From Paracoccaceae bacterium (lineage in GTDB: Bacteria > Pseudomonadota > Alphaproteobacteria > Rhodobacterales > Rhodobacteraceae), in contig JALHOL010000005.1 in the NCBI GenBank assembly GCA_022843025.1, positions 1 to 64,000 on the forward strand: a stretch of 64,000 nucleotides of DNA, in the 5' to 3' direction. The translations under genes and the position numbers were made by a program. How positions within the stretch are numbered: position 1 is the first letter of the stretch; the number at the start of each line of letters is the position of its first letter. This document shows positions 1 through 64,000 of this stretch, in pieces. The notes below the pieces were generated by a model. The model worked only from the letters and a program-made list of their open reading frames with translations, ran no database searches and had not been told where the DNA came from.

Positions 1-1
1 T

Positions 2-3000
2 TTAACGGTCGCGCTTTTCACTGTCGCCTTTCAATCCGCGTCGTTTCCCGTTTGGTCCCAGAACAGGGATCAGATTGTAGGCACGATTTTTGGCCTGATT
101 CTGAATGAAGCGATCAAGAATGGGGGCTCTGGCAACACAGGGCAGCCATCTGCAGACGGGAACGCAAATGCGCCCCGTGCCGTCGAGGGGCCACAGCAAC
201 CCAGCATGAGCTTGGCCGATCGGATGGCCGTGCAGCGCGCGCTCGCCGCAGCGGGACTATACGCAGGCGAAATCGATGGGGCGATCGGACCAGCCAGTCG
301 TTCGGCCATCACTGCATGGCAGACCTCGGTCGGGGCCGTCGGGTCGGGGTACCTTACACCCGACCAAGCGGACAGTCTCATCGCCATGGCTCCGGCTGAG
401 GTGGAAACCTCGGCCCCATCGTTTCCCACGCAAATGGCGGCCGCTCCAGCAGATCCCGCCTTGATTGATACAGCTCTGGCTGGGCCGGACGTGCTGATTG
501 AAGTCGCCAATGGAACGACCTCGCGCGAGATGAGAACACGCCTCTACCGCGAGTTCCTGTTGCGCTATGTCTTTGCCGTTCAGGAGCGCGCGGACGATCC
601 GGAGTTCATCGGACGTGTCCTTTCGCGCAGCGCCCGGATCAACGCCTTCGCCGATCCGCGAGTCGCGCAGTGGAGTGAGCAAGCTGCAAGCGGGACCGAG
701 TTCGAACGACAGAAAGCCCAAGACGCCTTCGTGCTGTTCCTATTCGAGCAGATGACCGATACGCCGCTCTCTTTCGTGGTTCTCAAGCGGATCCCATTCC
801 CGGAGTACGACTTTGACAGGGGCAGGTTCCCTCTCGATCTGAGAGGGATCTTCGGCCTCAATGACCCGACTTATTTCGGTCCGGGCGAAGGACTTAACGT
901 TCTTGCGAGCCCAGGCCGCTGGGCCAACGTGTCTTCTGTCGCGATGCCTGAAGCCGAGGCGGAGGTTTTTGCGAAGACGGTCCAAGCGGCGAATGGTTTT
1001 GCCGATGTCGTGATGCGTGTCACGTTGAGCAACTTCCGACAGAATGCCGAGGGATCTGTTGTCAGTGATCTGACTGTGGACAGTGTCTCGCTGCACGAAC
1101 CCGGTGATCTGCAGGCGGACATCATCGGCCCGACGTTGCTGGTCGTTCCCGACCCGCAGAATGCAGACGGTGCTGGTACAGTGTCCGATCTGGGGGCCGC
1201 CAAGGATGCGGTAGAGAGCTGGGCAAGACTTGGCGCTCCAGTCGCGGATGGACGTCTTGTGATCCCTACGGAGAATTGGGAGGCGCAAAAGCTTTTTGAG
1301 CCGGCTCTGGATTACCTTGCTCTTTCCGAGTCTCCGGATCGGAGCCTTTCGATGAGCGAGATCGCGTATTACGGCACATTGTTCCTGAGTGAAGAAGAAC
1401 AATTGGCACTGTTCGGCGGCAATCTGCGGGATGGGCAGTACGGATTTTCCATCAACGAAGACGAGTTTGCGCTGGCCGAGATCCGCAAGCGCTTCGAGGC
1501 GACATATGGCCCGGCATTGCGCGCCCGTGCACCGCAGCTGCCAGTACCAGCGCGACTGGTTCTTCCGGTCGCGCTTGGTGACTATGACTTCGATAGGGAA
1601 GTCTTTCCCGTGATGATTGGACGGGACTCAAACCCCTACGCTGACACGTCGACCAAGCCCTTTACCCTCGAACTGACACCGCAACCTGATTTTCGAACGC
1701 TGGAGATGGACATCGCACTGACGAAGTTCGACCTTGAGATGCCGGTGGAACAGGCAAAGGCAATGAACGCGCGGTTGAAATCCGACGTGCGGATCATGCC
1801 GGGGATGCGTTATGACATCTATCTCGCATTCGACCTCACTCTGGACAAAGTGCAGGCGGTCACCTCAAGTAACGATTATGGGCTGATGGCCGGGGGAGCC
1901 TTCAGACAGTCCGACACCGCGTTGAAGTTCAAGTCAAGTGTATCAAGGGTGGTGATATATGAGGACGCGGCGCTGACGCGCCCGATACAGGACCTCACTT
2001 TGGACCGTTTGGAACGGGGCGATGGCATTTCGGCTGATGCTGGCGGTTCTGTAATGCCAGTCGGCGAGTTCGGCTCTCAGACTGGGATGGCGGCCTTCGC
2101 GCTTTCTAAAGGCGCTGATCCGACCGTGCTGACCGAGAATGCCGAGTACGCGGCGAGCGCGACGGGCGCTGACGAGTTCACGCGCCCCGAGATCGTCGAG
2201 GAATTGGTTGCTATGGTGCGATCGACTCCGGTGCCGGAAACGACGTTATTCTTCCAAGCTCAAGTGATGTTGGGTGAATACATCGACGGTGCCTTTCCGA
2301 TCACCAACGTCCAATACTTCAGGCAAGACAGCACATCTGCCTCTGGCTACATGCTACCTAGTGATACGGCAAACGTCTTTGTCGACAACATCGACGGGAT
2401 CAAGCGGCTGCCGCTGGCTCGGGACGCGGCGCGCACCTTGGCCAAAGAGGTCCCTTCACGCACGTTCAAAGCACTTCTCGAAGTTCGTCTCAACAATGCC
2501 GGTGTCGAAACGACGCAGGACAGTTCTGGACGCCGAAGGTACCTGATCGACGCGACGGCAATAGCCATGCACCTGGCCAGACCCGGTGACGAAACGCAGC
2601 GACAGGCAATGGTACTGCCGGAGGCCTTGATCGAAGAAGCGGCGTCATCATCAGACAACGTGGATGAAGCCTCTGAGCCTGATGCGCCAACTGCGGCCGC
2701 ACCTGAGGCACAAGCCGTGGCAAGGGAGACAGAGGTCGCTCCTACGACACCAGAGGCGCAATTGAAGGTGTTCGATGTCGTTGGCCTGAGGCTAGGCATG
2801 TCGCTTGACGAAGCCAAGGCTGCCATTGGCGCTCACATGAGCGTGGCGCGCGTGCTTGAATGGCGAAGCGAGAGTGTACCACCGAACACGGTCGGCGAGA
2901 TGGTTCGCCTGTACATCAATGATAGCGGCAATGAGTTCATCATGGTGAACTACGGCCCTGTTGCCCTCACACCAAGCGTCACTGCCGTATCCCGAAACCT

Positions 3001-3502
3001 GTTCCTGCCCGTCGGCGCCGTCAGCGATGGCGATCTGGCGAACCAGTTGATGACAAAGTACGGCGAGCCAGAGCCGGGAGCCGGCTGGCAGTGGTCGAAA
3101 ACGCCAAGGCTTTATGGCTGTGCCGATGGTGGGGCGCAGTATACCTTGTCCTGGGTCGGGGCACCCCTGATAGAAGGGGCAGCTATGGAAGTGTCGCCAA
3201 TCGACCCGATGCGAGCCTCGACCGATCCTGACTACGCGGCAGAGGTACTTGTCCTCGCTCGTTCGTCCAACCTGATGTACGGGCTGGGAGCAAGCGGAGG
3301 AGCCGATGCGGCTTGCGAACAAACCGTGCGGTCAGAGATTGTGCGCAGCTGGGCAACCCACGTTACAAACCCACCCATTGACGGCGCCGTCAGTGATCTG
3401 TTTGTCACGCGCCTGATTGACCAGAAGGTGATGCGCCAAAGGATGGAAGAGGCGATGGCGATTGACCGGGAAAAGACGCCCAAAGTCGAAATCAAGTTGT
3501 AG
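2..3502 (+). CDS. Large exported protein with peptidoglycan-binding-like domain, 5' end outside window
   Basis: The reading frame is open from the left edge, so the gene starts upstream of the window; the first internal ATG at 206 is probably not the start. Residues before it (LTVALFTVAFQSASFPVWSQ) look like the end of a signal peptide. A peptidoglycan-binding-like repeat follows, with AAGLYAGEIDGAIGPASR as its core (about 240-390). Two similar modules carry YDFDR followed by FP (near 810 and 1590), resembling DUF4852-type regions. An Ala/Glu/Pro-rich linker lies near 2630-2760, then a GLRLGMSLDEAK domain and a Cys-containing C-terminus. The protein is probably periplasmic or envelope-associated. 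Its function is not recognised. Confidence 0.75.
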   Translation, partial: LTVALFTVAFQSASFPVWSQNRDQIVGTIFGLILNEAIKNGGSGNTGQPSADGNANAPRAVEGPQQPSMSLADRMAVQRALAAAGLYAGEIDGAIGPASRSAITAWQTSVGAVGSGYLTPDQADSLIAMAPAEVETSAPSFPTQMAAAPADPALIDTALAGPDVLIEVANGTTSREMRTRLYREFLLRYVFAVQERADDPEFIGRVLSRSARINAFADPRVAQWSEQAASGTEFERQKAQDAFVLFLFEQMTDTPLSFVVLKRIPFPEYDFDRGRFPLDLRGIFGLNDPTYFGPGEGLNVLASPGRWANVSSVAMPEAEAEVFAKTVQAANGFADVVMRVTLSNFRQNAEGSVVSDLTVDSVSLHEPGDLQADIIGPTLLVVPDPQNADGAGTVSDLGAAKDAVESWARLGAPVADGRLVIPTENWEAQKLFEPALDYLALSESPDRSLSMSEIAYYGTLFLSEEEQLALFGGNLRDGQYGFSINEDEFALAEIRKRFEATYGPALRARAPQLPVPARLVLPVALGDYDFDREVFPVMIGRDSNPYADTSTKPFTLELTPQPDFRTLEMDIALTKFDLEMPVEQAKAMNARLKSDVRIMPGMRYDIYLAFDLTLDKVQAVTSSNDYGLMAGGAFRQSDTALKFKSSVSRVVIYEDAALTRPIQDLTLDRLERGDGISADAGGSVMPVGEFGSQTGMAAFALSKGADPTVLTENAEYAASATGADEFTRPEIVEELVAMVRSTPVPETTLFFQAQVMLGEYIDGAFPITNVQYFRQDSTSASGYMLPSDTANVFVDNIDGIKRLPLARDAARTLAKEVPSRTFKALLEVRLNNAGVETTQDSSGRRRYLIDATAIAMHLARPGDETQRQAMVLPEALIEEAASSSDNVDEASEPDAPTAAAPEAQAVARETEVAPTTPEAQLKVFDVVGLRLGMSLDEAKAAIGAHMSVARVLEWRSESVPPNTVGEMVRLYINDSGNEFIMVNYGPVALTPSVTAVSRNLFLPVGAVSDGDLANQLMTKYGEPEPGAGWQWSKTPRLYGCADGGAQYTLSWVGAPLIEGAAMEVSPIDPMRASTDPDYAAEVLVLARSSNLMYGLGASGGADAACEQTVRSEIVRSWATHVTNPPIDGAVSDLFVTRLIDQKVMRQRMEEAMAIDREKTPKVEIKL

Positions 3503-3925
3503 GATATCGGGCGTCGACGCTGCTTTGCATTCCTTGGTCCTTTGCAAGGGAAAAGACTCCTTCCGACCAAAACGTAGGTCATGTCAATCACCGGCCCTTA
3601 GCGGACGGTCGCAATGAAAGATCCATCGGCAGCTTTGTGGAAGCTTGGCTTGTCGTCTCCGCCAGCGCGCGATGCCAAAGGACGCGAGACTGCCGTCGAA
3701 CCTTCCTCGGTTTCCTAGAGAGCAGACAGATTGCGGTAGATGCGGGCCTGAAACGCCGTGGGGCTTTATGGGCGCCGGCGACCCGGATCACCATTTTCGC
3801 CAACACGCGCAAGGCTGCGCAAAACGGATAGTCACATTCTGTCTGTCCTCGCACAGTGATTTCGCTGGGTGAATGCCTTGTCGCCGCCCCGCGCTCTGAC
3901 CGAAACCAGCGCCACAGGAGCCGAC
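3503..3925. other. Intergenic stretch without a recognisable gene
   Basis: About 420 bases between the large envelope protein and the next secreted protein. Only short overlapping frames without recognisable domains or good ribosome binding sites are present. No RNA gene or clear terminator was identified. The promoter of the gene at 3926 presumably lies in its right part. Confidence 0.4.
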
Positions 3926-4432
3926 ATGCCCATTTCTCGCCTCACCGCTCTCGCCGCTGCCGCTGCCCTTTTGTCTGCCATGGCGGTTCCCGCCGCTGCA
4001 AAGGTCGTATCCGAACCCCGAATGGCCTCGCATTGCGCAGAGGCGGCGGCGACCGAGCTTGGTGTGATGATGAACGATGTGCTCACCCTTCCGGTCGAAC
4101 GGACCAGCGGCAAATATCACGTTTATGGGCAGTATCCCGCCAGCGGCCAGAACGTCGCCCTGTTCGAATGCCAGTATGACGCCAACAAGAACTTCCTGAA
4201 CATCAGCGTGCAGGGCCACCATGGCCACCATACCGACACCGCCGGTGCCGCGCCCCGCACGGCCCAGCGCGCCTGCACCGACATGGTCGGTGTTCCGGTG
4301 CAGATTGAAAAGGTCTCGCCGCTTCGTCCGGGTTTTCACGAGATCATCATGAAGGAAGTGAACTCTCCGCGTCGGGTGGCCTGCACGGTTTCCGACAGTG
4401 GCAGCATCGAGGATTGGGTCGAGATGAACTGA
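3926..4432 (+). CDS. Small secreted protein of unknown function
   Basis: The start is the ATG at 3926 because AGGAG lies at 3916-3920, five bases upstream, and a clear Sec signal peptide follows at once (MPISRLTALAAAAALLSAM, cleavage after PAAA). An in-frame start at 3869 would bury this signal peptide. The mature protein is about 145 residues with Cys residues (HCAEAA, FECQYD, RACTDM, VACTV) that could form disulfides, and a His-rich stretch GHHGHHTD that could bind metal. It is about 120 bases upstream of the S33-type hydrolase on the same strand. No family is recognised. Confidence 0.7.
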   Translation: MPISRLTALAAAAALLSAMAVPAAAKVVSEPRMASHCAEAAATELGVMMNDVLTLPVERTSGKYHVYGQYPASGQNVALFECQYDANKNFLNISVQGHHGHHTDTAGAAPRTAQRACTDMVGVPVQIEKVSPLRPGFHEIIMKEVNSPRRVACTVSDSGSIEDWVEMN

Positions 4433-4553
4433 TCCCGGTCGCATCACTGATTGTGTCCGCGTAACGAGTGATCAGGTCCGGGCGGCGTGGAATCCTCGTC
4501 AGCACTGCCCGGACCGGGTGCATGGTTTCCCTCCAGAGTAAGGCATCCCCGTC

Positions 4554-6500
4554 ATGACACCGGACCAGATCATTGCCGTCGTCACGGCTCTCCTTACCGG
4601 CGCACCTGATCCCGCCGCGTTTCCGGCGATTGCGGCGGGCGGCGCCGATCCGCGCTTTCCGGTCACGGTCGAAGCCTGTCCAGCCAGTTCCGTCCCCCCG
4701 ACCGACGTCGAGGGCAGCACGGTCATCTGCGGACGGGTGAACGTGCCAGAGGATCACGGAAAACCAGACGGAACTCGTATCGATCTGGCCTTCGCGGTGC
4801 TAAAAGCGCGCACGCAAAGCCCGGTGCCCGACCCGGTGATCTACCTGCATGGCGGGCCGGGAGGTGGCGCGATCCTGGGACTTGCCGGCATCGTCCATCC
4901 GCTGTTTGACGGCTACCGGACGCGCCGCGACGTGGTGACCTTCGATCAACGCGCGGCTGGCATCTCCTCGGACATGGTGACCTGTTTCAACACCCTCGGC
5001 GGCAATATCTTTGAACTTCTGGTGCCGGGTGCAGCGGCCGAAGGGTCCGATGACAAGCTTTTCAAGGATTGCGCGACGGAGCTTTCGTCAAGCGGGAACG
5101 ATCTGACCGCCTATAACACCGTTCAGAACGCGCTGGATGTTCAGGCGCTTATGCTGGCCCTTGGGTACCGGGAGTACAACATCTACGGCGTATCCTACGG
5201 CACGACCTTAGGGCTTGAGGTGATGCGCTCTGCACCGGACGGAGTGCGCTCGGTGGTGCTGGATAGCGTCAGCCCGCCGCAGGCCAAGGTCTATGATGAA
5301 AACATCAAGCCCGAGGTCGAATCCATCCAGGCCGTCATTGATCAATGCGCAGCGGATACCGATTGCGCAAAGGCCTACCCGGACCTCGAAGCTGTACTAT
5401 TCCGCGTGGCCGAACAGCTGGAGAAGGCGCCGATCCCGGCTGCGCGCGGCAAGCCGGAAGTGACGATCCAGTCGCTGATCGACCTCTTCGCCAAGCGAAA
5501 CCAGTTCGGTCGCCTGCCGAACGCGACCCGATTGATCCCGCTGATCCTGACGGAATGGGACAAAGGCGATACAACCACTTGGGACCTGCTGATTTCGGGG
5601 GCGACAAACGCACTACCTACGACCGCCCAGCGAGTGGCACCCTTTGCCGATCGCCTGACACCAGACCAGCAGACGCTGGCCGGGCTCCTTCTCGAAATGG
5701 CCGCCAACGAAGGCCGGGAGGATCAGGCGCAGGCCGCCGCGACGCAGGCGCTGGCTGCATCGCTCAAGGCCCGCGCAACCGGGGCAAGCGATCTGTCGGG
5801 GCGGCTGGGCGACATGATGCAGGCCGCCGTCGTCGGCACCCGGTCAAGGGACTCCATGCTCGCCTTCCTGCAGGCAGTAGGTGCTCTTGTCCCCACACCG
5901 CCATCGCGCGAGGCGTTGCGGGACCTGATCACCACGCATGTTCCATCAGCTGACCAGCCAGATGTTCTGGCCGTTCTCGACGCAATGACAGACGCAGACG
6001 TAACCGCGTTCTTTGCAGATATTTCCGGCCAGGCGCGGGGCGCGTTCCACAACGTGGTGGGCGGGATCGATCTCTTCGTCGTAGCTTGTCAGGAATCCAT
6101 GCCCTTCAACTCGCGCGAAGGGTTCGAGGCCTTCAATGCCTCGGTGAAGTTTCCTTTCCTGCAACGCGATACCGGGTCTCAGGCGGAGATGTTCGATCTC
6201 TGCGAACTCTTCACGCCAGTCCCGCGCGAGGGGTATCATGAACCCGTTCAAAGCGACATTCCCGCCCTGGTCCTTTACGGATTGAACGACACGCAGACGT
6301 CATCGGCAGATGCACTGGACACGGCGGCGAACCTTGGCAATGCCCGCGCTTTGGGCTTTCCCGAGGCAGGGCATGGCGCGTTGATCTTCTCTCAGTGCGC
6401 AAAGGACATCGGCATGGCCTTCATTGAACAGCCCGAGGCCGAATTGGCCACCGCCTGCATAGAATCCCTTAAGCCGCAATGGGTGCTGCCGCCAGGATGA
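4554..6500 (+). CDS. Alpha/beta hydrolase, tripeptidyl-aminopeptidase/proline-iminopeptidase (S33) type
   Basis: The N-terminal half has the alpha/beta-hydrolase core: oxyanion motif HGGPGGG near residue 100, VVTFDQRAAG, and nucleophile elbow GVSYGT near residue 220. The C-terminus has PALVLYGLNDTQTS with the acid residue and GFPEAGHGALIF with the catalytic His, as in TAP-like C-terminal domains. An Ala-rich helical insertion separates them, and 648 residues fits the large S33/TAP group. The likely role is release of N-terminal residues or dipeptides from peptides. The first residues are moderately hydrophobic, so export is possible but unproven. It stands next to an AraC-type regulator in convergent orientation. 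Confidence 0.8.
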   Translation: MTPDQIIAVVTALLTGAPDPAAFPAIAAGGADPRFPVTVEACPASSVPPTDVEGSTVICGRVNVPEDHGKPDGTRIDLAFAVLKARTQSPVPDPVIYLHGGPGGGAILGLAGIVHPLFDGYRTRRDVVTFDQRAAGISSDMVTCFNTLGGNIFELLVPGAAAEGSDDKLFKDCATELSSSGNDLTAYNTVQNALDVQALMLALGYREYNIYGVSYGTTLGLEVMRSAPDGVRSVVLDSVSPPQAKVYDENIKPEVESIQAVIDQCAADTDCAKAYPDLEAVLFRVAEQLEKAPIPAARGKPEVTIQSLIDLFAKRNQFGRLPNATRLIPLILTEWDKGDTTTWDLLISGATNALPTTAQRVAPFADRLTPDQQTLAGLLLEMAANEGREDQAQAAATQALAASLKARATGASDLSGRLGDMMQAAVVGTRSRDSMLAFLQAVGALVPTPPSREALRDLITTHVPSADQPDVLAVLDAMTDADVTAFFADISGQARGAFHNVVGGIDLFVVACQESMPFNSREGFEAFNASVKFPFLQRDTGSQAEMFDLCELFTPVPREGYHEPVQSDIPALVLYGLNDTQTSSADALDTAANLGNARALGFPEAGHGALIFSQCAKDIGMAFIEQPEAELATACIESLKPQWVLPPG

Positions 6501-6506
6501 TCTCGG

Positions 6507-7490
6507 TCAGGCCCGTCTGCGCAGCAGGGTTTCGCTCGGCTTCTCGCCAAAAGCGCGGGCATAGGCCTGCGAAAACCGACCCAGATGGAATAGCCCGCTA
6601 TCCATCGCGACCGTCGTCACTTGCGCGTCCCCGTCCGCGGCCAGAAGCCGAGCACGAGCCTTTTCTAGCCTGATCCGGTTCAGCACATCTCGCGGGGTCA
6701 GGCCATCGTGGGTCTCGGCAAAAGCAAGTTGCAGGCTGCGCAGGCTGACGCCCAGAAACTTGGCGATGTCGCGCATCGCAAGAGGCTCATCGCTATGAGC
6801 ATACATCAACTCTTCGGCCTGCCGCAAACGATGGAAGGCGGGAAAGATGCGGCGGGATGATTGCTGTTCAATCGTCGCACCCAGCGCTTCGCAAAGCACA
6901 TCTTCGATCAAAAAGCGTATCTCCTTTGTCAGCCGTGGCGGCGGTGCTGCCGAGGGACGCACCAGCAGATCATCGGCCAGTTGCGGCAAGATGGCCGCAA
7001 GGGCCCGCCCAGCCCTTCCGGGGAAGGCAATCCCGTCTCGCGGAAAGACCGCATTGGAGGAGGTCTCCAGTACCCGCAGCAGGTCTGCCATACACGCAAC
7101 CGGCACCTGCAGCGTTGCCGCTGCTCGCACGCCGCTCTTGCCTGCCCTGACGCGCGTGTGCCGTTCGTTTGGGCGAAAGGCAAGCAGGCTGCCCGGTGAC
7201 ATGGCAAAATCATTGCCCGCTATCTTAAGGTCATAGCGTCCGGCGCGCTGGAACACGAAGGTGAAATAGTCCTCATCACGCATCCTGCCGCTGTACGAGG
7301 TTGATGACACCCGGCTGATGACCGCCTCCCCCGGACCAAGCAGCACCTGTTCCAAATGGAGATGACCATCGGGATCATCCAGCATCAGCCCAACGCTGCG
7401 GGGGTCAGTCTCAGGTTCCCCCGGCGCGGCTTTTGCCACACCAAGCAACATCCGGCGATGAAAGGTTGCGACTAACAAGGTCACTACCAT
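6507..7490 (-). CDS. AraC family transcriptional regulator
   Basis: The C-terminal 100 residues carry the two AraC helix-turn-helices: MRDIAKFLGVSLRSLQLAF, then VTTVAMDSGLFHLGRFSQAY and a GEKPSETLLRR tail. The N-terminal part resembles the AraC-binding-like (PF14525-type) sensing domain, with FAMSPGSLLAFRPNERH. The start is uncertain: the frame opens to 7580, but the ATG at 7490 gives a more usual length of 327 residues, and an ATG at 7451 is also possible; none has a strong ribosome binding site. The gene converges on the S33-type hydrolase with a 6-base gap. Its target is not evident. Confidence 0.85.
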   Translation of the reverse strand: MVVTLLVATFHRRMLLGVAKAAPGEPETDPRSVGLMLDDPDGHLHLEQVLLGPGEAVISRVSSTSYSGRMRDEDYFTFVFQRAGRYDLKIAGNDFAMSPGSLLAFRPNERHTRVRAGKSGVRAAATLQVPVACMADLLRVLETSSNAVFPRDGIAFPGRAGRALAAILPQLADDLLVRPSAAPPPRLTKEIRFLIEDVLCEALGATIEQQSSRRIFPAFHRLRQAEELMYAHSDEPLAMRDIAKFLGVSLRSLQLAFAETHDGLTPRDVLNRIRLEKARARLLAADGDAQVTTVAMDSGLFHLGRFSQAYARAFGEKPSETLLRRRA

Positions 7491-7844
7491 CCCTGTTGTA
7501 GGTCCCGGGTCCAGTTTCGGAAAACGCAGCCCACCGCTTACGACGCATTTCAGGAAGTTCGAACAGCTGGGGCGCCTCACGGCACGCGATCAGAGGACCA
7601 CTTCTCTGTCCCTTTTCGCATATCGGATAGCGGCCTGCGGTCGTACGTGGCCACTGTTTACAACGAACATCGCCCGTACACGGCCGGACCAAATCAACTC
7701 TACCAATACGGGAAAGTGTAGTTTGAAGACCCGCTGATTCAAGGCCTGTATCGGTCCCAAAACCGCTGTTTTCCGGAAAGGATGATTGGTCCTGCCTAGT
7801 GATTTCGATGTTCCCAGTCACAACCAAACAGAAGGTCATAAAAC
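7491..7844. other. Intergenic stretch, no confident gene
   Basis: About 350 bases between the divergent AraC regulator and the small lipoprotein. One short frame on the + strand (about 7585-7722) reads LRSYVATVYNEHRPYTA, reminiscent of the end of a DDE integrase core, but it is too short to assign. The promoters of both flanking genes should lie here. Confidence 0.35.
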
Positions 7845-8153
7845 ATGCCGTCGCCCGTCACTCTTGTTGCCGCTTTCGGATTGCTTGCCCTCACCGCTTG
7901 TGTCGAGACATCCATGTCAGAACCTGTCGCCGTTACCGGTGGTAATCTTACTGGGACCACGGCCACCAACTGCCGCGCCGCGATCGCACAAGCGATGAAC
8001 CGTAACATCAGCGACGTGGTGATCTTCGACGTCTCGGAATCCGAAGCAGGCAATGTCGCGCAGGCTTCCGTTGCAGGGGCGGACCAGCCCTGGATCTGCC
8101 GCACAGACCGCAATGGTGTTGTGGGTCAGGTGATGTATTCCGGGCAGGGCTGA
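7845..8153 (+). CDS. Small putative lipoprotein
   Basis: The 102-residue product begins with a hydrophobic signal ending in the lipobox LLALTAC, so Cys19 would be lipidated and the mature protein anchored in the envelope. The rest is polar, with TNCRAAIAQAMN and PWICRTDRNG, the latter a short motif seen in small Rhodobacteraceae lipoproteins. Mature Cys residues may pair. The gene is monocistronic as far as visible and precedes another exported protein. Function unknown. Confidence 0.65.
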   Translation: MPSPVTLVAAFGLLALTACVETSMSEPVAVTGGNLTGTTATNCRAAIAQAMNRNISDVVIFDVSESEAGNVAQASVAGADQPWICRTDRNGVVGQVMYSGQG

Positions 8154-8203
8154 GCCCTCGGGGCGACGCGGGCCCAATCGTCGGTGCCGCCTGAAACTTC
8201 GGG

Positions 8204-8231
8204 TGCAGTCTGGTTCTGATGCAGTCTGGTT
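8204..8231. repeat. 12-base direct repeat upstream of an exported protein gene
   Basis: TGCAGTCTGGTT occurs at 8204-8215 and again at 8220-8231, 16 bases apart, about 100 bases before the ATG at 8330. It could be a small tandem duplication or a protein-binding site; nothing else supports either reading. Confidence 0.35.
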
Positions 8232-8329
8232 TATCTGGGCCAACGCCGCAATCGGCCAGACAGCCTGCGTCCGCCAGATGTGTTTGCGCATGCGTCCTTA
8301 GCACACAGAAAACCAGACAGGAGGATCAG

Positions 8330-8869
8330 ATGATCAGACATGCCATGATGACATTGGGGGCCGCCGCCATGTGTTTGCAGCTTGGCACAACACCCGCTTC
8401 TGCCGAGATGAGCCATGATGAAAAGGTAGTGGCTGCGGCGGCCCTTCTGGGTATCGCCGCCCTTCTGCACAACAAGCATCACTACAAGAACGGCTACGCG
8501 CCGGCTGCGGGCGAGCAGGCCGCTGATTTCGAGAACTGCTATCGCGACGGCCTGCACGGCTATCCCTACACCGAAAGCACGCGCGATTGTGCCGAAGGTT
8601 GGCAGGCAGGAAATGCAGAACGCGAAAAGGCGCGGGCCCATCGCCAGATCACATCCGCCGACCAGAAGGCCCCTCCGATGGCGATCAGGGGCTGCGCAAA
8701 TCTCTTGGCCACCAACTTCGCCGTCGGCACCCACGCCGTTCACATCATCAAGGCCCGCTCTCCAACCAAGCATGAATGGGAGATCGAAGCCAGCGTCGGA
8801 CACGAACATATGGTCTGCATCATGCGCGATACCGGCGAGGTCATCTCGGCGCGCGGCGGCAAGCTCTAG
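8330..8869 (+). CDS. Exported protein of unknown function
   Basis: The start ATG at 8330 is chosen because AGGAGG at 8319-8324 sits five bases upstream and the product starts with a signal peptide (MIRHAMMTLGAAAMCLQLG, cleavage near ASA/EM). A second hydrophobic stretch, VVAAAALLGIAALL, is followed by HNKHHYKNGY. The body has FENCYRDGLHGYPY and CAEGWQAGNAERE, a pattern seen in small Cys-containing periplasmic proteins. The mature part is about 155 residues. No named family is recognised. Confidence 0.65.
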   Translation: MIRHAMMTLGAAAMCLQLGTTPASAEMSHDEKVVAAAALLGIAALLHNKHHYKNGYAPAAGEQAADFENCYRDGLHGYPYTESTRDCAEGWQAGNAEREKARAHRQITSADQKAPPMAIRGCANLLATNFAVGTHAVHIIKARSPTKHEWEIEASVGHEHMVCIMRDTGEVISARGGKL

Positions 8870-8941
8870 CGCCGCCGGTCCCACAAGCAGAGCGTGGCGC
8901 GTGCGCGCGCAGCGGAAAAACGCCCCGGATGATAGGAAGAC

Positions 8942-9634
8942 ATGATGACCCGGCAACTCTTGGCCGAAGCCTTAGGCACGTTCTGGCTCGTTCTTGGCGG
9001 CTGCGGCAGCGCCGTGCTTGCAGCCGCCTTCCCCGAGGTCGGTATCGGCTTGCTTGGCGTCTCGCTCGCCTTCGGCCTGACGGTCCTGACCATGGCCTAC
9101 GCAGTGGGCGGCATCTCGGGTGGTCACTTCAACCCCGCAGTCAGCCTCGGTCTCGCGCTGGCCGGGCGGTTTGAAATGCGCAACCTCCTCCCCTAGTGGC
9201 TCGCACAGGTGGCGGGTGCCATCGCCGCGGCAGCGGTGCTCTACGTCATCGTTACTGGAAAGGCAGACTTTGCCGGCGTGGGTGGTTTCGCCGCGAACGG
9301 ATATGGCGCGGCCTCACCGGGCGGGTTCGGGTTGACCTCGGCCCTGGTGACCGAGGTGGTGATGACTGCCTTCTTCCTGATCGTCATTCTGGGCGTGACT
9401 GAAAAATCAGCCCCGGCAGGCTTCGCCCCCATCGCAATCGGGCTATGCCTGACGCTGATCCACCTCATCTCGATCCCTGTCACCAACACTTCGGTCAATC
9501 CTGCCCGCTCGACCGGGGTGGCGCTCTTCGCAGACGGTCCGGCGCTGCTGCAACTTTGGCTCTTCTGGGTCGCTCCATTGACAGGAGCCGCCGTCGGAGC
9601 AGGACTCTGGAGGGTACTGTTCGCGGATGACTGA
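8942..9634 (+). pseudogene. aqpZ: Aquaporin AqpZ, interrupted by an in-frame amber codon
   Basis: Conceptual translation gives a complete MIP-family water channel of about 230 residues with both pore motifs: HFNPAVSLG in the first half and [11 protein letters not shown] in the second. The frame is interrupted once by TAG at 9194-9196 (codon 85), between RNLLP and WLAQVAGAI, where aquaporins usually have Tyr; a single base change from TAC or TAT explains it. No frameshift is present, and the second half restarts in the same frame (a GTG at 9209 is possible but would lack the first membrane segments). Either a recent nonsense mutation or a sequencing error. Confidence 0.85.
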
Positions 9635-9658
9635 CGCCGCCAACAACTGTACCAGTGG

Positions 9659-10447
9659 TCAGGTTTCCGGCTTCGCATGTGTCTGGCCGATACTCCGCAT
9701 CAGCCAGAGCCCATAGATCGCGTTTGGCAGCACAAGAAGAATTGGCAGGAATTGCGTCAGGTCCGAACCAGCGGCAGGCGTCACTGCCTCTACCGGAAGT
9801 GTGCCTTCGGAGGCTACATTCCCAACTGCCCCGGACAGAACAAAGGTCGCGAAATCCCATAGCGCGTGCACGATGATCGGCGGCCAAAGTGAACCGGTCC
9901 GCAGCCGAAGCGCGATAAAGACAATCCCGCTGAGAAAGGCCGCGCAGGATTGCAGCAGCGCCGCCCACAGATTGCCGGTGACAAAGACATTCAGGCTGTG
10001 CATCGCGCCGAACGCGACCGATGTCAGCAACACCGCCGGCCAGATCGAAACCGAATGGCGGAACGCCTGCAAAAGCGCACCGCGCAACATCAGCTCCTCC
10101 GAAAAACCGACAAGCATTGTGTTGAATAGAATGATCAGCAGCGTCGTAGCGGGCGGCAGGCCAAAGACTGTGGCCGCGCCAAAGGCCACGACGATATAGA
10201 TCATGGGCAACCAGGTCAGCCGCCAAGCCCGCGCCTCCGGCCACCGGTTCAGCGCGACGTCATGCCAGCCCTGCCAAAGGACAACGCCAAGGATGAAACC
10301 GCCGGCGGCCAGCCAGCCCCAGCCGATCCCACTTTTCACCCCGCTCGCAAGGTCCGTTTCGCCCCCACTCGTCAGATTCCCGACGATGATCGTGATTGCC
10401 AGCCAGAAACCAAAGGCGATCAGTGCAAGTGCAAGCCGTTTGTTCAT
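9659..10447 (-). CDS. CPBP family intramembrane metalloprotease (CAAX protease-like)
   Basis: Multi-spanning membrane protein with the three conserved CPBP (ABI) motifs: SEELMLRGALLQ (EExxxR), FGAMHSLNVF with a His, and HALWDFATF with a second His, expected to form the intramembrane metal site. The start at the ATG at 10447 (MNKRLALALIAF) is preferred over 10501 because the hydrophobic segment begins immediately. About 262 residues. It converges on the broken aqpZ. CPBP proteins include bacteriocin-immunity and prenyl-protein-protease relatives; no specific substrate can be inferred. Confidence 0.8.
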   Translation of the reverse strand: MNKRLALALIAFGFWLAITIIVGNLTSGGETDLASGVKSGIGWGWLAAGGFILGVVLWQGWHDVALNRWPEARAWRLTWLPMIYIVVAFGAATVFGLPPATTLLIILFNTMLVGFSEELMLRGALLQAFRHSVSIWPAVLLTSVAFGAMHSLNVFVTGNLWAALLQSCAAFLSGIVFIALRLRTGSLWPPIIVHALWDFATFVLSGAVGNVASEGTLPVEAVTPAAGSDLTQFLPILLVLPNAIYGLWLMRSIGQTHAKPET

Positions 10448-10658
10448 CGACACAGTCCTTTCGCAATCGTCCTGCATATCCTTTGCCGGACCCAAGGGCA
10501 TCGGGTCACACTACCCGCAAGTCTGCGGCGCAATATCCGCAACGCGAAACCGGATGGCGACAGATGGAGCCCCATGCCTTCGTCTTTCGGATAGTGCGGG
10601 AAGCATATCAGCGGAATAGTGATCGCACGGCCCCTTCGATCACCCCGGAAAAACGGAG

Positions 10659-11646
10659 ATGAACATGCCACTCGACCGTGCCCTGTCGCCTTTGTTCGCT
10701 GTCGCCATGGCCCTCATCCTCGCATCACCCGGCACCGGACAAACCCAGCAAACCGAAACGGTCACCGCCACGGCAGCAGCCGCAGGAACCGTGATCAAAG
10801 GCAGCATCCGGGGCGACGACAGCATTGACTATCTAGTTTCGGCCGAGTCAGGCCAGCGTCTCTCGGTCGATCTCTCTGCCTCCAACACCAGCCTCTATTT
10901 CAACATTCTGCCCCAAGGTTCGGATGAAGCGATCTTCATCGGTTCGACGTCCGGCACCGATGCAGACATCCCTGTCCCTGCGACGGCCACCTATGTGATC
11001 CGTGTCTACCTCATGCGGAGTGCCGCGCGGCAGGGAGCGCGCGGACTACGTTCTGGGGATCGGTCTTTCCGGTGCGGATTTTGCAGACGGTCTTGCGGGC
11101 GGGCCGGACTGGTGGGCCGTCGCAGGCCTGACCGAAGGGGCGCTGAACATCCGGTCTGGCCCGGACACGCGCTATCCAGTTGTCGGCAAGGCACAGAACG
11201 GAGAGGTGATGCAGAACCGCGGCTGCCGCCTGACCCGTGGTACACGTTGGTGCAGCATCCGGGTGGACGGCTCAGGTGTCCAAGGCTGGGTGGTGGGAAC
11301 ATTCCTCACGGAAGCGGCCGCTCCCGCGAAGCCCGAGATGCCGGAGGGGGGGCCAATCGGCAACGGCACGCCCTTCGACGCGACGGGCGTTGTCAATTGC
11401 GCCCTCATGCTGGACGAGGCAATGCGCACCTGCCCGTTTGGTGTCGTGCGCGAAGGTCCAGGCAATGCCGGCGTCTGGATCGCGCTTGGCGACGGCAGGG
11501 AACGGGCGATCCTGTTCGAGGGCGGCATCCCAGTCTCGGCCAATGCCGACCTGCCGCTCAGCTACGAAAAGTCAGGTGATCAGTTCACAGTAACCGTTGG
11601 GCAGGAGCGCTATGGCCTCCCCGAGGCACTCGTCACGGGCGGCTGA
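10659..11646 (+). pseudogene. Exported SH3-domain protein, frameshifted
   Basis: The first part (frame of 10659) gives a signal peptide and a beta-rich domain (GTVIKGSIRGDDSIDYLV, LSVDLSASNTSLYFNIL) like those in exported lysozyme-inhibitor-like or pre-peptidase modules, ending in YVIRVYLMRSAARQG. Homology then continues in the next frame (ERADYVLGIGLSG onward) with a bacterial SH3 domain (ALNIRSGPDTRYPVVGKAQ through WCSIRVDG and GWVVGTFL) and a C-terminal domain ending near 11646. The switch lies near 11031-11036, consistent with one extra base or two missing ones. The intact protein would be about 328 residues and periplasmic. Either a pseudogene or an assembly error. Confidence 0.75.
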
Positions 11647-11687
11647 TCCTGCCGGACATAGCAATCGTTCGGGCGGTGCCTCTTCTG

Positions 11688-12508
11688 GGGCGGTGTCAGA
11701 GGACCTTCTTTTGCTACGCGACGACCGCGCCACTAGCCATCCCTGATGACCCAACGCTCCCCCTTCCGCTACTTCAAGACCAGCCCGGCGATCATCCGCC
11801 TGGCGGTGATGCTCTTCAATCGCTTCCCTCTTTCGCTGCGAAACGTCGAGGATCTTCTCCACGAACGCGGCATCGAGATCAGCCACGAAGCTGTCCGCTA
11901 TTGGTGAAACCACTTTGGCCCGATCTTTGCGGCTAAGATCCGCAAAAAACGAGTCGATCGCATGAGCCAATGCCGCAAGTGGAAGTGGCACCTCGACGAG
12001 ATGTACGTGAAGATTAACGGCGAGATGCACTTCCTCTGGCGGGCCGTCGATCATGAGGGAGAGGTCCTCGAGAGCTACGGCACGAAGACCCGGGATCGCA
12101 AGTACGCATTGAAATCCCTGAAGAAATCCATGCGCCGGCATGGGCGCCCGGAGACGATCGTCACAGACAAGCTGCGCTCCTACGGGGCTGCGCTGAAAGA
12201 CCTCGGCCGTGGCGATGACCGAAAGTTCGCACGATGGGCCAACAACAGGGTCTAGAACTCGCATCTACCTTTCCGAAGGCGGGAGCGAGCGATGTTGCGG
12301 TTCAAGCGCATGCGAAGTTTGCAGAAGTTCGCAACCGTCCACACCTCTGTCTGCAACCACAGCAACCAAGAGAGATCGCTAACCTCACGAGACTATTACA
12401 AGGCCAACCGAGCCGCCGCTCTTGCCGAGTGGCGCGGCCTCCTCGTTACCTGACGTGAACCATGGGTAGGGCGAACGGAGACGCGATTTAACTAGTCTGA
12501 CAGCACCG
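11688..12508 (+). mobile_element. Degenerate IS6-family insertion sequence
   Basis: About 820 bp, the usual size for IS6-type elements, containing a single transposase frame. The ends are imperfect inverted repeats sharing TGTCAGA: 11694-11700 at the left and its complement TCTGACA at 12496-12502 at the right, with six further partly matching bases outside each. The adjacent 8-mers (ctcttctg and ttggtcga) are not identical, so no target-site duplication is visible. The exact ends are estimates. The transposase has two internal stops. Confidence 0.7.
11746..12453 (+). pseudogene. IS6 family transposase, inactivated by two nonsense codons
   Basis: Translation through two stops gives a full-length IS6-type transposase of about 235 residues: N-terminal zinc-finger/HTH-like part (LRNVEDLLHERGIEISHEAV), WHLDEMYVKI with the first catalytic Asp, RAVDHEGEVLE with the second region, and RWANNR followed by NSHLPFRRRERAM. 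TGA at 11905-11907 (codon 54) replaces a Trp expected after RYW. TAG at 12253-12255 (codon 170) replaces the Glu expected in the VENSH motif, which aligns with the Glu of the DDE triad. There are no frameshifts. The protein cannot be made intact without readthrough. Confidence 0.85.
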
Positions 12509-12607
12509 TTGGTCGACATGCATAACCTGACATGCAGGAAGGCCTGTGTCGCCACCAGGTTTCTTCCCACTCTGCGCCTGCTTGCTCTTTCCGCATCAGA
12601 CTGTCAT

Positions 12608-13390
12608 CTAGTTTATGCAGAGAGGCACGTTATCCAAATGATGTTGCAAAGAGGCGGGGCCTTCAACAGCCAGCCTTATTTGTCCGTCGATCATTCGGAT
12701 CGATACGATCTGTCTGCCGTTCGTGTCCAAGGCGAAGATAACTGGAACGCCGGCGCATGACTCGATCCTGCTTTGCACCGTTTCTTGCCCGATCGCGTGG
12801 TTCGTTACGCCCTGCACGGCGGCGATGTCGCGCAAGCGCTGGCCGTCACGCTCTACGATGCGCAGCGTTTTCCCAAGGTGTGGCGTCTCGACATAGGCAA
12901 GTTCGAGGCTGCCGTCGCCGTCGAAATCAGCGGCACCGATCGGGGCAAGCCAGCGAAACCGACGGCCGATGAAATCTGTTGCCGCACCGCGCACCAGCCC
13001 TGTTGACCCATCGCCGCCAGCGACCTCCCAGACCGCCAGCCGGGCCCCCTTGTTCTGATGGCTCTCGACGACCACGATTTCGGGGCGTCCGTCGAGGTCA
13101 AGGTCGACCAAGCGCGGCGCGAAATCCTCAAACACGAGATTTTCGGGTAACTTCACGATGATCGGATCTGGAGTTTCGGCGCAGTTCCGGCATGGCTTCA
13201 CCGCGACAACGAGATCGGTATGGGCGGAAAGCCTGCCCATGATGTTATGAGGATAGCGGTCTGTCGGACTGGCAAAGCTCGCCCTAACAGCCACGGGGAA
13301 CGCCTCGTCCTGCGCGGACGCAGTGCCCACGATGCTCAGGGCAACCACGATGTAAGCCCAAAGATATCCCCATTTCCTGATGGACCGCAT
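12608..13390 (-). CDS. Exported FG-GAP/VCBS-like repeat protein
   Basis: Start at the ATG at 13390 (MRSIRKWGYLWAYIVVALS), preceded by AAGGAG; the signal peptide is likely cleaved at ASA/QDE. About 260 residues with repeated Asp-rich loops, LVDLDLDGRPEIVVVE and AADFDGDGSLELAYVE, typical of FG-GAP/VCBS calcium-binding blades. A CRNC motif may form a disulfide. It is downstream of, and on the same strand as, the glucan operon, separated by 143 bases. No enzymatic function is suggested; a periplasmic binding role is plausible. Confidence 0.65.
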   Translation of the reverse strand: MRSIRKWGYLWAYIVVALSIVGTASAQDEAFPVAVRASFASPTDRYPHNIMGRLSAHTDLVVAVKPCRNCAETPDPIIVKLPENLVFEDFAPRLVDLDLDGRPEIVVVESHQNKGARLAVWEVAGGDGSTGLVRGAATDFIGRRFRWLAPIGAADFDGDGSLELAYVETPHLGKTLRIVERDGQRLRDIAAVQGVTNHAIGQETVQSRIESCAGVPVIFALDTNGRQIVSIRMIDGQIRLAVEGPASLQHHLDNVPLCIN

Positions 13391-13533
13391 GAAGATCTCC
13401 TTCGGGCCTGTCTGGTGTGGGCACATTCTGCCAAGCGCCTGTCCGACCCGTCGACCAGAAGTCGTTTGGCCACTTGCTGCACTACGGCGGGAAGGCCGGG
13501 TCGATTTTCTAGGCCGATCCCACAGTTGCAACA

Positions 13534-14364
13534 TCAATCAAGCGCCTCGAACCAATCCAGCACCATCGGGGCCCAGCCTTTCGGGATACTGTGCCCTCCC
13601 TCATGCAATGCGAAGATCAGGTCTGTGCCGGGCTGGCAATTGGTCCATTGCTGAATGGCAAACGGGCCAAGGCTTCTCGTTTTGTCCGCACTCTCTGACT
13701 TGCAGCCATTTGCCTTGCGCCAGACTTGCATCGCCTCGGGCACATTGCCCTGCACGAAGTCCGGCGAAATCTGGCGTCCTTCCAGGGGAACTGTCCGGTC
13801 GCTGGTGCCATGTGTATGCAAGAGCCTGACCGGACCTGCGCAGTTGGCCGGATGTGGACGCCAGAAGCTGCCCGCAACCGGGGCATAGGCGGCAAAGGCA
13901 GTGGGGTTCATACAGGCGACATAGCTTGTCATTGATCCACCGATCGAAAACCCTGCCAGTAGCATTTCATCCCGTTTCAGACCGTATTTCGCTGCAGCAT
14001 CATCCGCCACGGCAATCAGGAACGTGGCTTCATCGCGCGTTGCGGGGCGGTTTGGATGAAAGTCCCACGATCTGCCCTTGCCATTCTCGCGCGGTTGGCC
14101 ATCCGGCGCGATCACGGCATAGCCGCGCTCAAGAAACAGTCGGGCAATCCCATCATTGCGAACGAAACCCGCTCCTTCGCCACCGTAGCCATGCAGGAGC
14201 AGGACAGCCGGATGCAACGCCACTGCTTCCTCGGGCAGGACGATGTGATAGGTGCCATCGGGCAGCGAGCACGGTTCAGGATCGCCGTTGCACCCGGCCA
14301 TCGCGAGAGAGGCGCTGAAGAACACGGCAAGGGTCGCGACCAGCGCGGCAATAGGACGGATCAT
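13534..14364 (-). CDS. Secreted LpqC/PHB-depolymerase-like esterase
   Basis: The ATG at 14364 overlaps the opgH stop (ATGA), indicating translational coupling, and opens a signal peptide with Ala-Gly-Cys (SLAMAGC), so a lipoprotein is possible. The alpha/beta-hydrolase motifs are LLHGYGGEGAGFV (oxyanion region), LLAGFSIGGSM (nucleophile Ser), HTHGTSDRTVP (acid) and LHEGGHSIPKGW (His). This layout matches the LpqC/esterase-PHB family of periplasmic esterases. Its position at the end of the opgC-opgH operon suggests it acts on ester substituents of periplasmic glucans or on another envelope ester; this is inference. Confidence 0.75.
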   Translation of the reverse strand: MIRPIAALVATLAVFFSASLAMAGCNGDPEPCSLPDGTYHIVLPEEAVALHPAVLLLHGYGGEGAGFVRNDGIARLFLERGYAVIAPDGQPRENGKGRSWDFHPNRPATRDEATFLIAVADDAAAKYGLKRDEMLLAGFSIGGSMTSYVACMNPTAFAAYAPVAGSFWRPHPANCAGPVRLLHTHGTSDRTVPLEGRQISPDFVQGNVPEAMQVWRKANGCKSESADKTRSLGPFAIQQWTNCQPGTDLIFALHEGGHSIPKGWAPMVLDWFEALD

Positions 14365-16109
14365 GCGGTTTTCTCCCCGGCTTGGCGCTGCTTGAATGCC
14401 GAGAGGGGCATCTGCACAAGCGCCGCCAATGGAATGGTCAGACAGAGGCTGACACTGATGGGCAGAAGCCAAGGGCTGATCTTTCCAGCGAGGGACAGTG
14501 AAAGAAGAACCACGCCGAGCCCGGTTTCGACAGCATGAAATCGCAAAAGAGTGCGCAAGTCAGACCGGCCTGTGGCATGCGGCATCCATCCGCCATCACC
14601 CCCCCGCACAATGCGCAGCACCGCCCGCACTTGGTGCACCATCAAAGCCGGGGCGAGTAGAGCGGAAACGAGCAGCTCGGCCGTAACGAGACCTGCAAAG
14701 CGGGGCACCCCGGCAATTGGCAGGCCGTTGCCGCGCAAGTGGGCGATGATCCCCAGAAGCTTGGGCGCGACAAGCATAGCGACAACGACACCGGCGATGG
14801 TGGTCTGTGGAATTTGGGGGGTGAGTGACCAGTCCGCCAAGAGCGGAGTGGCAACGATTGCGGTCCCACCCTGGCCGGAAAGCGCCCAGAGCAGAAGCAA
14901 AAGCAGCCACCAGACCGAGGAGAGGTAGGCCATAACCCCCTGCAAAAGGTGGAACCGCGACAAGGGGTGCATCCCGGGGACCAGAAGAAGCCTGACATGC
15001 TGCAGGTTGCCCTGACACCAGCGTTGGTCGCGCCTTAGGTATCCGATCAGCGTTTCGGGCGTGTCTTCATGGCTTTCTTTCGCCTCTGGCATCATCTGCA
15101 CGCCCCATCCGGCGCGACGCATCAGGGCAGCTTCGACGAAGTCATGACTAAGGATGACCCCACCGCGCGGGGCCACACCGGGAAGATGCGGCAGACCGGC
15201 CGAGGCGGCGAAGGCACGTGTCCTGACCAAAGCATTATGGCCAATGAAATTACCCTCATTTCCCGTCCACATGGCAAAGCCGCGCCCCATGTTCATGCCG
15301 TAGACCTCGGAGGCAAAGCTTTGCAGACCCTGCCAGACGGTCTTCCCAGGAAGGATACGGGGGATGGTCTGGATCAGGCCAAGCCCAGGCTTTCGTGCCA
15401 TGGCATCTGCCATCAGGATCACTGTGTCAGGCCCCATGATGCTATCCGCATCGAGGATCAGCATGGCGTCATGGGCGTGACCTTCCGAGATCACCCAGTC
15501 GCGAATATTGCCGGACTTGTAATCGGTGTTCTTGGCGCGGCAACGGTACGTCAGGGAAAGGCCCCGATGCCGAAGGCGACATGCCGCAACCGCTGCCTCC
15601 TCGATCAACGCCGCAGCCGAGGATCGTGTGTCGGACAGAACATGCAGTGAGAAGGAATGCCTGCCCTTGCCGCCAACACCTGCAAGAAGCTTAACGGCAT
15701 TGCCGATCGTTTCTGCGGCAGGCTCCCCATACATCGGCAGCAGGATCGCGACTTTTAGCTCATGAAGGGGCCGCACCGTGGATGGCCGCCTCCAGCAAAG
15801 CCCAAGTATCGCAGTGGCGACCGAGAGGACCATCCAGAAGAACGCAAAACCCGATAAGCCGGCCACGACGGCCTCTGCTACTGTCAGCCGTCCCTCCATG
15901 GTGAACCAGCCAACCCATACCGCAACAAGCGCAACTGTGAAGCAGAGCGGCAGCACAAGCACGAAGGTCCGACAGGCCAATACCTGCCCGCTTGGGCGCA
16001 GACCCGGTGCAGCAGGATCATGAAAGGGTGCCGTCATGCTCTGGTCCGGCATCACCAGCGATTCCGCAGCAAGGCTGCCGGGCAAAAGCTGACGCGGGGA
16101 GAACGTCAC
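14361..16109 (-). CDS. mdoH: Glucans biosynthesis glucosyltransferase MdoH/OpgH
   Basis: Inner-membrane family-2 glycosyltransferase that polymerises UDP-glucose into the backbone of osmoregulated periplasmic glucans. Visible: two N-terminal membrane spans, LPMYGEPAAETIGN, LDADSIMGPDTV (DxD region), SHDFVEAALMRRAGWG, and RRDQRWCQGNLQH (QxxRW motif), then several C-terminal membrane spans. 582 residues, shorter than the E. coli protein and lacking much of its N-terminal extension, as in other alphaproteobacterial forms. The start is GTG at 16109, overlapping the opgC stop by four bases; an ATG 57 bases downstream is an alternative. Confidence 0.92.
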   Translation of the reverse strand: MTFSPRQLLPGSLAAESLVMPDQSMTAPFHDPAAPGLRPSGQVLACRTFVLVLPLCFTVALVAVWVGWFTMEGRLTVAEAVVAGLSGFAFFWMVLSVATAILGLCWRRPSTVRPLHELKVAILLPMYGEPAAETIGNAVKLLAGVGGKGRHSFSLHVLSDTRSSAAALIEEAAVAACRLRHRGLSLTYRCRAKNTDYKSGNIRDWVISEGHAHDAMLILDADSIMGPDTVILMADAMARKPGLGLIQTIPRILPGKTVWQGLQSFASEVYGMNMGRGFAMWTGNEGNFIGHNALVRTRAFAASAGLPHLPGVAPRGGVILSHDFVEAALMRRAGWGVQMMPEAKESHEDTPETLIGYLRRDQRWCQGNLQHVRLLLVPGMHPLSRFHLLQGVMAYLSSVWWLLLLLLWALSGQGGTAIVATPLLADWSLTPQIPQTTIAGVVVAMLVAPKLLGIIAHLRGNGLPIAGVPRFAGLVTAELLVSALLAPALMVHQVRAVLRIVRGGDGGWMPHATGRSDLRTLLRFHAVETGLGVVLLSLSLAGKISPWLLPISVSLCLTIPLAALVQMPLSAFKQRQAGEKTA

Positions 16110-17296
16110 GTCCGCACCTTGGTTTGCCAGTCTGCTTCAGCCGCGGGTGCGGCGGTGCGGACCGGGGCGGTCTTCCATGGCTGGCTTTTGAAATAGGCGG
16201 CGATCCATGCCACGCCGATGATCAAGGCGAAACCCGTGAGGTTCACCACAAGCGCAGCAAGCGGGCTGCTTCCTGCCAGTTTCAAGAATGCGCCAAGGAC
16301 GCGCGCAAGCACCATGGATGCGGCGAAAACCGCAAGCGATTGCTGACCGACGCGACAGATGAGGGCGATGATCTGTCCGGCCCAGCCGCCAAGTCGCAAT
16401 CTCGCGCCGTCTGGTCCCACAGCGACCCAGGCCAAATAGGCAAGTGCGAGGAAGTGGATATAGCGCAAGATGCCAAAGTCGGTCTTGTTGAACAGTGGTG
16501 CTGCGGCTTTTCGGACCTCGCGCAGCAGTTCGAATTGGGTAAAGACCTTGCCCCAGGCAAAGGGTATCGACAAAAGCACGATCCCGACCGCCAGCCAGAT
16601 CAACGCGCGGTGGACGGGTGGCGCGGGAAGCCATCCCGCCATCAGGGCAAAGCCGGTGAAGAATACAAGCTGCCAAGCAAATGGGTTGAAGAACCATTGG
16701 CGGTCAGAGGATTTGGTGAACCAAAACTCGGCCGGAAAGTTCAATCCGGCTGTGGCTGCGATCCAAAGCACGATGCTTGCGGCAAGAACAAGCCGCGGAT
16801 CTTGGCGTGCAAGCCCCATCATCACGGGGATAAGCGCGAGGATCACCAAATACATCGGCAGGATGTCGAAATAGTTCGGCACATAGGTCAGGGTCAGCAA
16901 ACCGATCAGGTTCGGACCGGTGTTGTTGAGGAAGTGATTGAGGTTCAGCGCCGAAACCTCATCACGCGGGAAGAAACCCGTCATGTTCAGCGCGACCATC
17001 AAGGCAAGCGTCACGAAGAACACGCCCAGATGCACCCAATAAACCTGCCAGACCCTGTGCAGGATGCGGATTGTCCCTAACAGCCAACCTGCCCGTGAAA
17101 AGACTGCCCCGAAGGCAAGCGCAGAGGCCATGCCAGAGCAGAAAACGAACATCTCTGTCGCGTCGGAAAAGCCGAAGCGGGCGGGTATCCACAGCGCCCA
17201 GGGGTTGCCGGTGATATGGGCGATGAGGATGATGAACATGCCAAGGCCGCGAAAGAAATCGAGGCGAAGGTCACGCTGCTTTTGGGCCGACGCCAT
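16106..17296 (-). CDS. opgC: OpgC family membrane acyltransferase
   Basis: 396-residue multi-spanning protein with the OpgC/acyltransferase-3-like N-terminus (LRLDFFRGLGMFIILIAHI), about ten predicted membrane segments and a conserved N-terminal Arg/His region. OpgC proteins add succinyl or similar groups to periplasmic glucans, giving them negative charge. It lies one base after the TPR gene and overlaps opgH by four bases, so the genes are almost certainly one operon and the glucan made by OpgH is probably substituted. No opgG is present in the window. Confidence 0.88.
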   Translation of the reverse strand: MASAQKQRDLRLDFFRGLGMFIILIAHITGNPWALWIPARFGFSDATEMFVFCSGMASALAFGAVFSRAGWLLGTIRILHRVWQVYWVHLGVFFVTLALMVALNMTGFFPRDEVSALNLNHFLNNTGPNLIGLLTLTYVPNYFDILPMYLVILALIPVMMGLARQDPRLVLAASIVLWIAATAGLNFPAEFWFTKSSDRQWFFNPFAWQLVFFTGFALMAGWLPAPPVHRALIWLAVGIVLLSIPFAWGKVFTQFELLREVRKAAAPLFNKTDFGILRYIHFLALAYLAWVAVGPDGARLRLGGWAGQIIALICRVGQQSLAVFAASMVLARVLGAFLKLAGSSPLAALVVNLTGFALIIGVAWIAAYFKSQPWKTAPVRTAAPAAEADWQTKVRT

Positions 17297-17297
17297 G

Positions 17298-18638
17298 TCA
17301 CACGGCCCTGACGCGAACAGCGTCGATCAGGGACAGGCGCGCGGCGGTATAGCCGTCAATGGTGCCCGCCCGCCGTACCATCCGATCGCGAAGCAGGGCT
17401 TCAGCCGCTTCTGAGTATCCGCTTCTGAGCGCCGCTTCGATGGTGATGCGATCAAAGATATCGCGCTGCGCGTGGCTGCCGCCGATCTGCTGCAGGTCAG
17501 CGCGCCCTGCACGCAGGTGCATCCACGCCGACGCATATTCTCCCCCGGCAAAGGATTGCAGTCCCTGCGCGATATGCAGGCCCGGATGGGCGATGACCCG
17601 CTGCGCTTCATGGCCCGCAGGGCGTGTGGCCTGCATGCGGGCGATAAGTCCAGCGGCCGCCTGATCCCGCGCGCCGCCGCAAAGCGCCAGCATGTAATGA
17701 AGATCCGCGAAGGCGAGGCAGCCGTCGGTGGCACGGTTCTCGGACAGGTCTGCCAGTTCTTCCCACCGTTCGCCGACATTGACGCCTTCAAGTTCTAGCC
17801 GCGCAAGAAGGGAGGCCGCGTTCGAGATATCGCGGTAGTCGTCGGTCTTCTCGGCGCGGATATCGGCGTCGTAGAGGGCCAGCGCAGCCTCGTACTCCCC
17901 AAGGTCGAGATGCATCAGGGCCCGATGCCACCAGACGTGGAAGCGGAAGTTGTTGCAATGCGCCCAAGCGGCTTCGCGCCCCGTCAACCAATCCAGCCCG
18001 GCGCGCGCGCGGCCCGTGCTGTCATAGACATGAGCCACGGCATGCAGACCCCAAGCATCATCCGTGGCAAGCGCTACGCCGTCGCGGCCGATCCGTTCTG
18101 CCTGCGCAAATTCTCCAGTTTCTTCCAGCGTGAAGGCATGGCAGCCCAAGATGTAGCCGCGCGCCGGGTGGTCGTCGGTCCATGCGGGAAGGATGGCTTC
18201 GACCGAAGCGCGCATCGCATCGGGCCTGCCCATGACGAAATGAATAGCCTGAACCATCTTCATTGCCAAAGCATCCCGAGGGTTCAAACTCAGGATCACC
18301 TCCATGCGCGCGGCGGCACGGGAGGGGCGGCCGCCCAGCCAGTCGCCCAGAGCATGGACGAAAGCGATTTCTCGCATCGTTGCAGGGGCACCGGTCAGCG
18401 CTGCGGCATAGGCTTGACGGGCGATTTCCACCATCTCTGCGCGGCCCAGCAGAAGACAGGATATCCCCCGGATCGCCTGACCCAGCGCGAAATCTGGACA
18501 GGCTGCAAGCACGCGGTTCAGATCGGGTCCGGTGCTTGCCGCATGCGAGAGTATGCCCCTGATCAGCCGGTTCCAGTCACCGATCAACTCCGATGAAAGG
18601 GAGGTGGGCGTTCCACTCAAGTCATCTGACAGCGGCAT
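17298..18638 (-). CDS. TTC38-like tetratricopeptide repeat protein
   Basis: 446 residues of helical repeats: FVHALGDWLGGRPSRAA, GCHAFTLEETGEFAQAE, GLHAVAHVYDSTGRARAG and WHRALMHLDLGEYEAALAL are typical of the tetratricopeptide repeat 38 family. The ATG at 18638 is preferred because AAAGG precedes it; a GTG at 18653 would lie over that site. No signal peptide is present. It is the first gene of the glucan operon, one base before opgC. TTC38 proteins have no settled function; here it may be a cytosolic partner of the glucan machinery or simply co-transcribed. Confidence 0.75.
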   Translation of the reverse strand: MPLSDDLSGTPTSLSSELIGDWNRLIRGILSHAASTGPDLNRVLAACPDFALGQAIRGISCLLLGRAEMVEIARQAYAAALTGAPATMREIAFVHALGDWLGGRPSRAAARMEVILSLNPRDALAMKMVQAIHFVMGRPDAMRASVEAILPAWTDDHPARGYILGCHAFTLEETGEFAQAERIGRDGVALATDDAWGLHAVAHVYDSTGRARAGLDWLTGREAAWAHCNNFRFHVWWHRALMHLDLGEYEAALALYDADIRAEKTDDYRDISNAASLLARLELEGVNVGERWEELADLSENRATDGCLAFADLHYMLALCGGARDQAAAGLIARMQATRPAGHEAQRVIAHPGLHIAQGLQSFAGGEYASAWMHLRAGRADLQQIGGSHAQRDIFDRITIEAALRSGYSEAAEALLRDRMVRRAGTIDGYTAARLSLIDAVRVRAV

Positions 18639-18790
18639 GGGCAAACCTTTCACGGCGGAGTGAAGGCCTGCAGGGGACGGAGATCGGCATTTGCAGGCGC
18701 GGACAGTCTGCGTTTCGCTATCCGACCCTGTTTTGTTACAGTCGGAAGGGATCGTAACACCCGTCTCACGCAGTCGTTACAGCGCCTCCG

Positions 18791-20404
18791 TTAAAAGGCC
18801 CCGTCATAGGCCCGTCGCGGGATATGCGCCGCAATCAGGGTAAAGCGGTCGCGGCCAAGCGCAGCACGTGCCTCGGCGGCCAGCGTGGCGCTGTCCGACA
18901 CGTCCACACCATGCCCGCCAAAGGCCCGGGCAAGGGCTGCGAAATCGGTGCCCGCTCCCGGCCCGCCGAAATCGACGCCAAGGTTCGGGCGCTGGCTCGC
19001 GCGCTGCTTCATCTCGATCAGGGTCAGGCTGTGATCGACGAGAACGCAGATCAGGATGGGCAAATTCTGCGCAGCAAGGGTGGCCAACTCGCCCGCCCCC
19101 ATCTCCAACCCGGCATCGCCTACGAAGGCAAGGACGGGACTTTCGGGCCGCCCCATCTTGGCCCCACCGGCAAGCGGCACGGCGCAGGCCATAGTGCAAA
19201 GACCCGAGGATTGCAGGATCAGCCGGGGCGCGGGGCACGCCCACATCTGGGATAAGAGAATGCGATGTGCGCCAGAATCGGCGGTGATGACGGTCTGCGA
19301 CGGCATGACGGACCGCAGCGTCGAGAAAACAGCATGTGGACCCCATGCATCTGGGCCGCTGAAGGCGGCCTTCAGCGCGTTCCGGGCAGCGTCCGGCTCA
19401 CCCTCGGCCCATCGCTCTGGCGCGTCGTGGCAAAGCGCATCGAGGGTTGGTGCGATCCCGCCGATCAGTGGGATGTCTGCGCGGTGCATGCCGTGGTCGC
19501 GCCAGGTAGGGGCGATTTCGATTACGGTCTGGGATGGACCGAAAGGGTTCCGCCAGCCGATCCGCATCTCAATCGGATCGTAGCCGATCAGTAGAACTGT
19601 GTCGGCCTGCGCGATGAGCGGCATCAAGATGCGATCCGCCTTAGGTGACAGGCCTGCGCCACCCAAACAGAGCGGATCATCTTCATCCAGCAGCCCTTTG
19701 CCCTTGTAGGTGGTTACAAGCGGAATGTGATGGCTACGGCAGAAGGCGGCGATGGTTGGACCTGCCGCTTCGTTCACTGCATCAACACCGGCGATGGCGA
19801 TGGGCCGCCGCGCAGCACAGAGCGCGACGAAGGCCTGCTTGAGATCGTCCAAAGGTGGCAGTCCGGTGGCAGCGGTCCAAAGAGTAAGCGGAGATGCCTC
19901 TTCAGCAAGGCCTTCGGCTACGTTGATCGGCACGTCGATATGCACTGGCCCCGGCTGGCCCGAAGTCGCAAGGGCGATCGCCTTCGCCATGCCCGCGCCG
20001 ACGGCCCCTCGGGCAAGACGGAAGCTGCCCTTGACGACGGGACGCAGCATCGCCTGATGGTCGAATATCTGATGGGTATAGGTTTCCGCCTCGGCAGCAT
20101 CGACACAGCCGGTCAGGAAGATCAGCGGCACGCGATCCTGCATCGCATTGGCCACGACATTGACCGCATTGGCCACCCCGGGGCCAAGCGTCGCCACCAG
20201 AACCGGCAGCGCCCCAGTCATGTGCCAATGGCCCTCGGCCATGAAGCCGCCGCCGTTCTCGTGCTTGACCAGCACGAAGCGCAGGCCCGCGTCGTCCAAC
20301 CCCTGCATCAGGGCGAGTACCTCGCCCCCCGGAATGCCGAAGGCATGGGTTGCACCGGCACGGAAGAGGGCCTCGCCAATGATGTCCGCACCGGTTGTCG
20401 TCAT
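18791..20404 (-). CDS. Thiamine-diphosphate-dependent enzyme, acetolactate-synthase-like
   Basis: 537 residues with the three ThDP-enzyme domains. N-terminal PYR domain: FGIPGGEVLALMQGL and KHENGGGFMAEG with the activating Glu. Middle domain after PGPVHIDVPINV. C-terminal PP domain: FVGDAGLEMGAGELATLAAQ, the GDx(25-30)N cofactor motif. The ATG overlaps the stop of the upstream CoA-transferase gene by four bases. Candidate activities are decarboxylation or carboligation of a 2-oxoacid; coupling to a CaiB-type transferase recalls the oxalate/formyl-CoA pair, but the N-terminal sequence is not the usual oxalyl-CoA decarboxylase one. Confidence 0.8.
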   Translation of the reverse strand: MTTTGADIIGEALFRAGATHAFGIPGGEVLALMQGLDDAGLRFVLVKHENGGGFMAEGHWHMTGALPVLVATLGPGVANAVNVVANAMQDRVPLIFLTGCVDAAEAETYTHQIFDHQAMLRPVVKGSFRLARGAVGAGMAKAIALATSGQPGPVHIDVPINVAEGLAEEASPLTLWTAATGLPPLDDLKQAFVALCAARRPIAIAGVDAVNEAAGPTIAAFCRSHHIPLVTTYKGKGLLDEDDPLCLGGAGLSPKADRILMPLIAQADTVLLIGYDPIEMRIGWRNPFGPSQTVIEIAPTWRDHGMHRADIPLIGGIAPTLDALCHDAPERWAEGEPDAARNALKAAFSGPDAWGPHAVFSTLRSVMPSQTVITADSGAHRILLSQMWACPAPRLILQSSGLCTMACAVPLAGGAKMGRPESPVLAFVGDAGLEMGAGELATLAAQNLPILICVLVDHSLTLIEMKQRASQRPNLGVDFGGPGAGTDFAALARAFGGHGVDVSDSATLAAEARAALGRDRFTLIAAHIPRRAYDGAF

Positions 20405-21657
20405 GGTTCAAAATCTCCGCCAATCACGCCTGAGGCCGCAAGTTCCGAAAGCTCTGCCCGTGTCAGCCCAAGGTAGCGGGACAGAACCGCAACAGTATCG
20501 CCCCCCAGCACGGGAGGCGCCTTGGAATAGCTGACAGGGGTTCCCGACATCTTCAACGGGTTGCCGATCACCTGCACCGCTTCCCCCGAGGCAAGGGTCA
20601 TGGCGACGGTCATCTCCCTTGAAGCGACCTGCGGGCTGGCGAAGACCTGTGCAAGATCGTTGATCGGGCCTGCCGGAATGCCCTGCGCTGCACAGAGGGA
20701 AATCCACTCCTGCGCTGTCCTTCCCGCAGTCAGGGCGCCTACCAAAGGGATCAGAACGTCGCGATTGCTCACCCGCGCCGCATTCGTGGCAAAGCGTGGA
20801 TCGGCGGAAAGACCAGGCGCACCGGCAAGAGCGGCGAAACGGGAAAACTGCGCGTCATTGCCGATGGCGAGGATGAAGGTGCCATCGCTGGCCGGAAAGG
20901 TTCCATATGGCACGATGGTCGGATGGTCGTTGCCACGCCTCGGCGGCGACTGACCATTGACAAGGAATCCGACACCCTGATTGGCCAGCATGGCCACCTG
21001 CGCATCCATCAGGGCAAGGTCAATGTATTGGCCCACGCCCGTTTCCCGGCGTGACACGACGGCGGCAAGTATGCCCACTGCCGCATACATCCCGCAGATC
21101 AGGTCGGCGATGCCGACCCCGGCCTTGAGTGGCGGGCCATCTGCCATGCCCGTCAGGCTCATCAGCCCGCCTTCGCCCTGCACAAGAAAATCATAGCCTG
21201 CGCGCTGTGCGTTTGGCCCGGTCTGACCGAAACCGGTGATGGAGCAATAGATCAGGCGTGGATTGGCAGCCCGAAGGGCAACTGCATCGAGGCCGTAACG
21301 CGCCAGATCACCCGGCTTGAAATTCTCGACCACCACGTCCGCCTGCGCGGCCAGCTCCTGCACCAGTGCCTGCCCGCGCGGATCGGCTATGTTTACGGCG
21401 ATCGAATGCTTGCCCCTGTTGGCCGACAGGAAATAGGCGCTCACGCCAGATTCGCACCCGGTTGCATCAGTCAGGAAAGGCGGCCCCCAGCCGCGTGTAT
21501 CGTCCCCCACACCGGGACGTTCGATCTTGATGACCTCGGCCCCGAGATCGGCCAAAAGTTGGGTCGCCGACGGACCGGCGAGGATGCGCGACAGGTCAAG
21601 CACACGCAGGCCAGCAAGGGCCTGCGCGTGCTTTTGTTCTGGCTCGATGGCTGTCAA
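20401..21657 (-). CDS. CaiB/BaiF-type (family III) CoA-transferase
   Basis: About 418 residues with family III hallmarks: LAGLRVLDLSRILAGPSAT at the N-terminus, LADLGAEVIKIERPGVGDD with the conserved catalytic Asp shortly after, FLSANRGKHSIAVNI, and GYDFLVQGEGGLMSLTG. The frame extends to 22215, but its upstream part is non-homologous and overlaps the YHS gene on the same strand. The real start is probably the TTG at 21657 just before AIEPEQ; this is uncertain because no ATG is available. It overlaps the downstream ThDP enzyme by four bases, implying the two act on related CoA thioesters. Confidence 0.8.
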   Translation of the reverse strand: MTAIEPEQKHAQALAGLRVLDLSRILAGPSATQLLADLGAEVIKIERPGVGDDTRGWGPPFLTDATGCESGVSAYFLSANRGKHSIAVNIADPRGQALVQELAAQADVVVENFKPGDLARYGLDAVALRAANPRLIYCSITGFGQTGPNAQRAGYDFLVQGEGGLMSLTGMADGPPLKAGVGIADLICGMYAAVGILAAVVSRRETGVGQYIDLALMDAQVAMLANQGVGFLVNGQSPPRRGNDHPTIVPYGTFPASDGTFILAIGNDAQFSRFAALAGAPGLSADPRFATNAARVSNRDVLIPLVGALTAGRTAQEWISLCAAQGIPAGPINDLAQVFASPQVASREMTVAMTLASGEAVQVIGNPLKMSGTPVSYSKAPPVLGGDTVAVLSRYLGLTRAELSELAASGVIGGDFEP

Positions 21658-21670
21658 CTCCCCAGTCCGA

Positions 21671-22192
21671 TCAATTGGCAACCGGTGCCGCCGAGGTGAA
21701 GGCCGGGATCTTGGCCGTTGAAGCATCGGCGGCTTCGATTCCTGGCCAGTTGGCTTGGGACTTCTGCAGATTACCGGGAATGTCCTCTTCCCAGAACCCC
21801 ACGACGTTCTTTGTAATGTTGAGGTAGAGTTTGCCGTCGACGATCCGCCAGAGTGTGGGATTGCCGGGAACCTTGCCGCCCTTGGAAACGCCATAGGCGC
21901 AATGCCCGTCATATTGCGGCGCAAACGCCGCAGGGTTTGCGAGGAAGGTGTCGCGGTTGGCCTCCGTCGCGAAGGCGAAGGTGGCTCCGTTGTATTCTGT
22001 CGTGATCGCGGCATTACCTGGCAGGGGCGATGGCTGCGGCTGGCCAATCCCAGATTGCGGCAGCTCGAAATAGGATACGACGTCATATCCCGAAACAGCA
22101 AATCCGGTCTTGTCGACATATTGATCGCCCGCAAAGGCGGTTCCAAACATTCCGGCGGCAAAGGCAAAGGCAAGGGCGGTGGTCTTGAACAT
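21671..22192 (-). CDS. Exported YHS-domain protein
   Basis: The ATG at 22192 has AGGAG upstream and opens a signal peptide (MFKTTALAFAFAAGMFGTA, cleavage near AFA/GD). The mature protein contains a YHS-like core: GYDVVSYFELPQ, then FAFATEANRDTFLANPAAFAPQYDGHCAYGVS and GNPTLWRIVDGKLYLN. YHS domains bind metals such as copper or accompany metal enzymes. It stops 13 bases before the CoA-transferase start and may share its transcript. Periplasmic location is inferred. Confidence 0.8.
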   Translation of the reverse strand: MFKTTALAFAFAAGMFGTAFAGDQYVDKTGFAVSGYDVVSYFELPQSGIGQPQPSPLPGNAAITTEYNGATFAFATEANRDTFLANPAAFAPQYDGHCAYGVSKGGKVPGNPTLWRIVDGKLYLNITKNVVGFWEEDIPGNLQKSQANWPGIEAADASTAKIPAFTSAAPVAN

Positions 22193-22293
22193 GGAAAGCT
22201 CCTGTTTTGTCTCAACGTCCATTCGCAGGCTGAAAGAGCGGTGTTACCAACGGGACTGTCTGGTCGCGGAGACGTGATGCCTATGCGAGGGTT

Positions 22294-23139
22294 TCATTCC
22301 TCGTGTCCCAACTGGGCAGAAAGCGCCGCGCATAGCGCATCGCGCTGCAAAGACATAAATCGGTGCGCTGCTGTTTCTGTCGGGTGTAGGGGGTCTTTCA
22401 CTCTGCCAGAGGCCGAGCGACGAAAATTCGTGGCATTGCCAAGGTTCTCACGGATTGTTTCCGGTGTCAGCCCGGCGACAAAGCTGCACTGCCCACCGGC
22501 TGTAGCGAAAGCTGCCTCGATATTGGCTTGTGCCACTTGGCGCAGGCGGACGGACTTCTCGCCATAGGTCGGGGCCGACGTCATGAAGATGCAAGGCTGA
22601 TCCGCAGGCAAATCGGCAATGAAAGAACGCGCATCCTGCAAAGCAGCCTCGGCGCTGGCCGCCCAGCGTCGCGTGGCATTGCCCATGAGGAACATGATCA
22701 GGAGCTTTGGTTGGTAATACCCCTCGTTGAACACGGCCTGAAGGGGAGACAGGCCGTCTTGACAGAACTGAAACCGTTCACCTTGCCCGATCTGGACATA
22801 GGGGTTGGCACCTTGGGAAAGCAGTCCGTAGGCACCGGCATTGACCTTCCATTTCGGGTCGATGTCGCAGATTGCCCCTTTGCCTGTGCGTCCCGTTGAC
22901 GTCCATGACTGCAGACTGCTGGAGCGTACACCGATCACGCCGACAGTCGTGTCGCGCGAAAGCCCGCACGCGCCCCTCAACTCCTCAAGGATCGCAACAA
23001 AGGCCTCACCCGCTCCGAAAGAAAGCTGCGAGTCGCCTAAAACAAGTATGTCTGGCGATGTCTGCGTCTGGGCCATGGCCTCGCCGTGCAGGAACAGTCC
23101 CATCACGGCGATGGCCAATGCCGCAACCCGGTTTTTCAT
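22294..23139 (-). CDS. Exported SGNH/GDSL-like protein
   Basis: 281 residues with a signal peptide (MKNRVAALAIAVMGLFLHG, cleavage at AMA/QTQ). ILVLGDSQLSFGAG holds the GDS block I with the nucleophile Ser; MFLMGNATRRW may supply block III Asn; the C-terminal VKDPLHPTE holds the Asp-x-x-His dyad. Several Cys residues suggest disulfides. This pattern indicates a periplasmic SGNH hydrolase acting on an ester or carbohydrate acyl group, with unknown substrate. It is separated from the YHS gene by about 100 bases. Confidence 0.7.
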   Translation of the reverse strand: MKNRVAALAIAVMGLFLHGEAMAQTQTSPDILVLGDSQLSFGAGEAFVAILEELRGACGLSRDTTVGVIGVRSSSLQSWTSTGRTGKGAICDIDPKWKVNAGAYGLLSQGANPYVQIGQGERFQFCQDGLSPLQAVFNEGYYQPKLLIMFLMGNATRRWAASAEAALQDARSFIADLPADQPCIFMTSAPTYGEKSVRLRQVAQANIEAAFATAGGQCSFVAGLTPETIRENLGNATNFRRSASGRVKDPLHPTETAAHRFMSLQRDALCAALSAQLGHEE

Positions 23140-23470
23140 GGCTGGTCCCTTCGGCGATGGGCTGCGTCTGCAGCTCCGACCTGCGGCACTTCGCTTGCCG
23201 AAACAGCATCGTTACAAGAAGGGTTGGGCAAAACCAAAATCAGCGCGACGCGACACTCAAGCGCCAAACCCAAAGGCAGAACACCCAGAAATCTCGTGTG
23301 GGGCTATCTGTTTCCCGAAAGGATCTGCGATCGCCGTTGCCAGAGATCATTGCATGTGTTCCATACCCAACGGCACGGTAGACCGAGCCATCCCTTCTTC
23401 CACTCACAGACCGGCTCCTCGCTCAAGGCAAACGGAGACGGTTTCGCATCTGCCAAACAGCAAACTCCTG
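23140..23470. other. Intergenic stretch without a recognised gene
   Basis: About 330 bases between the SGNH-like gene and the end of pcaB. Short frames are present on both strands but none has a recognisable motif or ribosome binding site. It probably holds the promoter of the SGNH-like gene and the 3' end of the pca transcript. Confidence 0.4.
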
Positions 23471-24811
23471 TCAGTTTGTGGGTGGGCCCCCTGATCCGGA
23501 AACCGCTTGGGCAAAAGACAGCGCCTCGTTTGGTGCCTGACCAAGGCTGGTTGCGATGATTGCGGACCAGTCAAGCGCGGGATGGTCGCGGGTGGCAAGC
23601 ATTGCAAGTGGCTGGCCCGTGGCAACGGCCTCGGCCAGCAGGGACTTGACCTGCCGTTCGGCATCAGGGCGGGGTATCTGGCGGGCAAGGGCAAAGGTCA
23701 GCGCCTCGGCATGAATGCTACCGTGGCTTGTGTCCATCTTAGCGGCCATTGCCATCGGGTCAGGTTCCAGCCGGGACAGGCAGTCTTGCGCCAAGCTGAG
23801 CATACGCCCCAAAGCAATGCAGGTTTGCGGCAAGGTCAGCCATTCGGTGAACCAGGCCGCACCGTCCCGCTGCTGCCGGTGAACCCCAGCCCCCTGCAAG
23901 ATGGCGGCCTGCCCGATGACATGCCGCGCCAACGCGACAAGCGCCGACGGGGCGACAGGGTTCTGCTTTTGCGGCATCGTCGATGAGGCACCGCCCTGCC
24001 CCAGCGTCACTTCGGCCAACCCGGACTGGGTTAGCAGGATCAGGTCCTCTCCGATCTTGCCGAGGGAAGCGGCCAGCGTGGCGGCGAAGCCTGCGAGTTG
24101 TCCGATGCCAGAGCGGTCGCTGTGCCAGCTGTGACCGGTGTCTTCAAGGTTCAGCACCTTTGCCAAGGCGGACCGCACCGCCGAACCCTCCGGCCCCATG
24201 GCAGACAATGTGCCAGCCGCTCCCGAAAGGGATACTTGCAGAACTGCGGGGCGCAAGCCGACCAGACGGTCGCGTGCAGTGATCAATGGCCAGCCCCAGC
24301 CTGCAACAACAGCGCCAAAGCTGGTCGGCGTCGCGATCTGGCCATAGGTCCGGGCGGCCATGGGAAGGGTTGCATGGCTTTCGGCAAGGGTGACCATCTG
24401 CTGCAACAGCGCACCCAGCCGGGCCTCCCACAGGGCCAGCACGGGCCGCAGCCGCAGGGCAAGGGCTGTGTCCATGATATCCTGACTTGTGGCCCCCCAA
24501 TGCAGGTACTGCATCAGGTCGGGTGCGGTCGCCGCCTTGCGAAACGCCCCAAGCAGCGCCGGCACAGGCACCCCGTTGCGGGCCGTGTCTGCGGCAAGGG
24601 CGGCAGGGTCGATCTGCACTTCATGCGCGGCTCGCTCGATGAAGGCGGCCGCATCTGCGGGGATCAGACCCAGATTGCCTTGAACACGGGCCAGCGCTCC
24701 CTCGACCAGCAGCATGGCGCGCAGTTCGGCGCTGTCGCTAAAAAGGCGCTCCGTTTCCGGGTCACCAAAAAGCCCCGCATAGATCTGGGAATTCATCGGA
24801 CTGGCGGGCAT
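23471..24811 (-). CDS. pcaB: 3-carboxy-cis,cis-muconate cycloisomerase
   Basis: Converts 3-carboxy-cis,cis-muconate, the product of PcaGH, to 4-carboxymuconolactone in the cytosol. Fumarase/aspartase superfamily signature GASSTMPQKQNPVAPSA is present, with WGATSQDIMDTAL and TGHSWHSDRSGIG. The ATG at 24811 (MPASPMNSQIYAGLF) gives 446 residues, normal for the family; the frame extends further upstream without homology. It is the last gene of the pca operon, following the BKACE gene by 26 bases. Confidence 0.93.
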   Translation of the reverse strand: MPASPMNSQIYAGLFGDPETERLFSDSAELRAMLLVEGALARVQGNLGLIPADAAAFIERAAHEVQIDPAALAADTARNGVPVPALLGAFRKAATAPDLMQYLHWGATSQDIMDTALALRLRPVLALWEARLGALLQQMVTLAESHATLPMAARTYGQIATPTSFGAVVAGWGWPLITARDRLVGLRPAVLQVSLSGAAGTLSAMGPEGSAVRSALAKVLNLEDTGHSWHSDRSGIGQLAGFAATLAASLGKIGEDLILLTQSGLAEVTLGQGGASSTMPQKQNPVAPSALVALARHVIGQAAILQGAGVHRQQRDGAAWFTEWLTLPQTCIALGRMLSLAQDCLSRLEPDPMAMAAKMDTSHGSIHAEALTFALARQIPRPDAERQVKSLLAEAVATGQPLAMLATRDHPALDWSAIIATSLGQAPNEALSFAQAVSGSGGPPTN

Positions 24812-24837
24812 GGCGGGCTTTCTCGGGGGGGCGCGTT

Positions 24838-25680
24838 CTAGGCGGTTTGCGGCAAGGGAAGGCCAAGGATAGTGCGGGCCTGTGCCCATGTCGCCACCGG
24901 GCGGTCGTAACGATCGCAAAGGTCGACCACCCGCCGAACAAGAGCCGCGTTGGACGGGGCAAGCCTGTCACGGTCAAGGCGCACGTTATCCTCCAGCCCC
25001 GTGCGGGCATGGCCACCAGAAGAAACGGCCCAGTCGTTCAGGATGATCTGCGCCGGCCCTATCCCGGCCGCGCACCAGGGCGCATCATCGCCGAACAGGC
25101 GTTTGACGGTGGCGATGTAGTAGTCGAACACGTGGCGGTCTGCGGGCATTGCGTTCTTAACACCCATCACGAATTGCACATAGGGCGTGCCTGCCAACTG
25201 TCCCTTGGTCTGCATCTCCTTGGCCTTGAGGATATGCGAAAGATCAAAAGCCTCGATCTCGGGCTTGACCTCGTACTTCAGCATCTCGGCAGCAAGCCAA
25301 TCCACCAGATCAGGAGGGTTTTCGTAAACGCGGGTCGGAAAGTTGTTCGACCCTACCGAAAGGCTGGCCATATCCGGCCGCAAGGGCAGCATGCCGCCAC
25401 GCGCATAACCGGCCCCTGATCGCCCACCGGTGGACAATTGCACGATCATGCCGGGGCAGTGCTTTTCCAGCCCTTCCTTCAGCCGCGCGAAACGGTCGGG
25501 GTCGCTGGTCGGCTTTCCCTCATCATCGCGGACATGGCAATGCGCAATGCTCGCCCCGGCCTCGAACGCTTCCTGCGTGCTTTCCACCTGTTCGGCGATG
25601 GTGATCGGCACGGCGGGATTGTTGGCCTTGGTCGGCAAGGACCCGGTGATGGCGACGCAGATGATGCACGGGTTGGACAT
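24838..25680 (-). CDS. Beta-keto acid cleavage enzyme (BKACE, DUF849)
   Basis: 280 residues with family hallmarks: CIICVAITGSLPTKANNPAVP at the N-terminus, HCHVRDDEGKPTSD with the zinc-binding His pair, IVQLSTGGRSGAG, and GIGPAQIILNDWAVSSGGHARTG. The family condenses a beta-keto acid with acetyl-CoA to give acetoacetate and a CoA ester. The ATG at 25680 lies two bases after the pcaG stop; the longer frame to 25893 overlaps pcaG. Its place between pcaG and pcaB suggests 3-oxoadipate as substrate, yielding succinyl-CoA and acetoacetate and bypassing PcaIJ/PcaF; this is inference. Confidence 0.85.
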   Translation of the reverse strand: MSNPCIICVAITGSLPTKANNPAVPITIAEQVESTQEAFEAGASIAHCHVRDDEGKPTSDPDRFARLKEGLEKHCPGMIVQLSTGGRSGAGYARGGMLPLRPDMASLSVGSNNFPTRVYENPPDLVDWLAAEMLKYEVKPEIEAFDLSHILKAKEMQTKGQLAGTPYVQFVMGVKNAMPADRHVFDYYIATVKRLFGDDAPWCAAGIGPAQIILNDWAVSSGGHARTGLEDNVRLDRDRLAPSNAALVRRVVDLCDRYDRPVATWAQARTILGLPLPQTA

Positions 25681-25682
25681 TG

Positions 25683-26300
25683 TCACACGTCGATGAATAC
25701 GGTTTCGCCGTCGCCCTGCAACCGGATATCGAAGCGATAGGTGGATGGCCCGGTCGCAATAGCGATCAGCGTCGCCACGCGGGCGCGCTGCTCGATACTT
25801 CCAAGCACAGGGTCGGCAGCATGGGCGGCGGTGTCTTCGGGAAAGTACATCCGCGTGTTCAACCCGATGTTGATGCCCCGTGAGACAAGCCAAAGGTTCA
25901 GATGCGGCGCCTGCATCCGGCCCGCACGGCCCGCAACCGGACCGGGCTTGACGGTTTCAAACCGAAAAAGCCCTGTGTCAAAATCTGAAATCACCCGGCC
26001 CCACCCACGAAAGCCCGGCGCGCAATCGGCCGCGCGGGGATCTTCCGGATGGGGGTAGATGCCGTTCGCATCCGCCTGCCAGACCTCGATCAGCACATCC
26101 TTGATCGGCGCACCCAGACCATCGAACACTTGGCCTTCGATGGTGACTCGGGGGCCGGGAACACCTTCGGGCGCAAGGATCTGGCCCAGTTCGGTCTCAA
26201 AGGTATGAAATCCGGCGGCACCGGGGGCCAGCCCGATATGGACATAGGGACCAGCGGTTTGCGAGGCGCTTTCGCGCAGGTAGGGCAAGGTTTGGACCAT
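25683..26300 (-). CDS. pcaG: Protocatechuate 3,4-dioxygenase alpha subunit
   Basis: Non-catalytic partner of PcaH in the intradiol dioxygenase that opens protocatechuate between the hydroxyl carbons. Start at the ATG at 26300 (MVQTLPYLRES), one base after the pcaH stop; the frame continues upstream only by chance. 205 residues. Family motifs are ASQTAGPYVHIGLAP, VTIEGQVFDGLGAPI, EVWQADANGIYPHP and PHLNLWLVSRGINIGLNTR. As usual for the alpha chain, the iron-ligand Tyr/His set of the beta chain is incomplete. Confidence 0.94.
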   Translation of the reverse strand: MVQTLPYLRESASQTAGPYVHIGLAPGAAGFHTFETELGQILAPEGVPGPRVTIEGQVFDGLGAPIKDVLIEVWQADANGIYPHPEDPRAADCAPGFRGWGRVISDFDTGLFRFETVKPGPVAGRAGRMQAPHLNLWLVSRGINIGLNTRMYFPEDTAAHAADPVLGSIEQRARVATLIAIATGPSTYRFDIRLQGDGETVFIDV

Positions 26301-26301
26301 C

Positions 26302-27024
26302 TCAGTTCCCCTCAAGTCGGTTTTCAAAGAGCGTCGACCGCCGCCCGCGCAGCACGATGTCAAACTTATAGGCCAGACAATCCATAGGCACGGCAGAATT
26401 CAGATCAAGCACGGCAATCAGTTGCTGCACCGCCTGCGGGTCGGGGATGGTCTGCACGATCGGGCATTTCGGGATCAGCGGATCGCCCTCAAAGTAAAGC
26501 TGCGTGATCAGGCGCTGGCTGAACGACGTGCCAAAAACGGAGACATGGATATGCGCGGGCCGCCAGGAGTTGACATAGTTCAGCCACGGGTAAGGCCCGG
26601 GCTTGATGGTGCGAAAGGCATATCGGCCCTCAGCATCGGTCAGCGTGCGCCCGCAGCCGCCAAAGTTCGGGTCCAGCGCACCCAGATACGCGTCTTTCTT
26701 GTGGCGATACCGACCCGAGGCGTTGGCTTGCCAGATTTCGACCAAGGTATTCGGTACGGGGCGGTTGTTCTCGTCAAGAACCCTGCCCTGCAGAATGATC
26801 CGCTCGCCCACCGGCAGACCGCCGTGGTTGAAGTTCAGCGTCAGGTCATTGTCGAGCGCGCCGATGTCATTGTGCCCGAAGGTCGGCCCGGTGATTTCGG
26901 ACACGGTCTGTTGCAGCGTCAAAAGCGCGTTACGGGGCGATCGTGGCACGCTGGTCTTGTAACCCGGATGGTGGGCAGGCGGATGCACGTTGCGGTCGCG
27001 CATGTAGAATTCGGCGGGCTTCAT
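26302..27024 (-). CDS. pcaH: Protocatechuate 3,4-dioxygenase beta subunit
   Basis: Catalytic, Fe(III)-binding subunit. Ligand residues are visible: Tyr in SGRYRHKKD, Tyr in PGPYPWLN, and two His in [11 protein letters not shown]. Other family motifs are [13 protein letters not shown] and [13 protein letters not shown]. 240 residues, the normal length. The start overlaps the pcaC stop by four bases and pcaG follows after one base, so the two subunits are translated in tandem. Confidence 0.95.
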
Positions 27025-27407
27025 CGGGTGACCTCCTGCTCCATGGCGGCGAAAACCTCCTTGGCGATCGAAATGGCATGGTTGGCGCGCGGCACACCCG
27101 CATAGATGGCGACATGCAACAGCGCCTCCATCACGTCGGATTGCGTGGCACCGGTGTTGCGGGTGGCCCGGATGTGCATGGCCAATTCGTGATCGTTGCC
27201 CAGCCCCGCAAGCAAGGCGATGGTCAGCATCGACCGTTCGCGCAACGAAATGGTATCGCGCGACCAGACATGTCCCCAGGCGGCATCGGTGATCAACGCC
27301 TGAAAGGGGGCGTCAAACGGGGTCTTTGCTGCCTCGGCGCGGTTCACATGGGCATCGCCCAGGACGCGGCGGCGGGTTGTCATGGCCGTCTTGGTCAGGT
27401 CAGACAT
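27021..27407 (-). CDS. pcaC: 4-carboxymuconolactone decarboxylase
   Basis: 128-residue AhpD-like all-helical protein that decarboxylates 4-carboxymuconolactone to 3-oxoadipate enol-lactone. Motifs are [53 protein letters not shown] and [19 protein letters not shown]. It overlaps pcaD by eight bases and pcaH by four, consistent with one transcript from the pcaD promoter. Confidence 0.94.
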
Positions 27408-28185
27408 GGGCGTGGGCTTTCAGGAAAGGCGAGACGATAGCAGCCCAGGCTGCGGGCGTCTCGACGCAAGGCAGGTGGCCTGCGCCAGGGATGATATGGA
27501 ACGCGGCGCCCGGGATAAGGGCCGCAGTGGCCTGCACCAGATCAGGGGGGCTCGCCCCATCTTCTGATCCGGCGATCACCAGCGTTGGCAGGCGCAAGGC
27601 GGCGGTGGCGCTGCTCTGATCCGCAGTGGCAAGCGCGTGACACGCAGCGACATAGCCTTCGGCCGGCGTGCGCAGCAACATGTTGCGCCAAGGGGCACAG
27701 GACGGACTGGCTCGGAACGGGGCGGCAAACCACCGCTCCATCACCGCATCAGCGATAGACCCAAGCCCGTGCGACGTAACGGCATCAATCCGGGCCTGCC
27801 AGCTTTCCAAGGTACCAAGACGAGCGGCGGTGTTGGACAGGACCAACGCGCGCACAAGGTCGGGGCGCTGGCTGGCGACGACCTGCCCGATCAGCCCGCC
27901 AATGGAAAGCCCGACAAAGACGATCGGGCCGCCGCCCAACGCCTCGATCACTGCAATCGCATCCGCGGCATGATCCTCGATCCGTGTCCCGCTGCCATGA
28001 TCCGACAGGCCATGCCCGCGCTTGTCATAGCGCACCAGCCGCAGGCCCAGCGGCAAAAGGGGGAGCACGGCATCCCAAAGGCGCAGATCGGTGCCCAGCG
28101 AATTGGCAAAAACCACCGCGGGCGCGCCCTCTGGGCCATCAGTCTGGATGTGAAGGGCGCCAAAGGGCCGGGTCAGAACTTGCAT
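27400..28185 (-). CDS. pcaD: 3-oxoadipate enol-lactonase
   Basis: Alpha/beta hydrolase hydrolysing 3-oxoadipate enol-lactone to 3-oxoadipate. The ATG at 28185 (MQVLTRPFGALHIQTD) gives 261 residues; a longer frame to 28239 runs into the regulatory region. Motifs are FANSLGTDLRLWD, VRYDKRGHGLSD, nucleophile elbow VGLSIGGLIGQ, IAGSEDGASPP (acid region) and IPGAGHLPCVE (His). First gene of the pca operon, divergent from pcaQ. Confidence 0.92.
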   Translation of the reverse strand: MQVLTRPFGALHIQTDGPEGAPAVVFANSLGTDLRLWDAVLPLLPLGLRLVRYDKRGHGLSDHGSGTRIEDHAADAIAVIEALGGGPIVFVGLSIGGLIGQVVASQRPDLVRALVLSNTAARLGTLESWQARIDAVTSHGLGSIADAVMERWFAAPFRASPSCAPWRNMLLRTPAEGYVAACHALATADQSSATAALRLPTLVIAGSEDGASPPDLVQATAALIPGAAFHIIPGAGHLPCVETPAAWAAIVSPFLKAHAHV

Positions 28186-28250
28186 CACTGTCTCTCCAAT
28201 CCATAATATAACCGGAACAGAATGGGTGAAGAAATGCAAAATGGCTGCAT

Positions 28251-28274
<24 letters not shown>
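28186..28274. promoter_or_regulatory. pcaD-pcaQ divergent control region
   Basis: The spacer between the divergent operon and regulator contains ATAACC at 28208-28213, identical to the left half of the PcaQ box described in rhizobia (ATAACC-N4-GGTTAA), but the right half is not conserved. Around the pcaQ start lie a perfect palindrome TGCATATGCA (28246-28255) and an 8-base inverted repeat, ATGCATAA at 28251-28258 and TTATGCAT at 28267-28274. Binding by PcaQ is inferred. Confidence 0.45.
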
Positions 28275-30382
<2,108 letters not shown>

Positions 30383-30407
30383 TTAGGTGCGGCGACCCCA
30401 GTATTGA

Positions 30408-31310
30408 ATGGACAGCACGGACAGCCACTGGCACTTTGCGGACATGAACACACTTTCGTCCGACACCCAAACCGCCATTCCTGCCTGGAGCCTGTATGGC
30501 GAAAGCCGGGCCTTTCCCGACGTGCTGCACATCGAGCGATTCACCGACCGCGCGGCCGGTCTGGACTGGCGGATCGCCCCACATCGGCACCTGCATCTGC
30601 ACCAGTTCTTTCTGATCCAAAGCGGGGTCGCTCAGATCACCTTGGATGGAAAAGGTGTTGCAGTCGCACCGCCTGCACTCCTGAACGTGCCGCCCGGCGT
30701 GGTCCATGACTTTACGATGGAGGCGGGAACGCAAGGCTGGGTGCTGACCGTTCCGGTGCAGACCCTGCCCGATCTGCTTGGCCCGGCACTGGCGCGGGAT
30801 ACGGCGTTGGGGTGGCCGGGGATCTTGTCCTCGGTCGATGAATACTTGCGTCTTTTTCAGCAGATCGAGGAAGAACACCGTCAGTCGCGCCCGGCGCGTG
30901 AAATCCTGCTGGGGGCACTGGCCACCGAACTTGCTTGTATGGCGTTGCGGGATCTGGGCCAGATCAGGGCCGATACAGCCGGGACCGACCCGCGTTTTGC
31001 GCAGTTTCAGGCTCTTCTGGCCCGGCACATGCGCGACCGATGGACGCTCACGGATTATGCCCGCAGCATCGGGCTGTCGCCCCGTCACCTGAGCCGGATT
31101 TGCCAGGCCGCCACCGGCCAACCCGCCTCGGGCGTGATCGAGGCGGCCGCAATGCGCGAGGCTTGTCGCCTGCTGGTCTATACCCGCACGCCCGTCGCAC
31201 AGATCGGCTACGCCCTTGGGTTCGACGACCCGTCCTATTTCTCGCGCAGGTTCCGCAGCGTGATGGGCCATTCCCCTGCGCGATATCGTGCAGGATATGA
31301 TCAGGATTAA
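30408..31310 (+). CDS. AraC-type regulator of pobA (PobR-like)
   Basis: 300 residues: cupin-like N-terminal sensing domain (PHRHLHLHQFFLIQSGVAQI, NVPPGVVHDF) and C-terminal AraC HTH pair (TLTDYARSIGLSPRHLSRIC; VAQIGYALGFDDPSYFSRRF, GHSPARYR). The position immediately divergent from pobA matches AraC-type PobR proteins that activate pobA in response to 4-hydroxybenzoate. The start may be 30408 or the ATG at 30444 (MNTLSSDTQT). Effector and target are inferred from context. Confidence 0.82.
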   Translation: MDSTDSHWHFADMNTLSSDTQTAIPAWSLYGESRAFPDVLHIERFTDRAAGLDWRIAPHRHLHLHQFFLIQSGVAQITLDGKGVAVAPPALLNVPPGVVHDFTMEAGTQGWVLTVPVQTLPDLLGPALARDTALGWPGILSSVDEYLRLFQQIEEEHRQSRPAREILLGALATELACMALRDLGQIRADTAGTDPRFAQFQALLARHMRDRWTLTDYARSIGLSPRHLSRICQAATGQPASGVIEAAAMREACRLLVYTRTPVAQIGYALGFDDPSYFSRRFRSVMGHSPARYRAGYDQD

Positions 31311-31347
31311 GGTTGGTCCTGTCCGGCCAGACGCGGGCCTTGTCGCG

Positions 31348-33036
31348 CTATACTTTCCGGTTCAACCCCAGCTTTGCCAGCCGATAGTCCAACTTTGCCC
31401 GGCTAAGCCCAAGAGCCCTTGCTGCGGCAGAAACATTGCCGTCAGCGGCGGCCAGAGCAGCGCGATAGGTATCAAGCTCCAGTTCGTCGAACGTGCGCCC
31501 CTCGGTCGGATCCGCCAACGCGCCCTGGGGGCTGCGCCGCACAATCCGGCCCGAAGCGTGCAGGCCCTCCACGAATTCAGGCATCTGCTCGATCCCCGTA
31601 AAGATGTGCGAAATCTCCAGATCGCCCCCCGGTTCGGCATAGATCACACCGCGTTCGATCATGTTGGACAGCTCACGCACATTGCCCGGAAAATCATAGC
31701 GCATCAGCAGATCGCGCGCGGCCGCAGTGATCTGGCGCAGCGGCTTGCGATGGGTGCGGCTATGGGTCAGGACGAAATGATCGATCAGCATCGGCAAATC
31801 ATCGCGCCGGTCGCGCAATGCCGGAATGACAATCGGCAAGAGCGACAGGCGAAAGTAAAGGTCCGCCCGAAACGCGCCAGTGGTGACAGCATCTCGCGGG
31901 GCCGCCCCGGTGGCCGACATCACGCGCGTCGCCTTGCGGTTTGCCCCCCCATCGCCCAGATGGGCGGCCAGCTGCGATTGCAGCGGTCGCGGCAAAGAAA
32001 AGAGGTCGTTTAGAAAGAGCGTCCCGCCCTGCGCCCGCTCAATGGCACCGCCCTTGCCGAACAGCGGCGTTTCCGCATAGCCGCCCGCATAGGCATCACA
32101 GTTGACGGTCACGAAAGGCGCCTTCGGTGTCCGGCCGATCTCGTGCAGGCGGCGGGCAAAGAACTCCTTGCCGGTTCCCGGTTCGCCCATGAAGATCACC
32201 GGCTCGTCATAGCCCGCGACCCGTTCAAGAAGGCGCCGCGCCCGCTCGATGGCGGCAGTCTTGCCGATGATCGCATGCGGGACATTGGCCTGAGGGGGTC
32301 GCGGGTCCGTCGCGCTGGGATTCCATGGCTTGGCGCGCGGGCGGGCAGTCGCAGAGGCGAAATCCTCCAACTCAGGCACATCTTTGCCCCAGGCGGCAGC
32401 GTTGCGCCCGATCACAACGCAGCGTTCGGCCCCCATGCCCATGCACTCAACCTCGCGAAAGATCACCGGTTGGCCCAGAAGGGCGGTGGTGAACCCGGCA
32501 GGCGCCCCCACCTGCATCCAGCAGGTCGGGCAGTCGGACACGCCAAAGGCGTTCAGATGCTCCACTGCCTCGGTGCTGTCATGCCAGTGAAACTCACCGT
32601 GATAATGCCCGCGCTTGATGTCGAACTCGAACCGCTTGGTGGTGACCTTGACGAAGCCTTCCATCGTGTGCAGGCGCGGGCCGGCCGCCAGCGCGGCGGT
32701 CAGATCATCCTGGTTGAACCGTTTCCGGACCAGGTCGGCGTAGAGCTGCCCCTGCCGCCAGCCCGTGCGGTAGAACAGGCTGCGTGCCGCATCTATGCCG
32801 ATACGCTTGATCACATCGCGCCGCAGGCTGCCCAGAACCTGCGTCTGCATCATCACCATCCGCTCGTCGCTCAGCCAGATGCGGCCATCGCCAAGGGCAA
32901 ACTGCAAGGCCCCTGCAAGGTCGGCCAGCGTCGGGGCGGCACCTTCTTCCAGCAGCCGACTATCCCCCCGCGCCGTGATTCGAGGCGCGCGCCGAGAAGC
33001 TTCGGTCAAGGTGATGCGTTCGGTCATTTTCGCCAT
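31348..33036 (-). CDS. XylR/DmpR-like regulator (XylR_N, V4R, AAA+, Fis HTH) without GAFTGA loop
   Basis: 562 residues. Residues 35-140 resemble the XylR N-terminal aromatic-sensing domain. About 145-212 form a V4R domain with CPTCWMQVGAPAGFTTALLG and ECMGMGAERC. The AAA+ domain begins near 255 with Walker A GEPGTGKE (284-291) and ends with a Fis-type HTH (NVSAAARALGLSRAKLDYRL). Unusually, where sigma54 activators have GAFTGA there is only LFGKGGAIERAQGG (325-338), and Walker B reads GGTLFLND with Asn-Asp replacing Asp-Glu. Sigma54 contact and ATP hydrolysis may be impaired. It is divergent from the aldehyde dehydrogenase-transport operon, which it probably controls in response to a phenolic. 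Confidence 0.85.
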   Translation of the reverse strand: MAKMTERITLTEASRRAPRITARGDSRLLEEGAAPTLADLAGALQFALGDGRIWLSDERMVMMQTQVLGSLRRDVIKRIGIDAARSLFYRTGWRQGQLYADLVRKRFNQDDLTAALAAGPRLHTMEGFVKVTTKRFEFDIKRGHYHGEFHWHDSTEAVEHLNAFGVSDCPTCWMQVGAPAGFTTALLGQPVIFREVECMGMGAERCVVIGRNAAAWGKDVPELEDFASATARPRAKPWNPSATDPRPPQANVPHAIIGKTAAIERARRLLERVAGYDEPVIFMGEPGTGKEFFARRLHEIGRTPKAPFVTVNCDAYAGGYAETPLFGKGGAIERAQGGTLFLNDLFSLPRPLQSQLAAHLGDGGANRKATRVMSATGAAPRDAVTTGAFRADLYFRLSLLPIVIPALRDRRDDLPMLIDHFVLTHSRTHRKPLRQITAAARDLLMRYDFPGNVRELSNMIERGVIYAEPGGDLEISHIFTGIEQMPEFVEGLHASGRIVRRSPQGALADPTEGRTFDELELDTYRAALAAADGNVSAAARALGLSRAKLDYRLAKLGLNRKV

Positions 33037-33073
33037 TTCATGAAACTGGAGCCTATTCTAACTATTTCATGAA
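33037..33073. promoter_or_regulatory. Two TTCATGAA palindromes, candidate activator sites
   Basis: Perfect palindromes TTCATGAA lie at 33037-33044 and 33066-33073, each inside the longer shared string ATTTCATGAA, 29 bases centre to centre. The first abuts the ATG of the XylR-like regulator. Paired palindromes roughly three helical turns apart are typical upstream activating sequences of this regulator family. No convincing -24/-12 promoter was seen before the operon at 33289. Confidence 0.5.
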
Positions 33074-33288
33074 CCACCCCATTCGGCAAGCATATCGAAT
33101 AAAAACTCGTAAAAACAGATGGATGAAGCTGTATTGAGGTAAACCATAATTATTCTTGAAAGTCATGTTTTCTATATGCCAGACATCTCGTCAGCGTTTT
33201 GGGAGGAGCGCCGCAGATGGGCCAACGGCTCGGCGGCGAATGGACAAAAGGGTGGCCGCTGAAGGCACCCATAAAGGGGAGGACGGAC

Positions 33289-34761
33289 ATGGACGGCTCA
33301 GCACCGATCTTTTTGGAACAGGACGCCTGGACAGGCATGATTTTCTCTGGCGGCTGGGGCAAAGCCGCCGGCGGCGTATATGACGTGACCGCACCCGCTG
33401 ACGGCAGCGTTGTGGCGTCGGTCGGTCAGGGCAACAAGGCGGATGTGGCGCGCGCTGCGGCCGCTGCCGCCGCAGCACAACCCGCATGGGAAGCGACCCC
33501 GCCCGCAGAGCGCGCGCGCATCCTGAACGCAACGGCTGATATCCTGGAACAGCACCGCGAAGAGCTGATCCCGTGGATCATCCGCGAATCCGGGTCAATC
33601 TATCCCAAAGCCGCAATCGAGATCGAACATTCAGCGGGCTTCCTGCGGGCCGCTGCGGCCGCCGCACTGGAGCCGACGCGCCGTGTGGTTCAGTCGCTGG
33701 ACGGGCGTGATGAAGAGGTGATCCGCGTTGCACACGGCGTCGTGGGTGTGATCTCTCCTTTCAACTTCCCCCTGATCCTGTCGATGCGCGCCATTGCAGC
33801 AGCGCTGGCCACCGGCAATGCCGTTGTCCACAAGCCCGACCCCCGCACCCCGATCAGCGGCGGTGTCATCATCGCCCGCGTGTTCGAAGAAGCCGGTCTT
33901 CCGGCGAACCTTCTGCACATCATTCCGGGTGGCGGCGAGGCGGGCACAGCCCTGTGCGAAGACCCCAACATCGCCATGGTATCCTTCACTGGCTCGCCCG
34001 GCGTGGGCGCAAAGGTGGGCGAGGCGTGTGGCCGCAACCTCAAGAAAGTGCAACTGGAGCTTGGTGGCAAGAACGCCCTGATCATTCAGGATGACGCCGA
34101 TTTCGCGCTGGCAGCAGCCAATGCGGCCTGGGGCACATGGCTGCATCAGGGCCAGATCTGCATGGCGACCGGCCTGATCCTTGCGCCTGCTGCGATGGCC
34201 GACGCGCTGGCGGCAGAACTTGCAACCAAGGCCAGCCGTCTGCCTGTGGGCAATCCGGCAACCGAGCAATGCGCCCTCGGGCCGCTGATCTCGGATGGTC
34301 AGGTGGCGTTGGTCAAGGCCATCGTTGAGGATGCCGTGGCCAAGGGGGCAAAACTCTTGGCCGGTGGCACTCCGACGGGGCGGATGTTCCCGGCAACGGT
34401 GCTGTCCGGTGTGAAACCCGGCATGCGGGCCTTTGAAGAAGAAATCTTTGGCCCCGTTGCCGTGGTTGTGGCCTATGACAACGACGAACACGCCATTCAA
34501 CTGGCGAACATGTCGGAATTCGGTCTGGCCGCCGGGATCATCGGCAAGGACATCGACCGCGCTCGCCGCATCGGCATGCGCCTGAAGGTCGGTCATCTGC
34601 ACATCAACGATCAGACCGTTATGGCCAGCCCCAATGCCCCCTTCGGCGGGCGCGGCAAATCCGGCAACGGCAGCCGCATCTCCGGGCCTGCGATCTGGGA
34701 AGAGTTCACGCAATGGGTCTGGATCACCGCGCGCCCTGACGCCGTGATGTACCCATTCTGA
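33289..34761 (+). CDS. Aromatic aldehyde dehydrogenase (benzaldehyde/vanillin type)
   Basis: NAD(P)-dependent ALDH superfamily enzyme of 490 residues from the ATG at 33289, which has GGGAGG upstream; the frame begins at 33199 without homology. Motifs are ISPFNFPLILSMRAIA, VSFTGSPGVGAKVG, LELGGKNALI with the general-base Glu, HQGQICMATG with the catalytic Cys, and EEIFGPVAVVV. The closest recognised groups are benzaldehyde and vanillin dehydrogenases. Next to a coniferyl-alcohol dehydrogenase, it could oxidise coniferyl aldehyde, vanillin or 4-hydroxybenzaldehyde to the acid. First gene of a long operon divergent from the XylR-like regulator. Confidence 0.85.
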   Translation: MDGSAPIFLEQDAWTGMIFSGGWGKAAGGVYDVTAPADGSVVASVGQGNKADVARAAAAAAAAQPAWEATPPAERARILNATADILEQHREELIPWIIRESGSIYPKAAIEIEHSAGFLRAAAAAALEPTRRVVQSLDGRDEEVIRVAHGVVGVISPFNFPLILSMRAIAAALATGNAVVHKPDPRTPISGGVIIARVFEEAGLPANLLHIIPGGGEAGTALCEDPNIAMVSFTGSPGVGAKVGEACGRNLKKVQLELGGKNALIIQDDADFALAAANAAWGTWLHQGQICMATGLILAPAAMADALAAELATKASRLPVGNPATEQCALGPLISDGQVALVKAIVEDAVAKGAKLLAGGTPTGRMFPATVLSGVKPGMRAFEEEIFGPVAVVVAYDNDEHAIQLANMSEFGLAAGIIGKDIDRARRIGMRLKVGHLHINDQTVMASPNAPFGGRGKSGNGSRISGPAIWEEFTQWVWITARPDAVMYPF

Positions 34762-34846
34762 TCTGACACCCCTCACATCCAGCACGCTTTCGGCCGCCCC
34801 CATCGAGGGCGGGCGATCGCGGCTTGACCAAACGAAAGACCAAGAC

Positions 34847-35614
34847 ATGACTTTGAACGGAAAGACTATCGCCATCACCGGGGCATCTTCGGGTATCGGC
34901 GCCGAGATTGCCCGTCTGGCCCGGTTTCAGGGTGCGCATGTGATCGGGCTGGATCGCAATGATCCGATGATCACCGTGGACGGGTTCGTAAAGATCGACA
35001 TGGGCGATGCCGCGGCGATCGACGCCGCCGTTGCCGCCCTGCCCTCTGGCATTCATGCTCTGGTGAATGCGGCGGGCGTATCCGGCCTTGCCGACAAAGA
35101 TGTCGTGGCGCGCGTCAACTATCTGGGCCTGCGCCACCTGACCGAGGCGTTGCTGCCCAAGATCGCAAAGGGCGGCGCGATCGTGAACATCACCTCGATC
35201 CTTGGCGCGGAATGGCCCAAGCGGGTGGATGCGCACAAGGCGCTGGCCGCGACCACGACCTGGGCCGATGGTGCGGCCTGGCTGGCCAAGAACCCGGTCC
35301 CGCAGGAAACCTGCTATCAATACTTCAAGGAAGCGCTGGTCGTCTGGACCAAGAAGCGCGGCTACGACCTGTTCATGCAGAACGACATCCGCATGAATTC
35401 GGTCGCGCCCGGCCCGGTCTTCACACCGATCCTTGGCGAGTTTGTGCAGATGCTGGGCGAAGAGCGCGTGGCAGCCGACGCCGCAAACATCAAACGCCCG
35501 GCCATCGCCGATGAAATCGCCCCGCCCGTGCTGTTCCTGTGTTCGGACGCCGCGCGCTGGGTCACGGGCATCAACCTGCCCGTCGATGGCGGGATCGACG
35601 CTCTTTACGTCTGA
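34847..35614 (+). CDS. SDR dehydrogenase, coniferyl-alcohol dehydrogenase (CalA) type
   Basis: 255 residues, equal in length to the Pseudomonas CalA coniferyl-alcohol dehydrogenase and related 3-alpha-hydroxysteroid dehydrogenases. Cofactor motif ITGASSGIGAEIARLA, NAAGVSG, NITSILGAEWPKR, active-site YQYFK (YxxxK), and SVAPGPVFTPIL with the extended C-terminal helical region of this subgroup. The predicted reaction is coniferyl alcohol to coniferyl aldehyde with NAD(P). It sits 85 bases after the aldehyde dehydrogenase, the next enzyme in the same sequence. Substrate identity is an inference from similarity and neighbours. Confidence 0.78.
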   Translation: MTLNGKTIAITGASSGIGAEIARLARFQGAHVIGLDRNDPMITVDGFVKIDMGDAAAIDAAVAALPSGIHALVNAAGVSGLADKDVVARVNYLGLRHLTEALLPKIAKGGAIVNITSILGAEWPKRVDAHKALAATTTWADGAAWLAKNPVPQETCYQYFKEALVVWTKKRGYDLFMQNDIRMNSVAPGPVFTPILGEFVQMLGEERVAADAANIKRPAIADEIAPPVLFLCSDAARWVTGINLPVDGGIDALYV

Positions 35615-35626
35615 AAACAGGGGGTT

Positions 35627-35652
35627 GCGCCGATGCCTTTTGGCGTCGGCGC
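35627..35652 (+). terminator. Intercistronic hairpin after the CalA-like gene
   Basis: GCGCCGATGCC (35627-35637) and GGCGTCGGCGC (35642-35652) form an 11-bp stem with one G-T wobble and a TTTT loop. No T-tract follows, so it more likely tunes read-through or mRNA stability than fully terminates. Confidence 0.6.
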
Positions 35653-35700
35653 CACGGGGGAGGAGCAGCTTTCGCTGCAAAAACAAAGACGAGGGACATC

Positions 35701-36582
35701 TTGAAGAACACTGCAAAACTCTTGGCCGCGATGAGTCTTTTGGCGTTTGCCAGCCCGGCAATCGCGCGTGAACTCGGCACGCCTGCGGCAATGCCCGCCG
35801 GCGCAACCTCGGCTGTGCCGGTAGGCGCCAACCCACCGCCCGGCCTGTACTTCTCAAGCCGGACCGAATTCTTCTTCGGCGATATCTATGATGCGAACGG
35901 CAACAAACTGCCCGTCTCGCTGGATGTGAAGGCGACAGCGCTGCAATTCCACTGGGTGCCGGGCAATGAAATCCTTGGCGGCACCTATCGCGCCATGATG
36001 CTGATCCCGTTGGTCGATGTGTCGGTGGGCGGTGTCGGCAGCAATACAGGTCTGGGCGATATTACGATCTCTCCCTTGAACGTGTCCTGGATGCTGTCGC
36101 CCGGTGTGTTCGTGCAGACTGGTCTCAGCTTTGGCATTCCCACAGGCGACTATATCGGTCTTGGGCAAGCCAACCTTGGCAACAACGTTGTCACCACCGG
36201 CGTGGATGTGGGCTTCAGCTACCTGAAGGACGGCTGGAATGCATCGATCCATGCCAATTACTTCATGTACGGCACGAATGACGCGAACAACTTCAAGTCG
36301 GGTGACGAACTGCTCGTGAACTGGACCGCGATGAAGTCCATCGGCGGGGATCAGAGCCTTGGACTGGTCGGTTACTACCGCAAGCAAGTTGAAGACGACA
36401 CCCTCGGCGGGGTTGTTTTCGCTGGCGGGAACCGTGCCGAAGCCCTTGCCGTCGGCATCGGCTATTCCAAGCGCTTCGGCCCAACCGAGCTGAACGTGAA
36501 CCTGATGCGCGACGTCAATGCCGAGAGCGAGGCTGGCGGCACCAAGCTGCAGATCAATCTCTTCACGCCACTCAAATTCTGA
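35701..36582 (+). CDS. Outer-membrane channel-like protein (Phenol_MetA_deg/SphA type)
   Basis: The start is the TTG at 35701: GAGGG lies about eight bases upstream and the following residues form a signal peptide (KNTAKLLAAMSLLAFASPA, cleavage near IAR/E). The mature protein of about 270 residues has alternating beta-strand character and family-like segments GLYFSSRTEFFFGDIYD, GLGDITISPLNVSW, GLSFGIPTGDY and LGNNVVTTGVDVGFSYL, ending in LFTPLKF with a terminal Phe as in outer-membrane beta-barrels. Members occur with aromatic catabolic genes and are thought to help uptake. Here it precedes an ABC importer. Confidence 0.8.
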   Translation: MKNTAKLLAAMSLLAFASPAIARELGTPAAMPAGATSAVPVGANPPPGLYFSSRTEFFFGDIYDANGNKLPVSLDVKATALQFHWVPGNEILGGTYRAMMLIPLVDVSVGGVGSNTGLGDITISPLNVSWMLSPGVFVQTGLSFGIPTGDYIGLGQANLGNNVVTTGVDVGFSYLKDGWNASIHANYFMYGTNDANNFKSGDELLVNWTAMKSIGGDQSLGLVGYYRKQVEDDTLGGVVFAGGNRAEALAVGIGYSKRFGPTELNVNLMRDVNAESEAGGTKLQINLFTPLKF

Positions 36583-36589
36583 TTCAACA

Positions 36590-36614
36590 GGCCGCCATGT
36601 TCTGCATGGCGGCC
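36590..36614 (+). terminator. Intercistronic hairpin after the outer-membrane channel gene
   Basis: Perfect 10-bp stem GGCCGCCATG (36590-36599) and CATGGCGGCC (36605-36614) with a 5-base loop, followed by CTTTGC. It sits between the porin and substrate-binding protein genes and may act as an attenuator or 3' stabiliser. Confidence 0.6.
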
Positions 36615-36639
36615 CTTTGCAACAAAGGGGAGGACGACC

Positions 36640-37938
36640 ATGAACAACCAATCGACAGGTGGCATCAGCCGCCGCAGCTTTAACCGCCTGATCGCAGGCT
36701 CGGCTTTGGCCGCGCCGCTTATTGGCACTCGCGCCTTCGGGCAGGATGCCGCAACGTTCAAGATCGGCTATGTCGGCCCGCAATCCGGCCCATTGGGCAT
36801 CTTCGGCGCGGGTGATGGCTATCTGATCGAGACGATCAAGGCCAATCTCGCGGGCGGGATCGACGTCAACGGCACGAAGATGATGGTCGAAATCATCACC
36901 GCCGACACCCAGTCGGACCCGGTTCGCGCCAGCCAGATCACCCGCGACATGATCAACGCAGAAGCACCTGACCTGATCCTCACGCATTCGGCCCCCGAAA
37001 CCGTCAACCCGGTGTCTGATGCCTGTGAAGCCGGGGCAACGCCTTGCCTGTCGACCGTCGCCCCTTGGGAAGCCTTCTACTTCGGCCGCGGTGGCAAGCC
37101 GGACGCACAATCGTTCAAGTGGACCTTCCACTATTCCTTTGGCTCGGCAAACTTCCTCAACCTGTACAACGGCCAATGGTCGCTGCTTGAAACCAACAAG
37201 AAAGTCGGCACGCTGGTTCCGTCCGACGCCGACGGCAACGCAATCCGCGCGGGACTTTTGCCCAAGCTGGCCGAGGCCGGCTGGGAAGTCGTCGATCCCG
37301 GCCCCTATGAAAACATGAGCCAGGATTTCAGCACCCAGATCAACGCCTTCAAGGATGCGGGCGTCGAGATTGTGGTCTGCTTCCCCTTCCCGCCGGACTT
37401 CCCGGTCTTCTGGCGTCAGGCAGCGCAGCAGGGATTGGCTCAGCAGCTGAAGATCATGCAGATGGCCAAGGCCGGGCTCTTTGCGGCCGAGATGGAAGGT
37501 CTGGGCGATCTGGGCCAAGGGCTGTGCACGGGCGTCTACTGGCACCCCGCGTTCCCCTTCGCCTCGGCTGCTGCGGGCTTGACCAATGCCGAGCTTGGCG
37601 CCGGGTATGAGGCCGCAACTGGCGCGCAATGGGCGCAGGCCCTTGGTGCTTCGGCGTCCTTGTTCGATGCCGCTTTGGCACTGGCCGTGCAGGCAGGCAG
37701 CCCAAAGGACAAAGAGGCGATGGCGGCCGCATTGCCGAAGCTGAAGGCGGAAACTGCGGTTGGCACCGTCGATTTCAGCGCAGGCCCGATGCACAACTGT
37801 GCCGTCAGCGGTCTGGCAGGTGGGCAGTGGAACAAGGCCAGCGAAGGACCGTTCCAGTTCCAGCTGGATCTGGTGTCGAACGCGGACTTCCCCGGTGTCA
37901 ACCTGACCTCCGAGTTCAAGCCGCTGGCCTTTGGCTGA
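36640..37938 (+). CDS. ABC importer substrate-binding protein, Tat-type signal
   Basis: 432-residue periplasmic binding protein of the branched-chain amino acid (type I) family: FKIGYVGPQSGPLGIFG, DTQSDPVRASQITRDMI, CLSTVAPWEAFYFGRGG and IVVCFPFPPDFPVFWRQA. The N-terminus has a twin-arginine motif SRRSFNRL followed by a hydrophobic stretch and cleavage near FGQ, so Tat export of a folded protein is likely. Such proteins in aromatic clusters often bind aromatic acids. It is flanked by hairpins on both sides, consistent with higher expression than the membrane components. Confidence 0.88.
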   Translation: MNNQSTGGISRRSFNRLIAGSALAAPLIGTRAFGQDAATFKIGYVGPQSGPLGIFGAGDGYLIETIKANLAGGIDVNGTKMMVEIITADTQSDPVRASQITRDMINAEAPDLILTHSAPETVNPVSDACEAGATPCLSTVAPWEAFYFGRGGKPDAQSFKWTFHYSFGSANFLNLYNGQWSLLETNKKVGTLVPSDADGNAIRAGLLPKLAEAGWEVVDPGPYENMSQDFSTQINAFKDAGVEIVVCFPFPPDFPVFWRQAAQQGLAQQLKIMQMAKAGLFAAEMEGLGDLGQGLCTGVYWHPAFPFASAAAGLTNAELGAGYEAATGAQWAQALGASASLFDAALALAVQAGSPKDKEAMAAALPKLKAETAVGTVDFSAGPMHNCAVSGLAGGQWNKASEGPFQFQLDLVSNADFPGVNLTSEFKPLAFG

Positions 37939-37946
37939 TCTGATCC

Positions 37947-37979
37947 AAAGAGGGGCGGTTGCCAAACCCGCCCCTCTTT
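37947..37979 (+). terminator. Strong intercistronic hairpin after the binding-protein gene
   Basis: Perfect 12-bp stem AAAGAGGGGCGG (37947-37958) and CCGCCCCTCTTT (37968-37979) with a 9-base loop; the 3' arm ends in TTT. Typical position between a binding-protein gene and its ABC components, where partial termination or protection of the upstream message is common. Confidence 0.7.
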
Positions 37980-38001
37980 CTCTGCCGGAAAAGAAGGAAC
38001 G

Positions 38002-38754
38002 ATGGGCGTGATGATGGCAGCCGTAACAGCGGAACCGATGCTGCGGGCCACGGGGGTGAACAAATCCTTCGGTGCGTTGAAAGTCCTGTTCGACGTGGAT
38101 TTTCACGTCATGCCGGGCGAGGCAGTGGGTATAGTCGGGCCGAACGGTGCGGGTAAGACCACGCTTTTCGGCGCTCTTGCCGGGTCATTCCCGGTCAGCT
38201 CTGGGGCCATTCAGCTTGGCGGGCGCGATCTGTCAGGCACCTCTGCGGCCGAACGCTGCCGTCTGGGTCTGGCGCGCACGCATCAGGTGCCGCGCCCGTT
38301 TCTGGGCATGACGGTCTTTGAAAATGTCCATGTCGCCGCGCGCTCCGGGGCCGCGCTGGATGACAGGGCCGCCACGACAGAAGCCGCAGATATCCTGCGC
38401 CGGACGGGCCTGCTGCACCTGGCGAACCGGCCTGCGGCGGCGCTTGGCCTGCTTGACCGCAAGCGGCTCGAGGTGGCGCGCGCCCTGGCAACGCAGCCAA
38501 CCGTTATCCTGCTCGATGAAATCGGCGGCGGATTGACCGAAGCGGAACTGGTGGCGCTGGTGGACCTGATCCGCAGCCTTCAGGCAGGCGGTCTGACGGT
38601 GGTCTGGATCGAACATATTCTGCATGCGCTGCTGCGCGTCGTCACCCGTCTGGTCTGCATGGCCGAAGGGCGGGTTCTGGCGCAGGGCGACCCGCGTGAT
38701 GTGATGGCGCACCCCGAGGTGCAGCGCGCCTATTTGGGGAGCAGCCCGGAATGA
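38002..38754 (+). CDS. ABC importer ATP-binding protein, LivG type
   Basis: 250 residues: Walker A GPNGAGKTT, ARTHQVPRPFLGMTVFENV, Walker B VILLDEI, and the H-loop in VWIEH. The signature segment reads GLLDRKRLEVARAL rather than LSGGQ, as seen in part of the LivG group. The first of two ATPases; it overlaps the LivF-type gene by four bases. Possible starts are 38002 or in-frame ATGs at 38011, 38014 and 38038. Confidence 0.88.
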   Translation: MGVMMAAVTAEPMLRATGVNKSFGALKVLFDVDFHVMPGEAVGIVGPNGAGKTTLFGALAGSFPVSSGAIQLGGRDLSGTSAAERCRLGLARTHQVPRPFLGMTVFENVHVAARSGAALDDRAATTEAADILRRTGLLHLANRPAAALGLLDRKRLEVARALATQPTVILLDEIGGGLTEAELVALVDLIRSLQAGGLTVVWIEHILHALLRVVTRLVCMAEGRVLAQGDPRDVMAHPEVQRAYLGSSPE

Positions 38755-39476
38755 CCGCAGCCTTGACATTGACCGACCTTGTCGGTCGGCACGGCCAGTT
38801 GCAGGCCGTAAAGGGAATTTCCCTGACCATCACCGAAAATGAAGTACTGGCCGTGATCGGCGCAAATGGCGCGGGAAAAACCACGCTAATGCGGATGATC
38901 GCAGGCCTGCATCCTGTGGCAGAGGGCGGTATCCTTCTGCATGGCGCGCCTGTCACCACGATGCCCGCGCATGAGCGTGTGAAGGCCGGGATCGCGCTTT
39001 CGCCCGAAGGGCGACGTTTGTTTGGGGACATGACGGTCGCCGAGAACCTGATGATCGCAGCCGAGAATGGCCGAAAGGGCGACTGGACGCTGGCCACTGT
39101 CTGCGATGCCTTTCCACAGCTGACCCCTCTGCTCGGGCGGCTTGCCGGGGGGCTTTCGGGCGGTCAACGACAAGCTGTCGCAATCGGCCGGGCGCTGATC
39201 GCCAATCCGTCCGTCATCCTTCTGGACGAAGTATCGCTGGGCCTGTCGCCCGCGGCGGTCGAAGGTCTTTATGACTCCCTGTCCGGATTGAAAGGTCAGG
39301 TGACCCTGATCGTCGTGGAACAGGACCTGACCCGCGCGATGGGTTTTGCCAGCCGCCTGATCTGTATTGCCGAAGGCGTTCTGGAACTGGATGGCACACC
39401 CGCCACGCTCACCCGTCAGCAGATTACGGATGCCTACTTCGGCATCCACAAGGCCGAGGAGCCAAGCCATGCTTGA
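38751..39476 (+). CDS. ABC importer ATP-binding protein, LivF type
   Basis: 241 residues: Walker A GANGAGKTT, Q-loop region SPEGRRLFGDMTVAENL, signature LSGGQRQAVAIGRAL, Walker B VILLDEVSLGLSP. The second ATPase of the importer. Its start overlaps the LivG-type stop by four bases, and its end overlaps the LivH-type start by eight bases, so the module is translationally linked. Confidence 0.9.
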   Translation: MTAALTLTDLVGRHGQLQAVKGISLTITENEVLAVIGANGAGKTTLMRMIAGLHPVAEGGILLHGAPVTTMPAHERVKAGIALSPEGRRLFGDMTVAENLMIAAENGRKGDWTLATVCDAFPQLTPLLGRLAGGLSGGQRQAVAIGRALIANPSVILLDEVSLGLSPAAVEGLYDSLSGLKGQVTLIVVEQDLTRAMGFASRLICIAEGVLELDGTPATLTRQQITDAYFGIHKAEEPSHA

Positions 39477-40395
39477 CAGTCTGATTCAGGGCATACTGCT
39501 TGGCGGCTATTATGCCGTTCTTGCGGCGGGCCTTTCGCTGATGTTCGGGGTGGTGCGGTTCATCAACCTTGCCCATGGCGATATGGCGGTTCTTGGCGCA
39601 CTCGGTTCACTTTGGCTGGTGCAAAGCGCCGGAGTGACCGTGCCGCTTGCCATCGTCATCACGTTGCTTGGCATGGCGGCCCTTGGCTGGCTGATGCAGC
39701 GGCTCATCTTTGAACGGGCATTGGCGGGCGGTTTCCTTATCCCGATCCTAACAACCATCGGTCTGGGGGCGGCGCTGCAAAACGGCATGTTCGCGGCCTT
39801 CGGGTCGGATACGAAATCGCTGGGCGCGCATATCGGAAACTTGTCCTGGGCCAGTTGGGAACTGCCCGGCGGCATCTTTGTCGGCCAGTTGCCGGCTTAT
39901 ATGTTTGCCACTGCTGTGCTGGTGCTTGGGGCGCTGCATCTTTTGCTGACGCGCACCGCCTTTGGCCGCGCTGTCCGGGCAACCTCGACCGATGCCGAAG
40001 CAGCCAGCCTGTGCGGCGTCGATCCGCGCAAGGTGCACCGCTGGGCGGCTGCCATCGCTGTGGCGCTCGCTGGCTTGGCCGGGATCTTCTTGGCGATGCG
40101 CGCGCAGGTCACGCCGTTTTCCGGGCCAATGATGCTGGTCTTTGCCTTCGAAGCTGTCGTGATCGGCGGAATCGGATCGCTGCGCGGCACGCTGATCGGT
40201 GGCATCGTTCTGGGCGTGGTGCAGGCACTTGGGGCGCTGATCTCGCCGCAAATCTCGATCCTGGCCGGTCACTTGGTATTTCTCGCCGTTCTGGGCTGGC
40301 GGCTGATGCGGGCGGCGGCGGCGGATCGGGGCGGCTGGCGTGCCGCACTCTCGGCCATGTTCAACAAACCCGACCTGTCGCGGAGGCAAGCATGA
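39469..40395 (+). CDS. ABC importer permease, LivH type
   Basis: 308 residues from the ATG at 39469 (MLDSLIQGILLGGYYAVLA); the earlier in-frame codons lie inside the livF-type gene. Eight or so membrane spans and the LivH motifs LAAGLSLMFGVVRFINLAHGD and GIGSLRGTLIGGIVLGVVQ. Inner-membrane component; overlaps the LivM-type gene by four bases. Confidence 0.9.
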   Translation: MLDSLIQGILLGGYYAVLAAGLSLMFGVVRFINLAHGDMAVLGALGSLWLVQSAGVTVPLAIVITLLGMAALGWLMQRLIFERALAGGFLIPILTTIGLGAALQNGMFAAFGSDTKSLGAHIGNLSWASWELPGGIFVGQLPAYMFATAVLVLGALHLLLTRTAFGRAVRATSTDAEAASLCGVDPRKVHRWAAAIAVALAGLAGIFLAMRAQVTPFSGPMMLVFAFEAVVIGGIGSLRGTLIGGIVLGVVQALGALISPQISILAGHLVFLAVLGWRLMRAAAADRGGWRAALSAMFNKPDLSRRQA

Positions 40396-41375
40396 CACCC
40401 GCCCAAACCCTGCCGATGGCGGCCTCTGACCGCAGGCTGATCCTGCTGGCCTGTGTCGCCCTTCTGGCGCTTGCCACCCTTCCCTGGCTTGGTTCTGCCC
40501 TGATTGTCGACAAACTGATCTATCTGTTCATCCTCGTGATGTTCGCGGTGATGTGGAACCTCCTTGCAGGCTATGCAGGGCTGGTGTCGGTCGGCCAGCA
40601 GGCGTTTATCGGACTGGGGGGCTATGCCCTGATCCGGCTGGTCGAGGCGGGTCTTCCCCCCTTTCCGATGATCTTTGTTGCAGCTTTGCTCACCGGTGTG
40701 ATCGCCTGGGCCATGTCCTGGTTCGTGTTGCGGATGAAAGCGGGTGAGTTCGCCGTTGCCACTTGGGTGATTGCCGAAACCATCCGCTCCATCGTGATGT
40801 TCGATCCGATCGTGCAGGGTGAAACCGGCACCTCTTTGCTTGCACTGAACGCCTATGATCCCGATTTCCGCCGCATGGTGCTGTATCTGCTTTCGCTGGC
40901 CAGCATGGTCGTGATGGTCTGTGGTACATGGGTGCTGTTGCAGCGACGGATCGGCGCGGAAAGCCAGGCGATCCGCGATGACGAAGATGCTGCCGCATCC
41001 GTCGGGATATCGACCTTTCAGGTAAAGCAACGCATCTACATCATCGCCTCGGTTGGCTGCGCGCTGGCCGGTGCGCTCTGGCTGGCATCCGCCATCACGT
41101 TTCAACCGCGCACCTCTTTCGGGGTGCAATGGTCGGTCTTCATGCTGTTCATGGTGCTGGTTGGAGGCATCGGCACCTTCATCGGGCCGATCCTTGGCGC
41201 GCTCCTGTTCTTTGCGCTTCAGGAAATCTTCGGCGATTTTGGCGCGTGGTATCTGGCGGGCATCGGTATCGTGGCGATCGTCTTTGCCCTGTATCTGCCG
41301 CGCGGCTTGGTGGGCCTGTGGCTGGACCGGGGCCGCGATGAACCCTTGTCGATGCGCAAAAGGCTTGGGCTGTGA
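40392..41375 (+). CDS. ABC importer permease, LivM type
   Basis: 327 residues from the ATG at 40392, which overlaps the previous stop (ATGA). Motifs are VMWNLLAGYAGLVSVGQQAF, IRDDEDAAASVGI and GGIGTFIGPILGALLFFALQ. It completes a five-component importer (binding protein, two ATPases, two permeases) embedded among aromatic-catabolic genes; the cargo is probably an aromatic or phenylpropanoid acid, by context only. The following hydrolase overlaps by four bases. Confidence 0.9.
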   Translation: MTPAQTLPMAASDRRLILLACVALLALATLPWLGSALIVDKLIYLFILVMFAVMWNLLAGYAGLVSVGQQAFIGLGGYALIRLVEAGLPPFPMIFVAALLTGVIAWAMSWFVLRMKAGEFAVATWVIAETIRSIVMFDPIVQGETGTSLLALNAYDPDFRRMVLYLLSLASMVVMVCGTWVLLQRRIGAESQAIRDDEDAAASVGISTFQVKQRIYIIASVGCALAGALWLASAITFQPRTSFGVQWSVFMLFMVLVGGIGTFIGPILGALLFFALQEIFGDFGAWYLAGIGIVAIVFALYLPRGLVGLWLDRGRDEPLSMRKRLGL

Positions 41376-42208
41376 TGCAGGATCAATATGTTGACGTGAA
41401 CGGCTGCAAGCTGCGCTATCGCGATACAGGCGGGCCCGGCGTTCCGATCCTGCTGACGCATGGGATCACAGGATCGTTGGAACTGTGGGATCACCAGTTG
41501 CAATCCCTCGGCACTGCACATCGTTTGATTGCCTGGGATGCGCCCAACCACGGCCTGTCTGACCTGACCGATAGAACCGAGGATTTTGACAGCTACGCCG
41601 CTTGGGCCCTTCGGTTTGCAGATGCAATCGGCCTTCAGGCCTTCGTTGCAGGTGGCAATTCAATGGGCGCTGCGATGTCGCTGCGGCTGGCCGGACTGGC
41701 ACCTGACCGCATCAAAGGGCTGATCCTCGCCAATGCGGCCACTCTGGGCCGCGAGGTGACGCCGGTCTTCAAGCTGTTCTCCCTGCCGGGTCTGGGTGAG
41801 GTCATGAACAAACCCAGCGAAAAGGTCGTGACCTTGCAGATTGTCGCGATTGTCAAGGATCCGGCCTGCGTGTCGCCTGAACTGCGCCAGGTGCTGTTGC
41901 GCAATGCCTTCAAGCCCGGCGCAACTACGGCCTTTCTGGCAACGCTGCGCAGCACATTGGGCCTGCGGGGGCAGAAAGCCGCGGTCTGGGAAAAGTCAGT
42001 TGGCCTGCTCGATGCTGTGCGTTGCCCGACCCTGATCATCCACGGCCGCAAGGATGCTGTCATTCCGGCGAAACACAGTGAAGACGCGGCAAAGCGTGTG
42101 TCGCATGCACGGCTTCTGTTGCTGGATGACTGCGGCCACACGCCCCAGATAGAACAACCGGCAGTCTTCAACGCAGCACTGCGTGAATTCCTTGCTCCGC
42201 TGACCTGA
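41372..42208 (+). CDS. Alpha/beta hydrolase, PcaD-like fold
   Basis: 278 residues: THGITGSLELWDHQ, IAWDAPNHGLSDL, nucleophile elbow AGGNSMGAAMSL, acid in IIHGRKDAVIPA, and His in DDCGHTPQIEQP. It resembles enol-lactonases and meta-cleavage hydrolases but pcaD is already present elsewhere, so a different ester, lactone or C-C substrate is likely. Last gene of the importer operon, overlapping the LivM-type gene by four bases, suggesting it processes the imported compound. Confidence 0.78.
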   Translation: MMQDQYVDVNGCKLRYRDTGGPGVPILLTHGITGSLELWDHQLQSLGTAHRLIAWDAPNHGLSDLTDRTEDFDSYAAWALRFADAIGLQAFVAGGNSMGAAMSLRLAGLAPDRIKGLILANAATLGREVTPVFKLFSLPGLGEVMNKPSEKVVTLQIVAIVKDPACVSPELRQVLLRNAFKPGATTAFLATLRSTLGLRGQKAAVWEKSVGLLDAVRCPTLIIHGRKDAVIPAKHSEDAAKRVSHARLLLLDDCGHTPQIEQPAVFNAALREFLAPLT

Positions 42209-42228
42209 TCGGTCGCGGACAAGGGGAT

Positions 42229-42282
42229 GGTTACCAAATGGTGCCTTATTTTGGCGACTAACACTCTATGATAGAGTTAGTC
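42229..42282. promoter_or_regulatory. Candidate HxlR operator and inverted repeat upstream of the VAO-type oxidase
   Basis: GGTTACCAAATGGTGCCT at 42229-42246 recurs with one change at 44475-44492, beside the HxlR regulator gene. Just downstream is an inverted repeat: GACTAACACTCTA (42256-42268) and TAGAGTTAGTC (42272-42282), with a 2-base bulge and a 3-base loop. Both lie within 145 bases of the ATG at 42373. Confidence 0.55.
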
Positions 42283-42372
42283 ACTTTTTGCGCCCTTATG
42301 GAATCTCCTTCAAAACAACGGGGCGATAGGGGTCGGAAAGCTGCAGTTCAACTGTCCATGGGAGGAAGATGA

Positions 42373-43992
42373 ATGAACAAGGTTTTCACAGAGCTACTGA
42401 CAGAGCGCGCGCTGCCACCGGATATGGATGCCGCCGTTTTCGAAAAAGCCCTCGCGCGTTTGGTCACGGCGCTGGGTTCCGCCAACGTCGTCTCGGATCT
42501 TGAAACACTGTCGGGCTATATCGACCTGTACCCCCTGGAACCCTCGCAGAACAACGCGCCAAGCGTTGTCCTCTACCCCGGCTCACCCGAAAATGTTCAG
42601 GCCATCGTTGCGATCGCCAATGAATTCGGCCTGCCCCTTTCGCCCATCTCAACCGGTCAGAACAACGGCTATGGCGGCAAGTCGCCCCGACTGAAAGGCG
42701 CGGCTGTGGTGGATATGGGCCGCCGGATGAACCGCATCCTCGAGGTGAACGAAAAGTTCGGCTACGCGCTGGTCGAACCCGGTGTAACCTATTTCGATCT
42801 GGCCAATCACCTGAAGGCCACCAATTCGATCCTGATGATCGACACGCCCGATCTGGGCTGGGGCTCCATCGTCGGCAACACGCTAGAGCGTGGCGTGGGC
42901 TATACGCCTTACGGCGACCATTTCATGTGGCAGACGGGGCTTGAGGTGGTACTGCCCTCCGGCCGCATCATGCGCACCGGGATGGGGGCAGTGCCGGGGT
43001 CGAACACTTGGCAGTTGTTCCCCTATGGCTTTGGCCCCTACCCGGACGGGCTTTTCACCCAATCGAACCTTGGCATCGTAACCAAGATGGGCATCGGCCT
43101 GATGCAGCGCCCACCAGCCTCGATGACCTATCTGGTCACCTTCGACCGCGAGGAAGACCTTGGCGCGATCATGGACACGATGCTTCCCCTGCGCATCAAC
43201 ATGTTCCCGATCCAGAACGTGCCTGTGGTGCGCAACATCATCCTGGACGCAGGCGTCGTGTCCAAACGCACCGAATGGCAGGAAGATCCCGGCCCGTTGA
43301 CGCCCGCTTCGATCGACAAGATGAAAGCCGCGCTGAATCTGGGTTACTGGAACTTCTACGGCACGCTTTACGGCCCGGAAGAGATGATCCAGATGGCCTG
43401 GGGCATCATCCAGCAGGCCTTCGGTCAAATTCCGGGGGCGAAGTTCTTCACAAACCGCGACCGGACCGAAGATAACGGCGACCGGGGCGCGCATGTGCTG
43501 CAAGACCGGCACAAGATCAACAACGGCATCCCGTCGCTGGACGAGATGAAACTGATGGATTGGCTGCCCAACGGCGCGCATTGCGCCTTTTCACCCATTT
43601 CGGCGGTGGACGGGGCAGATGCACTGCGCCAGTCGGCGATGGTCAAGGCCCGGTCGGATGAATTCAACAAGGATTACGCCGCGCAGTTCTGCATCGGCCT
43701 GCGCGAGATGCATCACATCTGCCTGTTCCTCTACGACAAATCCAAAGCATCAGACCGCAAGGAATCTCTCGATCTGATGCGCTTGTTGATCAACGAGGCG
43801 GCGGCCGAAGGCTACGGCGAATACCGCACGCACAACGCGCTGATGGATGACGTGATGGCCACCTTCAACTGGGGCGACGGGGCGCTCTTGAACTTCCACG
43901 AAGCAATCAAGGATGCGTTGGACCCGAACTCGATCATGGCGCCGGGCAAATCGGGCATCTGGGGCAAAAAATACCGGGGGCGTGGTCTGTGA
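42373..43992 (+). CDS. FAD-dependent phenol oxidase, vanillyl-alcohol/eugenol-oxidase type
   Basis: 539-residue member of the VAO/4-cresol-dehydrogenase family. FAD-binding part: SPISTGQNNGYGGKSPR (Tyr100) and DLGWGSIVGNTLERGVGYTP (Asp160). The C-terminal part has WLPNGAHCAFSP, whose His403 aligns with the His that carries covalent FAD in vanillyl-alcohol oxidase, and EYRTHNALMD, matching its Tyr-Arg active-site pair. Substrates could be vanillyl alcohol, eugenol or a 4-alkylphenol. There is no export signal and no adjacent cytochrome subunit, unlike 4-cresol dehydrogenase. GGGAGGAAG precedes the ATG. Probably controlled by the HxlR regulator downstream. Confidence 0.85.
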   Translation: MNKVFTELLTERALPPDMDAAVFEKALARLVTALGSANVVSDLETLSGYIDLYPLEPSQNNAPSVVLYPGSPENVQAIVAIANEFGLPLSPISTGQNNGYGGKSPRLKGAAVVDMGRRMNRILEVNEKFGYALVEPGVTYFDLANHLKATNSILMIDTPDLGWGSIVGNTLERGVGYTPYGDHFMWQTGLEVVLPSGRIMRTGMGAVPGSNTWQLFPYGFGPYPDGLFTQSNLGIVTKMGIGLMQRPPASMTYLVTFDREEDLGAIMDTMLPLRINMFPIQNVPVVRNIILDAGVVSKRTEWQEDPGPLTPASIDKMKAALNLGYWNFYGTLYGPEEMIQMAWGIIQQAFGQIPGAKFFTNRDRTEDNGDRGAHVLQDRHKINNGIPSLDEMKLMDWLPNGAHCAFSPISAVDGADALRQSAMVKARSDEFNKDYAAQFCIGLREMHHICLFLYDKSKASDRKESLDLMRLLINEAAAEGYGEYRTHNALMDDVMATFNWGDGALLNFHEAIKDALDPNSIMAPGKSGIWGKKYRGRGL

Positions 43993-43993
43993 C

Positions 43994-44034
43994 CGATTGG
44001 CAGGTGCAGCAGGCTTTGCCGCACCTGCCAATCG
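43994..44034. terminator. Bidirectional hairpin between convergent genes
   Basis: A perfect 14-bp inverted repeat, CGATTGGCAGGTGC (43994-44007) and GCACCTGCCAATCG (44021-44034), lies just after the flavoenzyme stop and before the HxlR stop on the other strand. No long T-tract is present, but the position between convergent genes supports termination for both. Confidence 0.65.
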
Positions 44035-44054
44035 CGGCTGGCCTTTACGTCCGG

Positions 44055-44438
44055 TCAGACCCGCGCATCAAAAGACGACCGGGCCGCATCAATCTCGGCC
44101 CGGTTTTCAATAACCCAACCTGCAAGGCTCGACAGTCGCACGAACAGGCTTTGCCCCAAAGGGTGCAGCCGATAGTCCACGCGCGGCGGGGCGGTCGGGG
44201 TGACGATCCGTTCAACCAAACCATCACGCTCCAGCTTGCGCAGGGTATGGGTCAGCATCTTTTGCGACACATCCGGTATATCGCGGCGCAGCTCGGAAAA
44301 GCGTCGCTGCGAATTGGACAGCGCCGCCAACACAAGGATCGACCATTTGTCGCTGACCCCATCCAGCACTTGCCGCACCGGGCAAGTGGCCGGGTCCAGC
44401 GAAATCCTGTGCAGTTCGCGTGGCACGTCGAGTGTCAT
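44055..44438 (-). CDS. HxlR family winged-helix regulator
   Basis: 127 residues from the ATG at 44438 (MTLDVPRELHRISLD); the frame reaches a TTG at 44483 inside the putative operator. Family motifs are CPVRQVLDGVSDKWSILVLA, RRFSELRRDIPDVSQKMLTH, LRKLERDGLVERIV and VDYRLHPLGQSL. The Cys in the N-terminal DPATCPV is typical of HxlR/redox- or electrophile-sensing members. Divergent from the exported hydrolase operon and convergent with the flavoenzyme; a shared 18-mer in both promoters suggests it controls both. Confidence 0.85.
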   Translation of the reverse strand: MTLDVPRELHRISLDPATCPVRQVLDGVSDKWSILVLAALSNSQRRFSELRRDIPDVSQKMLTHTLRKLERDGLVERIVTPTAPPRVDYRLHPLGQSLFVRLSSLAGWVIENRAEIDAARSSFDARV

Positions 44439-44474
44439 GTCTGGTTCGCCTTTAACGGATCCGGATTTCTTGAA

Positions 44475-44534
44475 GGTTACCAAATAGTGCCTCCTTTTCC
44501 CACTCTAGCAAATCAACTATGTTGTTGGTACCAA
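44475..44534. promoter_or_regulatory. Candidate HxlR operator in the divergent promoter
   Basis: GGTTACCAAATAGTGCCT at 44475-44492 matches 17 of 18 bases at 42229-42246. A further perfect palindrome, TTGGTACCAA, lies at 44525-44534, again with a GGT-ACC core. Together they fill the spacer between the HxlR gene and the divergent MBL-fold gene. Confidence 0.55.
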
Positions 44535-44563
44535 AATTATACCAGGTACACAAAGTAAACCAA

Positions 44564-45448
44564 ATGGAACTTTTGAACCGCAGAACACTTCTGAAAACCG
44601 CGGCCGCAAGCGGCGCTGCTGCCGCCCTGCTGCCGGGTCTGGCACATGCTGCCGCATCGGGAACCGAACTTTTCACCTCGGATGAGGCGGGCCTTCTGGT
44701 CGACAGCACGGTGATCCTGGGTGAAAAATCCGCCGTCCTGATCGACGCCCAGTTCACCGCGGGGAATGCGGGCCTTTTGGCAGACATGATCGCTGCCACC
44801 GGACGGACACTGGAAAGCATCCTGATCACGCATATTCACCCTGACCATATTCTCGGCCTGCCGATCCTCATGGACCGCTTCCCCGGCGCAAAGGCCTATG
44901 CGCAGACTGACATCCAGGGGATCCTGTCCCAGATGCTGGCCCCGATGCACGCACAGATCGCCGGCGGCGCCCCGGCAGGTGTCTTTCCTGACCGTTTCGT
45001 CCTACCCGAAGCGCTCAGCACCGATCACCTGATGCTGGAAGGCGAGCGGATCGAGATTCTGCCCCCAATGCCGGGCGACACCGCGCTCATCACGCCGGTA
45101 CATATTCCCAGCCTCAACACGCTGATTGCGACAGATATCGCCTATATCGACACGCATCTGTGGATGGAAGAAGTGGCCACCACCGACGGACTCGCCCCTT
45201 GGCGTGCCAGCGTCGAGGCGTTGCGCGCGATTGGTGCGGCAACGGTCATTCCGGGCCATCGCAAATCCAGCAGCGCAAACGATGCCAGCGTCTTCGACGC
45301 GACGATTGCCTATCTGGACCATTGGGAAAAAGCGCGCGCCGAGTCGGCAAATGCCGAAGAGTTCCGCGCCAAACTGCTGGTCGGGACCGAAGATCTGGGC
45401 TTTGCCTTCGCCATCGACCGTGGCGTGGCGGCGGCTTTCCCGGGCTGA
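44564..45448 (+). CDS. Exported metallo-beta-lactamase-fold hydrolase
   Basis: 294 residues from the ATG at 44564. A twin-arginine signal (NRRTLLKTAAASG, cleavage near AHA/AAS) predicts Tat export. Metal motif THIHPDHILG (HxHxDH), ATDIAYIDTH with the bridging Asp region, and IPGHRKS with a further His. MBL-fold enzymes hydrolyse esters, lactones or thioesters. First of four consecutive genes with export signals; likely controlled by the divergent HxlR regulator. Substrate unknown. Confidence 0.82.
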   Translation: MELLNRRTLLKTAAASGAAAALLPGLAHAAASGTELFTSDEAGLLVDSTVILGEKSAVLIDAQFTAGNAGLLADMIAATGRTLESILITHIHPDHILGLPILMDRFPGAKAYAQTDIQGILSQMLAPMHAQIAGGAPAGVFPDRFVLPEALSTDHLMLEGERIEILPPMPGDTALITPVHIPSLNTLIATDIAYIDTHLWMEEVATTDGLAPWRASVEALRAIGAATVIPGHRKSSSANDASVFDATIAYLDHWEKARAESANAEEFRAKLLVGTEDLGFAFAIDRGVAAAFPG

Positions 45449-45479
45449 CATCTGTAACTGTGCAAACTGGAGGCGACGA

Positions 45480-45923
45480 ATGATCTCACTGAAAACCTGT
45501 GCATTGGCGCTGGGGCTGGCCGGGGCTGCAATTGTCAGCCCCGCGCTAGCAGAATCCTCGAACAAGGATTTCGTCGTCAATGCGGTGACAGAGCTGTTCA
45601 TCAACCGCGATGTCACAGCGGTGGATCGCTATTGGGCGGAAGACTACCAGCAGCGCAACCCGCTGTTTCCCTCCGGCAGCGCCGTGATCCGTGAGGCCTT
45701 TGCCAACCTGCCCCCCGGTTTCAAGTATGAAATCGGGATGGTGATCGCAGAGGATGATATGGTCGCCATCCACGGCCGCTACACTGGCATCGCGCCCACC
45801 CCGTTGATCGTGGTCGACATTTTCCGCGTCGAGGATGGCAAGATCGCGGAACATTGGGACGTCTTGCAGGCCGAGGTGCTTGAAACAGCGTCGGGTCTGC
45901 CAATGTTTGAACCCATGCAATGA
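45480..45923 (+). CDS. Exported SnoaL/NTF2-like protein
   Basis: 147 residues from the ATG at 45480, with GGAGG upstream and a Sec signal peptide (MISLKTCALALGLAGAAIV, cleavage near ALA/ESS). The mature domain has the SnoaL-like pattern AVDRYWAEDYQQRNPLFPSG, AIHGRYTG and VDIFRVEDGKIAEHWDVLQ, seen in polyketide-cyclase-like or lactone-modifying small alpha+beta barrels. It may isomerise or bind a ring-cleavage product; this is speculative. The MBL-fold gene ends 31 bases upstream. Confidence 0.8.
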   Translation: MISLKTCALALGLAGAAIVSPALAESSNKDFVVNAVTELFINRDVTAVDRYWAEDYQQRNPLFPSGSAVIREAFANLPPGFKYEIGMVIAEDDMVAIHGRYTGIAPTPLIVVDIFRVEDGKIAEHWDVLQAEVLETASGLPMFEPMQ

Positions 45924-45933
45924 CAAAGCAACC

Positions 45934-45959
45934 TTCGGGGCCTGATTGCAGGCCCCGAA
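45934..45959 (+). terminator. Intercistronic hairpin before the intradiol dioxygenase
   Basis: Perfect 11-bp stem TTCGGGGCCTG (45934-45944) and CAGGCCCCGAA (45949-45959) with a 4-base loop, directly after the SnoaL-like stop. Its presence argues that the dioxygenase starts at the later GTG (45983), not at the overlapping ATG at 45920. Confidence 0.6.
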
Positions 45960-45982
45960 CCCTTCATAAGGCGAAACAGCGC

Positions 45983-46582
45983 GTGACCGAGACCAACAGA
46001 CAACCCGCCCGCCGCCGTTTCCTGCAATTCGCCGCGATGGTTCCGGCCAGCCTCGGCCTGACCGTCGGGCGGGCGGCAGCAGAACAAGCGATGATCCCCA
46101 CCGCCAGCGATATGGAGGGTCCGTTCTACATTTCGAACATGCCCGTCGTTTCCAACCTGAACCGCTTTGGCAAATCAGGCGAGACGATGCGGATCGTCGG
46201 CAGGGTGATGAACGCCGCCGCGCCGGAAACACCGGTTCCCGGCGCGATGCTGGAACTTTGGCAGACAGATGGCTCTGGCCGCTACTACCCAGAACAGAAC
46301 GGCGATTACAGCGACTTTCAGGACGACGCGCTTGATCTGCGCGGCACCCTGATTACCGATGCTGATGGCCGGTTCGAAGTGCTGTCGCTGTTCCCAAAGG
46401 AATACTGGCCCCGCCCGCCCCATATCCACTATCGCATCAGCGCCGAGGGCTTTCGCACCCTGATTACCCAGCACTATCTGGACACGCGACCGCGGGACAG
46501 GCCGCACCGCACGGCTAATGTGATCCGCGATCAAAGCCCGGCCTTGTTCCCGGCCCCATCCTTCTTCATCGAGCCACAATGA
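45983..46582 (+). CDS. Exported intradiol ring-cleavage dioxygenase
   Basis: About 199 residues from GTG 45983, placing a twin-arginine motif (ARRRFLQFAAMVP) near the N-terminus, with cleavage near AAA/EQ. The dioxygenase core has EGPFYISNMP, VPGAMLELWQTDGSGRYYPEQ with a Tyr ligand, and FPKEYWPRPPHIHYRIS with a second Tyr and two His ligands for Fe(III). This is the complete intradiol ligand set. Exported intradiol dioxygenases are known mainly from actinomycetes and fungi. The likely substrate is a catechol or hydroxyquinol in the periplasm. An ATG at 45920 is an alternative start but spans the hairpin. Confidence 0.82.
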   Translation: MTETNRQPARRRFLQFAAMVPASLGLTVGRAAAEQAMIPTASDMEGPFYISNMPVVSNLNRFGKSGETMRIVGRVMNAAAPETPVPGAMLELWQTDGSGRYYPEQNGDYSDFQDDALDLRGTLITDADGRFEVLSLFPKEYWPRPPHIHYRISAEGFRTLITQHYLDTRPRDRPHRTANVIRDQSPALFPAPSFFIEPQ

Positions 46583-47550
46583 CAGCGGAGCTTGAAATGC
46601 AAAATCTTACCAGACGTCGTTTGCTTGAAGGGGGCATGAATGCGACGCTGGTTGCAGGCGCTGCTCCCATTCTTGGTACCGTCATGACCCCCAACCCTGC
46701 CTTTGCCGACACGGCCGATGCCCCGCTGCGGCCCGGTGCCCCCCTACTCTTGGTGCGCGATCTTGAGACTGTCGCGCGCTACTATGAGCAGGTCATCGGT
46801 CTGCACCTGCTCCATCAGGACCGTGATGAGGCCCATCTCGGCGCGGGCAGCCGCAGGCTTCTGACCCTGCGACGGCGCGCGAACATCGACCTTGAACCGC
46901 AAGGCTTTGCCGGACTGTTTCACACAGCCTTTCTTATGCCCGATCGCGCGACGCTTGGCCAATGGCTGTTGCGCGCCATCGAGGATCGAACCGAATTTGT
47001 CGGTGCAGCCGACCATCTGGTCAGCGAGGCTTTCTATCTGCAGGACCCCGAAGGCAACGGCATCGAGGTCTATGCCGACCGTCCCCGAGACGCGTGGACC
47101 TGGCAGGGTGACAAGATCGAGATGGCCAGCCTTGAGGCTGACATACAGGCCATCGTCATGTCGGGTGGCGGTGTCGCTTCACCCACGTCGCGGGTGCCGG
47201 ATACGATGACCGTGGGCCATGTCCATCTACGTGTCGGCGGTATCCCCGAAGCCGAGTCCTTCTACAACGGCGTCTTGAATCTGGATGTGACCGCCCGCCT
47301 GCCAGGCGCCACCTTCTATTCAACGGGTCAGTATCACCACCACATTGCCACCAACACCTGGCAGAGCGAGGGGGCACCGAAACGCTCGGGCACGATCACC
47401 GGCCTTGCAGCCTTTGATCTGATCGCAGCCGACCTCGCTGTTTTTGATACCGTTGCCGAAGCGATGCTGGCCAAAGGCGGCAAGCTGGATGGAGCAATGG
47501 TCACTTTGGCCGATCCATGGGGCAATCTGGTGCAAGTGCGACAGGCCTGA
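46579..47550 (+). CDS. Exported two-domain VOC (CatE-like extradiol dioxygenase) protein
   Basis: 323 residues overlapping the previous gene by four bases. Twin-arginine-like signal (LTRRRLLEGGMN, cleavage near AFA/DTA). Two VOC modules: LLLVRDLETVARYYEQVIGL with LQDPEGNGIEVYADRP, and TVGHVHLRVGGIPEAESFY with YHHHIATNTW and LADPWGNLVQVRQ. The set resembles Bacillus CatE-type catechol 2,3-dioxygenases, where His and Glu bind metal; in the second module the final Glu appears as Gln (LVQV), so metal binding needs a model. Last gene of the exported set. Confidence 0.78.
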   Translation: MTAELEMQNLTRRRLLEGGMNATLVAGAAPILGTVMTPNPAFADTADAPLRPGAPLLLVRDLETVARYYEQVIGLHLLHQDRDEAHLGAGSRRLLTLRRRANIDLEPQGFAGLFHTAFLMPDRATLGQWLLRAIEDRTEFVGAADHLVSEAFYLQDPEGNGIEVYADRPRDAWTWQGDKIEMASLEADIQAIVMSGGGVASPTSRVPDTMTVGHVHLRVGGIPEAESFYNGVLNLDVTARLPGATFYSTGQYHHHIATNTWQSEGAPKRSGTITGLAAFDLIAADLAVFDTVAEAMLAKGGKLDGAMVTLADPWGNLVQVRQA

Positions 47551-47565
47551 CTACTGCCGCTTTTG

Positions 47566-47889
47566 TTAGGCCGACGTTGTCAGCGGCTGAATGCGTCCTG
47601 CTTGAAACGTATCGGCCATGCGCGTCAGTTCCACGCGCTTGACCACGCCACCTTTGGCAAAGGGGTCGCCCATGGCAAAGGCTCGGGCGGCGGTCTCATC
47701 CGCAGCCTCGATGATCCCAAAGTTCCCAATCCCTTCGCCGGACCCGTTCCAAAGCGCAGACCCTGTCAACACCCGGGCCAATCCATTGCCGCCCGAGGCC
47801 ACCCATTCGCGGTGCTGCGGGCGCAACTGATCGCGCAGGGCGGCGATATCGGCGCCCGGATGATGCGGGCAGACCATCAGAAAAAACAT
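47566..47889 (-). CDS. YciI-like protein
   Basis: 107 residues with the YciI/ferredoxin-like fold pattern: MFFLMVCPHHPGADIAALRDQL, LRPQHREWVASG, DPFAKGGVVKRVELTRM. YciI-type proteins include muconolactone-isomerase-like and chloro-dienelactone-related enzymes. The start meets the LigB stop at 47889, so it is co-transcribed with the ring-cleavage enzymes and may isomerise the open-chain product. That role is inference. Confidence 0.75.
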   Translation of the reverse strand: MFFLMVCPHHPGADIAALRDQLRPQHREWVASGGNGLARVLTGSALWNGSGEGIGNFGIIEAADETAARAFAMGDPFAKGGVVKRVELTRMADTFQAGRIQPLTTSA

Positions 47890-48728
47890 CAGGCGTTCTC
47901 CAGCAACACCATCCCCGCGCCGGTCATCGAGGCGGGGGCAAAGTAGTGGCGGTGCAAGGTGTTCACCGTCTCATCCATGCAGCCGCGCATCACCAGCCAC
48001 ATGATCAACTCCGCCCCTTCTGACCCGAACACTTCGACATAATCCTCGCGTGTCATGTCGCGATAGCGCTGCGGGTTCGGGCCGATCTCGGCGATCCATT
48101 TGCGATCCTCAGCCGGGTTGATATAGCCCGCCCGCGCACCCTGCAATTGATGCGACAACCCGCCGGTGCCCAGCACAATCACCTTCTCATCCGTTGGCCA
48201 GCTTTCGATGGCAGCGCGCAGCGTGCGCCCCAGATCCCACATGCGTTGCGGCGTAGGTATCGGATACTGGATGGTGTTCACGAGGATCGGCACCACCTTT
48301 ACTGGCCAGGCCTCTGGCCTGCCAAAGACCAGTTCCATCGGCACCTGCATGCCATGGTCCACATCAAGCTCGCGGCAGATCATCGGGTCGAAATGGCGCG
48401 ACACCATCTGATCTGCCAGATGCCAGGCAAAGTCGGCAGCCCCCTCAAAGGATGGCACCGGACGCGGACCCCAACCCTCATCGATCGGGGCATAGCTGTC
48501 GGCTACACCAAGGGCCAGCGTCGGCACTCGGTCCAGGAAAAAGGCATTGCCATGATCGTTGAAGATCACGACTGCAATGTCGGGCTTTTGCGCCGCCACC
48601 CAATCCTGCGCCGGGGTATAACCGTCAAAGAACGGCTTCCACTCGTCCGAATGCCGCAGACCTTTATCGAGTGCCGCAGCAATAGAGGGCACATGGCTCG
48701 TGCCGATCCCGCCAATCAATCTAGCCAT
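47889..48728 (-). CDS. ligB: LigB-type class III extradiol dioxygenase, catalytic subunit
   Basis: 279 residues. Fe(II) ligands are recognisable: His12 in GTSHVPS, His59 in FNDHGNAF, Glu240 in SEGAELIMW; His193 in GGLSHQLQG matches the catalytic acid/base His. Spacing follows Sphingobium LigB with a constant offset of about two. The family cleaves protocatechuate, gallate or 3-O-methylgallate between C4 and C5. The start overlaps by eight bases the gene for a hydrolase-LigA fusion, which supplies the LigA part. The absence of ligC and ligI nearby favours gallate or 3-O-methylgallate as physiological substrate. Confidence 0.9.
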   Translation of the reverse strand: MARLIGGIGTSHVPSIAAALDKGLRHSDEWKPFFDGYTPAQDWVAAQKPDIAVVIFNDHGNAFFLDRVPTLALGVADSYAPIDEGWGPRPVPSFEGAADFAWHLADQMVSRHFDPMICRELDVDHGMQVPMELVFGRPEAWPVKVVPILVNTIQYPIPTPQRMWDLGRTLRAAIESWPTDEKVIVLGTGGLSHQLQGARAGYINPAEDRKWIAEIGPNPQRYRDMTREDYVEVFGSEGAELIMWLVMRGCMDETVNTLHRHYFAPASMTGAGMVLLENA

Positions 48729-49758
48729 TTGTCACCTTCCCCAGCCGGGTATCCAGAAACGCATCAAGGCTCATCCCCGCCTGGGCTGCACCGATCGCGC
48801 GGATAGGCGTCGGGTCAACAGCCGAAATCTTCAGGATATAGAACAGGTTGCCACCAAGGCGGACCATCGCTTCCCAATCCCGCGCCAGCACGGCACTGCG
48901 TTGTTCGGGCGTCAGGGCAAAGCGGTCCAGATAGGCCGTTTCATCCGCCAGAAATGCCGCGCGGCCCTCGGGCGTGGACAGACCCATCGCCATCTTGTTC
49001 AACGCATAGCCGGTATTGGACCGGGGCCGGTCAAACAGGGGCGTATCCGGAATACGGTCAAGCTCGGCATCTGCCGTAGCCACACCGCGCGCCCAGTCCG
49101 CCACAACCGCTGCAACAACCGCCGGCTGTTCGACAGGCGCGAAATGACCGGCATCTTCAATGATCTCCAGCCGGGCCTGCGGGCACAGGCGGGCAATGTC
49201 TTCATGCTGGGCGATCGGGCTCCAGACGTCCTGCCGTCCCACCACCAGAAGCATGGGCCCCTTGAAGGTTAGGCTTGCCCCCGCATCTGGCCGGTCCAGC
49301 AACGCGCGCAACTGGCGTTCGTGAATGGCCGGCGTCATGCGCAGGCACATCGCTGTCAGGTCTGCCATCAGTCCAGGGTAAGATTCGGCCCCCGCGCGCA
49401 ACATGCCCGGCAGCCATGCCGCCGCCAGCGCCGCCATGCCTTGACCATTTGCCAGATCGATCATTGCCTGACGCTTGGCCTCTTCCCCCTCGCGCCGGGG
49501 GTGGATACCGGTATTCAGCAGGGCCATCCCGGCAATACGCCCCGGTGCCATTCGGGCCATCTCCATGGCTACGCGCCCGCCCATCGAATGGCCTGCCAGG
49601 ATCAGACGCCCCGAATGCCGGGCCAAAAGATCGCGCGCCATATCGGGGATACTTGCTTGGGTCGTGACGTCAGCCACAACGCTTGGCAGAGCGGCGGTCA
49701 CAGAGGCCCAGACAAATTCGTCGGACACAAGGCCCGGGATCAGCAGCAGCGTCGCCAT
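48721..49758 (-). CDS. Alpha/beta-hydrolase fused to LigA (4,5-dioxygenase small subunit)
   Basis: Single uninterrupted frame of 345 residues with two domains. Residues 1-225 form an alpha/beta hydrolase: LIPGLVSDEFVW, nucleophile elbow AGHSMGGRV (Ser58), acid in VVGRQDVWSP (Asp177), and DAGHFAPVEQP (His205). Residues about 236-340 are LigA-like: IPDTPLFDRPRSNTGYALNKM, FLADETAYLDRF, LARDWEAMVRLGGNLFYILKI, GAAQAGMSLDAFL. LigA is normally a separate chain of about 120-140 residues. The gene is followed by ligB with an eight-base overlap. The hydrolase may act on the methyl ester formed when 3-O-methylgallate is cleaved. First gene after the ligM-type terminator. Confidence 0.88.
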   Translation of the reverse strand: MATLLLIPGLVSDEFVWASVTAALPSVVADVTTQASIPDMARDLLARHSGRLILAGHSMGGRVAMEMARMAPGRIAGMALLNTGIHPRREGEEAKRQAMIDLANGQGMAALAAAWLPGMLRAGAESYPGLMADLTAMCLRMTPAIHERQLRALLDRPDAGASLTFKGPMLLVVGRQDVWSPIAQHEDIARLCPQARLEIIEDAGHFAPVEQPAVVAAVVADWARGVATADAELDRIPDTPLFDRPRSNTGYALNKMAMGLSTPEGRAAFLADETAYLDRFALTPEQRSAVLARDWEAMVRLGGNLFYILKISAVDPTPIRAIGAAQAGMSLDAFLDTRLGKVTNG

Positions 49759-49773
49759 GGGGAAACCTTCCAG

Positions 49774-49803
49774 AAAAAGGGGCTGCCCCTGAAGGGACAG
49801 CCC
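49774..49803 (-). terminator. Rho-independent terminator of the O-demethylase gene
   Basis: On the minus strand a 10-position stem (49780-49789 with 49794-49803, one mismatch, 4-base loop) is followed by TTTTT (49774-49778 on the complement). It lies 15 bases after the O-demethylase stop and 16 bases before the hydrolase-LigA start, so the ligA/ligB genes may depend on read-through or another promoter. Confidence 0.72.
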
Positions 49804-49817
49804 GAGGCTTCAGGGAG

Positions 49818-51221
49818 TTAGCGTTTGGTCCGCCAGCTATCGGCATAGTTGGTGCGCGCCTCGGCGGCATAAGGCGTGGCCGCCACGCGCACGCGGATTT
49901 CCGTCTGGCGATGCGGCTCGGTCGAGGTTTTGCCGGTCGTTTCCGGCTCGCCCCATTTCAGGGTCAGGATGTCATTCTCCTGCACGTCCTGCGACACGAC
50001 CCCCAGCGAAAGCATGCAGCGTTCGTTGTAGGAATAGCCGTTGAACATGCTCATCCCGACCATCTTGTCGCCTTGCATCACCATGTCAGCACTGGAAGAC
50101 GCATAGTTCGGCTGCGGGAAATCGATCCACTTGAACGGCACGCCTGGTTCGAAATTCGACGCGATGACTTTCAGCACATCGTCGCGGTTCCATTCGAAGG
50201 TGACCTTCTTGCGGTTCTTGGACGAACCCTTCATCGCCTGCAGCGCGGCCTTGCCGATGAAATCGTCCTTCTTCCACCCGATATAGAAATCGTAACCCAG
50301 CTCGAACGGGTTGACGTAATAATCCTCGATGTTGTCAGACACGAAGCTGCCACCGATGGCGCCTGCGGCCTCATAGCTGTCGGCACCCAGCCAGTCACGG
50401 TAGTCCTTCAACATGCCGTCACCGGTATAGATCCCGGGCAGGGGCGACGGGATCCAGCCCGATTCCAGCGTGTTGGTCGAATAGGCACGGCTGCCGCACT
50501 GCACCAGATTCACACCCGCATCGCGGGCAGCCTGCAGGATGGTCGAGTGGATGTAATCCTTGTCCTTGTAAGGCCCCCAGATCTCCAAACCGGGCGCGCC
50601 CGACATGCCATGACGCAGAGCCTGCACCTTTTTCGATCCGATATTGATCCAGTCGACGTGGAAGAACTTGATGTCCGGCACCGGACCGCCGTTCATTTTC
50701 TCAAAGATCCTCGGCGCATCGGGGCCCTGAATCTGAAAACGGTAATGCTCGCGCAGCACGCGCTCACCTTCGGGGCGCGACGGGCTGCGCGGGTCATAGC
50801 GCAGGCGCACGTTCCACTTGCCATAAGCCGCACAGAACATCAGCCAGTTCGACGTCGGCGCGCGGCCAACAAGGATGTACTTGTCCTCACGCTCGCGAAA
50901 GATGATGTGGTCGCCGATGACATGGCCGTTGGGCGTGACCGGAACAAAGTGCTTGGCGCGGTTCAGGTCGAAATTCGAGAATGAGTTGATGCCGTGATGC
51001 GACAGGAATTCGGTCGCCTGCGGGCCTTCGACGATCACTTCGTCCATGTGGTGGCTCTGATCGAACAGCACGGCAGTCTGACGCCAGGCCACCTGTTCGT
51101 TGCGCCAGTTCTGGAATTCCGGCGCCACGACCGGATAGACATACATACCGGCCTTGGAATTGCGCAGCATGGTAACAGGATTGCCGGCCGCGGCCATCGC
51201 GGTTGAAAGGCTTTGCGCCAT
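49818..51221 (-). CDS. Tetrahydrofolate-dependent vanillate/syringate O-demethylase (LigM/DesA type)
   Basis: 467 residues from the ATG at 51221 (MAQSLSTAMAAAGNPVTML), with GGGAGG upstream; LigM and DesA are of the same size. GcvT-like aminomethyltransferase fold: VAWRQTAVLFDQSHHMDEV, GVNLVQCGSRAYSTNTLESG, YYVNPFELGYDFYIGWKKDD, FIGKAALQAMKG. Family members move the methoxy methyl group to tetrahydrofolate: LigM on vanillate and 3-O-methylgallate, DesA on syringate. Which substrate applies cannot be read from the sequence. A metF homologue further on would recycle methyl-tetrahydrofolate. Two TGTATACA sites upstream link it to the adjacent GntR regulator. Confidence 0.9.
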   Translation of the reverse strand: MAQSLSTAMAAAGNPVTMLRNSKAGMYVYPVVAPEFQNWRNEQVAWRQTAVLFDQSHHMDEVIVEGPQATEFLSHHGINSFSNFDLNRAKHFVPVTPNGHVIGDHIIFREREDKYILVGRAPTSNWLMFCAAYGKWNVRLRYDPRSPSRPEGERVLREHYRFQIQGPDAPRIFEKMNGGPVPDIKFFHVDWINIGSKKVQALRHGMSGAPGLEIWGPYKDKDYIHSTILQAARDAGVNLVQCGSRAYSTNTLESGWIPSPLPGIYTGDGMLKDYRDWLGADSYEAAGAIGGSFVSDNIEDYYVNPFELGYDFYIGWKKDDFIGKAALQAMKGSSKNRKKVTFEWNRDDVLKVIASNFEPGVPFKWIDFPQPNYASSSADMVMQGDKMVGMSMFNGYSYNERCMLSLGVVSQDVQENDILTLKWGEPETTGKTSTEPHRQTEIRVRVAATPYAAEARTNYADSWRTKR

Positions 51222-51244
51222 CGATTTCTCCTCCCTCAGAGATA

Positions 51245-51316
51245 TGTATACATAGTGCGAGGGATTTCGGATCATATCAAGCGAAACTCGCCCAATTTCA
51301 CCCCATTATGTATACA
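51245..51316 (-). promoter_or_regulatory. Two TGTATACA operators upstream of the O-demethylase
   Basis: Perfect 8-base palindromes TGTATACA at 51245-51252 (extended ATGTATACAT) and 51309-51316, 64 bases apart, in the spacer between the GntR gene stop and the O-demethylase ATG at 51221. The nearer one is 24 bases from the start codon, consistent with repression. Confidence 0.7.
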
Positions 51317-51323
51317 AAATCCT

Positions 51324-52055
51324 TCAGTTGGCCAGAATTGCCAGACTGGGCACACCTTCCCGCAGCGCCGCTTCATGTGTCAGTAGAAACTCGACATTCC
51401 GCCGCGCCGCGCGGGCATGTTCGCGGGCCAGCGATTCGGCCCGAAACCCCTCGCGATTACGTATAGCCTCGATGATGGCGCGGTGCTGATCCTGGGCGGC
51501 GGCAAGGGTCTTGACCAGCTCCGCCTGCCGCGACTGATCATCCAAAAAGGCCGAGGGCGAGGCAAAGGGCAAAGCCGTAATCCGTTCAATCTCGCGGATC
51601 AGAACCTCACTTTGCGACAGACGGGCAAGAAGGTGATGAAATCCGGCATTGAAGCGCGAATATGCTTCCATATCAAAGATATCAGCCCGAAATAGCGCAT
51701 CGATCCCGCGCAGGATACCACCCGCTTCCGCCAGCAATGCCTCGGGTGCGCCCCGCTCTGCCGCAAGCCGCGCGGCAGTGCCTTCCAGCACACCGCGCAG
51801 CTCGATCGTATCCACCACATCGGCCACCGCAAAGCTGCGCACCACAAAGCCGCCCCCAGCCGTGCGGTCCAGCAATGCCTCTTCGGCAAGCCGCGACAGG
51901 GCCGCCCGGACGGGCGTGCGCGAAATGCCAAGCTCCTCCGCTAGGGCCACCTCATAAAGCCGGGTACCCCCCGGCAGATCGCCGCCCAGGATGCGCTGAC
52001 GAAGCGTGATCAACGCCCGTTGTGCGTGCGTGGAACTGCGTTCTTCCGATGCCAT
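51324..52055 (-). CDS. GntR family (FadR/FCD) regulator
   Basis: 243 residues from the ATG at 52055 (MASEERSSTHAQRAL), with GGAGGG upstream. N-terminal winged helix: LRQRILGGDLPGGTRLYEVAL, LAEELGISRTPVRAALSRLA. C-terminal FCD domain: VVDTIELRGVLEGTAARLAAE, FNAGFHHLLARLS (metal-ligand His region), HRAIIEAI, REHARAARRNVEF. Four identical TGTATACA palindromes flank the gene, two in its own promoter and two before the O-demethylase gene, so it probably represses both, with an aromatic acid or ring-cleavage product as inducer. Confidence 0.87.
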   Translation of the reverse strand: MASEERSSTHAQRALITLRQRILGGDLPGGTRLYEVALAEELGISRTPVRAALSRLAEEALLDRTAGGGFVVRSFAVADVVDTIELRGVLEGTAARLAAERGAPEALLAEAGGILRGIDALFRADIFDMEAYSRFNAGFHHLLARLSQSEVLIREIERITALPFASPSAFLDDQSRQAELVKTLAAAQDQHRAIIEAIRNREGFRAESLAREHARAARRNVEFLLTHEAALREGVPSLAILAN

Positions 52056-52067
52056 AGCAACCCTCCA

Positions 52068-52110
52068 TGTATACACAACCAGCATAGCAGCGCTGATTGC
52101 CATGTATACA
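52068..52110 (-). promoter_or_regulatory. Two TGTATACA operators upstream of the GntR gene
   Basis: TGTATACA at 52068-52075 and 52103-52110, 35 bases apart. The first is directly beside the ribosome binding site of the GntR gene (ATG at 52055), the second just after the amidohydrolase stop at 52116. They match the pair before the O-demethylase, indicating autoregulation. Confidence 0.7.
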
Positions 52111-52115
52111 TCGGG

Positions 52116-52997
52116 TTACATCTTCAGAATGCGCCGCGCGTTTTCCTTCAGGATCAGGGGCCGCACTTCATCGCGGATCGGCAGATCGGCAAAATCCTTC
52201 AACCACCGGTCTGGGGTGATCGCAGGCCAGTCCGATCCGAACAGCATCTTATGCTTCAGAATGGTGTTGGCATAATGCACGAAGATCTGCGGGAAATACT
52301 TCGGCGACCAGCCAGACATGTCGATATAGACGTTCGGCTTGTGCTGGGCCACGGCCAGCCCCTGCTCGGTCCACGGGAAGGACGGATGCGCCAGCACGAT
52401 CGTCATGTCGGGAAAGTCCACCGCCACATCGTCGATGTGAATCGGGTCGGAATACTTCAGCCGCATTCCCATGCCGCCATGCATCCCCGACCCCACGCCG
52501 GTCTGCCCGGTATGGAACAACGCGATGGCGCCTTCCTCTTGAATGGCCTCATAAAGCGGATAGGCCATCCGGTCGTTTGGAAAGAAACCTTGCATGGTCG
52601 GGTGAAACTTGAACCCCTTGACCCCAAACTCGCGCACCAGACGCCGCGCTTCACGCGCGCCAAGCTTGCCCTTAGCGGGGTCGATGCTTGCAAAGGGGAT
52701 CAGAACGTCGCCGTTTTCGGCGGCCAACTGGGCGATTTCCTCGTTGTTGTGCCGATAGAAACCCGTGTTGCGCTCTGCATCCACGCCAAAGATCACCGCG
52801 GCAATCTTGCGCTCACGGTAATAAGCGGCGGTTTGCGGCACGGTTGGCAACATGCCGTCAACGCCCGCGGGATTGCGGAAATAGGCCGCCATCCCGGCCT
52901 GAAACTCGTTGTAACCATCATCACGGTGGCAGTTGCAAGGCTCTTCGGCATGCGTGTGAAAGTCGATGGCGATGATGTCGTCAAGGTTCATGGCCAT
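52116..52997 (-). CDS. Amidohydrolase-family (Amidohydro_2) enzyme, CouO-like by context
   Basis: 293 residues. Metal-site motifs are IIAIDFHTHAEEP (HxH), GFKFHPTMQGF, ALFHTGQTG, IVLAHPSFPW and KMLFGSDWPAITPD. The family includes decarboxylases and hydrolases of aromatic compounds. Its start shares a base with the stop of the crotonase gene, so the two are co-translated. With the crotonase, acyl-CoA synthetase, SDR and MarR genes it matches the gene set of the Rhodococcus cou system, where the amidohydrolase member CouO is implicated in hydrolytic removal of the acetyl unit. 4-oxalomesaconate hydratase (LigJ-type) is an alternative, but galB is already present. Confidence 0.78.
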   Translation of the reverse strand: MAMNLDDIIAIDFHTHAEEPCNCHRDDGYNEFQAGMAAYFRNPAGVDGMLPTVPQTAAYYRERKIAAVIFGVDAERNTGFYRHNNEEIAQLAAENGDVLIPFASIDPAKGKLGAREARRLVREFGVKGFKFHPTMQGFFPNDRMAYPLYEAIQEEGAIALFHTGQTGVGSGMHGGMGMRLKYSDPIHIDDVAVDFPDMTIVLAHPSFPWTEQGLAVAQHKPNVYIDMSGWSPKYFPQIFVHYANTILKHKMLFGSDWPAITPDRWLKDFADLPIRDEVRPLILKENARRILKM

Positions 52998-53785
52998 CAG
53001 TCCTTCGGCGCTTCAAGCTTGGCAGTGCGCTTTTCCAGAAAGGCGCGCAGGCGTTCGGTCGCCTCGGGCGTCACGCTGGTCAAGGACGACATCAGGCTTT
53101 CCACGAACAACCCATCTTCGGATGACATGTCACGAATGCGCGGCAGGGCGTTGATGATGGCATAGTTCGACATCGGCGCGTTCTGCGCGGCGACCTTGGC
53201 CAACTCAATGGCCTTTTCCAGTGCGCGGCCTTCGGGCACCACATAGCTCACGCCGCCCCACTGCTCCATCTGCACCGGCGATACAGTGCGGCCGGTCAGC
53301 ATCATGTCACCCATGCGCTGCGATCCGATCAGCCGCGCAATCCGCACTGCCCCGCCACCACCAACGAAAATGCCGCGCGTGCCTTCGGGCAGCCCGAAGA
53401 AGGCACTCTCTTCGGCCACACGCACATGCGCCGCTGCGGCGAGTTCGAACCCACCACCCACAACGGCCCCCTTCAGCGCGACAACAAAGGGAATGACGCC
53501 CCGCTCGATCCCGTCAAAAATCTTGTGCCAGCGGCGCGATCCCTGCACTGCGGCGATCAACGGCTTTTCTGCATGTTCGGCCAGATCAAGCCCGGCGCAG
53601 AAATGCTTGCCCTCCCCAAAGATCACGGCGGCCTTGGCCTCGTGCTGGGCCGCCTCCACCGCCAGATGCAGCGCCTCGACCACCCGGTCACTGATGGCAT
53701 TCCGTTTGGCCGGACGGTTCAGCCCGATCAGGGCGATGCCATCGCGCAGCTCATAGGTCACCAACTGCTCAATGCTACCGTCCAT
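52997..53785 (-). CDS. Enoyl-CoA hydratase/crotonase, hydroxycinnamoyl-CoA pathway
   Basis: 262-residue crotonase: IALIGLNRPAKRNAISDRV, GKHFCAGLDLAEHAE (oxyanion), VVGGGFELAAAAHVRVAEES, FGLPEGTRGIFVGGGGA, and LTGRTVSPVQMEQWG. The active-site segment differs from classical feruloyl-CoA hydratase-lyase, which carries SEINWGIPPG here, so simple hydration of feruloyl- or coumaroyl-CoA (CouM-like) is as likely as hydration plus retro-aldol cleavage to vanillin. Divergent from the feruloyl-CoA synthetase and coupled to the amidohydrolase. Confidence 0.82.
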   Translation of the reverse strand: MDGSIEQLVTYELRDGIALIGLNRPAKRNAISDRVVEALHLAVEAAQHEAKAAVIFGEGKHFCAGLDLAEHAEKPLIAAVQGSRRWHKIFDGIERGVIPFVVALKGAVVGGGFELAAAAHVRVAEESAFFGLPEGTRGIFVGGGGAVRIARLIGSQRMGDMMLTGRTVSPVQMEQWGGVSYVVPEGRALEKAIELAKVAAQNAPMSNYAIINALPRIRDMSSEDGLFVESLMSSLTSVTPEATERLRAFLEKRTAKLEAPKD

Positions 53786-53827
53786 GTCCTGCTCCTTCGC
53801 GGCTTTGTGCCCGCACAGGGCCCCGCA

Positions 53828-53912
53828 GATAGTTATATCGAATAAACATTATGGTGTAAACATCTCTTGCGCAAATCTGCCATCTCGCCTACTGTTATAT
53901 TCAATAACTATC
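53828..53912. promoter_or_regulatory. Divergent control region of the hydroxycinnamate genes
   Basis: A 9-base inverted repeat, GATAGTTAT (53828-53836) and ATAACTATC (53904-53912), brackets the spacer. It overlaps two similar 13-mers, TTATATCGAATAA (53833-53845) and TTATATTCAATAA (53895-53907), 62 bases apart. These paired AT-rich near-palindromes are plausible binding sites for the MarR regulator encoded downstream, controlling both directions. Confidence 0.5.
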
Positions 53913-53952
53913 GGCCGTCATCTTCTGGTATCCGGCTGCATTCGGGGGGAAC

Positions 53953-55791
53953 ATGCCAGGCGACACTTTTCAATCCGTTGGCAACGGCGCGGTACCGCTG
54001 CTTCGGGAAACCCGGCCTGATGGCACGGTCCTGATCCGGCAAACGGCAGAACTGCCCGCGTGGCCGCGCTGCATGACCGCACGCTTCATGCATTGGGCCG
54101 ACGTCGCGCCTGACCGGTTGTGGATGGCCGAACGCGGTGCCGACGGCGCATGGGTACGCATGACCTATGGGCAGGGCGCGCAGGCGATCCGTGCCATCGG
54201 TTCGGCCTTGCTGCAACAGGGCCTTTCGGTGGATCGCCCTTTGCTGATTCTGTCCGGCAACAGCCTGTCGCATGCGCTGATGGCTTTGGGCGCGCAGCAT
54301 GTCGGCATCCCTTCTGCCGCGCTGTCACCCGCCTATGCCCTGTCGGGCGAGGATCGGGGAAAGCTGTCGCAGGTTGTGGTACAATTGACGCCGGGCATGG
54401 TCTTTGCCGATCATGCCGCAAGGTTCCTGCCTGCCATAGATGCTGTTCTGTCGCCCGATGTCGCGCTCGTCAGCCAGACCGGACGCAGCGACACCCGCGC
54501 CTCATTGTCGTATGACAGCCTGCTCGCCACCACACCTACCCCCGAGGCCGATGCCGCCCATGCGTCTGTCGGGCCTGAAACGGTGGCAAAATTCCTGTTC
54601 ACATCTGGCACCACAGGCAGCCCCAAGGCGGTGATCCAGACACAGGCCATGCTGTGCTCCAATCAGGTGATGATCGCAGACGCCTATGCCTTTCTGTCGC
54701 AAGAGCCGCCGGTTCTGGTGGACTGGGCGCCGTGGAACCACACCGCCAGCGGCAACAAGGTGTTCAACATGGCCATCTTCCATGGTGGCACCTATTACAT
54801 CGACGATGGCCGCCCCACACCAAACGACATCGGCCGCACGATCCGCACCCTGCGCGAAATTGCCCCGACATGGTACTTCAACGTGCCCGTGGGCTATCAA
54901 TTCCTTCTCGACGCAATGGAAACGGATGAGGCGCTGGCCGATACCTTCTTCTCGCGCCTCCGGATGCTGATGTATGCGGGCGCGGGCATGAGCCAGCCGG
55001 TCTGGGATCGTCTTGCCGCAGTGGCCGCCCGCAAGGTGGTGGGCGGCGTGCCGATCGTGTCGGGTCTTGGCGCCACGGAAACCGGGCCCTTCGCGCTGTA
55101 CTACAGCGACAAAAAGGATCGCCCCGGCAATATCGGCGTGCCTGCCCTTGGGGTTACGCTGAAGCTGGTCCCGCAAGAGGGCAAGCTTGAGGCGCGGCTG
55201 AAAAGCCCCTCGATCACGCCGGGCTACTGGCGCAATCCGGCGCTGACGGCAGCGGCTTTCGATGAAGAAGGCTATTACAAACTGGGCGATGCGCTGCGCT
55301 ATGCCGTACCGGATGAACCCGCCGCAGGCTTCATCTTTGATGGCCGACTAGCCGAAAACTTCAAACTGGCCACGGGCACATGGGTCGCCGTAGGCGCTCT
55401 GCGGGCGGCACTGGTCAATGCGATGGGCGGCCTCATTTCAGACGCGGTGATCGCTGGCGAAGAGAAAGACGATCTGCGCGCCCTTCTGGTTCCGAACTGG
55501 ATCGCGCTGCGCGAGCTTGCGGGCGGTGCAGACGATGTTTTGGCCCATCCGGCCGTGCTGGCCACCCTGGCGGAACGGCTTTCGGCCCATGCCCGCGCGG
55601 CCACGGGCAGCGCGACCCGCGTGGTGGCCGCTCTCATCCTTGAAGAACCGCTCAGCTTTGACCGGGGTGAGGTGACAGACAAAGGGTCCGTCAATCAGCG
55701 CGCCGTCCTGCGTGAACGGGCCGATCTTGCAGCCTCGCTCTGGACAGGCGGGTCCCACGTCATTCTGGCCGACTGGAAGGGAAAGAAATGA
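53953..55791 (+). CDS. fcs: Feruloyl-CoA synthetase
   Basis: 612-residue ANL-superfamily ligase activating hydroxycinnamic acids with ATP and CoA. P-loop FLFTSGTTGSPKAVI, SGLGATETGPFALYYSD, and ENFKLATGTWVAVGALR, the last typical of the long Fcs subgroup, as is TDKGSVNQRAVL near the C-terminus, where the catalytic Lys is expected. The length agrees with Pseudomonas Fcs. Expected substrates are ferulate, caffeate and 4-coumarate. Divergent from the crotonase gene, and overlaps the SDR gene by four bases. Confidence 0.88.
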   Translation: MPGDTFQSVGNGAVPLLRETRPDGTVLIRQTAELPAWPRCMTARFMHWADVAPDRLWMAERGADGAWVRMTYGQGAQAIRAIGSALLQQGLSVDRPLLILSGNSLSHALMALGAQHVGIPSAALSPAYALSGEDRGKLSQVVVQLTPGMVFADHAARFLPAIDAVLSPDVALVSQTGRSDTRASLSYDSLLATTPTPEADAAHASVGPETVAKFLFTSGTTGSPKAVIQTQAMLCSNQVMIADAYAFLSQEPPVLVDWAPWNHTASGNKVFNMAIFHGGTYYIDDGRPTPNDIGRTIRTLREIAPTWYFNVPVGYQFLLDAMETDEALADTFFSRLRMLMYAGAGMSQPVWDRLAAVAARKVVGGVPIVSGLGATETGPFALYYSDKKDRPGNIGVPALGVTLKLVPQEGKLEARLKSPSITPGYWRNPALTAAAFDEEGYYKLGDALRYAVPDEPAAGFIFDGRLAENFKLATGTWVAVGALRAALVNAMGGLISDAVIAGEEKDDLRALLVPNWIALRELAGGADDVLAHPAVLATLAERLSAHARAATGSATRVVAALILEEPLSFDRGEVTDKGSVNQRAVLRERADLAASLWTGGSHVILADWKGKK

Positions 55792-56549
55792 TGGAGATCG
55801 CAGGCGCACATATCGCGGTCACCGGGGGCGGGTCGGGTCTGGGCGAGGCTGTGGCGCAGGCTCTTGCCGGGCGCGGCGCAAAGGTCACGGTGATCGATCG
55901 CAACGCCGAGGGCGCGGCGCGGGTGGCTGCCGCCATCGGGGGCCATGCGCTGGCGCTTGATGTGACGGACGAAGCCGCCGGTGCTGCGCTGGACAACGCG
56001 ATTGCTGCGATGGGTCCCCTCCGTGGGCTGGTGAACTGTGCCGGAATTGGCGGGGCTGCCCGGATTGTCGGCCGCGAAGGGCCGATGGCACTCGACGCGT
56101 TCGAACGCACCATTCGCGTCAACCTGATCGGAACTTTCAACATGCTGCGCCTTGCCGCAGCACGGATGCAAGGGAACGCTCCCGATGCCGACGGCGGGCG
56201 CGGCGCCATTGTGAACACAGCCTCGGTCGCCGCCTTTGATGGTCAGGTCGGCCAGGCCGCCTATGCGGCCTCAAAGGGCGGAATCGTGGCGCTTGCCCTT
56301 CCGGCTGCGCGTGAACTTGCGCGTTTCGGCATCCGGGTGAACACGGTCGCCCCTGGCATCTTCTTGACACCGCTTCTGGCAGAACTGCCGCCCGAGGTGC
56401 AGCAGGGCATCGCCGCCCAGGTCGCCTTTCCAAACCGTCTTGGCAATCCGGCGGAATTTGCCGACGTGGTCCTGATGTGCCTGACCAACAGCTATCTGAA
56501 CGCCGAAGTGATCCGCCTGGATGGCGGAGTGCGCTTGCCGCCAAAGTAA
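55788..56549 (+). CDS. SDR dehydrogenase, probable 3-hydroxyacyl-CoA dehydrogenase
   Basis: 253 residues with the short-chain dehydrogenase pattern: IAVTGGGSGLGEAVAQALAG, LVNCAGIGGAAR, NTASVAAFDGQVGQAAYAASKG (Ser and YxxxK), and RVNTVAPGIFLTPLL. The overall shape is close to HSD17B10-type 3-hydroxyacyl-CoA dehydrogenases. Coupled to fcs by four bases, it would oxidise the 3-hydroxy-3-arylpropanoyl-CoA made by the crotonase (CouN-like role), pointing to a beta-oxidative rather than retro-aldol route. Substrate inferred. Confidence 0.82.
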   Translation: MMEIAGAHIAVTGGGSGLGEAVAQALAGRGAKVTVIDRNAEGAARVAAAIGGHALALDVTDEAAGAALDNAIAAMGPLRGLVNCAGIGGAARIVGREGPMALDAFERTIRVNLIGTFNMLRLAAARMQGNAPDADGGRGAIVNTASVAAFDGQVGQAAYAASKGGIVALALPAARELARFGIRVNTVAPGIFLTPLLAELPPEVQQGIAAQVAFPNRLGNPAEFADVVLMCLTNSYLNAEVIRLDGGVRLPPK

Positions 56550-56686
56550 CGCACCGCGGCGGAACGCCGTCCATTCGCGGCCAGATAATGGTATTGACGA
56601 ATATTGATATGGAATCTCTTTCTCAGAGAGGTATGCTGCCGATATACGCGCCGCGTTGAACTCCCCATTCGGGAAAGGGCCAAAAG

Positions 56687-57154
56687 ATGGAAGTTATCGC
56701 TCAGGCACCCGAGCAAGCGGCCGAGACGGATCGCCATCTGTCCACTTTCATCGGCTACGCCATGAAACGCGCCCTGTCGATTGTTCAGGCCGATTTTGCC
56801 AAAACGCTGGCCGAATACGACTTGCGCGCGGTTTCCTTCTCGGCGCTGTCGATCATCGTGGGCGAGCCGGGCCTTACACAAACGCAGCTCGCCGACGCCC
56901 TTCAGATCGAGCGGTCGAACCTCGTCACCATCATCGATGAACTGGCAGGCCGCAATCTGATCATTCGCGCACCAGTGGCGCAGGATCGCAGGCGTCATGC
57001 ACTCATGCCCACCACGGCAGGCAAGCAATTGGCCGCTGCGGCACAGGCCAGCGCCGCCGACCATGAACGCCGTTTGTTTGGCTGCCTGACAGAAGCCGAA
57101 CGCACCGAGCTGCAGCGCATCCTGCGGAAGTTCCGCAAAGGAGCTTTGGCCTAA
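56687..57154 (+). CDS. MarR family regulator of the hydroxycinnamate genes
   Basis: 155 residues with winged-helix motifs LTQTQLADALQIERSNLVTII, DELAGRNLIIRAPVAQDRRRH and a C-terminal dimer helix. MarR proteins of this kind (FerC, CouR) repress hydroxycinnamate genes and are released by feruloyl- or coumaroyl-CoA. The gene is 137 bases after the SDR; the spacer has TATTGA repeated twice (56592-56608), possibly an operator. Its stop codon overlaps the LysR stop on the other strand. Confidence 0.85.
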   Translation: MEVIAQAPEQAAETDRHLSTFIGYAMKRALSIVQADFAKTLAEYDLRAVSFSALSIIVGEPGLTQTQLADALQIERSNLVTIIDELAGRNLIIRAPVAQDRRRHALMPTTAGKQLAAAAQASAADHERRLFGCLTEAERTELQRILRKFRKGALA

Positions 57155-58308
57155 ACAGCGGCCGCGCGCAGCGCCGCCAGCATGTCGTCCTGCGCCCTTG
57201 TGGGTTGCCAACCGGCGCGCATGGCAAGGCCAATCGGGCGCAATGTCCCATCGGGCTGAAACGGCAGTTGGACCAGCGCGCCCCGTGCGACCTCGCGCCC
57301 AACCTGCCGGGCCGAGATAAAGCCAAGGTGGTCTGACGTGCCAACCAGATCGCTCAAAAGCGCCATAGACCCGGTTTCAACAAGGCTGCCCGGAACCGCC
57401 AATCCCGCCTCCCGGAACATCGCCGTGAAATGGTCGCGCGCCGGGGTACCCTCAGCGGCCACAACCCAGGGAAAGCCAACCATTTCAACGGGTCCCACCG
57501 GACCTTGGGTCAAGGGATGGCCGGGCCGGGCGACGATGGCCAGCGCATCCTGAAACAGCACTTCCTGGGTCAGATCGGCAACAGCGGGGCGCAAGGCCCC
57601 CACCAGAACATCCGCTTCTCCCCGCCGCAGGGCCAGAACCAAGTCCGCATAAGGCCCGTCGATCACGCGAACCGGAAGCGTCTTCCAACGCCTGCGGAAC
57701 AACGAAATTGCCGAACCCAGCAGCGCCGACCGTGCCAAGGGCATCGCCCCGATGACGACCCGCCCAACCTCACGCCCCGCCAAGGCTCCAACATCGGCCT
57801 CGGCCTGCTCCATCTCGGCAAAGGCCAGACGGGCCGCGATTGCCAGATGCCGCACCGCACGGATCGGGATCACGCCATGCGATGTGCGGTCAAACAAGGG
57901 CTGGCCAACCTCTCCCTCAAGCTGGCTGATTGCCCGGTGCACCGTAGGCTGAGCGACGTTCAGACGGCGTGCCGCTGCGGAAAAGCTTTCGCATTCGGTG
58001 ACAGCGATCAGCGCGTTCAACTGGGCAACCGTTGCCGTTCGGGTCAGACGCGGTGCAAGCGCGGTCAGCGCCGGATCCAGCAAGGCCAGCGCCCGGCGAA
58101 GACGCAGGGCCACAGCCTCTCCCGCCGGGGTCAGGATCAATCCAGCGCGCCCCCGGTCAAAGATCGGCGTCCCAAGCAGCGTCTCGATCTGCGCCAAGGC
58201 GGCCGAAACGGCGGGCTGCGACACATGGCAAAGCGCCGCACCTTGGGTGACGGACCGCGTCTCCTGCACCGCCAGCACGATCCGCAAATGGCGCAGGCTC
58301 ACCTTCAT
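57151..58308 (-). CDS. LysR-type regulator with two N-terminal HTH domains
   Basis: 385 residues from the ATG at 58308 (MKVSLRHLRIVLAVQE). Two complete LysR HTH modules are visible: residues 1-60 (CHVSQPAVSAALAQIETLLG, PIFDRGRAGL) and about 93-150 (SFSAAARRLNVAQPTVHRAI, SQLEGEVGQPLFDRTSHG). A usual substrate-binding domain follows (GRVVIGAMPLARSALLG, RRGEADVLVGALRP). LysR proteins normally have one HTH and about 300 residues. It overlaps the DUF1932 dehydrogenase by four bases and probably controls the divergent gal operon. Confidence 0.87.
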   Translation of the reverse strand: MKVSLRHLRIVLAVQETRSVTQGAALCHVSQPAVSAALAQIETLLGTPIFDRGRAGLILTPAGEAVALRLRRALALLDPALTALAPRLTRTATVAQLNALIAVTECESFSAAARRLNVAQPTVHRAISQLEGEVGQPLFDRTSHGVIPIRAVRHLAIAARLAFAEMEQAEADVGALAGREVGRVVIGAMPLARSALLGSAISLFRRRWKTLPVRVIDGPYADLVLALRRGEADVLVGALRPAVADLTQEVLFQDALAIVARPGHPLTQGPVGPVEMVGFPWVVAAEGTPARDHFTAMFREAGLAVPGSLVETGSMALLSDLVGTSDHLGFISARQVGREVARGALVQLPFQPDGTLRPIGLAMRAGWQPTRAQDDMLAALRAAAV

Positions 58309-59165
58309 CGCAGGGCCCGCAAGACCACGTCTGCCCTTGCTGCAAGATCCTCCGGCCCCGGGTCCACTGCCAATGCGGCAAGGTCTGTCTGCCATTGAAC
58401 TGTCGCCTCGGTCATCCGGCCCGGCAGGCCAAGCTGCCGCAAAGTGACCGCCACCTCAGTCATCTCAGCCGCCCGCCGCGCGCCATGCACCAGCATCCGT
58501 TCCAGATTATATGCCCCACGCCGCTCCCAGTCGAACCCCGGATCTGATGCCTGTAAGGATGCGATCACGGCCTCTTCCACCCCCGCCGCGCGGGCGGCGA
58601 GGAAGGATTCCGCCGTCAATGCCTCCAGCCCCTTGATGATGACCGAACGCAGCATCTTGATGGATGACGCCTGCCCCACCCGGTCGCCCACAACCGTGGC
58701 CGCCATCCCAAGCGACTCGAGCGTCGCCGCGCCGGCAATGGCATCCGGCCCCGAGGCCAGCATCGGCGTACGATGCAAAAGCGGATGAACAGGTGCCATC
58801 AGCGCCAGATCAACATACCGCCCGCCTGCCGCACCAATCACCGCCGCCGCCTGCTGCTTTGTGCCGGGTGCGCAGGAGTTGCCGTCAAACCAGAACGCCC
58901 CCTGTGCCAAATGCGGGGCCGCGGCACGCGCCGCGACCAACGCCTGATCGGCCGTGACAAGGCAGATCACAACCTGCGCCTTTCCCACGCCCCCAAGCCC
59001 GCAAGGCAGAACGTCCAGCCGCGCCATCGCCTTCCGGCAAAACTCAGCTTGTGCAATGGCATCTAGCTTCAGATCATATCCCGCAATGCGCAGTGATCCG
59101 GGATGCAAACCCTTGGCAAAGGCCTGCCCTGCCTCGCCAAACCCCACGAAAACGATGTCCTGCAT
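58305..59165 (-). CDS. NAD(P)-dependent dehydrogenase, DUF1932/6-phosphogluconate-dehydrogenase-like
   Basis: 286 residues from the ATG at 59165 (MQDIVFVGFGEAGQAFAKG), a GxGxxG-type Rossmann start. The middle has FDGNSCAPGTKQQ and DLALMAPVHPLLHRTPML; the C-terminal all-helical part has SSIKMLRSVIIKGLEAL with a Lys in the catalytic position of the beta-hydroxyacid dehydrogenase family. Divergent from galB and coupled to the LysR regulator, it may oxidise or reduce a hydroxy or oxo acid of the pathway. It is not LigC-like, because LigC belongs to the GFO/IDH/MocA family. Confidence 0.75.
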   Translation of the reverse strand: MQDIVFVGFGEAGQAFAKGLHPGSLRIAGYDLKLDAIAQAEFCRKAMARLDVLPCGLGGVGKAQVVICLVTADQALVAARAAAPHLAQGAFWFDGNSCAPGTKQQAAAVIGAAGGRYVDLALMAPVHPLLHRTPMLASGPDAIAGAATLESLGMAATVVGDRVGQASSIKMLRSVIIKGLEALTAESFLAARAAGVEEAVIASLQASDPGFDWERRGAYNLERMLVHGARRAAEMTEVAVTLRQLGLPGRMTEATVQWQTDLAALAVDPGPEDLAARADVVLRALR

Positions 59166-59250
59166 CTGGAAAACCCCTGTCGCGCCGATCTGGAAAGCCT
59201 GCGGGAACAGCGCCATCCGGGCAAGCATCTATAGCTAAAATTTATGCGTC

Positions 59251-59278
59251 TTGCTAGTCTTCCGAATTGGAATGGCAA
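59251..59278. promoter_or_regulatory. Candidate operator between the dehydrogenase and galB
   Basis: Nested inverted repeat TTGC (59251-59254), TTCC (59260-59263), GGAA (59269-59272), GCAA (59275-59278) centred on GAATT in the 159-base divergent spacer. It has the general symmetry of a LysR-type box; binding by the tandem-HTH regulator is a guess. Confidence 0.3.
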
Positions 59279-59324
59279 TCCGCACAGAGCATGACTTTCG
59301 CACCGCTCATCAAAGGATCCCGCC

Positions 59325-60071
59325 ATGACATCCGCCGAAACAGCCCCCAAAACCGCCCTTATCATCTCGGCCCATGCCGCCGATTTCGTCTGGCGTTGTG
59401 GTGGGGCGATCGCGCTGCATGCCGCGATGGGCTATCAAGTCACGGTCGTCTGCCTGTCCTTCGGCGAACGCGGCGAAAGCGCCAAGCTGTGGAAAAAGCC
59501 CGGCATGACGCTCGACGTGGTCAAAGCCGCGCGTCGGACCGAGGCCGAGGCGGCAGCCAAAGCGCTGGGTGTCCATGATCTGATCTGCCTTGATCTGGGC
59601 GACTACCCGCTCCGCCTGACGGATGATGACAAGATGCGCCTCGTCGACATCATCCGCGACGTGGAGCCCGCTTTCATGATGAGCCACAGCGCCTTTGACC
59701 CCTATAACACCGATCACATGTACACCACGCAGGTGGCGCTGGAATGCCGGATGATCGCGCAGGCCTGGGGCCACAACCCCGGGCAAAAGGTGCTTGGCGC
59801 ACCACAGCTGTACCTCTTTGAACCGCACCAGACCGAACAGATGGGTTGGAAGCCGGACGTCTTTCTCGACATCACCCCGGTCTGGGACAAAAAGCGTGCC
59901 GCCATCGAATGCATGGCCGGGCAGGAACACCTGTGGGAGTTCTACACCCGCGTTGCCCAGAACCGCGCGAACCACTTCCAGCGCAATTCGGGCGGCATGT
60001 CGGGCGGGCGGCAGGCAGCCTATGCCGAAGGCTTTCAGTCGATGTTCCCCCGCACGGTGGATGAACTCTGA
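59325..60071 (+). CDS. galB: 4-oxalomesaconate hydratase, GalB (PIG-L deacetylase fold)
   Basis: 248 residues with the PIG-L-like zinc motif ALIISAHAADFVWRCGGAIAL (AHxxD), CLSFGERGESAKLW and MSHSAFDPYNTDHMYTT. The size and fold match GalB of Pseudomonas putida, which hydrates 4-oxalomesaconate to 4-carboxy-4-hydroxy-2-oxoadipate and is unrelated to LigJ-type hydratases. Co-located galC and galD support the assignment. Its stop overlaps the start of the VOC dioxygenase by one base (TGATG). Confidence 0.9.
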   Translation: MTSAETAPKTALIISAHAADFVWRCGGAIALHAAMGYQVTVVCLSFGERGESAKLWKKPGMTLDVVKAARRTEAEAAAKALGVHDLICLDLGDYPLRLTDDDKMRLVDIIRDVEPAFMMSHSAFDPYNTDHMYTTQVALECRMIAQAWGHNPGQKVLGAPQLYLFEPHQTEQMGWKPDVFLDITPVWDKKRAAIECMAGQEHLWEFYTRVAQNRANHFQRNSGGMSGGRQAAYAEGFQSMFPRTVDEL

Positions 60072-61018
60072 TGGGGACCATCGCGCATCTGGGGCATGTC
60101 GAACTTTACACCGACCGTTTCGACGACAGCCTCGATTTCTTCACCCGTGTCTACGGGCTGAAGCTTTCGGCGCAGGATGCGAACAGCGCTTATCTGCGAG
60201 CCTGGGATGACTATGAATTCTGCTCGCTCAAGCTGACACGCCATCACACCACCGGGGTTGGCCACATCGCCTATCGCGCGGCCTCAGCGCAGGCGCTGGC
60301 CGATCAGGTGGCCATCATCGAAGCCTCGGGTTTCAAGACGCATGGCTGGGTGGCCGGCGATCACAGCCACGGCCCCGCCTACCGTTTCGAAGATCCCTTT
60401 GGCCATATCTTTGAAATCTATTGGGAAACCAACCGCTATACGCCCAACGCTGCCGACCGCCCCGCGCTGAAGAACATGGCCAGCCGCTACACGGGCCAAG
60501 GCGCCGCCCCGCGCCGCATTGATCATCTGAACCTGCTGGCAACCGACGTCGCCGAATTTCGGCGCTTCATGGAAACCTGTCTCGGCTCCCGCGTGACCGA
60601 AATGATCCAGTTGGACAATGGCCACACCGGTGGCTGCTGGTTCACTGTCAACAACAAGACCTATGACCTTGCCTGCACTGAAGATCACAGCGGCGGCCAG
60701 GCCCGCCTGCACCACGTGACCTATGCCACCGATACCCGCGAAGACATCCTGCGCGCCGCCGACATCTTCCTTGAAAACGGCGTCCATATCGAAACAGGGC
60801 CGCACAAGCACGCCATTCAGGGCACCTTCTTCCTCTACGTCTGGGAACCGGCAGGCAACCGCGTGGAGCTGGCGAATTCCGGGGCGCGGCTGATCCTTGC
60901 GCCGGATTGGGAGCCGGTCATCTGGACCGAAACCGAACGCAGAAAGGGCCAAGCCTGGGGCCTCAAGACCATCGACACCTTTCACACCCACGGCACTCCG
61001 CCCGTCAAGAAGGACTAG
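60071..61018 (+). CDS. Type I extradiol (VOC) ring-cleavage dioxygenase
   Basis: 315-residue two-module catechol 2,3-dioxygenase-like protein. Metal ligands are visible in the second half: His in ARLHHVTYATD and Glu in GNRVELANSG, with Tyr in FFLYVWEP; the other His is expected in RIDHLNLLATDV. Unlike the exported VOC protein there is no signal peptide, so it acts in the cytosol. Its place between galB and metF suggests cleavage of a trihydroxy or methoxy-dihydroxy aromatic, alternative to LigAB. Substrate not determinable from sequence. Confidence 0.82.
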   Translation: MGTIAHLGHVELYTDRFDDSLDFFTRVYGLKLSAQDANSAYLRAWDDYEFCSLKLTRHHTTGVGHIAYRAASAQALADQVAIIEASGFKTHGWVAGDHSHGPAYRFEDPFGHIFEIYWETNRYTPNAADRPALKNMASRYTGQGAAPRRIDHLNLLATDVAEFRRFMETCLGSRVTEMIQLDNGHTGGCWFTVNNKTYDLACTEDHSGGQARLHHVTYATDTREDILRAADIFLENGVHIETGPHKHAIQGTFFLYVWEPAGNRVELANSGARLILAPDWEPVIWTETERRKGQAWGLKTIDTFHTHGTPPVKKD

Positions 61019-61021
61019 ATC

Positions 61022-61954
61022 ATGGCCGTATTGCCGTTTCGCCCTGCCCAATCCGATGCGAATGCCCTGCGTCCGCGCACCATCGCACAGGGCTATTCGA
61101 TCGAGGTGATGCCGCGCACCGCCGCCAAAATCGCAGATTTCCGCGCGCTGCTGCCGCCCGCAACGCGCATCTATATCGCCCATCTGGATGGCACGCCCTT
61201 TGCCGAAATGCTGGATTGCGCAAAGCGCCTCACAGGCGAAAGCTTTGCCGTCATGCCCCATCTTCCGGCACGGATCATCCCAGATCGGGCCACGCTGGAC
61301 CTCTGGCTGAACCGCTATGCCACAGAGGCAGGGGTCACTCAGGCGCTGGTGCTCGCAGGTGGGCCAAAAACCCCGGCGGGGGATTTCGACAACTCGATGC
61401 AACTGCTGGAAACCGGTCTGTTTGATCGCCACGGATTTACCCGCCTGCATGTCGCCGGCCACCCCGAAGGCAACCGCGACATTGATCCCGACAGATCGAC
61501 ACGGCTGGTCGATGAAGCCGCACGCTGGAAACAGGATTTCGCCAACCGCACTGGGGCAGCAATGGCCATGACAACCCAATTCGCCTTCGACGCAGGTCCG
61601 GTACTGGACTGGGCCGATCGGCTGGCCGATGCCGGGGTCGCACTACCCGTCCATGTCGGTGTATCCGGGCCCGCAAAGCTGCAAACGCTGATCAAGTTCG
61701 CCATCGCCTGCGGCGTCGGCCCCTCGCTCTCGGTTCTGCAAAAGCGGGCGCGCGATCTGTCAAGGCTCTTGCTCCCCTTCACCCCGGATGATGTTTTGTC
61801 CGATCTCGCCACAGGCATGGCCGCGGGGCGCGGACGCAACATCGCAGGCATCCACATCTTCCCCCTTGGCGGCATCGCAACAGCAGCAACCTATGCCAAA
61901 ACGCTGAACGAAACGGCCGCCCGGCAGGGTGGCCTCGGGGGTGGCGTGGCATGA
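61022..61954 (+). CDS. metF: Methylenetetrahydrofolate reductase-like protein (MetF)
   Basis: 310 residues with the MTHFR barrel pattern: [20 protein letters not shown] at the N-terminus, [17 protein letters not shown] and [16 protein letters not shown] with flavin/folate-binding residues, and [18 protein letters not shown]. It would interconvert methyl- and methylene-tetrahydrofolate, returning the cofactor loaded by the LigM/DesA-type O-demethylase to the one-carbon pool. The sphingomonad ligM cluster likewise contains metF. Overlaps galC by four bases. Confidence 0.82.
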
Positions 61955-62622
61955 GCGTTGTCATCCGTAACATCCCCCGCGCAAAACCCGAAGTCATCGA
62001 CGCGCTGGCCCGCGCCGGTGTGGCCACGGTCCATGAGGCGCAGGGCCGCAAAGGGTGCCTGCACAGCTACATGCGCCCGATTTATGCGGGTGCGCAGGTG
62101 GCAGGCAGCGCAGTAACCATCAGCGCACCACCGGGCGACAACTGGATGCTGCATGTCGCCATCGAACAGCTGCAACCCGGCGACCTTCTGGTTCTTGCCC
62201 CGACCAGCCCCTGCGACAACGGCTATTTCGGCGATCTTTTGGCCACCTCTGCGCAGGCGCGCGGTTGCCGGGGCCTGATCATCGACGCGGGCGTCCGCGA
62301 TGTGCGCGACCTCACAGCGATGGGCTTCCCGGTCTGGAGCAAGGCCATCTCAGCACAGGGCACGGTCAAGGAAACCTTGGGTTCGGTCAATGTGCCCATC
62401 GTCTGCGCCGGGCAGACCATCGAGGCGGGCGACGTGATCGTCGCCGATGATGACGGCGTGGTCGTGGTCCGCTGCGCCGAGGCCGAGGCAGTGCTCGCTG
62501 CTGCCGAAGCCCGACTTTCCGCCGAAGCCGCCAAGCGCGAAAAGCTTGCCGCGGGGACGCTGGGCCTTGATCTTTACAACATGCGTCCGGCCCTTGCGGC
62601 CAAGGGTCTCAAATATGTCTGA
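61951..62622 (+). CDS. galC: 4-carboxy-4-hydroxy-2-oxoadipate aldolase/oxaloacetate decarboxylase
   Basis: 223-residue class II aldolase of the HMG/CHA aldolase (RraA-like) family: [44 protein letters not shown] with the metal-site Asp and Arg, and [19 protein letters not shown]. It splits 4-carboxy-4-hydroxy-2-oxoadipate into pyruvate and oxaloacetate, the final step of gallate or protocatechuate 4,5-cleavage. Overlaps metF by four and galD by eight bases. Equivalent to LigK. Confidence 0.92.
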
Positions 62623-63673
62623 CGCGGGCATCCCCTGCCTTTGGATGCGCGGCGGCACATCAAAGGCGGCGGTGTTCCTTGGCTCGGACCTGCCCGCCGA
62701 TGCGGTTGCGCGCGACCAGCTTTTGCTGCGGATCATGGGCAGCCCCGACCCACGCCAGATCGATGGCATCGGCGGGGCCGACCCGCTCACCTCAAAGGTG
62801 GCGATCCTCTCCCGCTCCAACCGGCCCGATGCCGATGTGGACTACCTATTCCTGCAAGTCTTCGTCGATCAGGCGCTGGTGTCAGATGCGCAGGGTTGCG
62901 GCAACATCCTTGCCGCGGTCGGCCCCGCTGCCATCGAACGCGGGCTGGTTGCCGCTGCGGGCAGCATGACGCCGGTCCGCATTCACATGGTCAACACCGG
63001 CGAAGTCGCGCGGGCCGAGGTGCAGACCCCAGACGGTCGCGTCCGCTATGACGGGGGCACCGCGATCGACGGCGTTCCCGGCACCGCTGCACCCATCCCT
63101 CTTCTGTTCCAGAACATCGCAGGCTCGATGTGCGGCAGCCTGCTGCCGACCGGCCGCGTACGGGATGTGATCGACGGGGTAGACTGCACCTTGATCGACA
63201 ACGGAATGCCCATCGTCATTCTCCGCGCCTCAGATTTCGGCCTGACCGGGCAGGAAACCTGCGCAGAGATCGAAGCGATGGATCAGGTCAAGGCGCGGAT
63301 CGAGCGTATCCGCCTGCAAGCCGGGGGCCTGATGGGTCTTGGTGACGTGACCACGGCCTCTGTACCCAAGATGACCTTGGTCTCGGCGCCAATCAACGGT
63401 GGCGCAATCAACACCCGCAGCTTCATTCCAAAGCGCGTCCATTCCTCGGTCGGGGTTTTTGCTGCCATCTCTGTGGCCACCGCCTGCCTGATGCCAGACA
63501 GCCCGGCAGCCAAACTGGCGGTAATCCCCGCCGATGGCCGCTTTTCCATCGAACACCCCTCTGGGGCAACCGAGGTGTTTCTCGACATCGACGCCGATCA
63601 CAACGTCCGTGGCGCAGGCTCGAACCGAACCGCCCGCAAACTGATGGACGGACGGGCTTTCCCGCGCTTGTGA
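62615..63673 (+). CDS. galD: 4-oxalomesaconate tautomerase, PrpF family
   Basis: 352 residues from the ATG at 62615 ([19 protein letters not shown]); the frame reaches further back only inside galC. PrpF-fold motifs are [33 protein letters not shown] and [17 protein letters not shown] with the active-site Cys, plus TCLM-like [14 protein letters not shown]. GalD tautomerises the keto or enol form of 4-oxalomesaconate before hydration by GalB. End of the gal operon. Confidence 0.9.
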
Positions 63674-63903
63674 GAACCCGCCGGAAGCAGGGAACGGCGC
63701 CGCGCAGTGTCAGACATTTCCCCGCGATGTCCCATCTGTCACCCTCACGCCATTTCCCCGTACGCAGCACGCCGCCCAAAGCGGACCCACGGCTGATGCA
63801 GATCAAGGTGCCATTCCCGATGCCTGCCTAAGGTGGCTGCGCGGCGCGAACAGGGGTCGACCGCCCTTCCAAAGCCCCGCGCGGACCACGACAGGAACGG
63901 AAC

Positions 63904-64000
63904 ATGCCCCCTTCAAACAAGGTGACGGATATCGCAAGCAAGGCGAAACCCGTCGCCGCGGCTAAGTCGCCCGGCGCGGAACATGCGCGGCTGGTTCCTG
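63904..64000 (+). CDS. Possible CDS truncated by the right window edge
   Basis: The ATG at 63904, preceded by AGGAACGGAAC, opens a frame without stops to the window end (MPPSNKVTDIASKAKPVAAA and 12 further residues). Lys/Ala-rich start with no recognisable domain. About 230 bases separate it from galD. Assignment is tentative. Confidence 0.4.
   Translation, partial: MPPSNKVTDIASKAKPVAAAKSPGAEHARLVP

Follow-up and report, generated by a model that had tools for sequence, protein, structure and literature searches.

The 64-kb stretch of DNA analysed here (the window) carries, at 48721..49758 on the minus strand, a gene of 345 aa in which an alpha/beta hydrolase is fused to LigA, as judged by Pfam, NCBIfam and alignment to 1b4u. 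The frame opens with an ATG at 49758 and its stop codon ends at 48721; the plus-strand frame over the same interval is interrupted by an internal stop. The hydrolase domain (residues 1-227; 49078..49758, minus strand), assigned by Pfam, Foldseek and alignment A1, carries the triad Ser58, Asp177 and His205. The junction or linker (residues 225-243; 49030..49086, minus strand), placed from the predicted model and a reading of the codons, leads into the LigA domain (residues 228-345; 48724..49077, minus strand), assigned by Pfam and alignment. The fused gene overlaps ligB by 8 bp, the start of ligB lying inside its last 8 bases. An earlier sequence-only reading of this DNA, which gave no strand, had described one frame with a complete Ser58-Asp177-His205 hydrolase and a complete LigA, overlapping ligB (47889-48728) by eight bases, and had called for a domain search. 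The 345-aa ORF, Pfam and the 1b4u alignment bear out the frame, the overlap is correct, and in the search the Abhydrolase and LigA profiles both scored above their gathering cut-offs.

The hydrolase part is matched by Abhydrolase_1 (7e-15) and by Abhydrolase_6 (4.9e-13, residues 38-218). Ser58, Asp177 and His205 are conserved in all 22 hydrolase rows of alignment A1 and, together with the Pfam matches and the fold found by Foldseek, place this part in the alpha/beta hydrolase superfamily. The nearest fold is a Thermogutta terrifontis esterase, followed by an Alistipes feruloyl esterase and the PcaD enol-lactonase, with BioH lower. LigA (PF07746) is matched at 4.6e-29 and 100.8 bits, against a gathering cut-off of 25.3, over residues 253-338 (profile 1-86 of 87), and LigA of SYK-6 (1b4u chain A) aligns with residues 231-335 without a gap over 105 residues. 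An AlphaFold2 model of the fused protein, built on alignment A1 (33 rows), shows two domains with a mean pLDDT of 89.9 and a pTM of 0.71, the mutual orientation of the domains being a feature to be read with caution. Only in the linker, at 236-243, does pLDDT fall below 50 over at least 3 residues.

The ligB gene (47889..48728, minus strand; 279 aa) encodes the catalytic subunit of a class III extradiol dioxygenase, as judged by Pfam, NCBIfam and individual residues. The Pfam profile is matched at 188.8 bits against a cut-off of 26.3, which establishes class III extradiol membership, and the protein keeps His12, His59, Glu240, His125 and His193, which match the iron-binding residues and catalytic histidines described in LigAB/DesB. 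The gallate dioxygenase model NF009904 is matched at 300.2 of the required 412 bits by LigB and at 49.7 of 412 by the LigA part; the model describes LigB and LigA as a single chain, so that a split enzyme could hardly reach the cut-off. NCBIfam models of the protocatechuate dioxygenase alpha subunit match the fused protein from about residue 230, all below the curated cut-offs; the equivalog model for the protocatechuate 4,5-dioxygenase alpha subunit (TIGR02792) gives 85.6 bits against 108.6.

Phe103 of SYK-6 LigA is reported, in the part of the source available, to control selectivity at C5 of the substrate (PMC10094722). The corresponding residue of the window's LigA is Ile319, and the position holds Ile, Leu or Met in all 19 LigA rows of alignment A1; the window's LigA thus lacks the Phe that marks a protocatechuate 4,5-dioxygenase alpha subunit of the SYK-6 type. 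When 13 further or overlapping LigA proteins were compared with SYK-6, Phe103 was present in two, the L119 copy beside LigI and L095. Locus L119 contains both kinds of LigA: the copy beside LigI and a LigC candidate has Phe, the hydrolase-linked copy Val. L095 is an exception, with a hydrolase-linked LigA that has Phe at this position. Equivalence of Phe103 with DesB Glu377 was considered and dropped; as the DesB alignment is uncertain in that stretch, the gapless SYK-6 alignment alone was used. The residues at the Phe103 position seem to favour C5-oxygenated substrates, 3-O-methylgallate and gallate alike.

Directly after ligB lies a YCII-family protein (47566..47889, minus strand; Pfam), a candidate CHMA isomerase or tautomerase. 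Directly upstream of the fused gene is a LigM-type tetrahydrofolate-dependent O-demethylase (49818..51275, minus strand), which matches NF047885 (vanillate/3-O-methylgallate O-demethylase) at 619.2 bits against a cut-off of 580. Matches to this model, in 42 of 249 genomes of G616's family, form one group at about 800-925 bits and a second at about 520-635, and the window's protein falls within the score range of the second. A GntR/FCD regulator (51324..52103, minus strand) comes next, and then an amidohydrolase and an enoyl-CoA hydratase on the minus strand with an acyl-CoA synthetase and an SDR on the plus strand (52116..56549), a gene set that we take to be a probable hydroxycinnamate side-chain shortening module. 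Further along, on the plus strand, are a candidate galB-type hydratase (59325..60071), of the PIG-L family by Pfam only and with no NCBIfam match, GalB being presumably a PIG-L protein; a MetF-like protein (61022..61954; 34% identical over 293 aa to the metF of a plasmid), which probably serves methyl-THF recycling; the galC/ligK aldolase (61951..62622; TIGR02798, 377 bits against 304.5); and galD, a 4-oxalomesaconate tautomerase (62447..63673; NF033377, 500.1 bits against 440). The longest ORF of galD probably starts too early, with NF033377 matching from residue 67. A catechol 2,3-dioxygenase-like gene is also found in this 59-64 kb stretch. The O-demethylase and galBCD genes that the sequence-only reading had noted nearby are thus confirmed for the LigM-type gene, galC and galD, all above their cut-offs; galB is a Pfam-only candidate and lies some 10 kb off. 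The protocatechuate 3,4-cleavage route is represented by pcaG, pcaH, pcaD and pobA (25683..30352, minus strand).

The whole genome (99.99% complete) contains one LigA match and one LigB match. It yielded no DesA above the cut-off, the best match (545 of 800 bits) being the LigM-type gene itself, and no VanA_C above the cut-off, one match reaching 22.8 of 23.5 bits. The source of 3-O-methylgallate therefore rests on the LigM-type protein.

The spread of the fused and split forms was examined by scanning named genomes with the full fused protein as query, which gave 22 related loci whose state was judged by open frames. The fusion is intact in seven of these (L007-L013) and frameshifted in one (L014). 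In 11 (L015-L021, L024-L027) two neighbouring genes encode the hydrolase and LigA, in the order hydrolase-ligA-ligB, a side-by-side state that had escaped the sequence-only reading. In the remaining three (L022, L023, L028) LigAB was not seen beside the hydrolase within the stretches examined. With one further, divergent fusion in genome G226, this answers the earlier call for a survey of the architecture in other genomes. A second LigA frame in G421 is separate from its hydrolase, and G523 (L072), which an open frame given as 406 had made look like a further fusion, was rejected and counted as split owing to a stop between the hydrolase and ligA and a frame of 134.

Within the window's family, LigA was matched in 30 of 295 genomes, the window's own included, and two of these 30 (the window's and G226) have the hydrolase-LigA fusion. 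Their LigA-bearing open frames, at 362 and 348 residues, stand apart from all others in the 30 genomes, which are shorter than 250 or longer than 430 residues; the four frames above 430 residues (G005 among them) all have LigB before LigA. In a class survey of 385 genomes, LigA exceeded the cut-off in 37, and the window's was the sole hydrolase fusion among frames of at least 250 residues; 15 such frames have LigB before LigA, nine of the 15 being distant relatives with short LigA matches. No further hydrolase fusion was found among 18 long LigA frames, LigB preceding the LigA match in all 18. Unfused forms of the architecture occur in Alphaproteobacteria and some other Pseudomonadota among the samples searched. 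No description of a hydrolase-LigA fusion was found among the titles and opening lines of abstracts listed from the open-licence PMC literature on the fusion and pathway topics.

A tree of LigA and LigB (28 rows, 200 bootstrap trees) requires three changes between the fused and split states, at least two of them forced by starred branches; the tree has eight weak inner branches and long outgroup rows. A single change was found in none of the 200 bootstrap trees. The fusion, a trait of a group of Rhodobacter-like bacteria, appears in three lineages: L013 (Roseivivax), G226, and the clade that unites the window with L007-L012 and L014. L014 was excluded from alignment A1; its LigA and LigB are in the tree, and only its N-terminal fragment in a quick hydrolase tree. 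By this tree the joining of hydrolase and ligA probably arose more than once, although the three changes may alternatively represent one gain and two losses. Probable repeated origin was another point unknown to the sequence-only reading, as were the reported stand-alone hydrolases MgaC and DesC.

The junctions differ, with a short and variable linker that is poorly ordered. The fused frame of L013 retains an AAAGGAG motif and the ligA ATG, as an intermediate might be expected to do. No ATG is present at the junction in the window or in L007-L012. The idea that the window also yields free LigA through initiation within the fused frame was considered and rejected: there are GTG codons at 219 and 226, no ATG, and no ribosome site recognised by eye. 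From a search for ligA-start ATGs only the L011 and L071 junctions were used, several other rows having hit wrong upstream ATGs. Against seven fused relatives the window's hydrolase gives dN/dS values of 0.09-0.21 and its LigA values of 0.06-0.11, which indicates that both domains are under purifying selection. Low dN/dS and the intact fusion in seven other contigs together rule out a sequencing error.

The company kept by the hydrolase was examined in 46 non-redundant loci. They were chosen for a score of 200 bits or more with any of four reference hydrolases, apart from L014 and L071, which were included manually. Within 1.5 kb of these close hydrolases, LigB occurs in 28 loci, an O-demethylase of LigM or VanA type in 25, and either in 38, as against one of 37 loci with more distant hydrolases (L119, itself hydrolase-ligA-ligB); this comparison carries a bias, since many of the close loci were fetched with a LigA-containing query and the references came from LigAB or LigM loci. 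Within 5 kb the figures are 41 of 46 and 3 of 37, most of the 37 having just 1.5 kb of flank. The five close loci with neither gene within 5 kb are L022, L032, L075, L079 and L117; one flank of L117 spans 45 bases. Of the 46 loci, 21 have a YCII protein and six a SnoaL/NTF2 protein at a distance of up to 5 kb, and none has both. Sphingomonads often have the hydrolase beside a second LigM paralogue and metF; L090, L092 and L093 have this cluster without such a hydrolase. Gene order is ligA-ligB-hydrolase on a Roseomonas plasmid, where, as in L013, a VanA-type Rieske enzyme lies nearby. On plasmid pPDL2 it is hydrolase-SnoaL-ligB-ligA; the pPDL2 hydrolase is 50% identical to the window's over residues 3-208, and its neighbour belongs to SnoaL_4 (PF13577), the family reported for MgaD in the available part of its description.

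Orthology of the fused hydrolase with DesC was rejected, since the gene in the desC position of L083 reaches only E 5.4e-4 with the family profile; four sphingomonad members score 4.6e-79 or better in the same search. That gene (L083:6886-7617) was taken as desC from the order hydrolase, VOC protein, ligM, metF, formate-THF ligase, and in SYK-6 desC is two locus tags from ligM according to the available part of PMC12997858. The fused domain probably works like MgaC/DesC, its kinship to MgaC being suggested by likeness of context through pPDL2 only. A search for MgaC itself in a Pseudomonas genome did not find it.

LigC and LigI were searched for in the ten genomes with the fusion, at E <= 1e-20 and E <= 1e-10 respectively. 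No LigC-like gene was detected in any of the ten and no LigI in nine of them, absences that are weakened by the want of a completeness figure for eight of the ten, seven of these titled MAG. A second LigI query was also blank in the window's own genome. The remaining fused genome, G226, has a LigI homologue, 53% identical. The control genome G1129, the source of both queries, matched both. The name LigI comes from the annotation of a plasmid gene that shares 57% identity with the L119 copy. The LigC query owes its name to its position downstream of ligB in L119 and to its GFO/IDH/MocA family, the family of LigC; no NCBIfam model names it. With neither gene found, the LigC-LigI route for 4,5-cleavage of protocatechuate appears to be unavailable: without LigC, the protocatechuate-derived aldehyde should have no known path to PDC, and the 3,4-route is present in the window instead. 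The substrate is very likely C5-oxygenated, either 3-O-methylgallate or gallate. Of these, the adjoining LigM could convert the former to the latter, and cleavage of gallate gives no ester.

CHMOD is, PMC8091115 concludes, the product of N. aromaticivorans LigAB acting on 3-O-methylgallate, and it turns to PDC without an enzyme. Pseudomonas sp. NGC7 requires the hydrolase MgaC for the CHMOD step; its hydrolase mutant builds up PDC, which the strain is reported, in the portion of the source available, to be unable to convert (PMC12314914). The sequence-only reading had proposed a route from 3-O-methylgallate through CHMOD to ester hydrolysis. Context, the missing LigC and LigI, the Phe103 position and the NGC7 precedent, in so far as its report is available, support it; the main substrate may alternatively be gallate, or the hydrolase may act on another ester or lactone.

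It seems probable on balance that the locus encodes a LigAB-kind class III dioxygenase whose alpha subunit is N-terminally fused to a serine hydrolase acting as a CHMOD methyl esterase. LigM-type demethylation would supply 3-O-methylgallate, with syringate as the likely precursor. The LigA domain and LigB would together build the Fe(II) active site, where 3-O-methylgallate would be opened to the methyl ester CHMOD. The Ser58-Asp177-His205 hydrolase, present 1:1 with LigA, would then strip methanol from this ester ahead of its cyclisation to PDC, a compound that the fused genomes apparently cannot use. CHMA would pass to 4-oxalomesaconate by isomerisation, the YCII protein being the candidate, and onward through GalD, GalB and GalC. 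That the fused hydrolase acts on CHMOD is likely. What the DNA itself shows is that the two domains are fused, keep their catalytic residues and are under selection, together with the order of the genes and the failure to detect LigC and LigI; substrate, product and any flux benefit of the fusion we infer.

The fusion had also been said to couple ring cleavage physically to ester hydrolysis. This is trivially true of any fusion; that the coupling matters, by channelling or by outrunning the conversion of CHMOD to PDC, is a further step, and kinetic importance of the coupling is possible but doubtful. The hydrolase-ligA-ligB order in the 11 split loci and the three state changes were counted in its favour. 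In its fullest form, which we consider rather unlikely, an (esterase-LigA)2(LigB)2 complex would de-esterify CHMOD before it leaves, the YCII protein would replace MgaD, and the joining would have evolved several times, starting from the hydrolase-ligA-ligB order and chiefly where no PDC hydrolase was detected in the genome. We give an even chance to the same pathway with a fusion that serves joint expression or 1:1 stoichiometry, CHMOD diffusing freely. Half of the related loci (11 of 22) manage with separate adjacent genes, the linker is of the short and variable kind described above, and the Shine-Dalgarno-like motif and ATG kept before LigA in L013 mean that free LigA may still be made there; against this, the three state changes and the lack of a junction ATG in the window and L007-L012 hint at some unspecified advantage of being joined.

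A hydrolase that opens PDC or another lactone, replacing the missing LigI, would suit the nine of ten fused genomes in which LigI was not found, and the PcaD enol-lactonase is among the nearest folds; yet the better-matching folds are esterases, G226 combines the fusion with a LigI homologue, and in NGC7, a strain reported as unable to convert PDC, the hydrolase mutant accumulates PDC (PMC12314914), so that we hold this improbable. Little credence is likewise given to a hydrolase working upstream, freeing gallate, syringate or ferulate from esters before LigAB opens gallate. For it speak a feruloyl esterase as second-best fold, the adjoining probable hydroxycinnamate module, and LigM-type enzymes, which can yield gallate (PMC6888825, as far as available); but there is no obvious reason to link an upstream esterase with a ring-cleavage subunit, and ligB or an O-demethylase lies within 1.5 kb in 38 of 46 against 1 of 37 loci, a biased sample in which the O-demethylase linkage would fit this explanation too. 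An assembly artefact or decaying read-through could be suspected from L014, which is frameshifted in the same gene and its neighbours (it is broken in the hydrolase, LigM and SDR regions). Given seven other intact contigs, purifying selection on both domains and a two-domain model of high mean pLDDT, its probability is negligible. The fusion thus appears real, selected and probably recurrent, with 3-O-methylgallate catabolism as its most likely role.

The handling of CHMOD decides the fate of syringyl lignin carbon, which either enters central metabolism or is lost as PDC. The fused architecture and the unfused forms point to a family of CHMOD-step hydrolases distinct from DesC, and the YCII protein is nominated as the isomerase of the step after CHMOD hydrolysis. 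The fusion also lends itself to testing, by a single active-site mutation, whether ring cleavage and ester hydrolysis are coupled.

One of the closest known systems is MgaAB with MgaC of Pseudomonas sp. NGC7, which, in the portions of its description available, likewise pairs a LigAB-type 3-O-methylgallate dioxygenase with a dedicated CHMOD alpha/beta hydrolase and has GalBCD downstream, a GntR-type regulator and no PDC hydrolase gene found (PMC12314914). According to the same source, NGC7 differs in that dioxygenase and hydrolase are separate proteins, whereas the window's are fused; that demethylation is by a Rieske VanAB rather than by LigM; and that MgaD is SnoaL-like, where the window has a YCII protein after ligB. 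MgaA is reported there as 47% identical to the C-terminus of GalA and 21% to LigA. LigAB of SYK-6 (1b4u/1bou; Sphingobium sp.) is also a class III extradiol enzyme with LigA and LigB on separate polypeptides and the same catalytic residues, but in the window LigA is preceded by a hydrolase domain, has Ile in place of Phe103 and scores below the protocatechuate equivalog cut-off. Single-chain dioxygenases of the DesB/GalA type, to which nine strong long LigA frames belong, are LigA-domain fusions too; in these LigA is joined to LigB, in the window to a hydrolase. DesC of SYK-6 and N. aromaticivorans is, like the fused domain, an alpha/beta hydrolase proposed for CHMOD, but falls in a separate hydrolase subgroup. 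The nearest solved fold, the Thermogutta terrifontis esterase (4uhc/4uhd; 27-28% identity), is thermophilic and without a LigA domain. The parts of the window's enzyme are of known kinds.

A YCII gene (47566-47889, minus strand) lies immediately 3' of ligB. Among the 46 non-redundant loci holding a close relative of the hydrolase part of the fused gene, YCII is present within 5 kb in 21 and a SnoaL/NTF2 gene in 6, and no locus carries both. Because the two never co-occur across this set, the distribution suggests that YCII and SnoaL/NTF2 substitute for each other. In the intact Roseivivax fusion (L013:8001-9077), a ribosome-site-like motif and the ATG of LigA are retained within the fused frame, and this gene might yield free LigA as well as the fused protein.

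The LysR-type regulator encoded at 57151-58395 (minus strand; 414 aa) contains two HTH_1 stretches, the best at residues 34-93, and a PcaQ-like body, the match to which begins at residue 126; its DNA-binding domain is apparently doubled. Relatives of this regulator in L016 and L017, loci where hydrolase and ligA are adjacent but separate genes, align from residues 26 and 33 to residue 409, and given these alignments the doubled domain may be conserved.

Within the gal cluster, a catechol 2,3-dioxygenase-like gene (60071-61018, plus strand) scores 297.8 bits, below the cut-off of 320.2. It is found again in the Roseivivax locus and in two loci with separate hydrolase and ligA genes (L018 and L021), next to galB or a MetF-like gene, and in Roseomonas an annotated catechol 2,3-dioxygenase comes after the hydrolase. 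The MetF-like protein of the window (61022-61954, plus strand) shares 34% identity with pLA3 metF; a Pfam search at E 0.01 matched it to no family.

In sphingomonads (L090-L096, L033, L034), a second LigM paralogue is clustered with metF, folD or purU, and several of these clusters add a hydrolase of the fused-gene type, a SnoaL protein, a methionine synthase II-like gene, an IclR regulator and LigAB. The genome stretch L119 carries two LigAB sets, one accompanied by LigI, LigJ, LigK and a LigC candidate, the other immediately behind the hydrolase; this natural pairing would suit a comparison of their substrate preferences.
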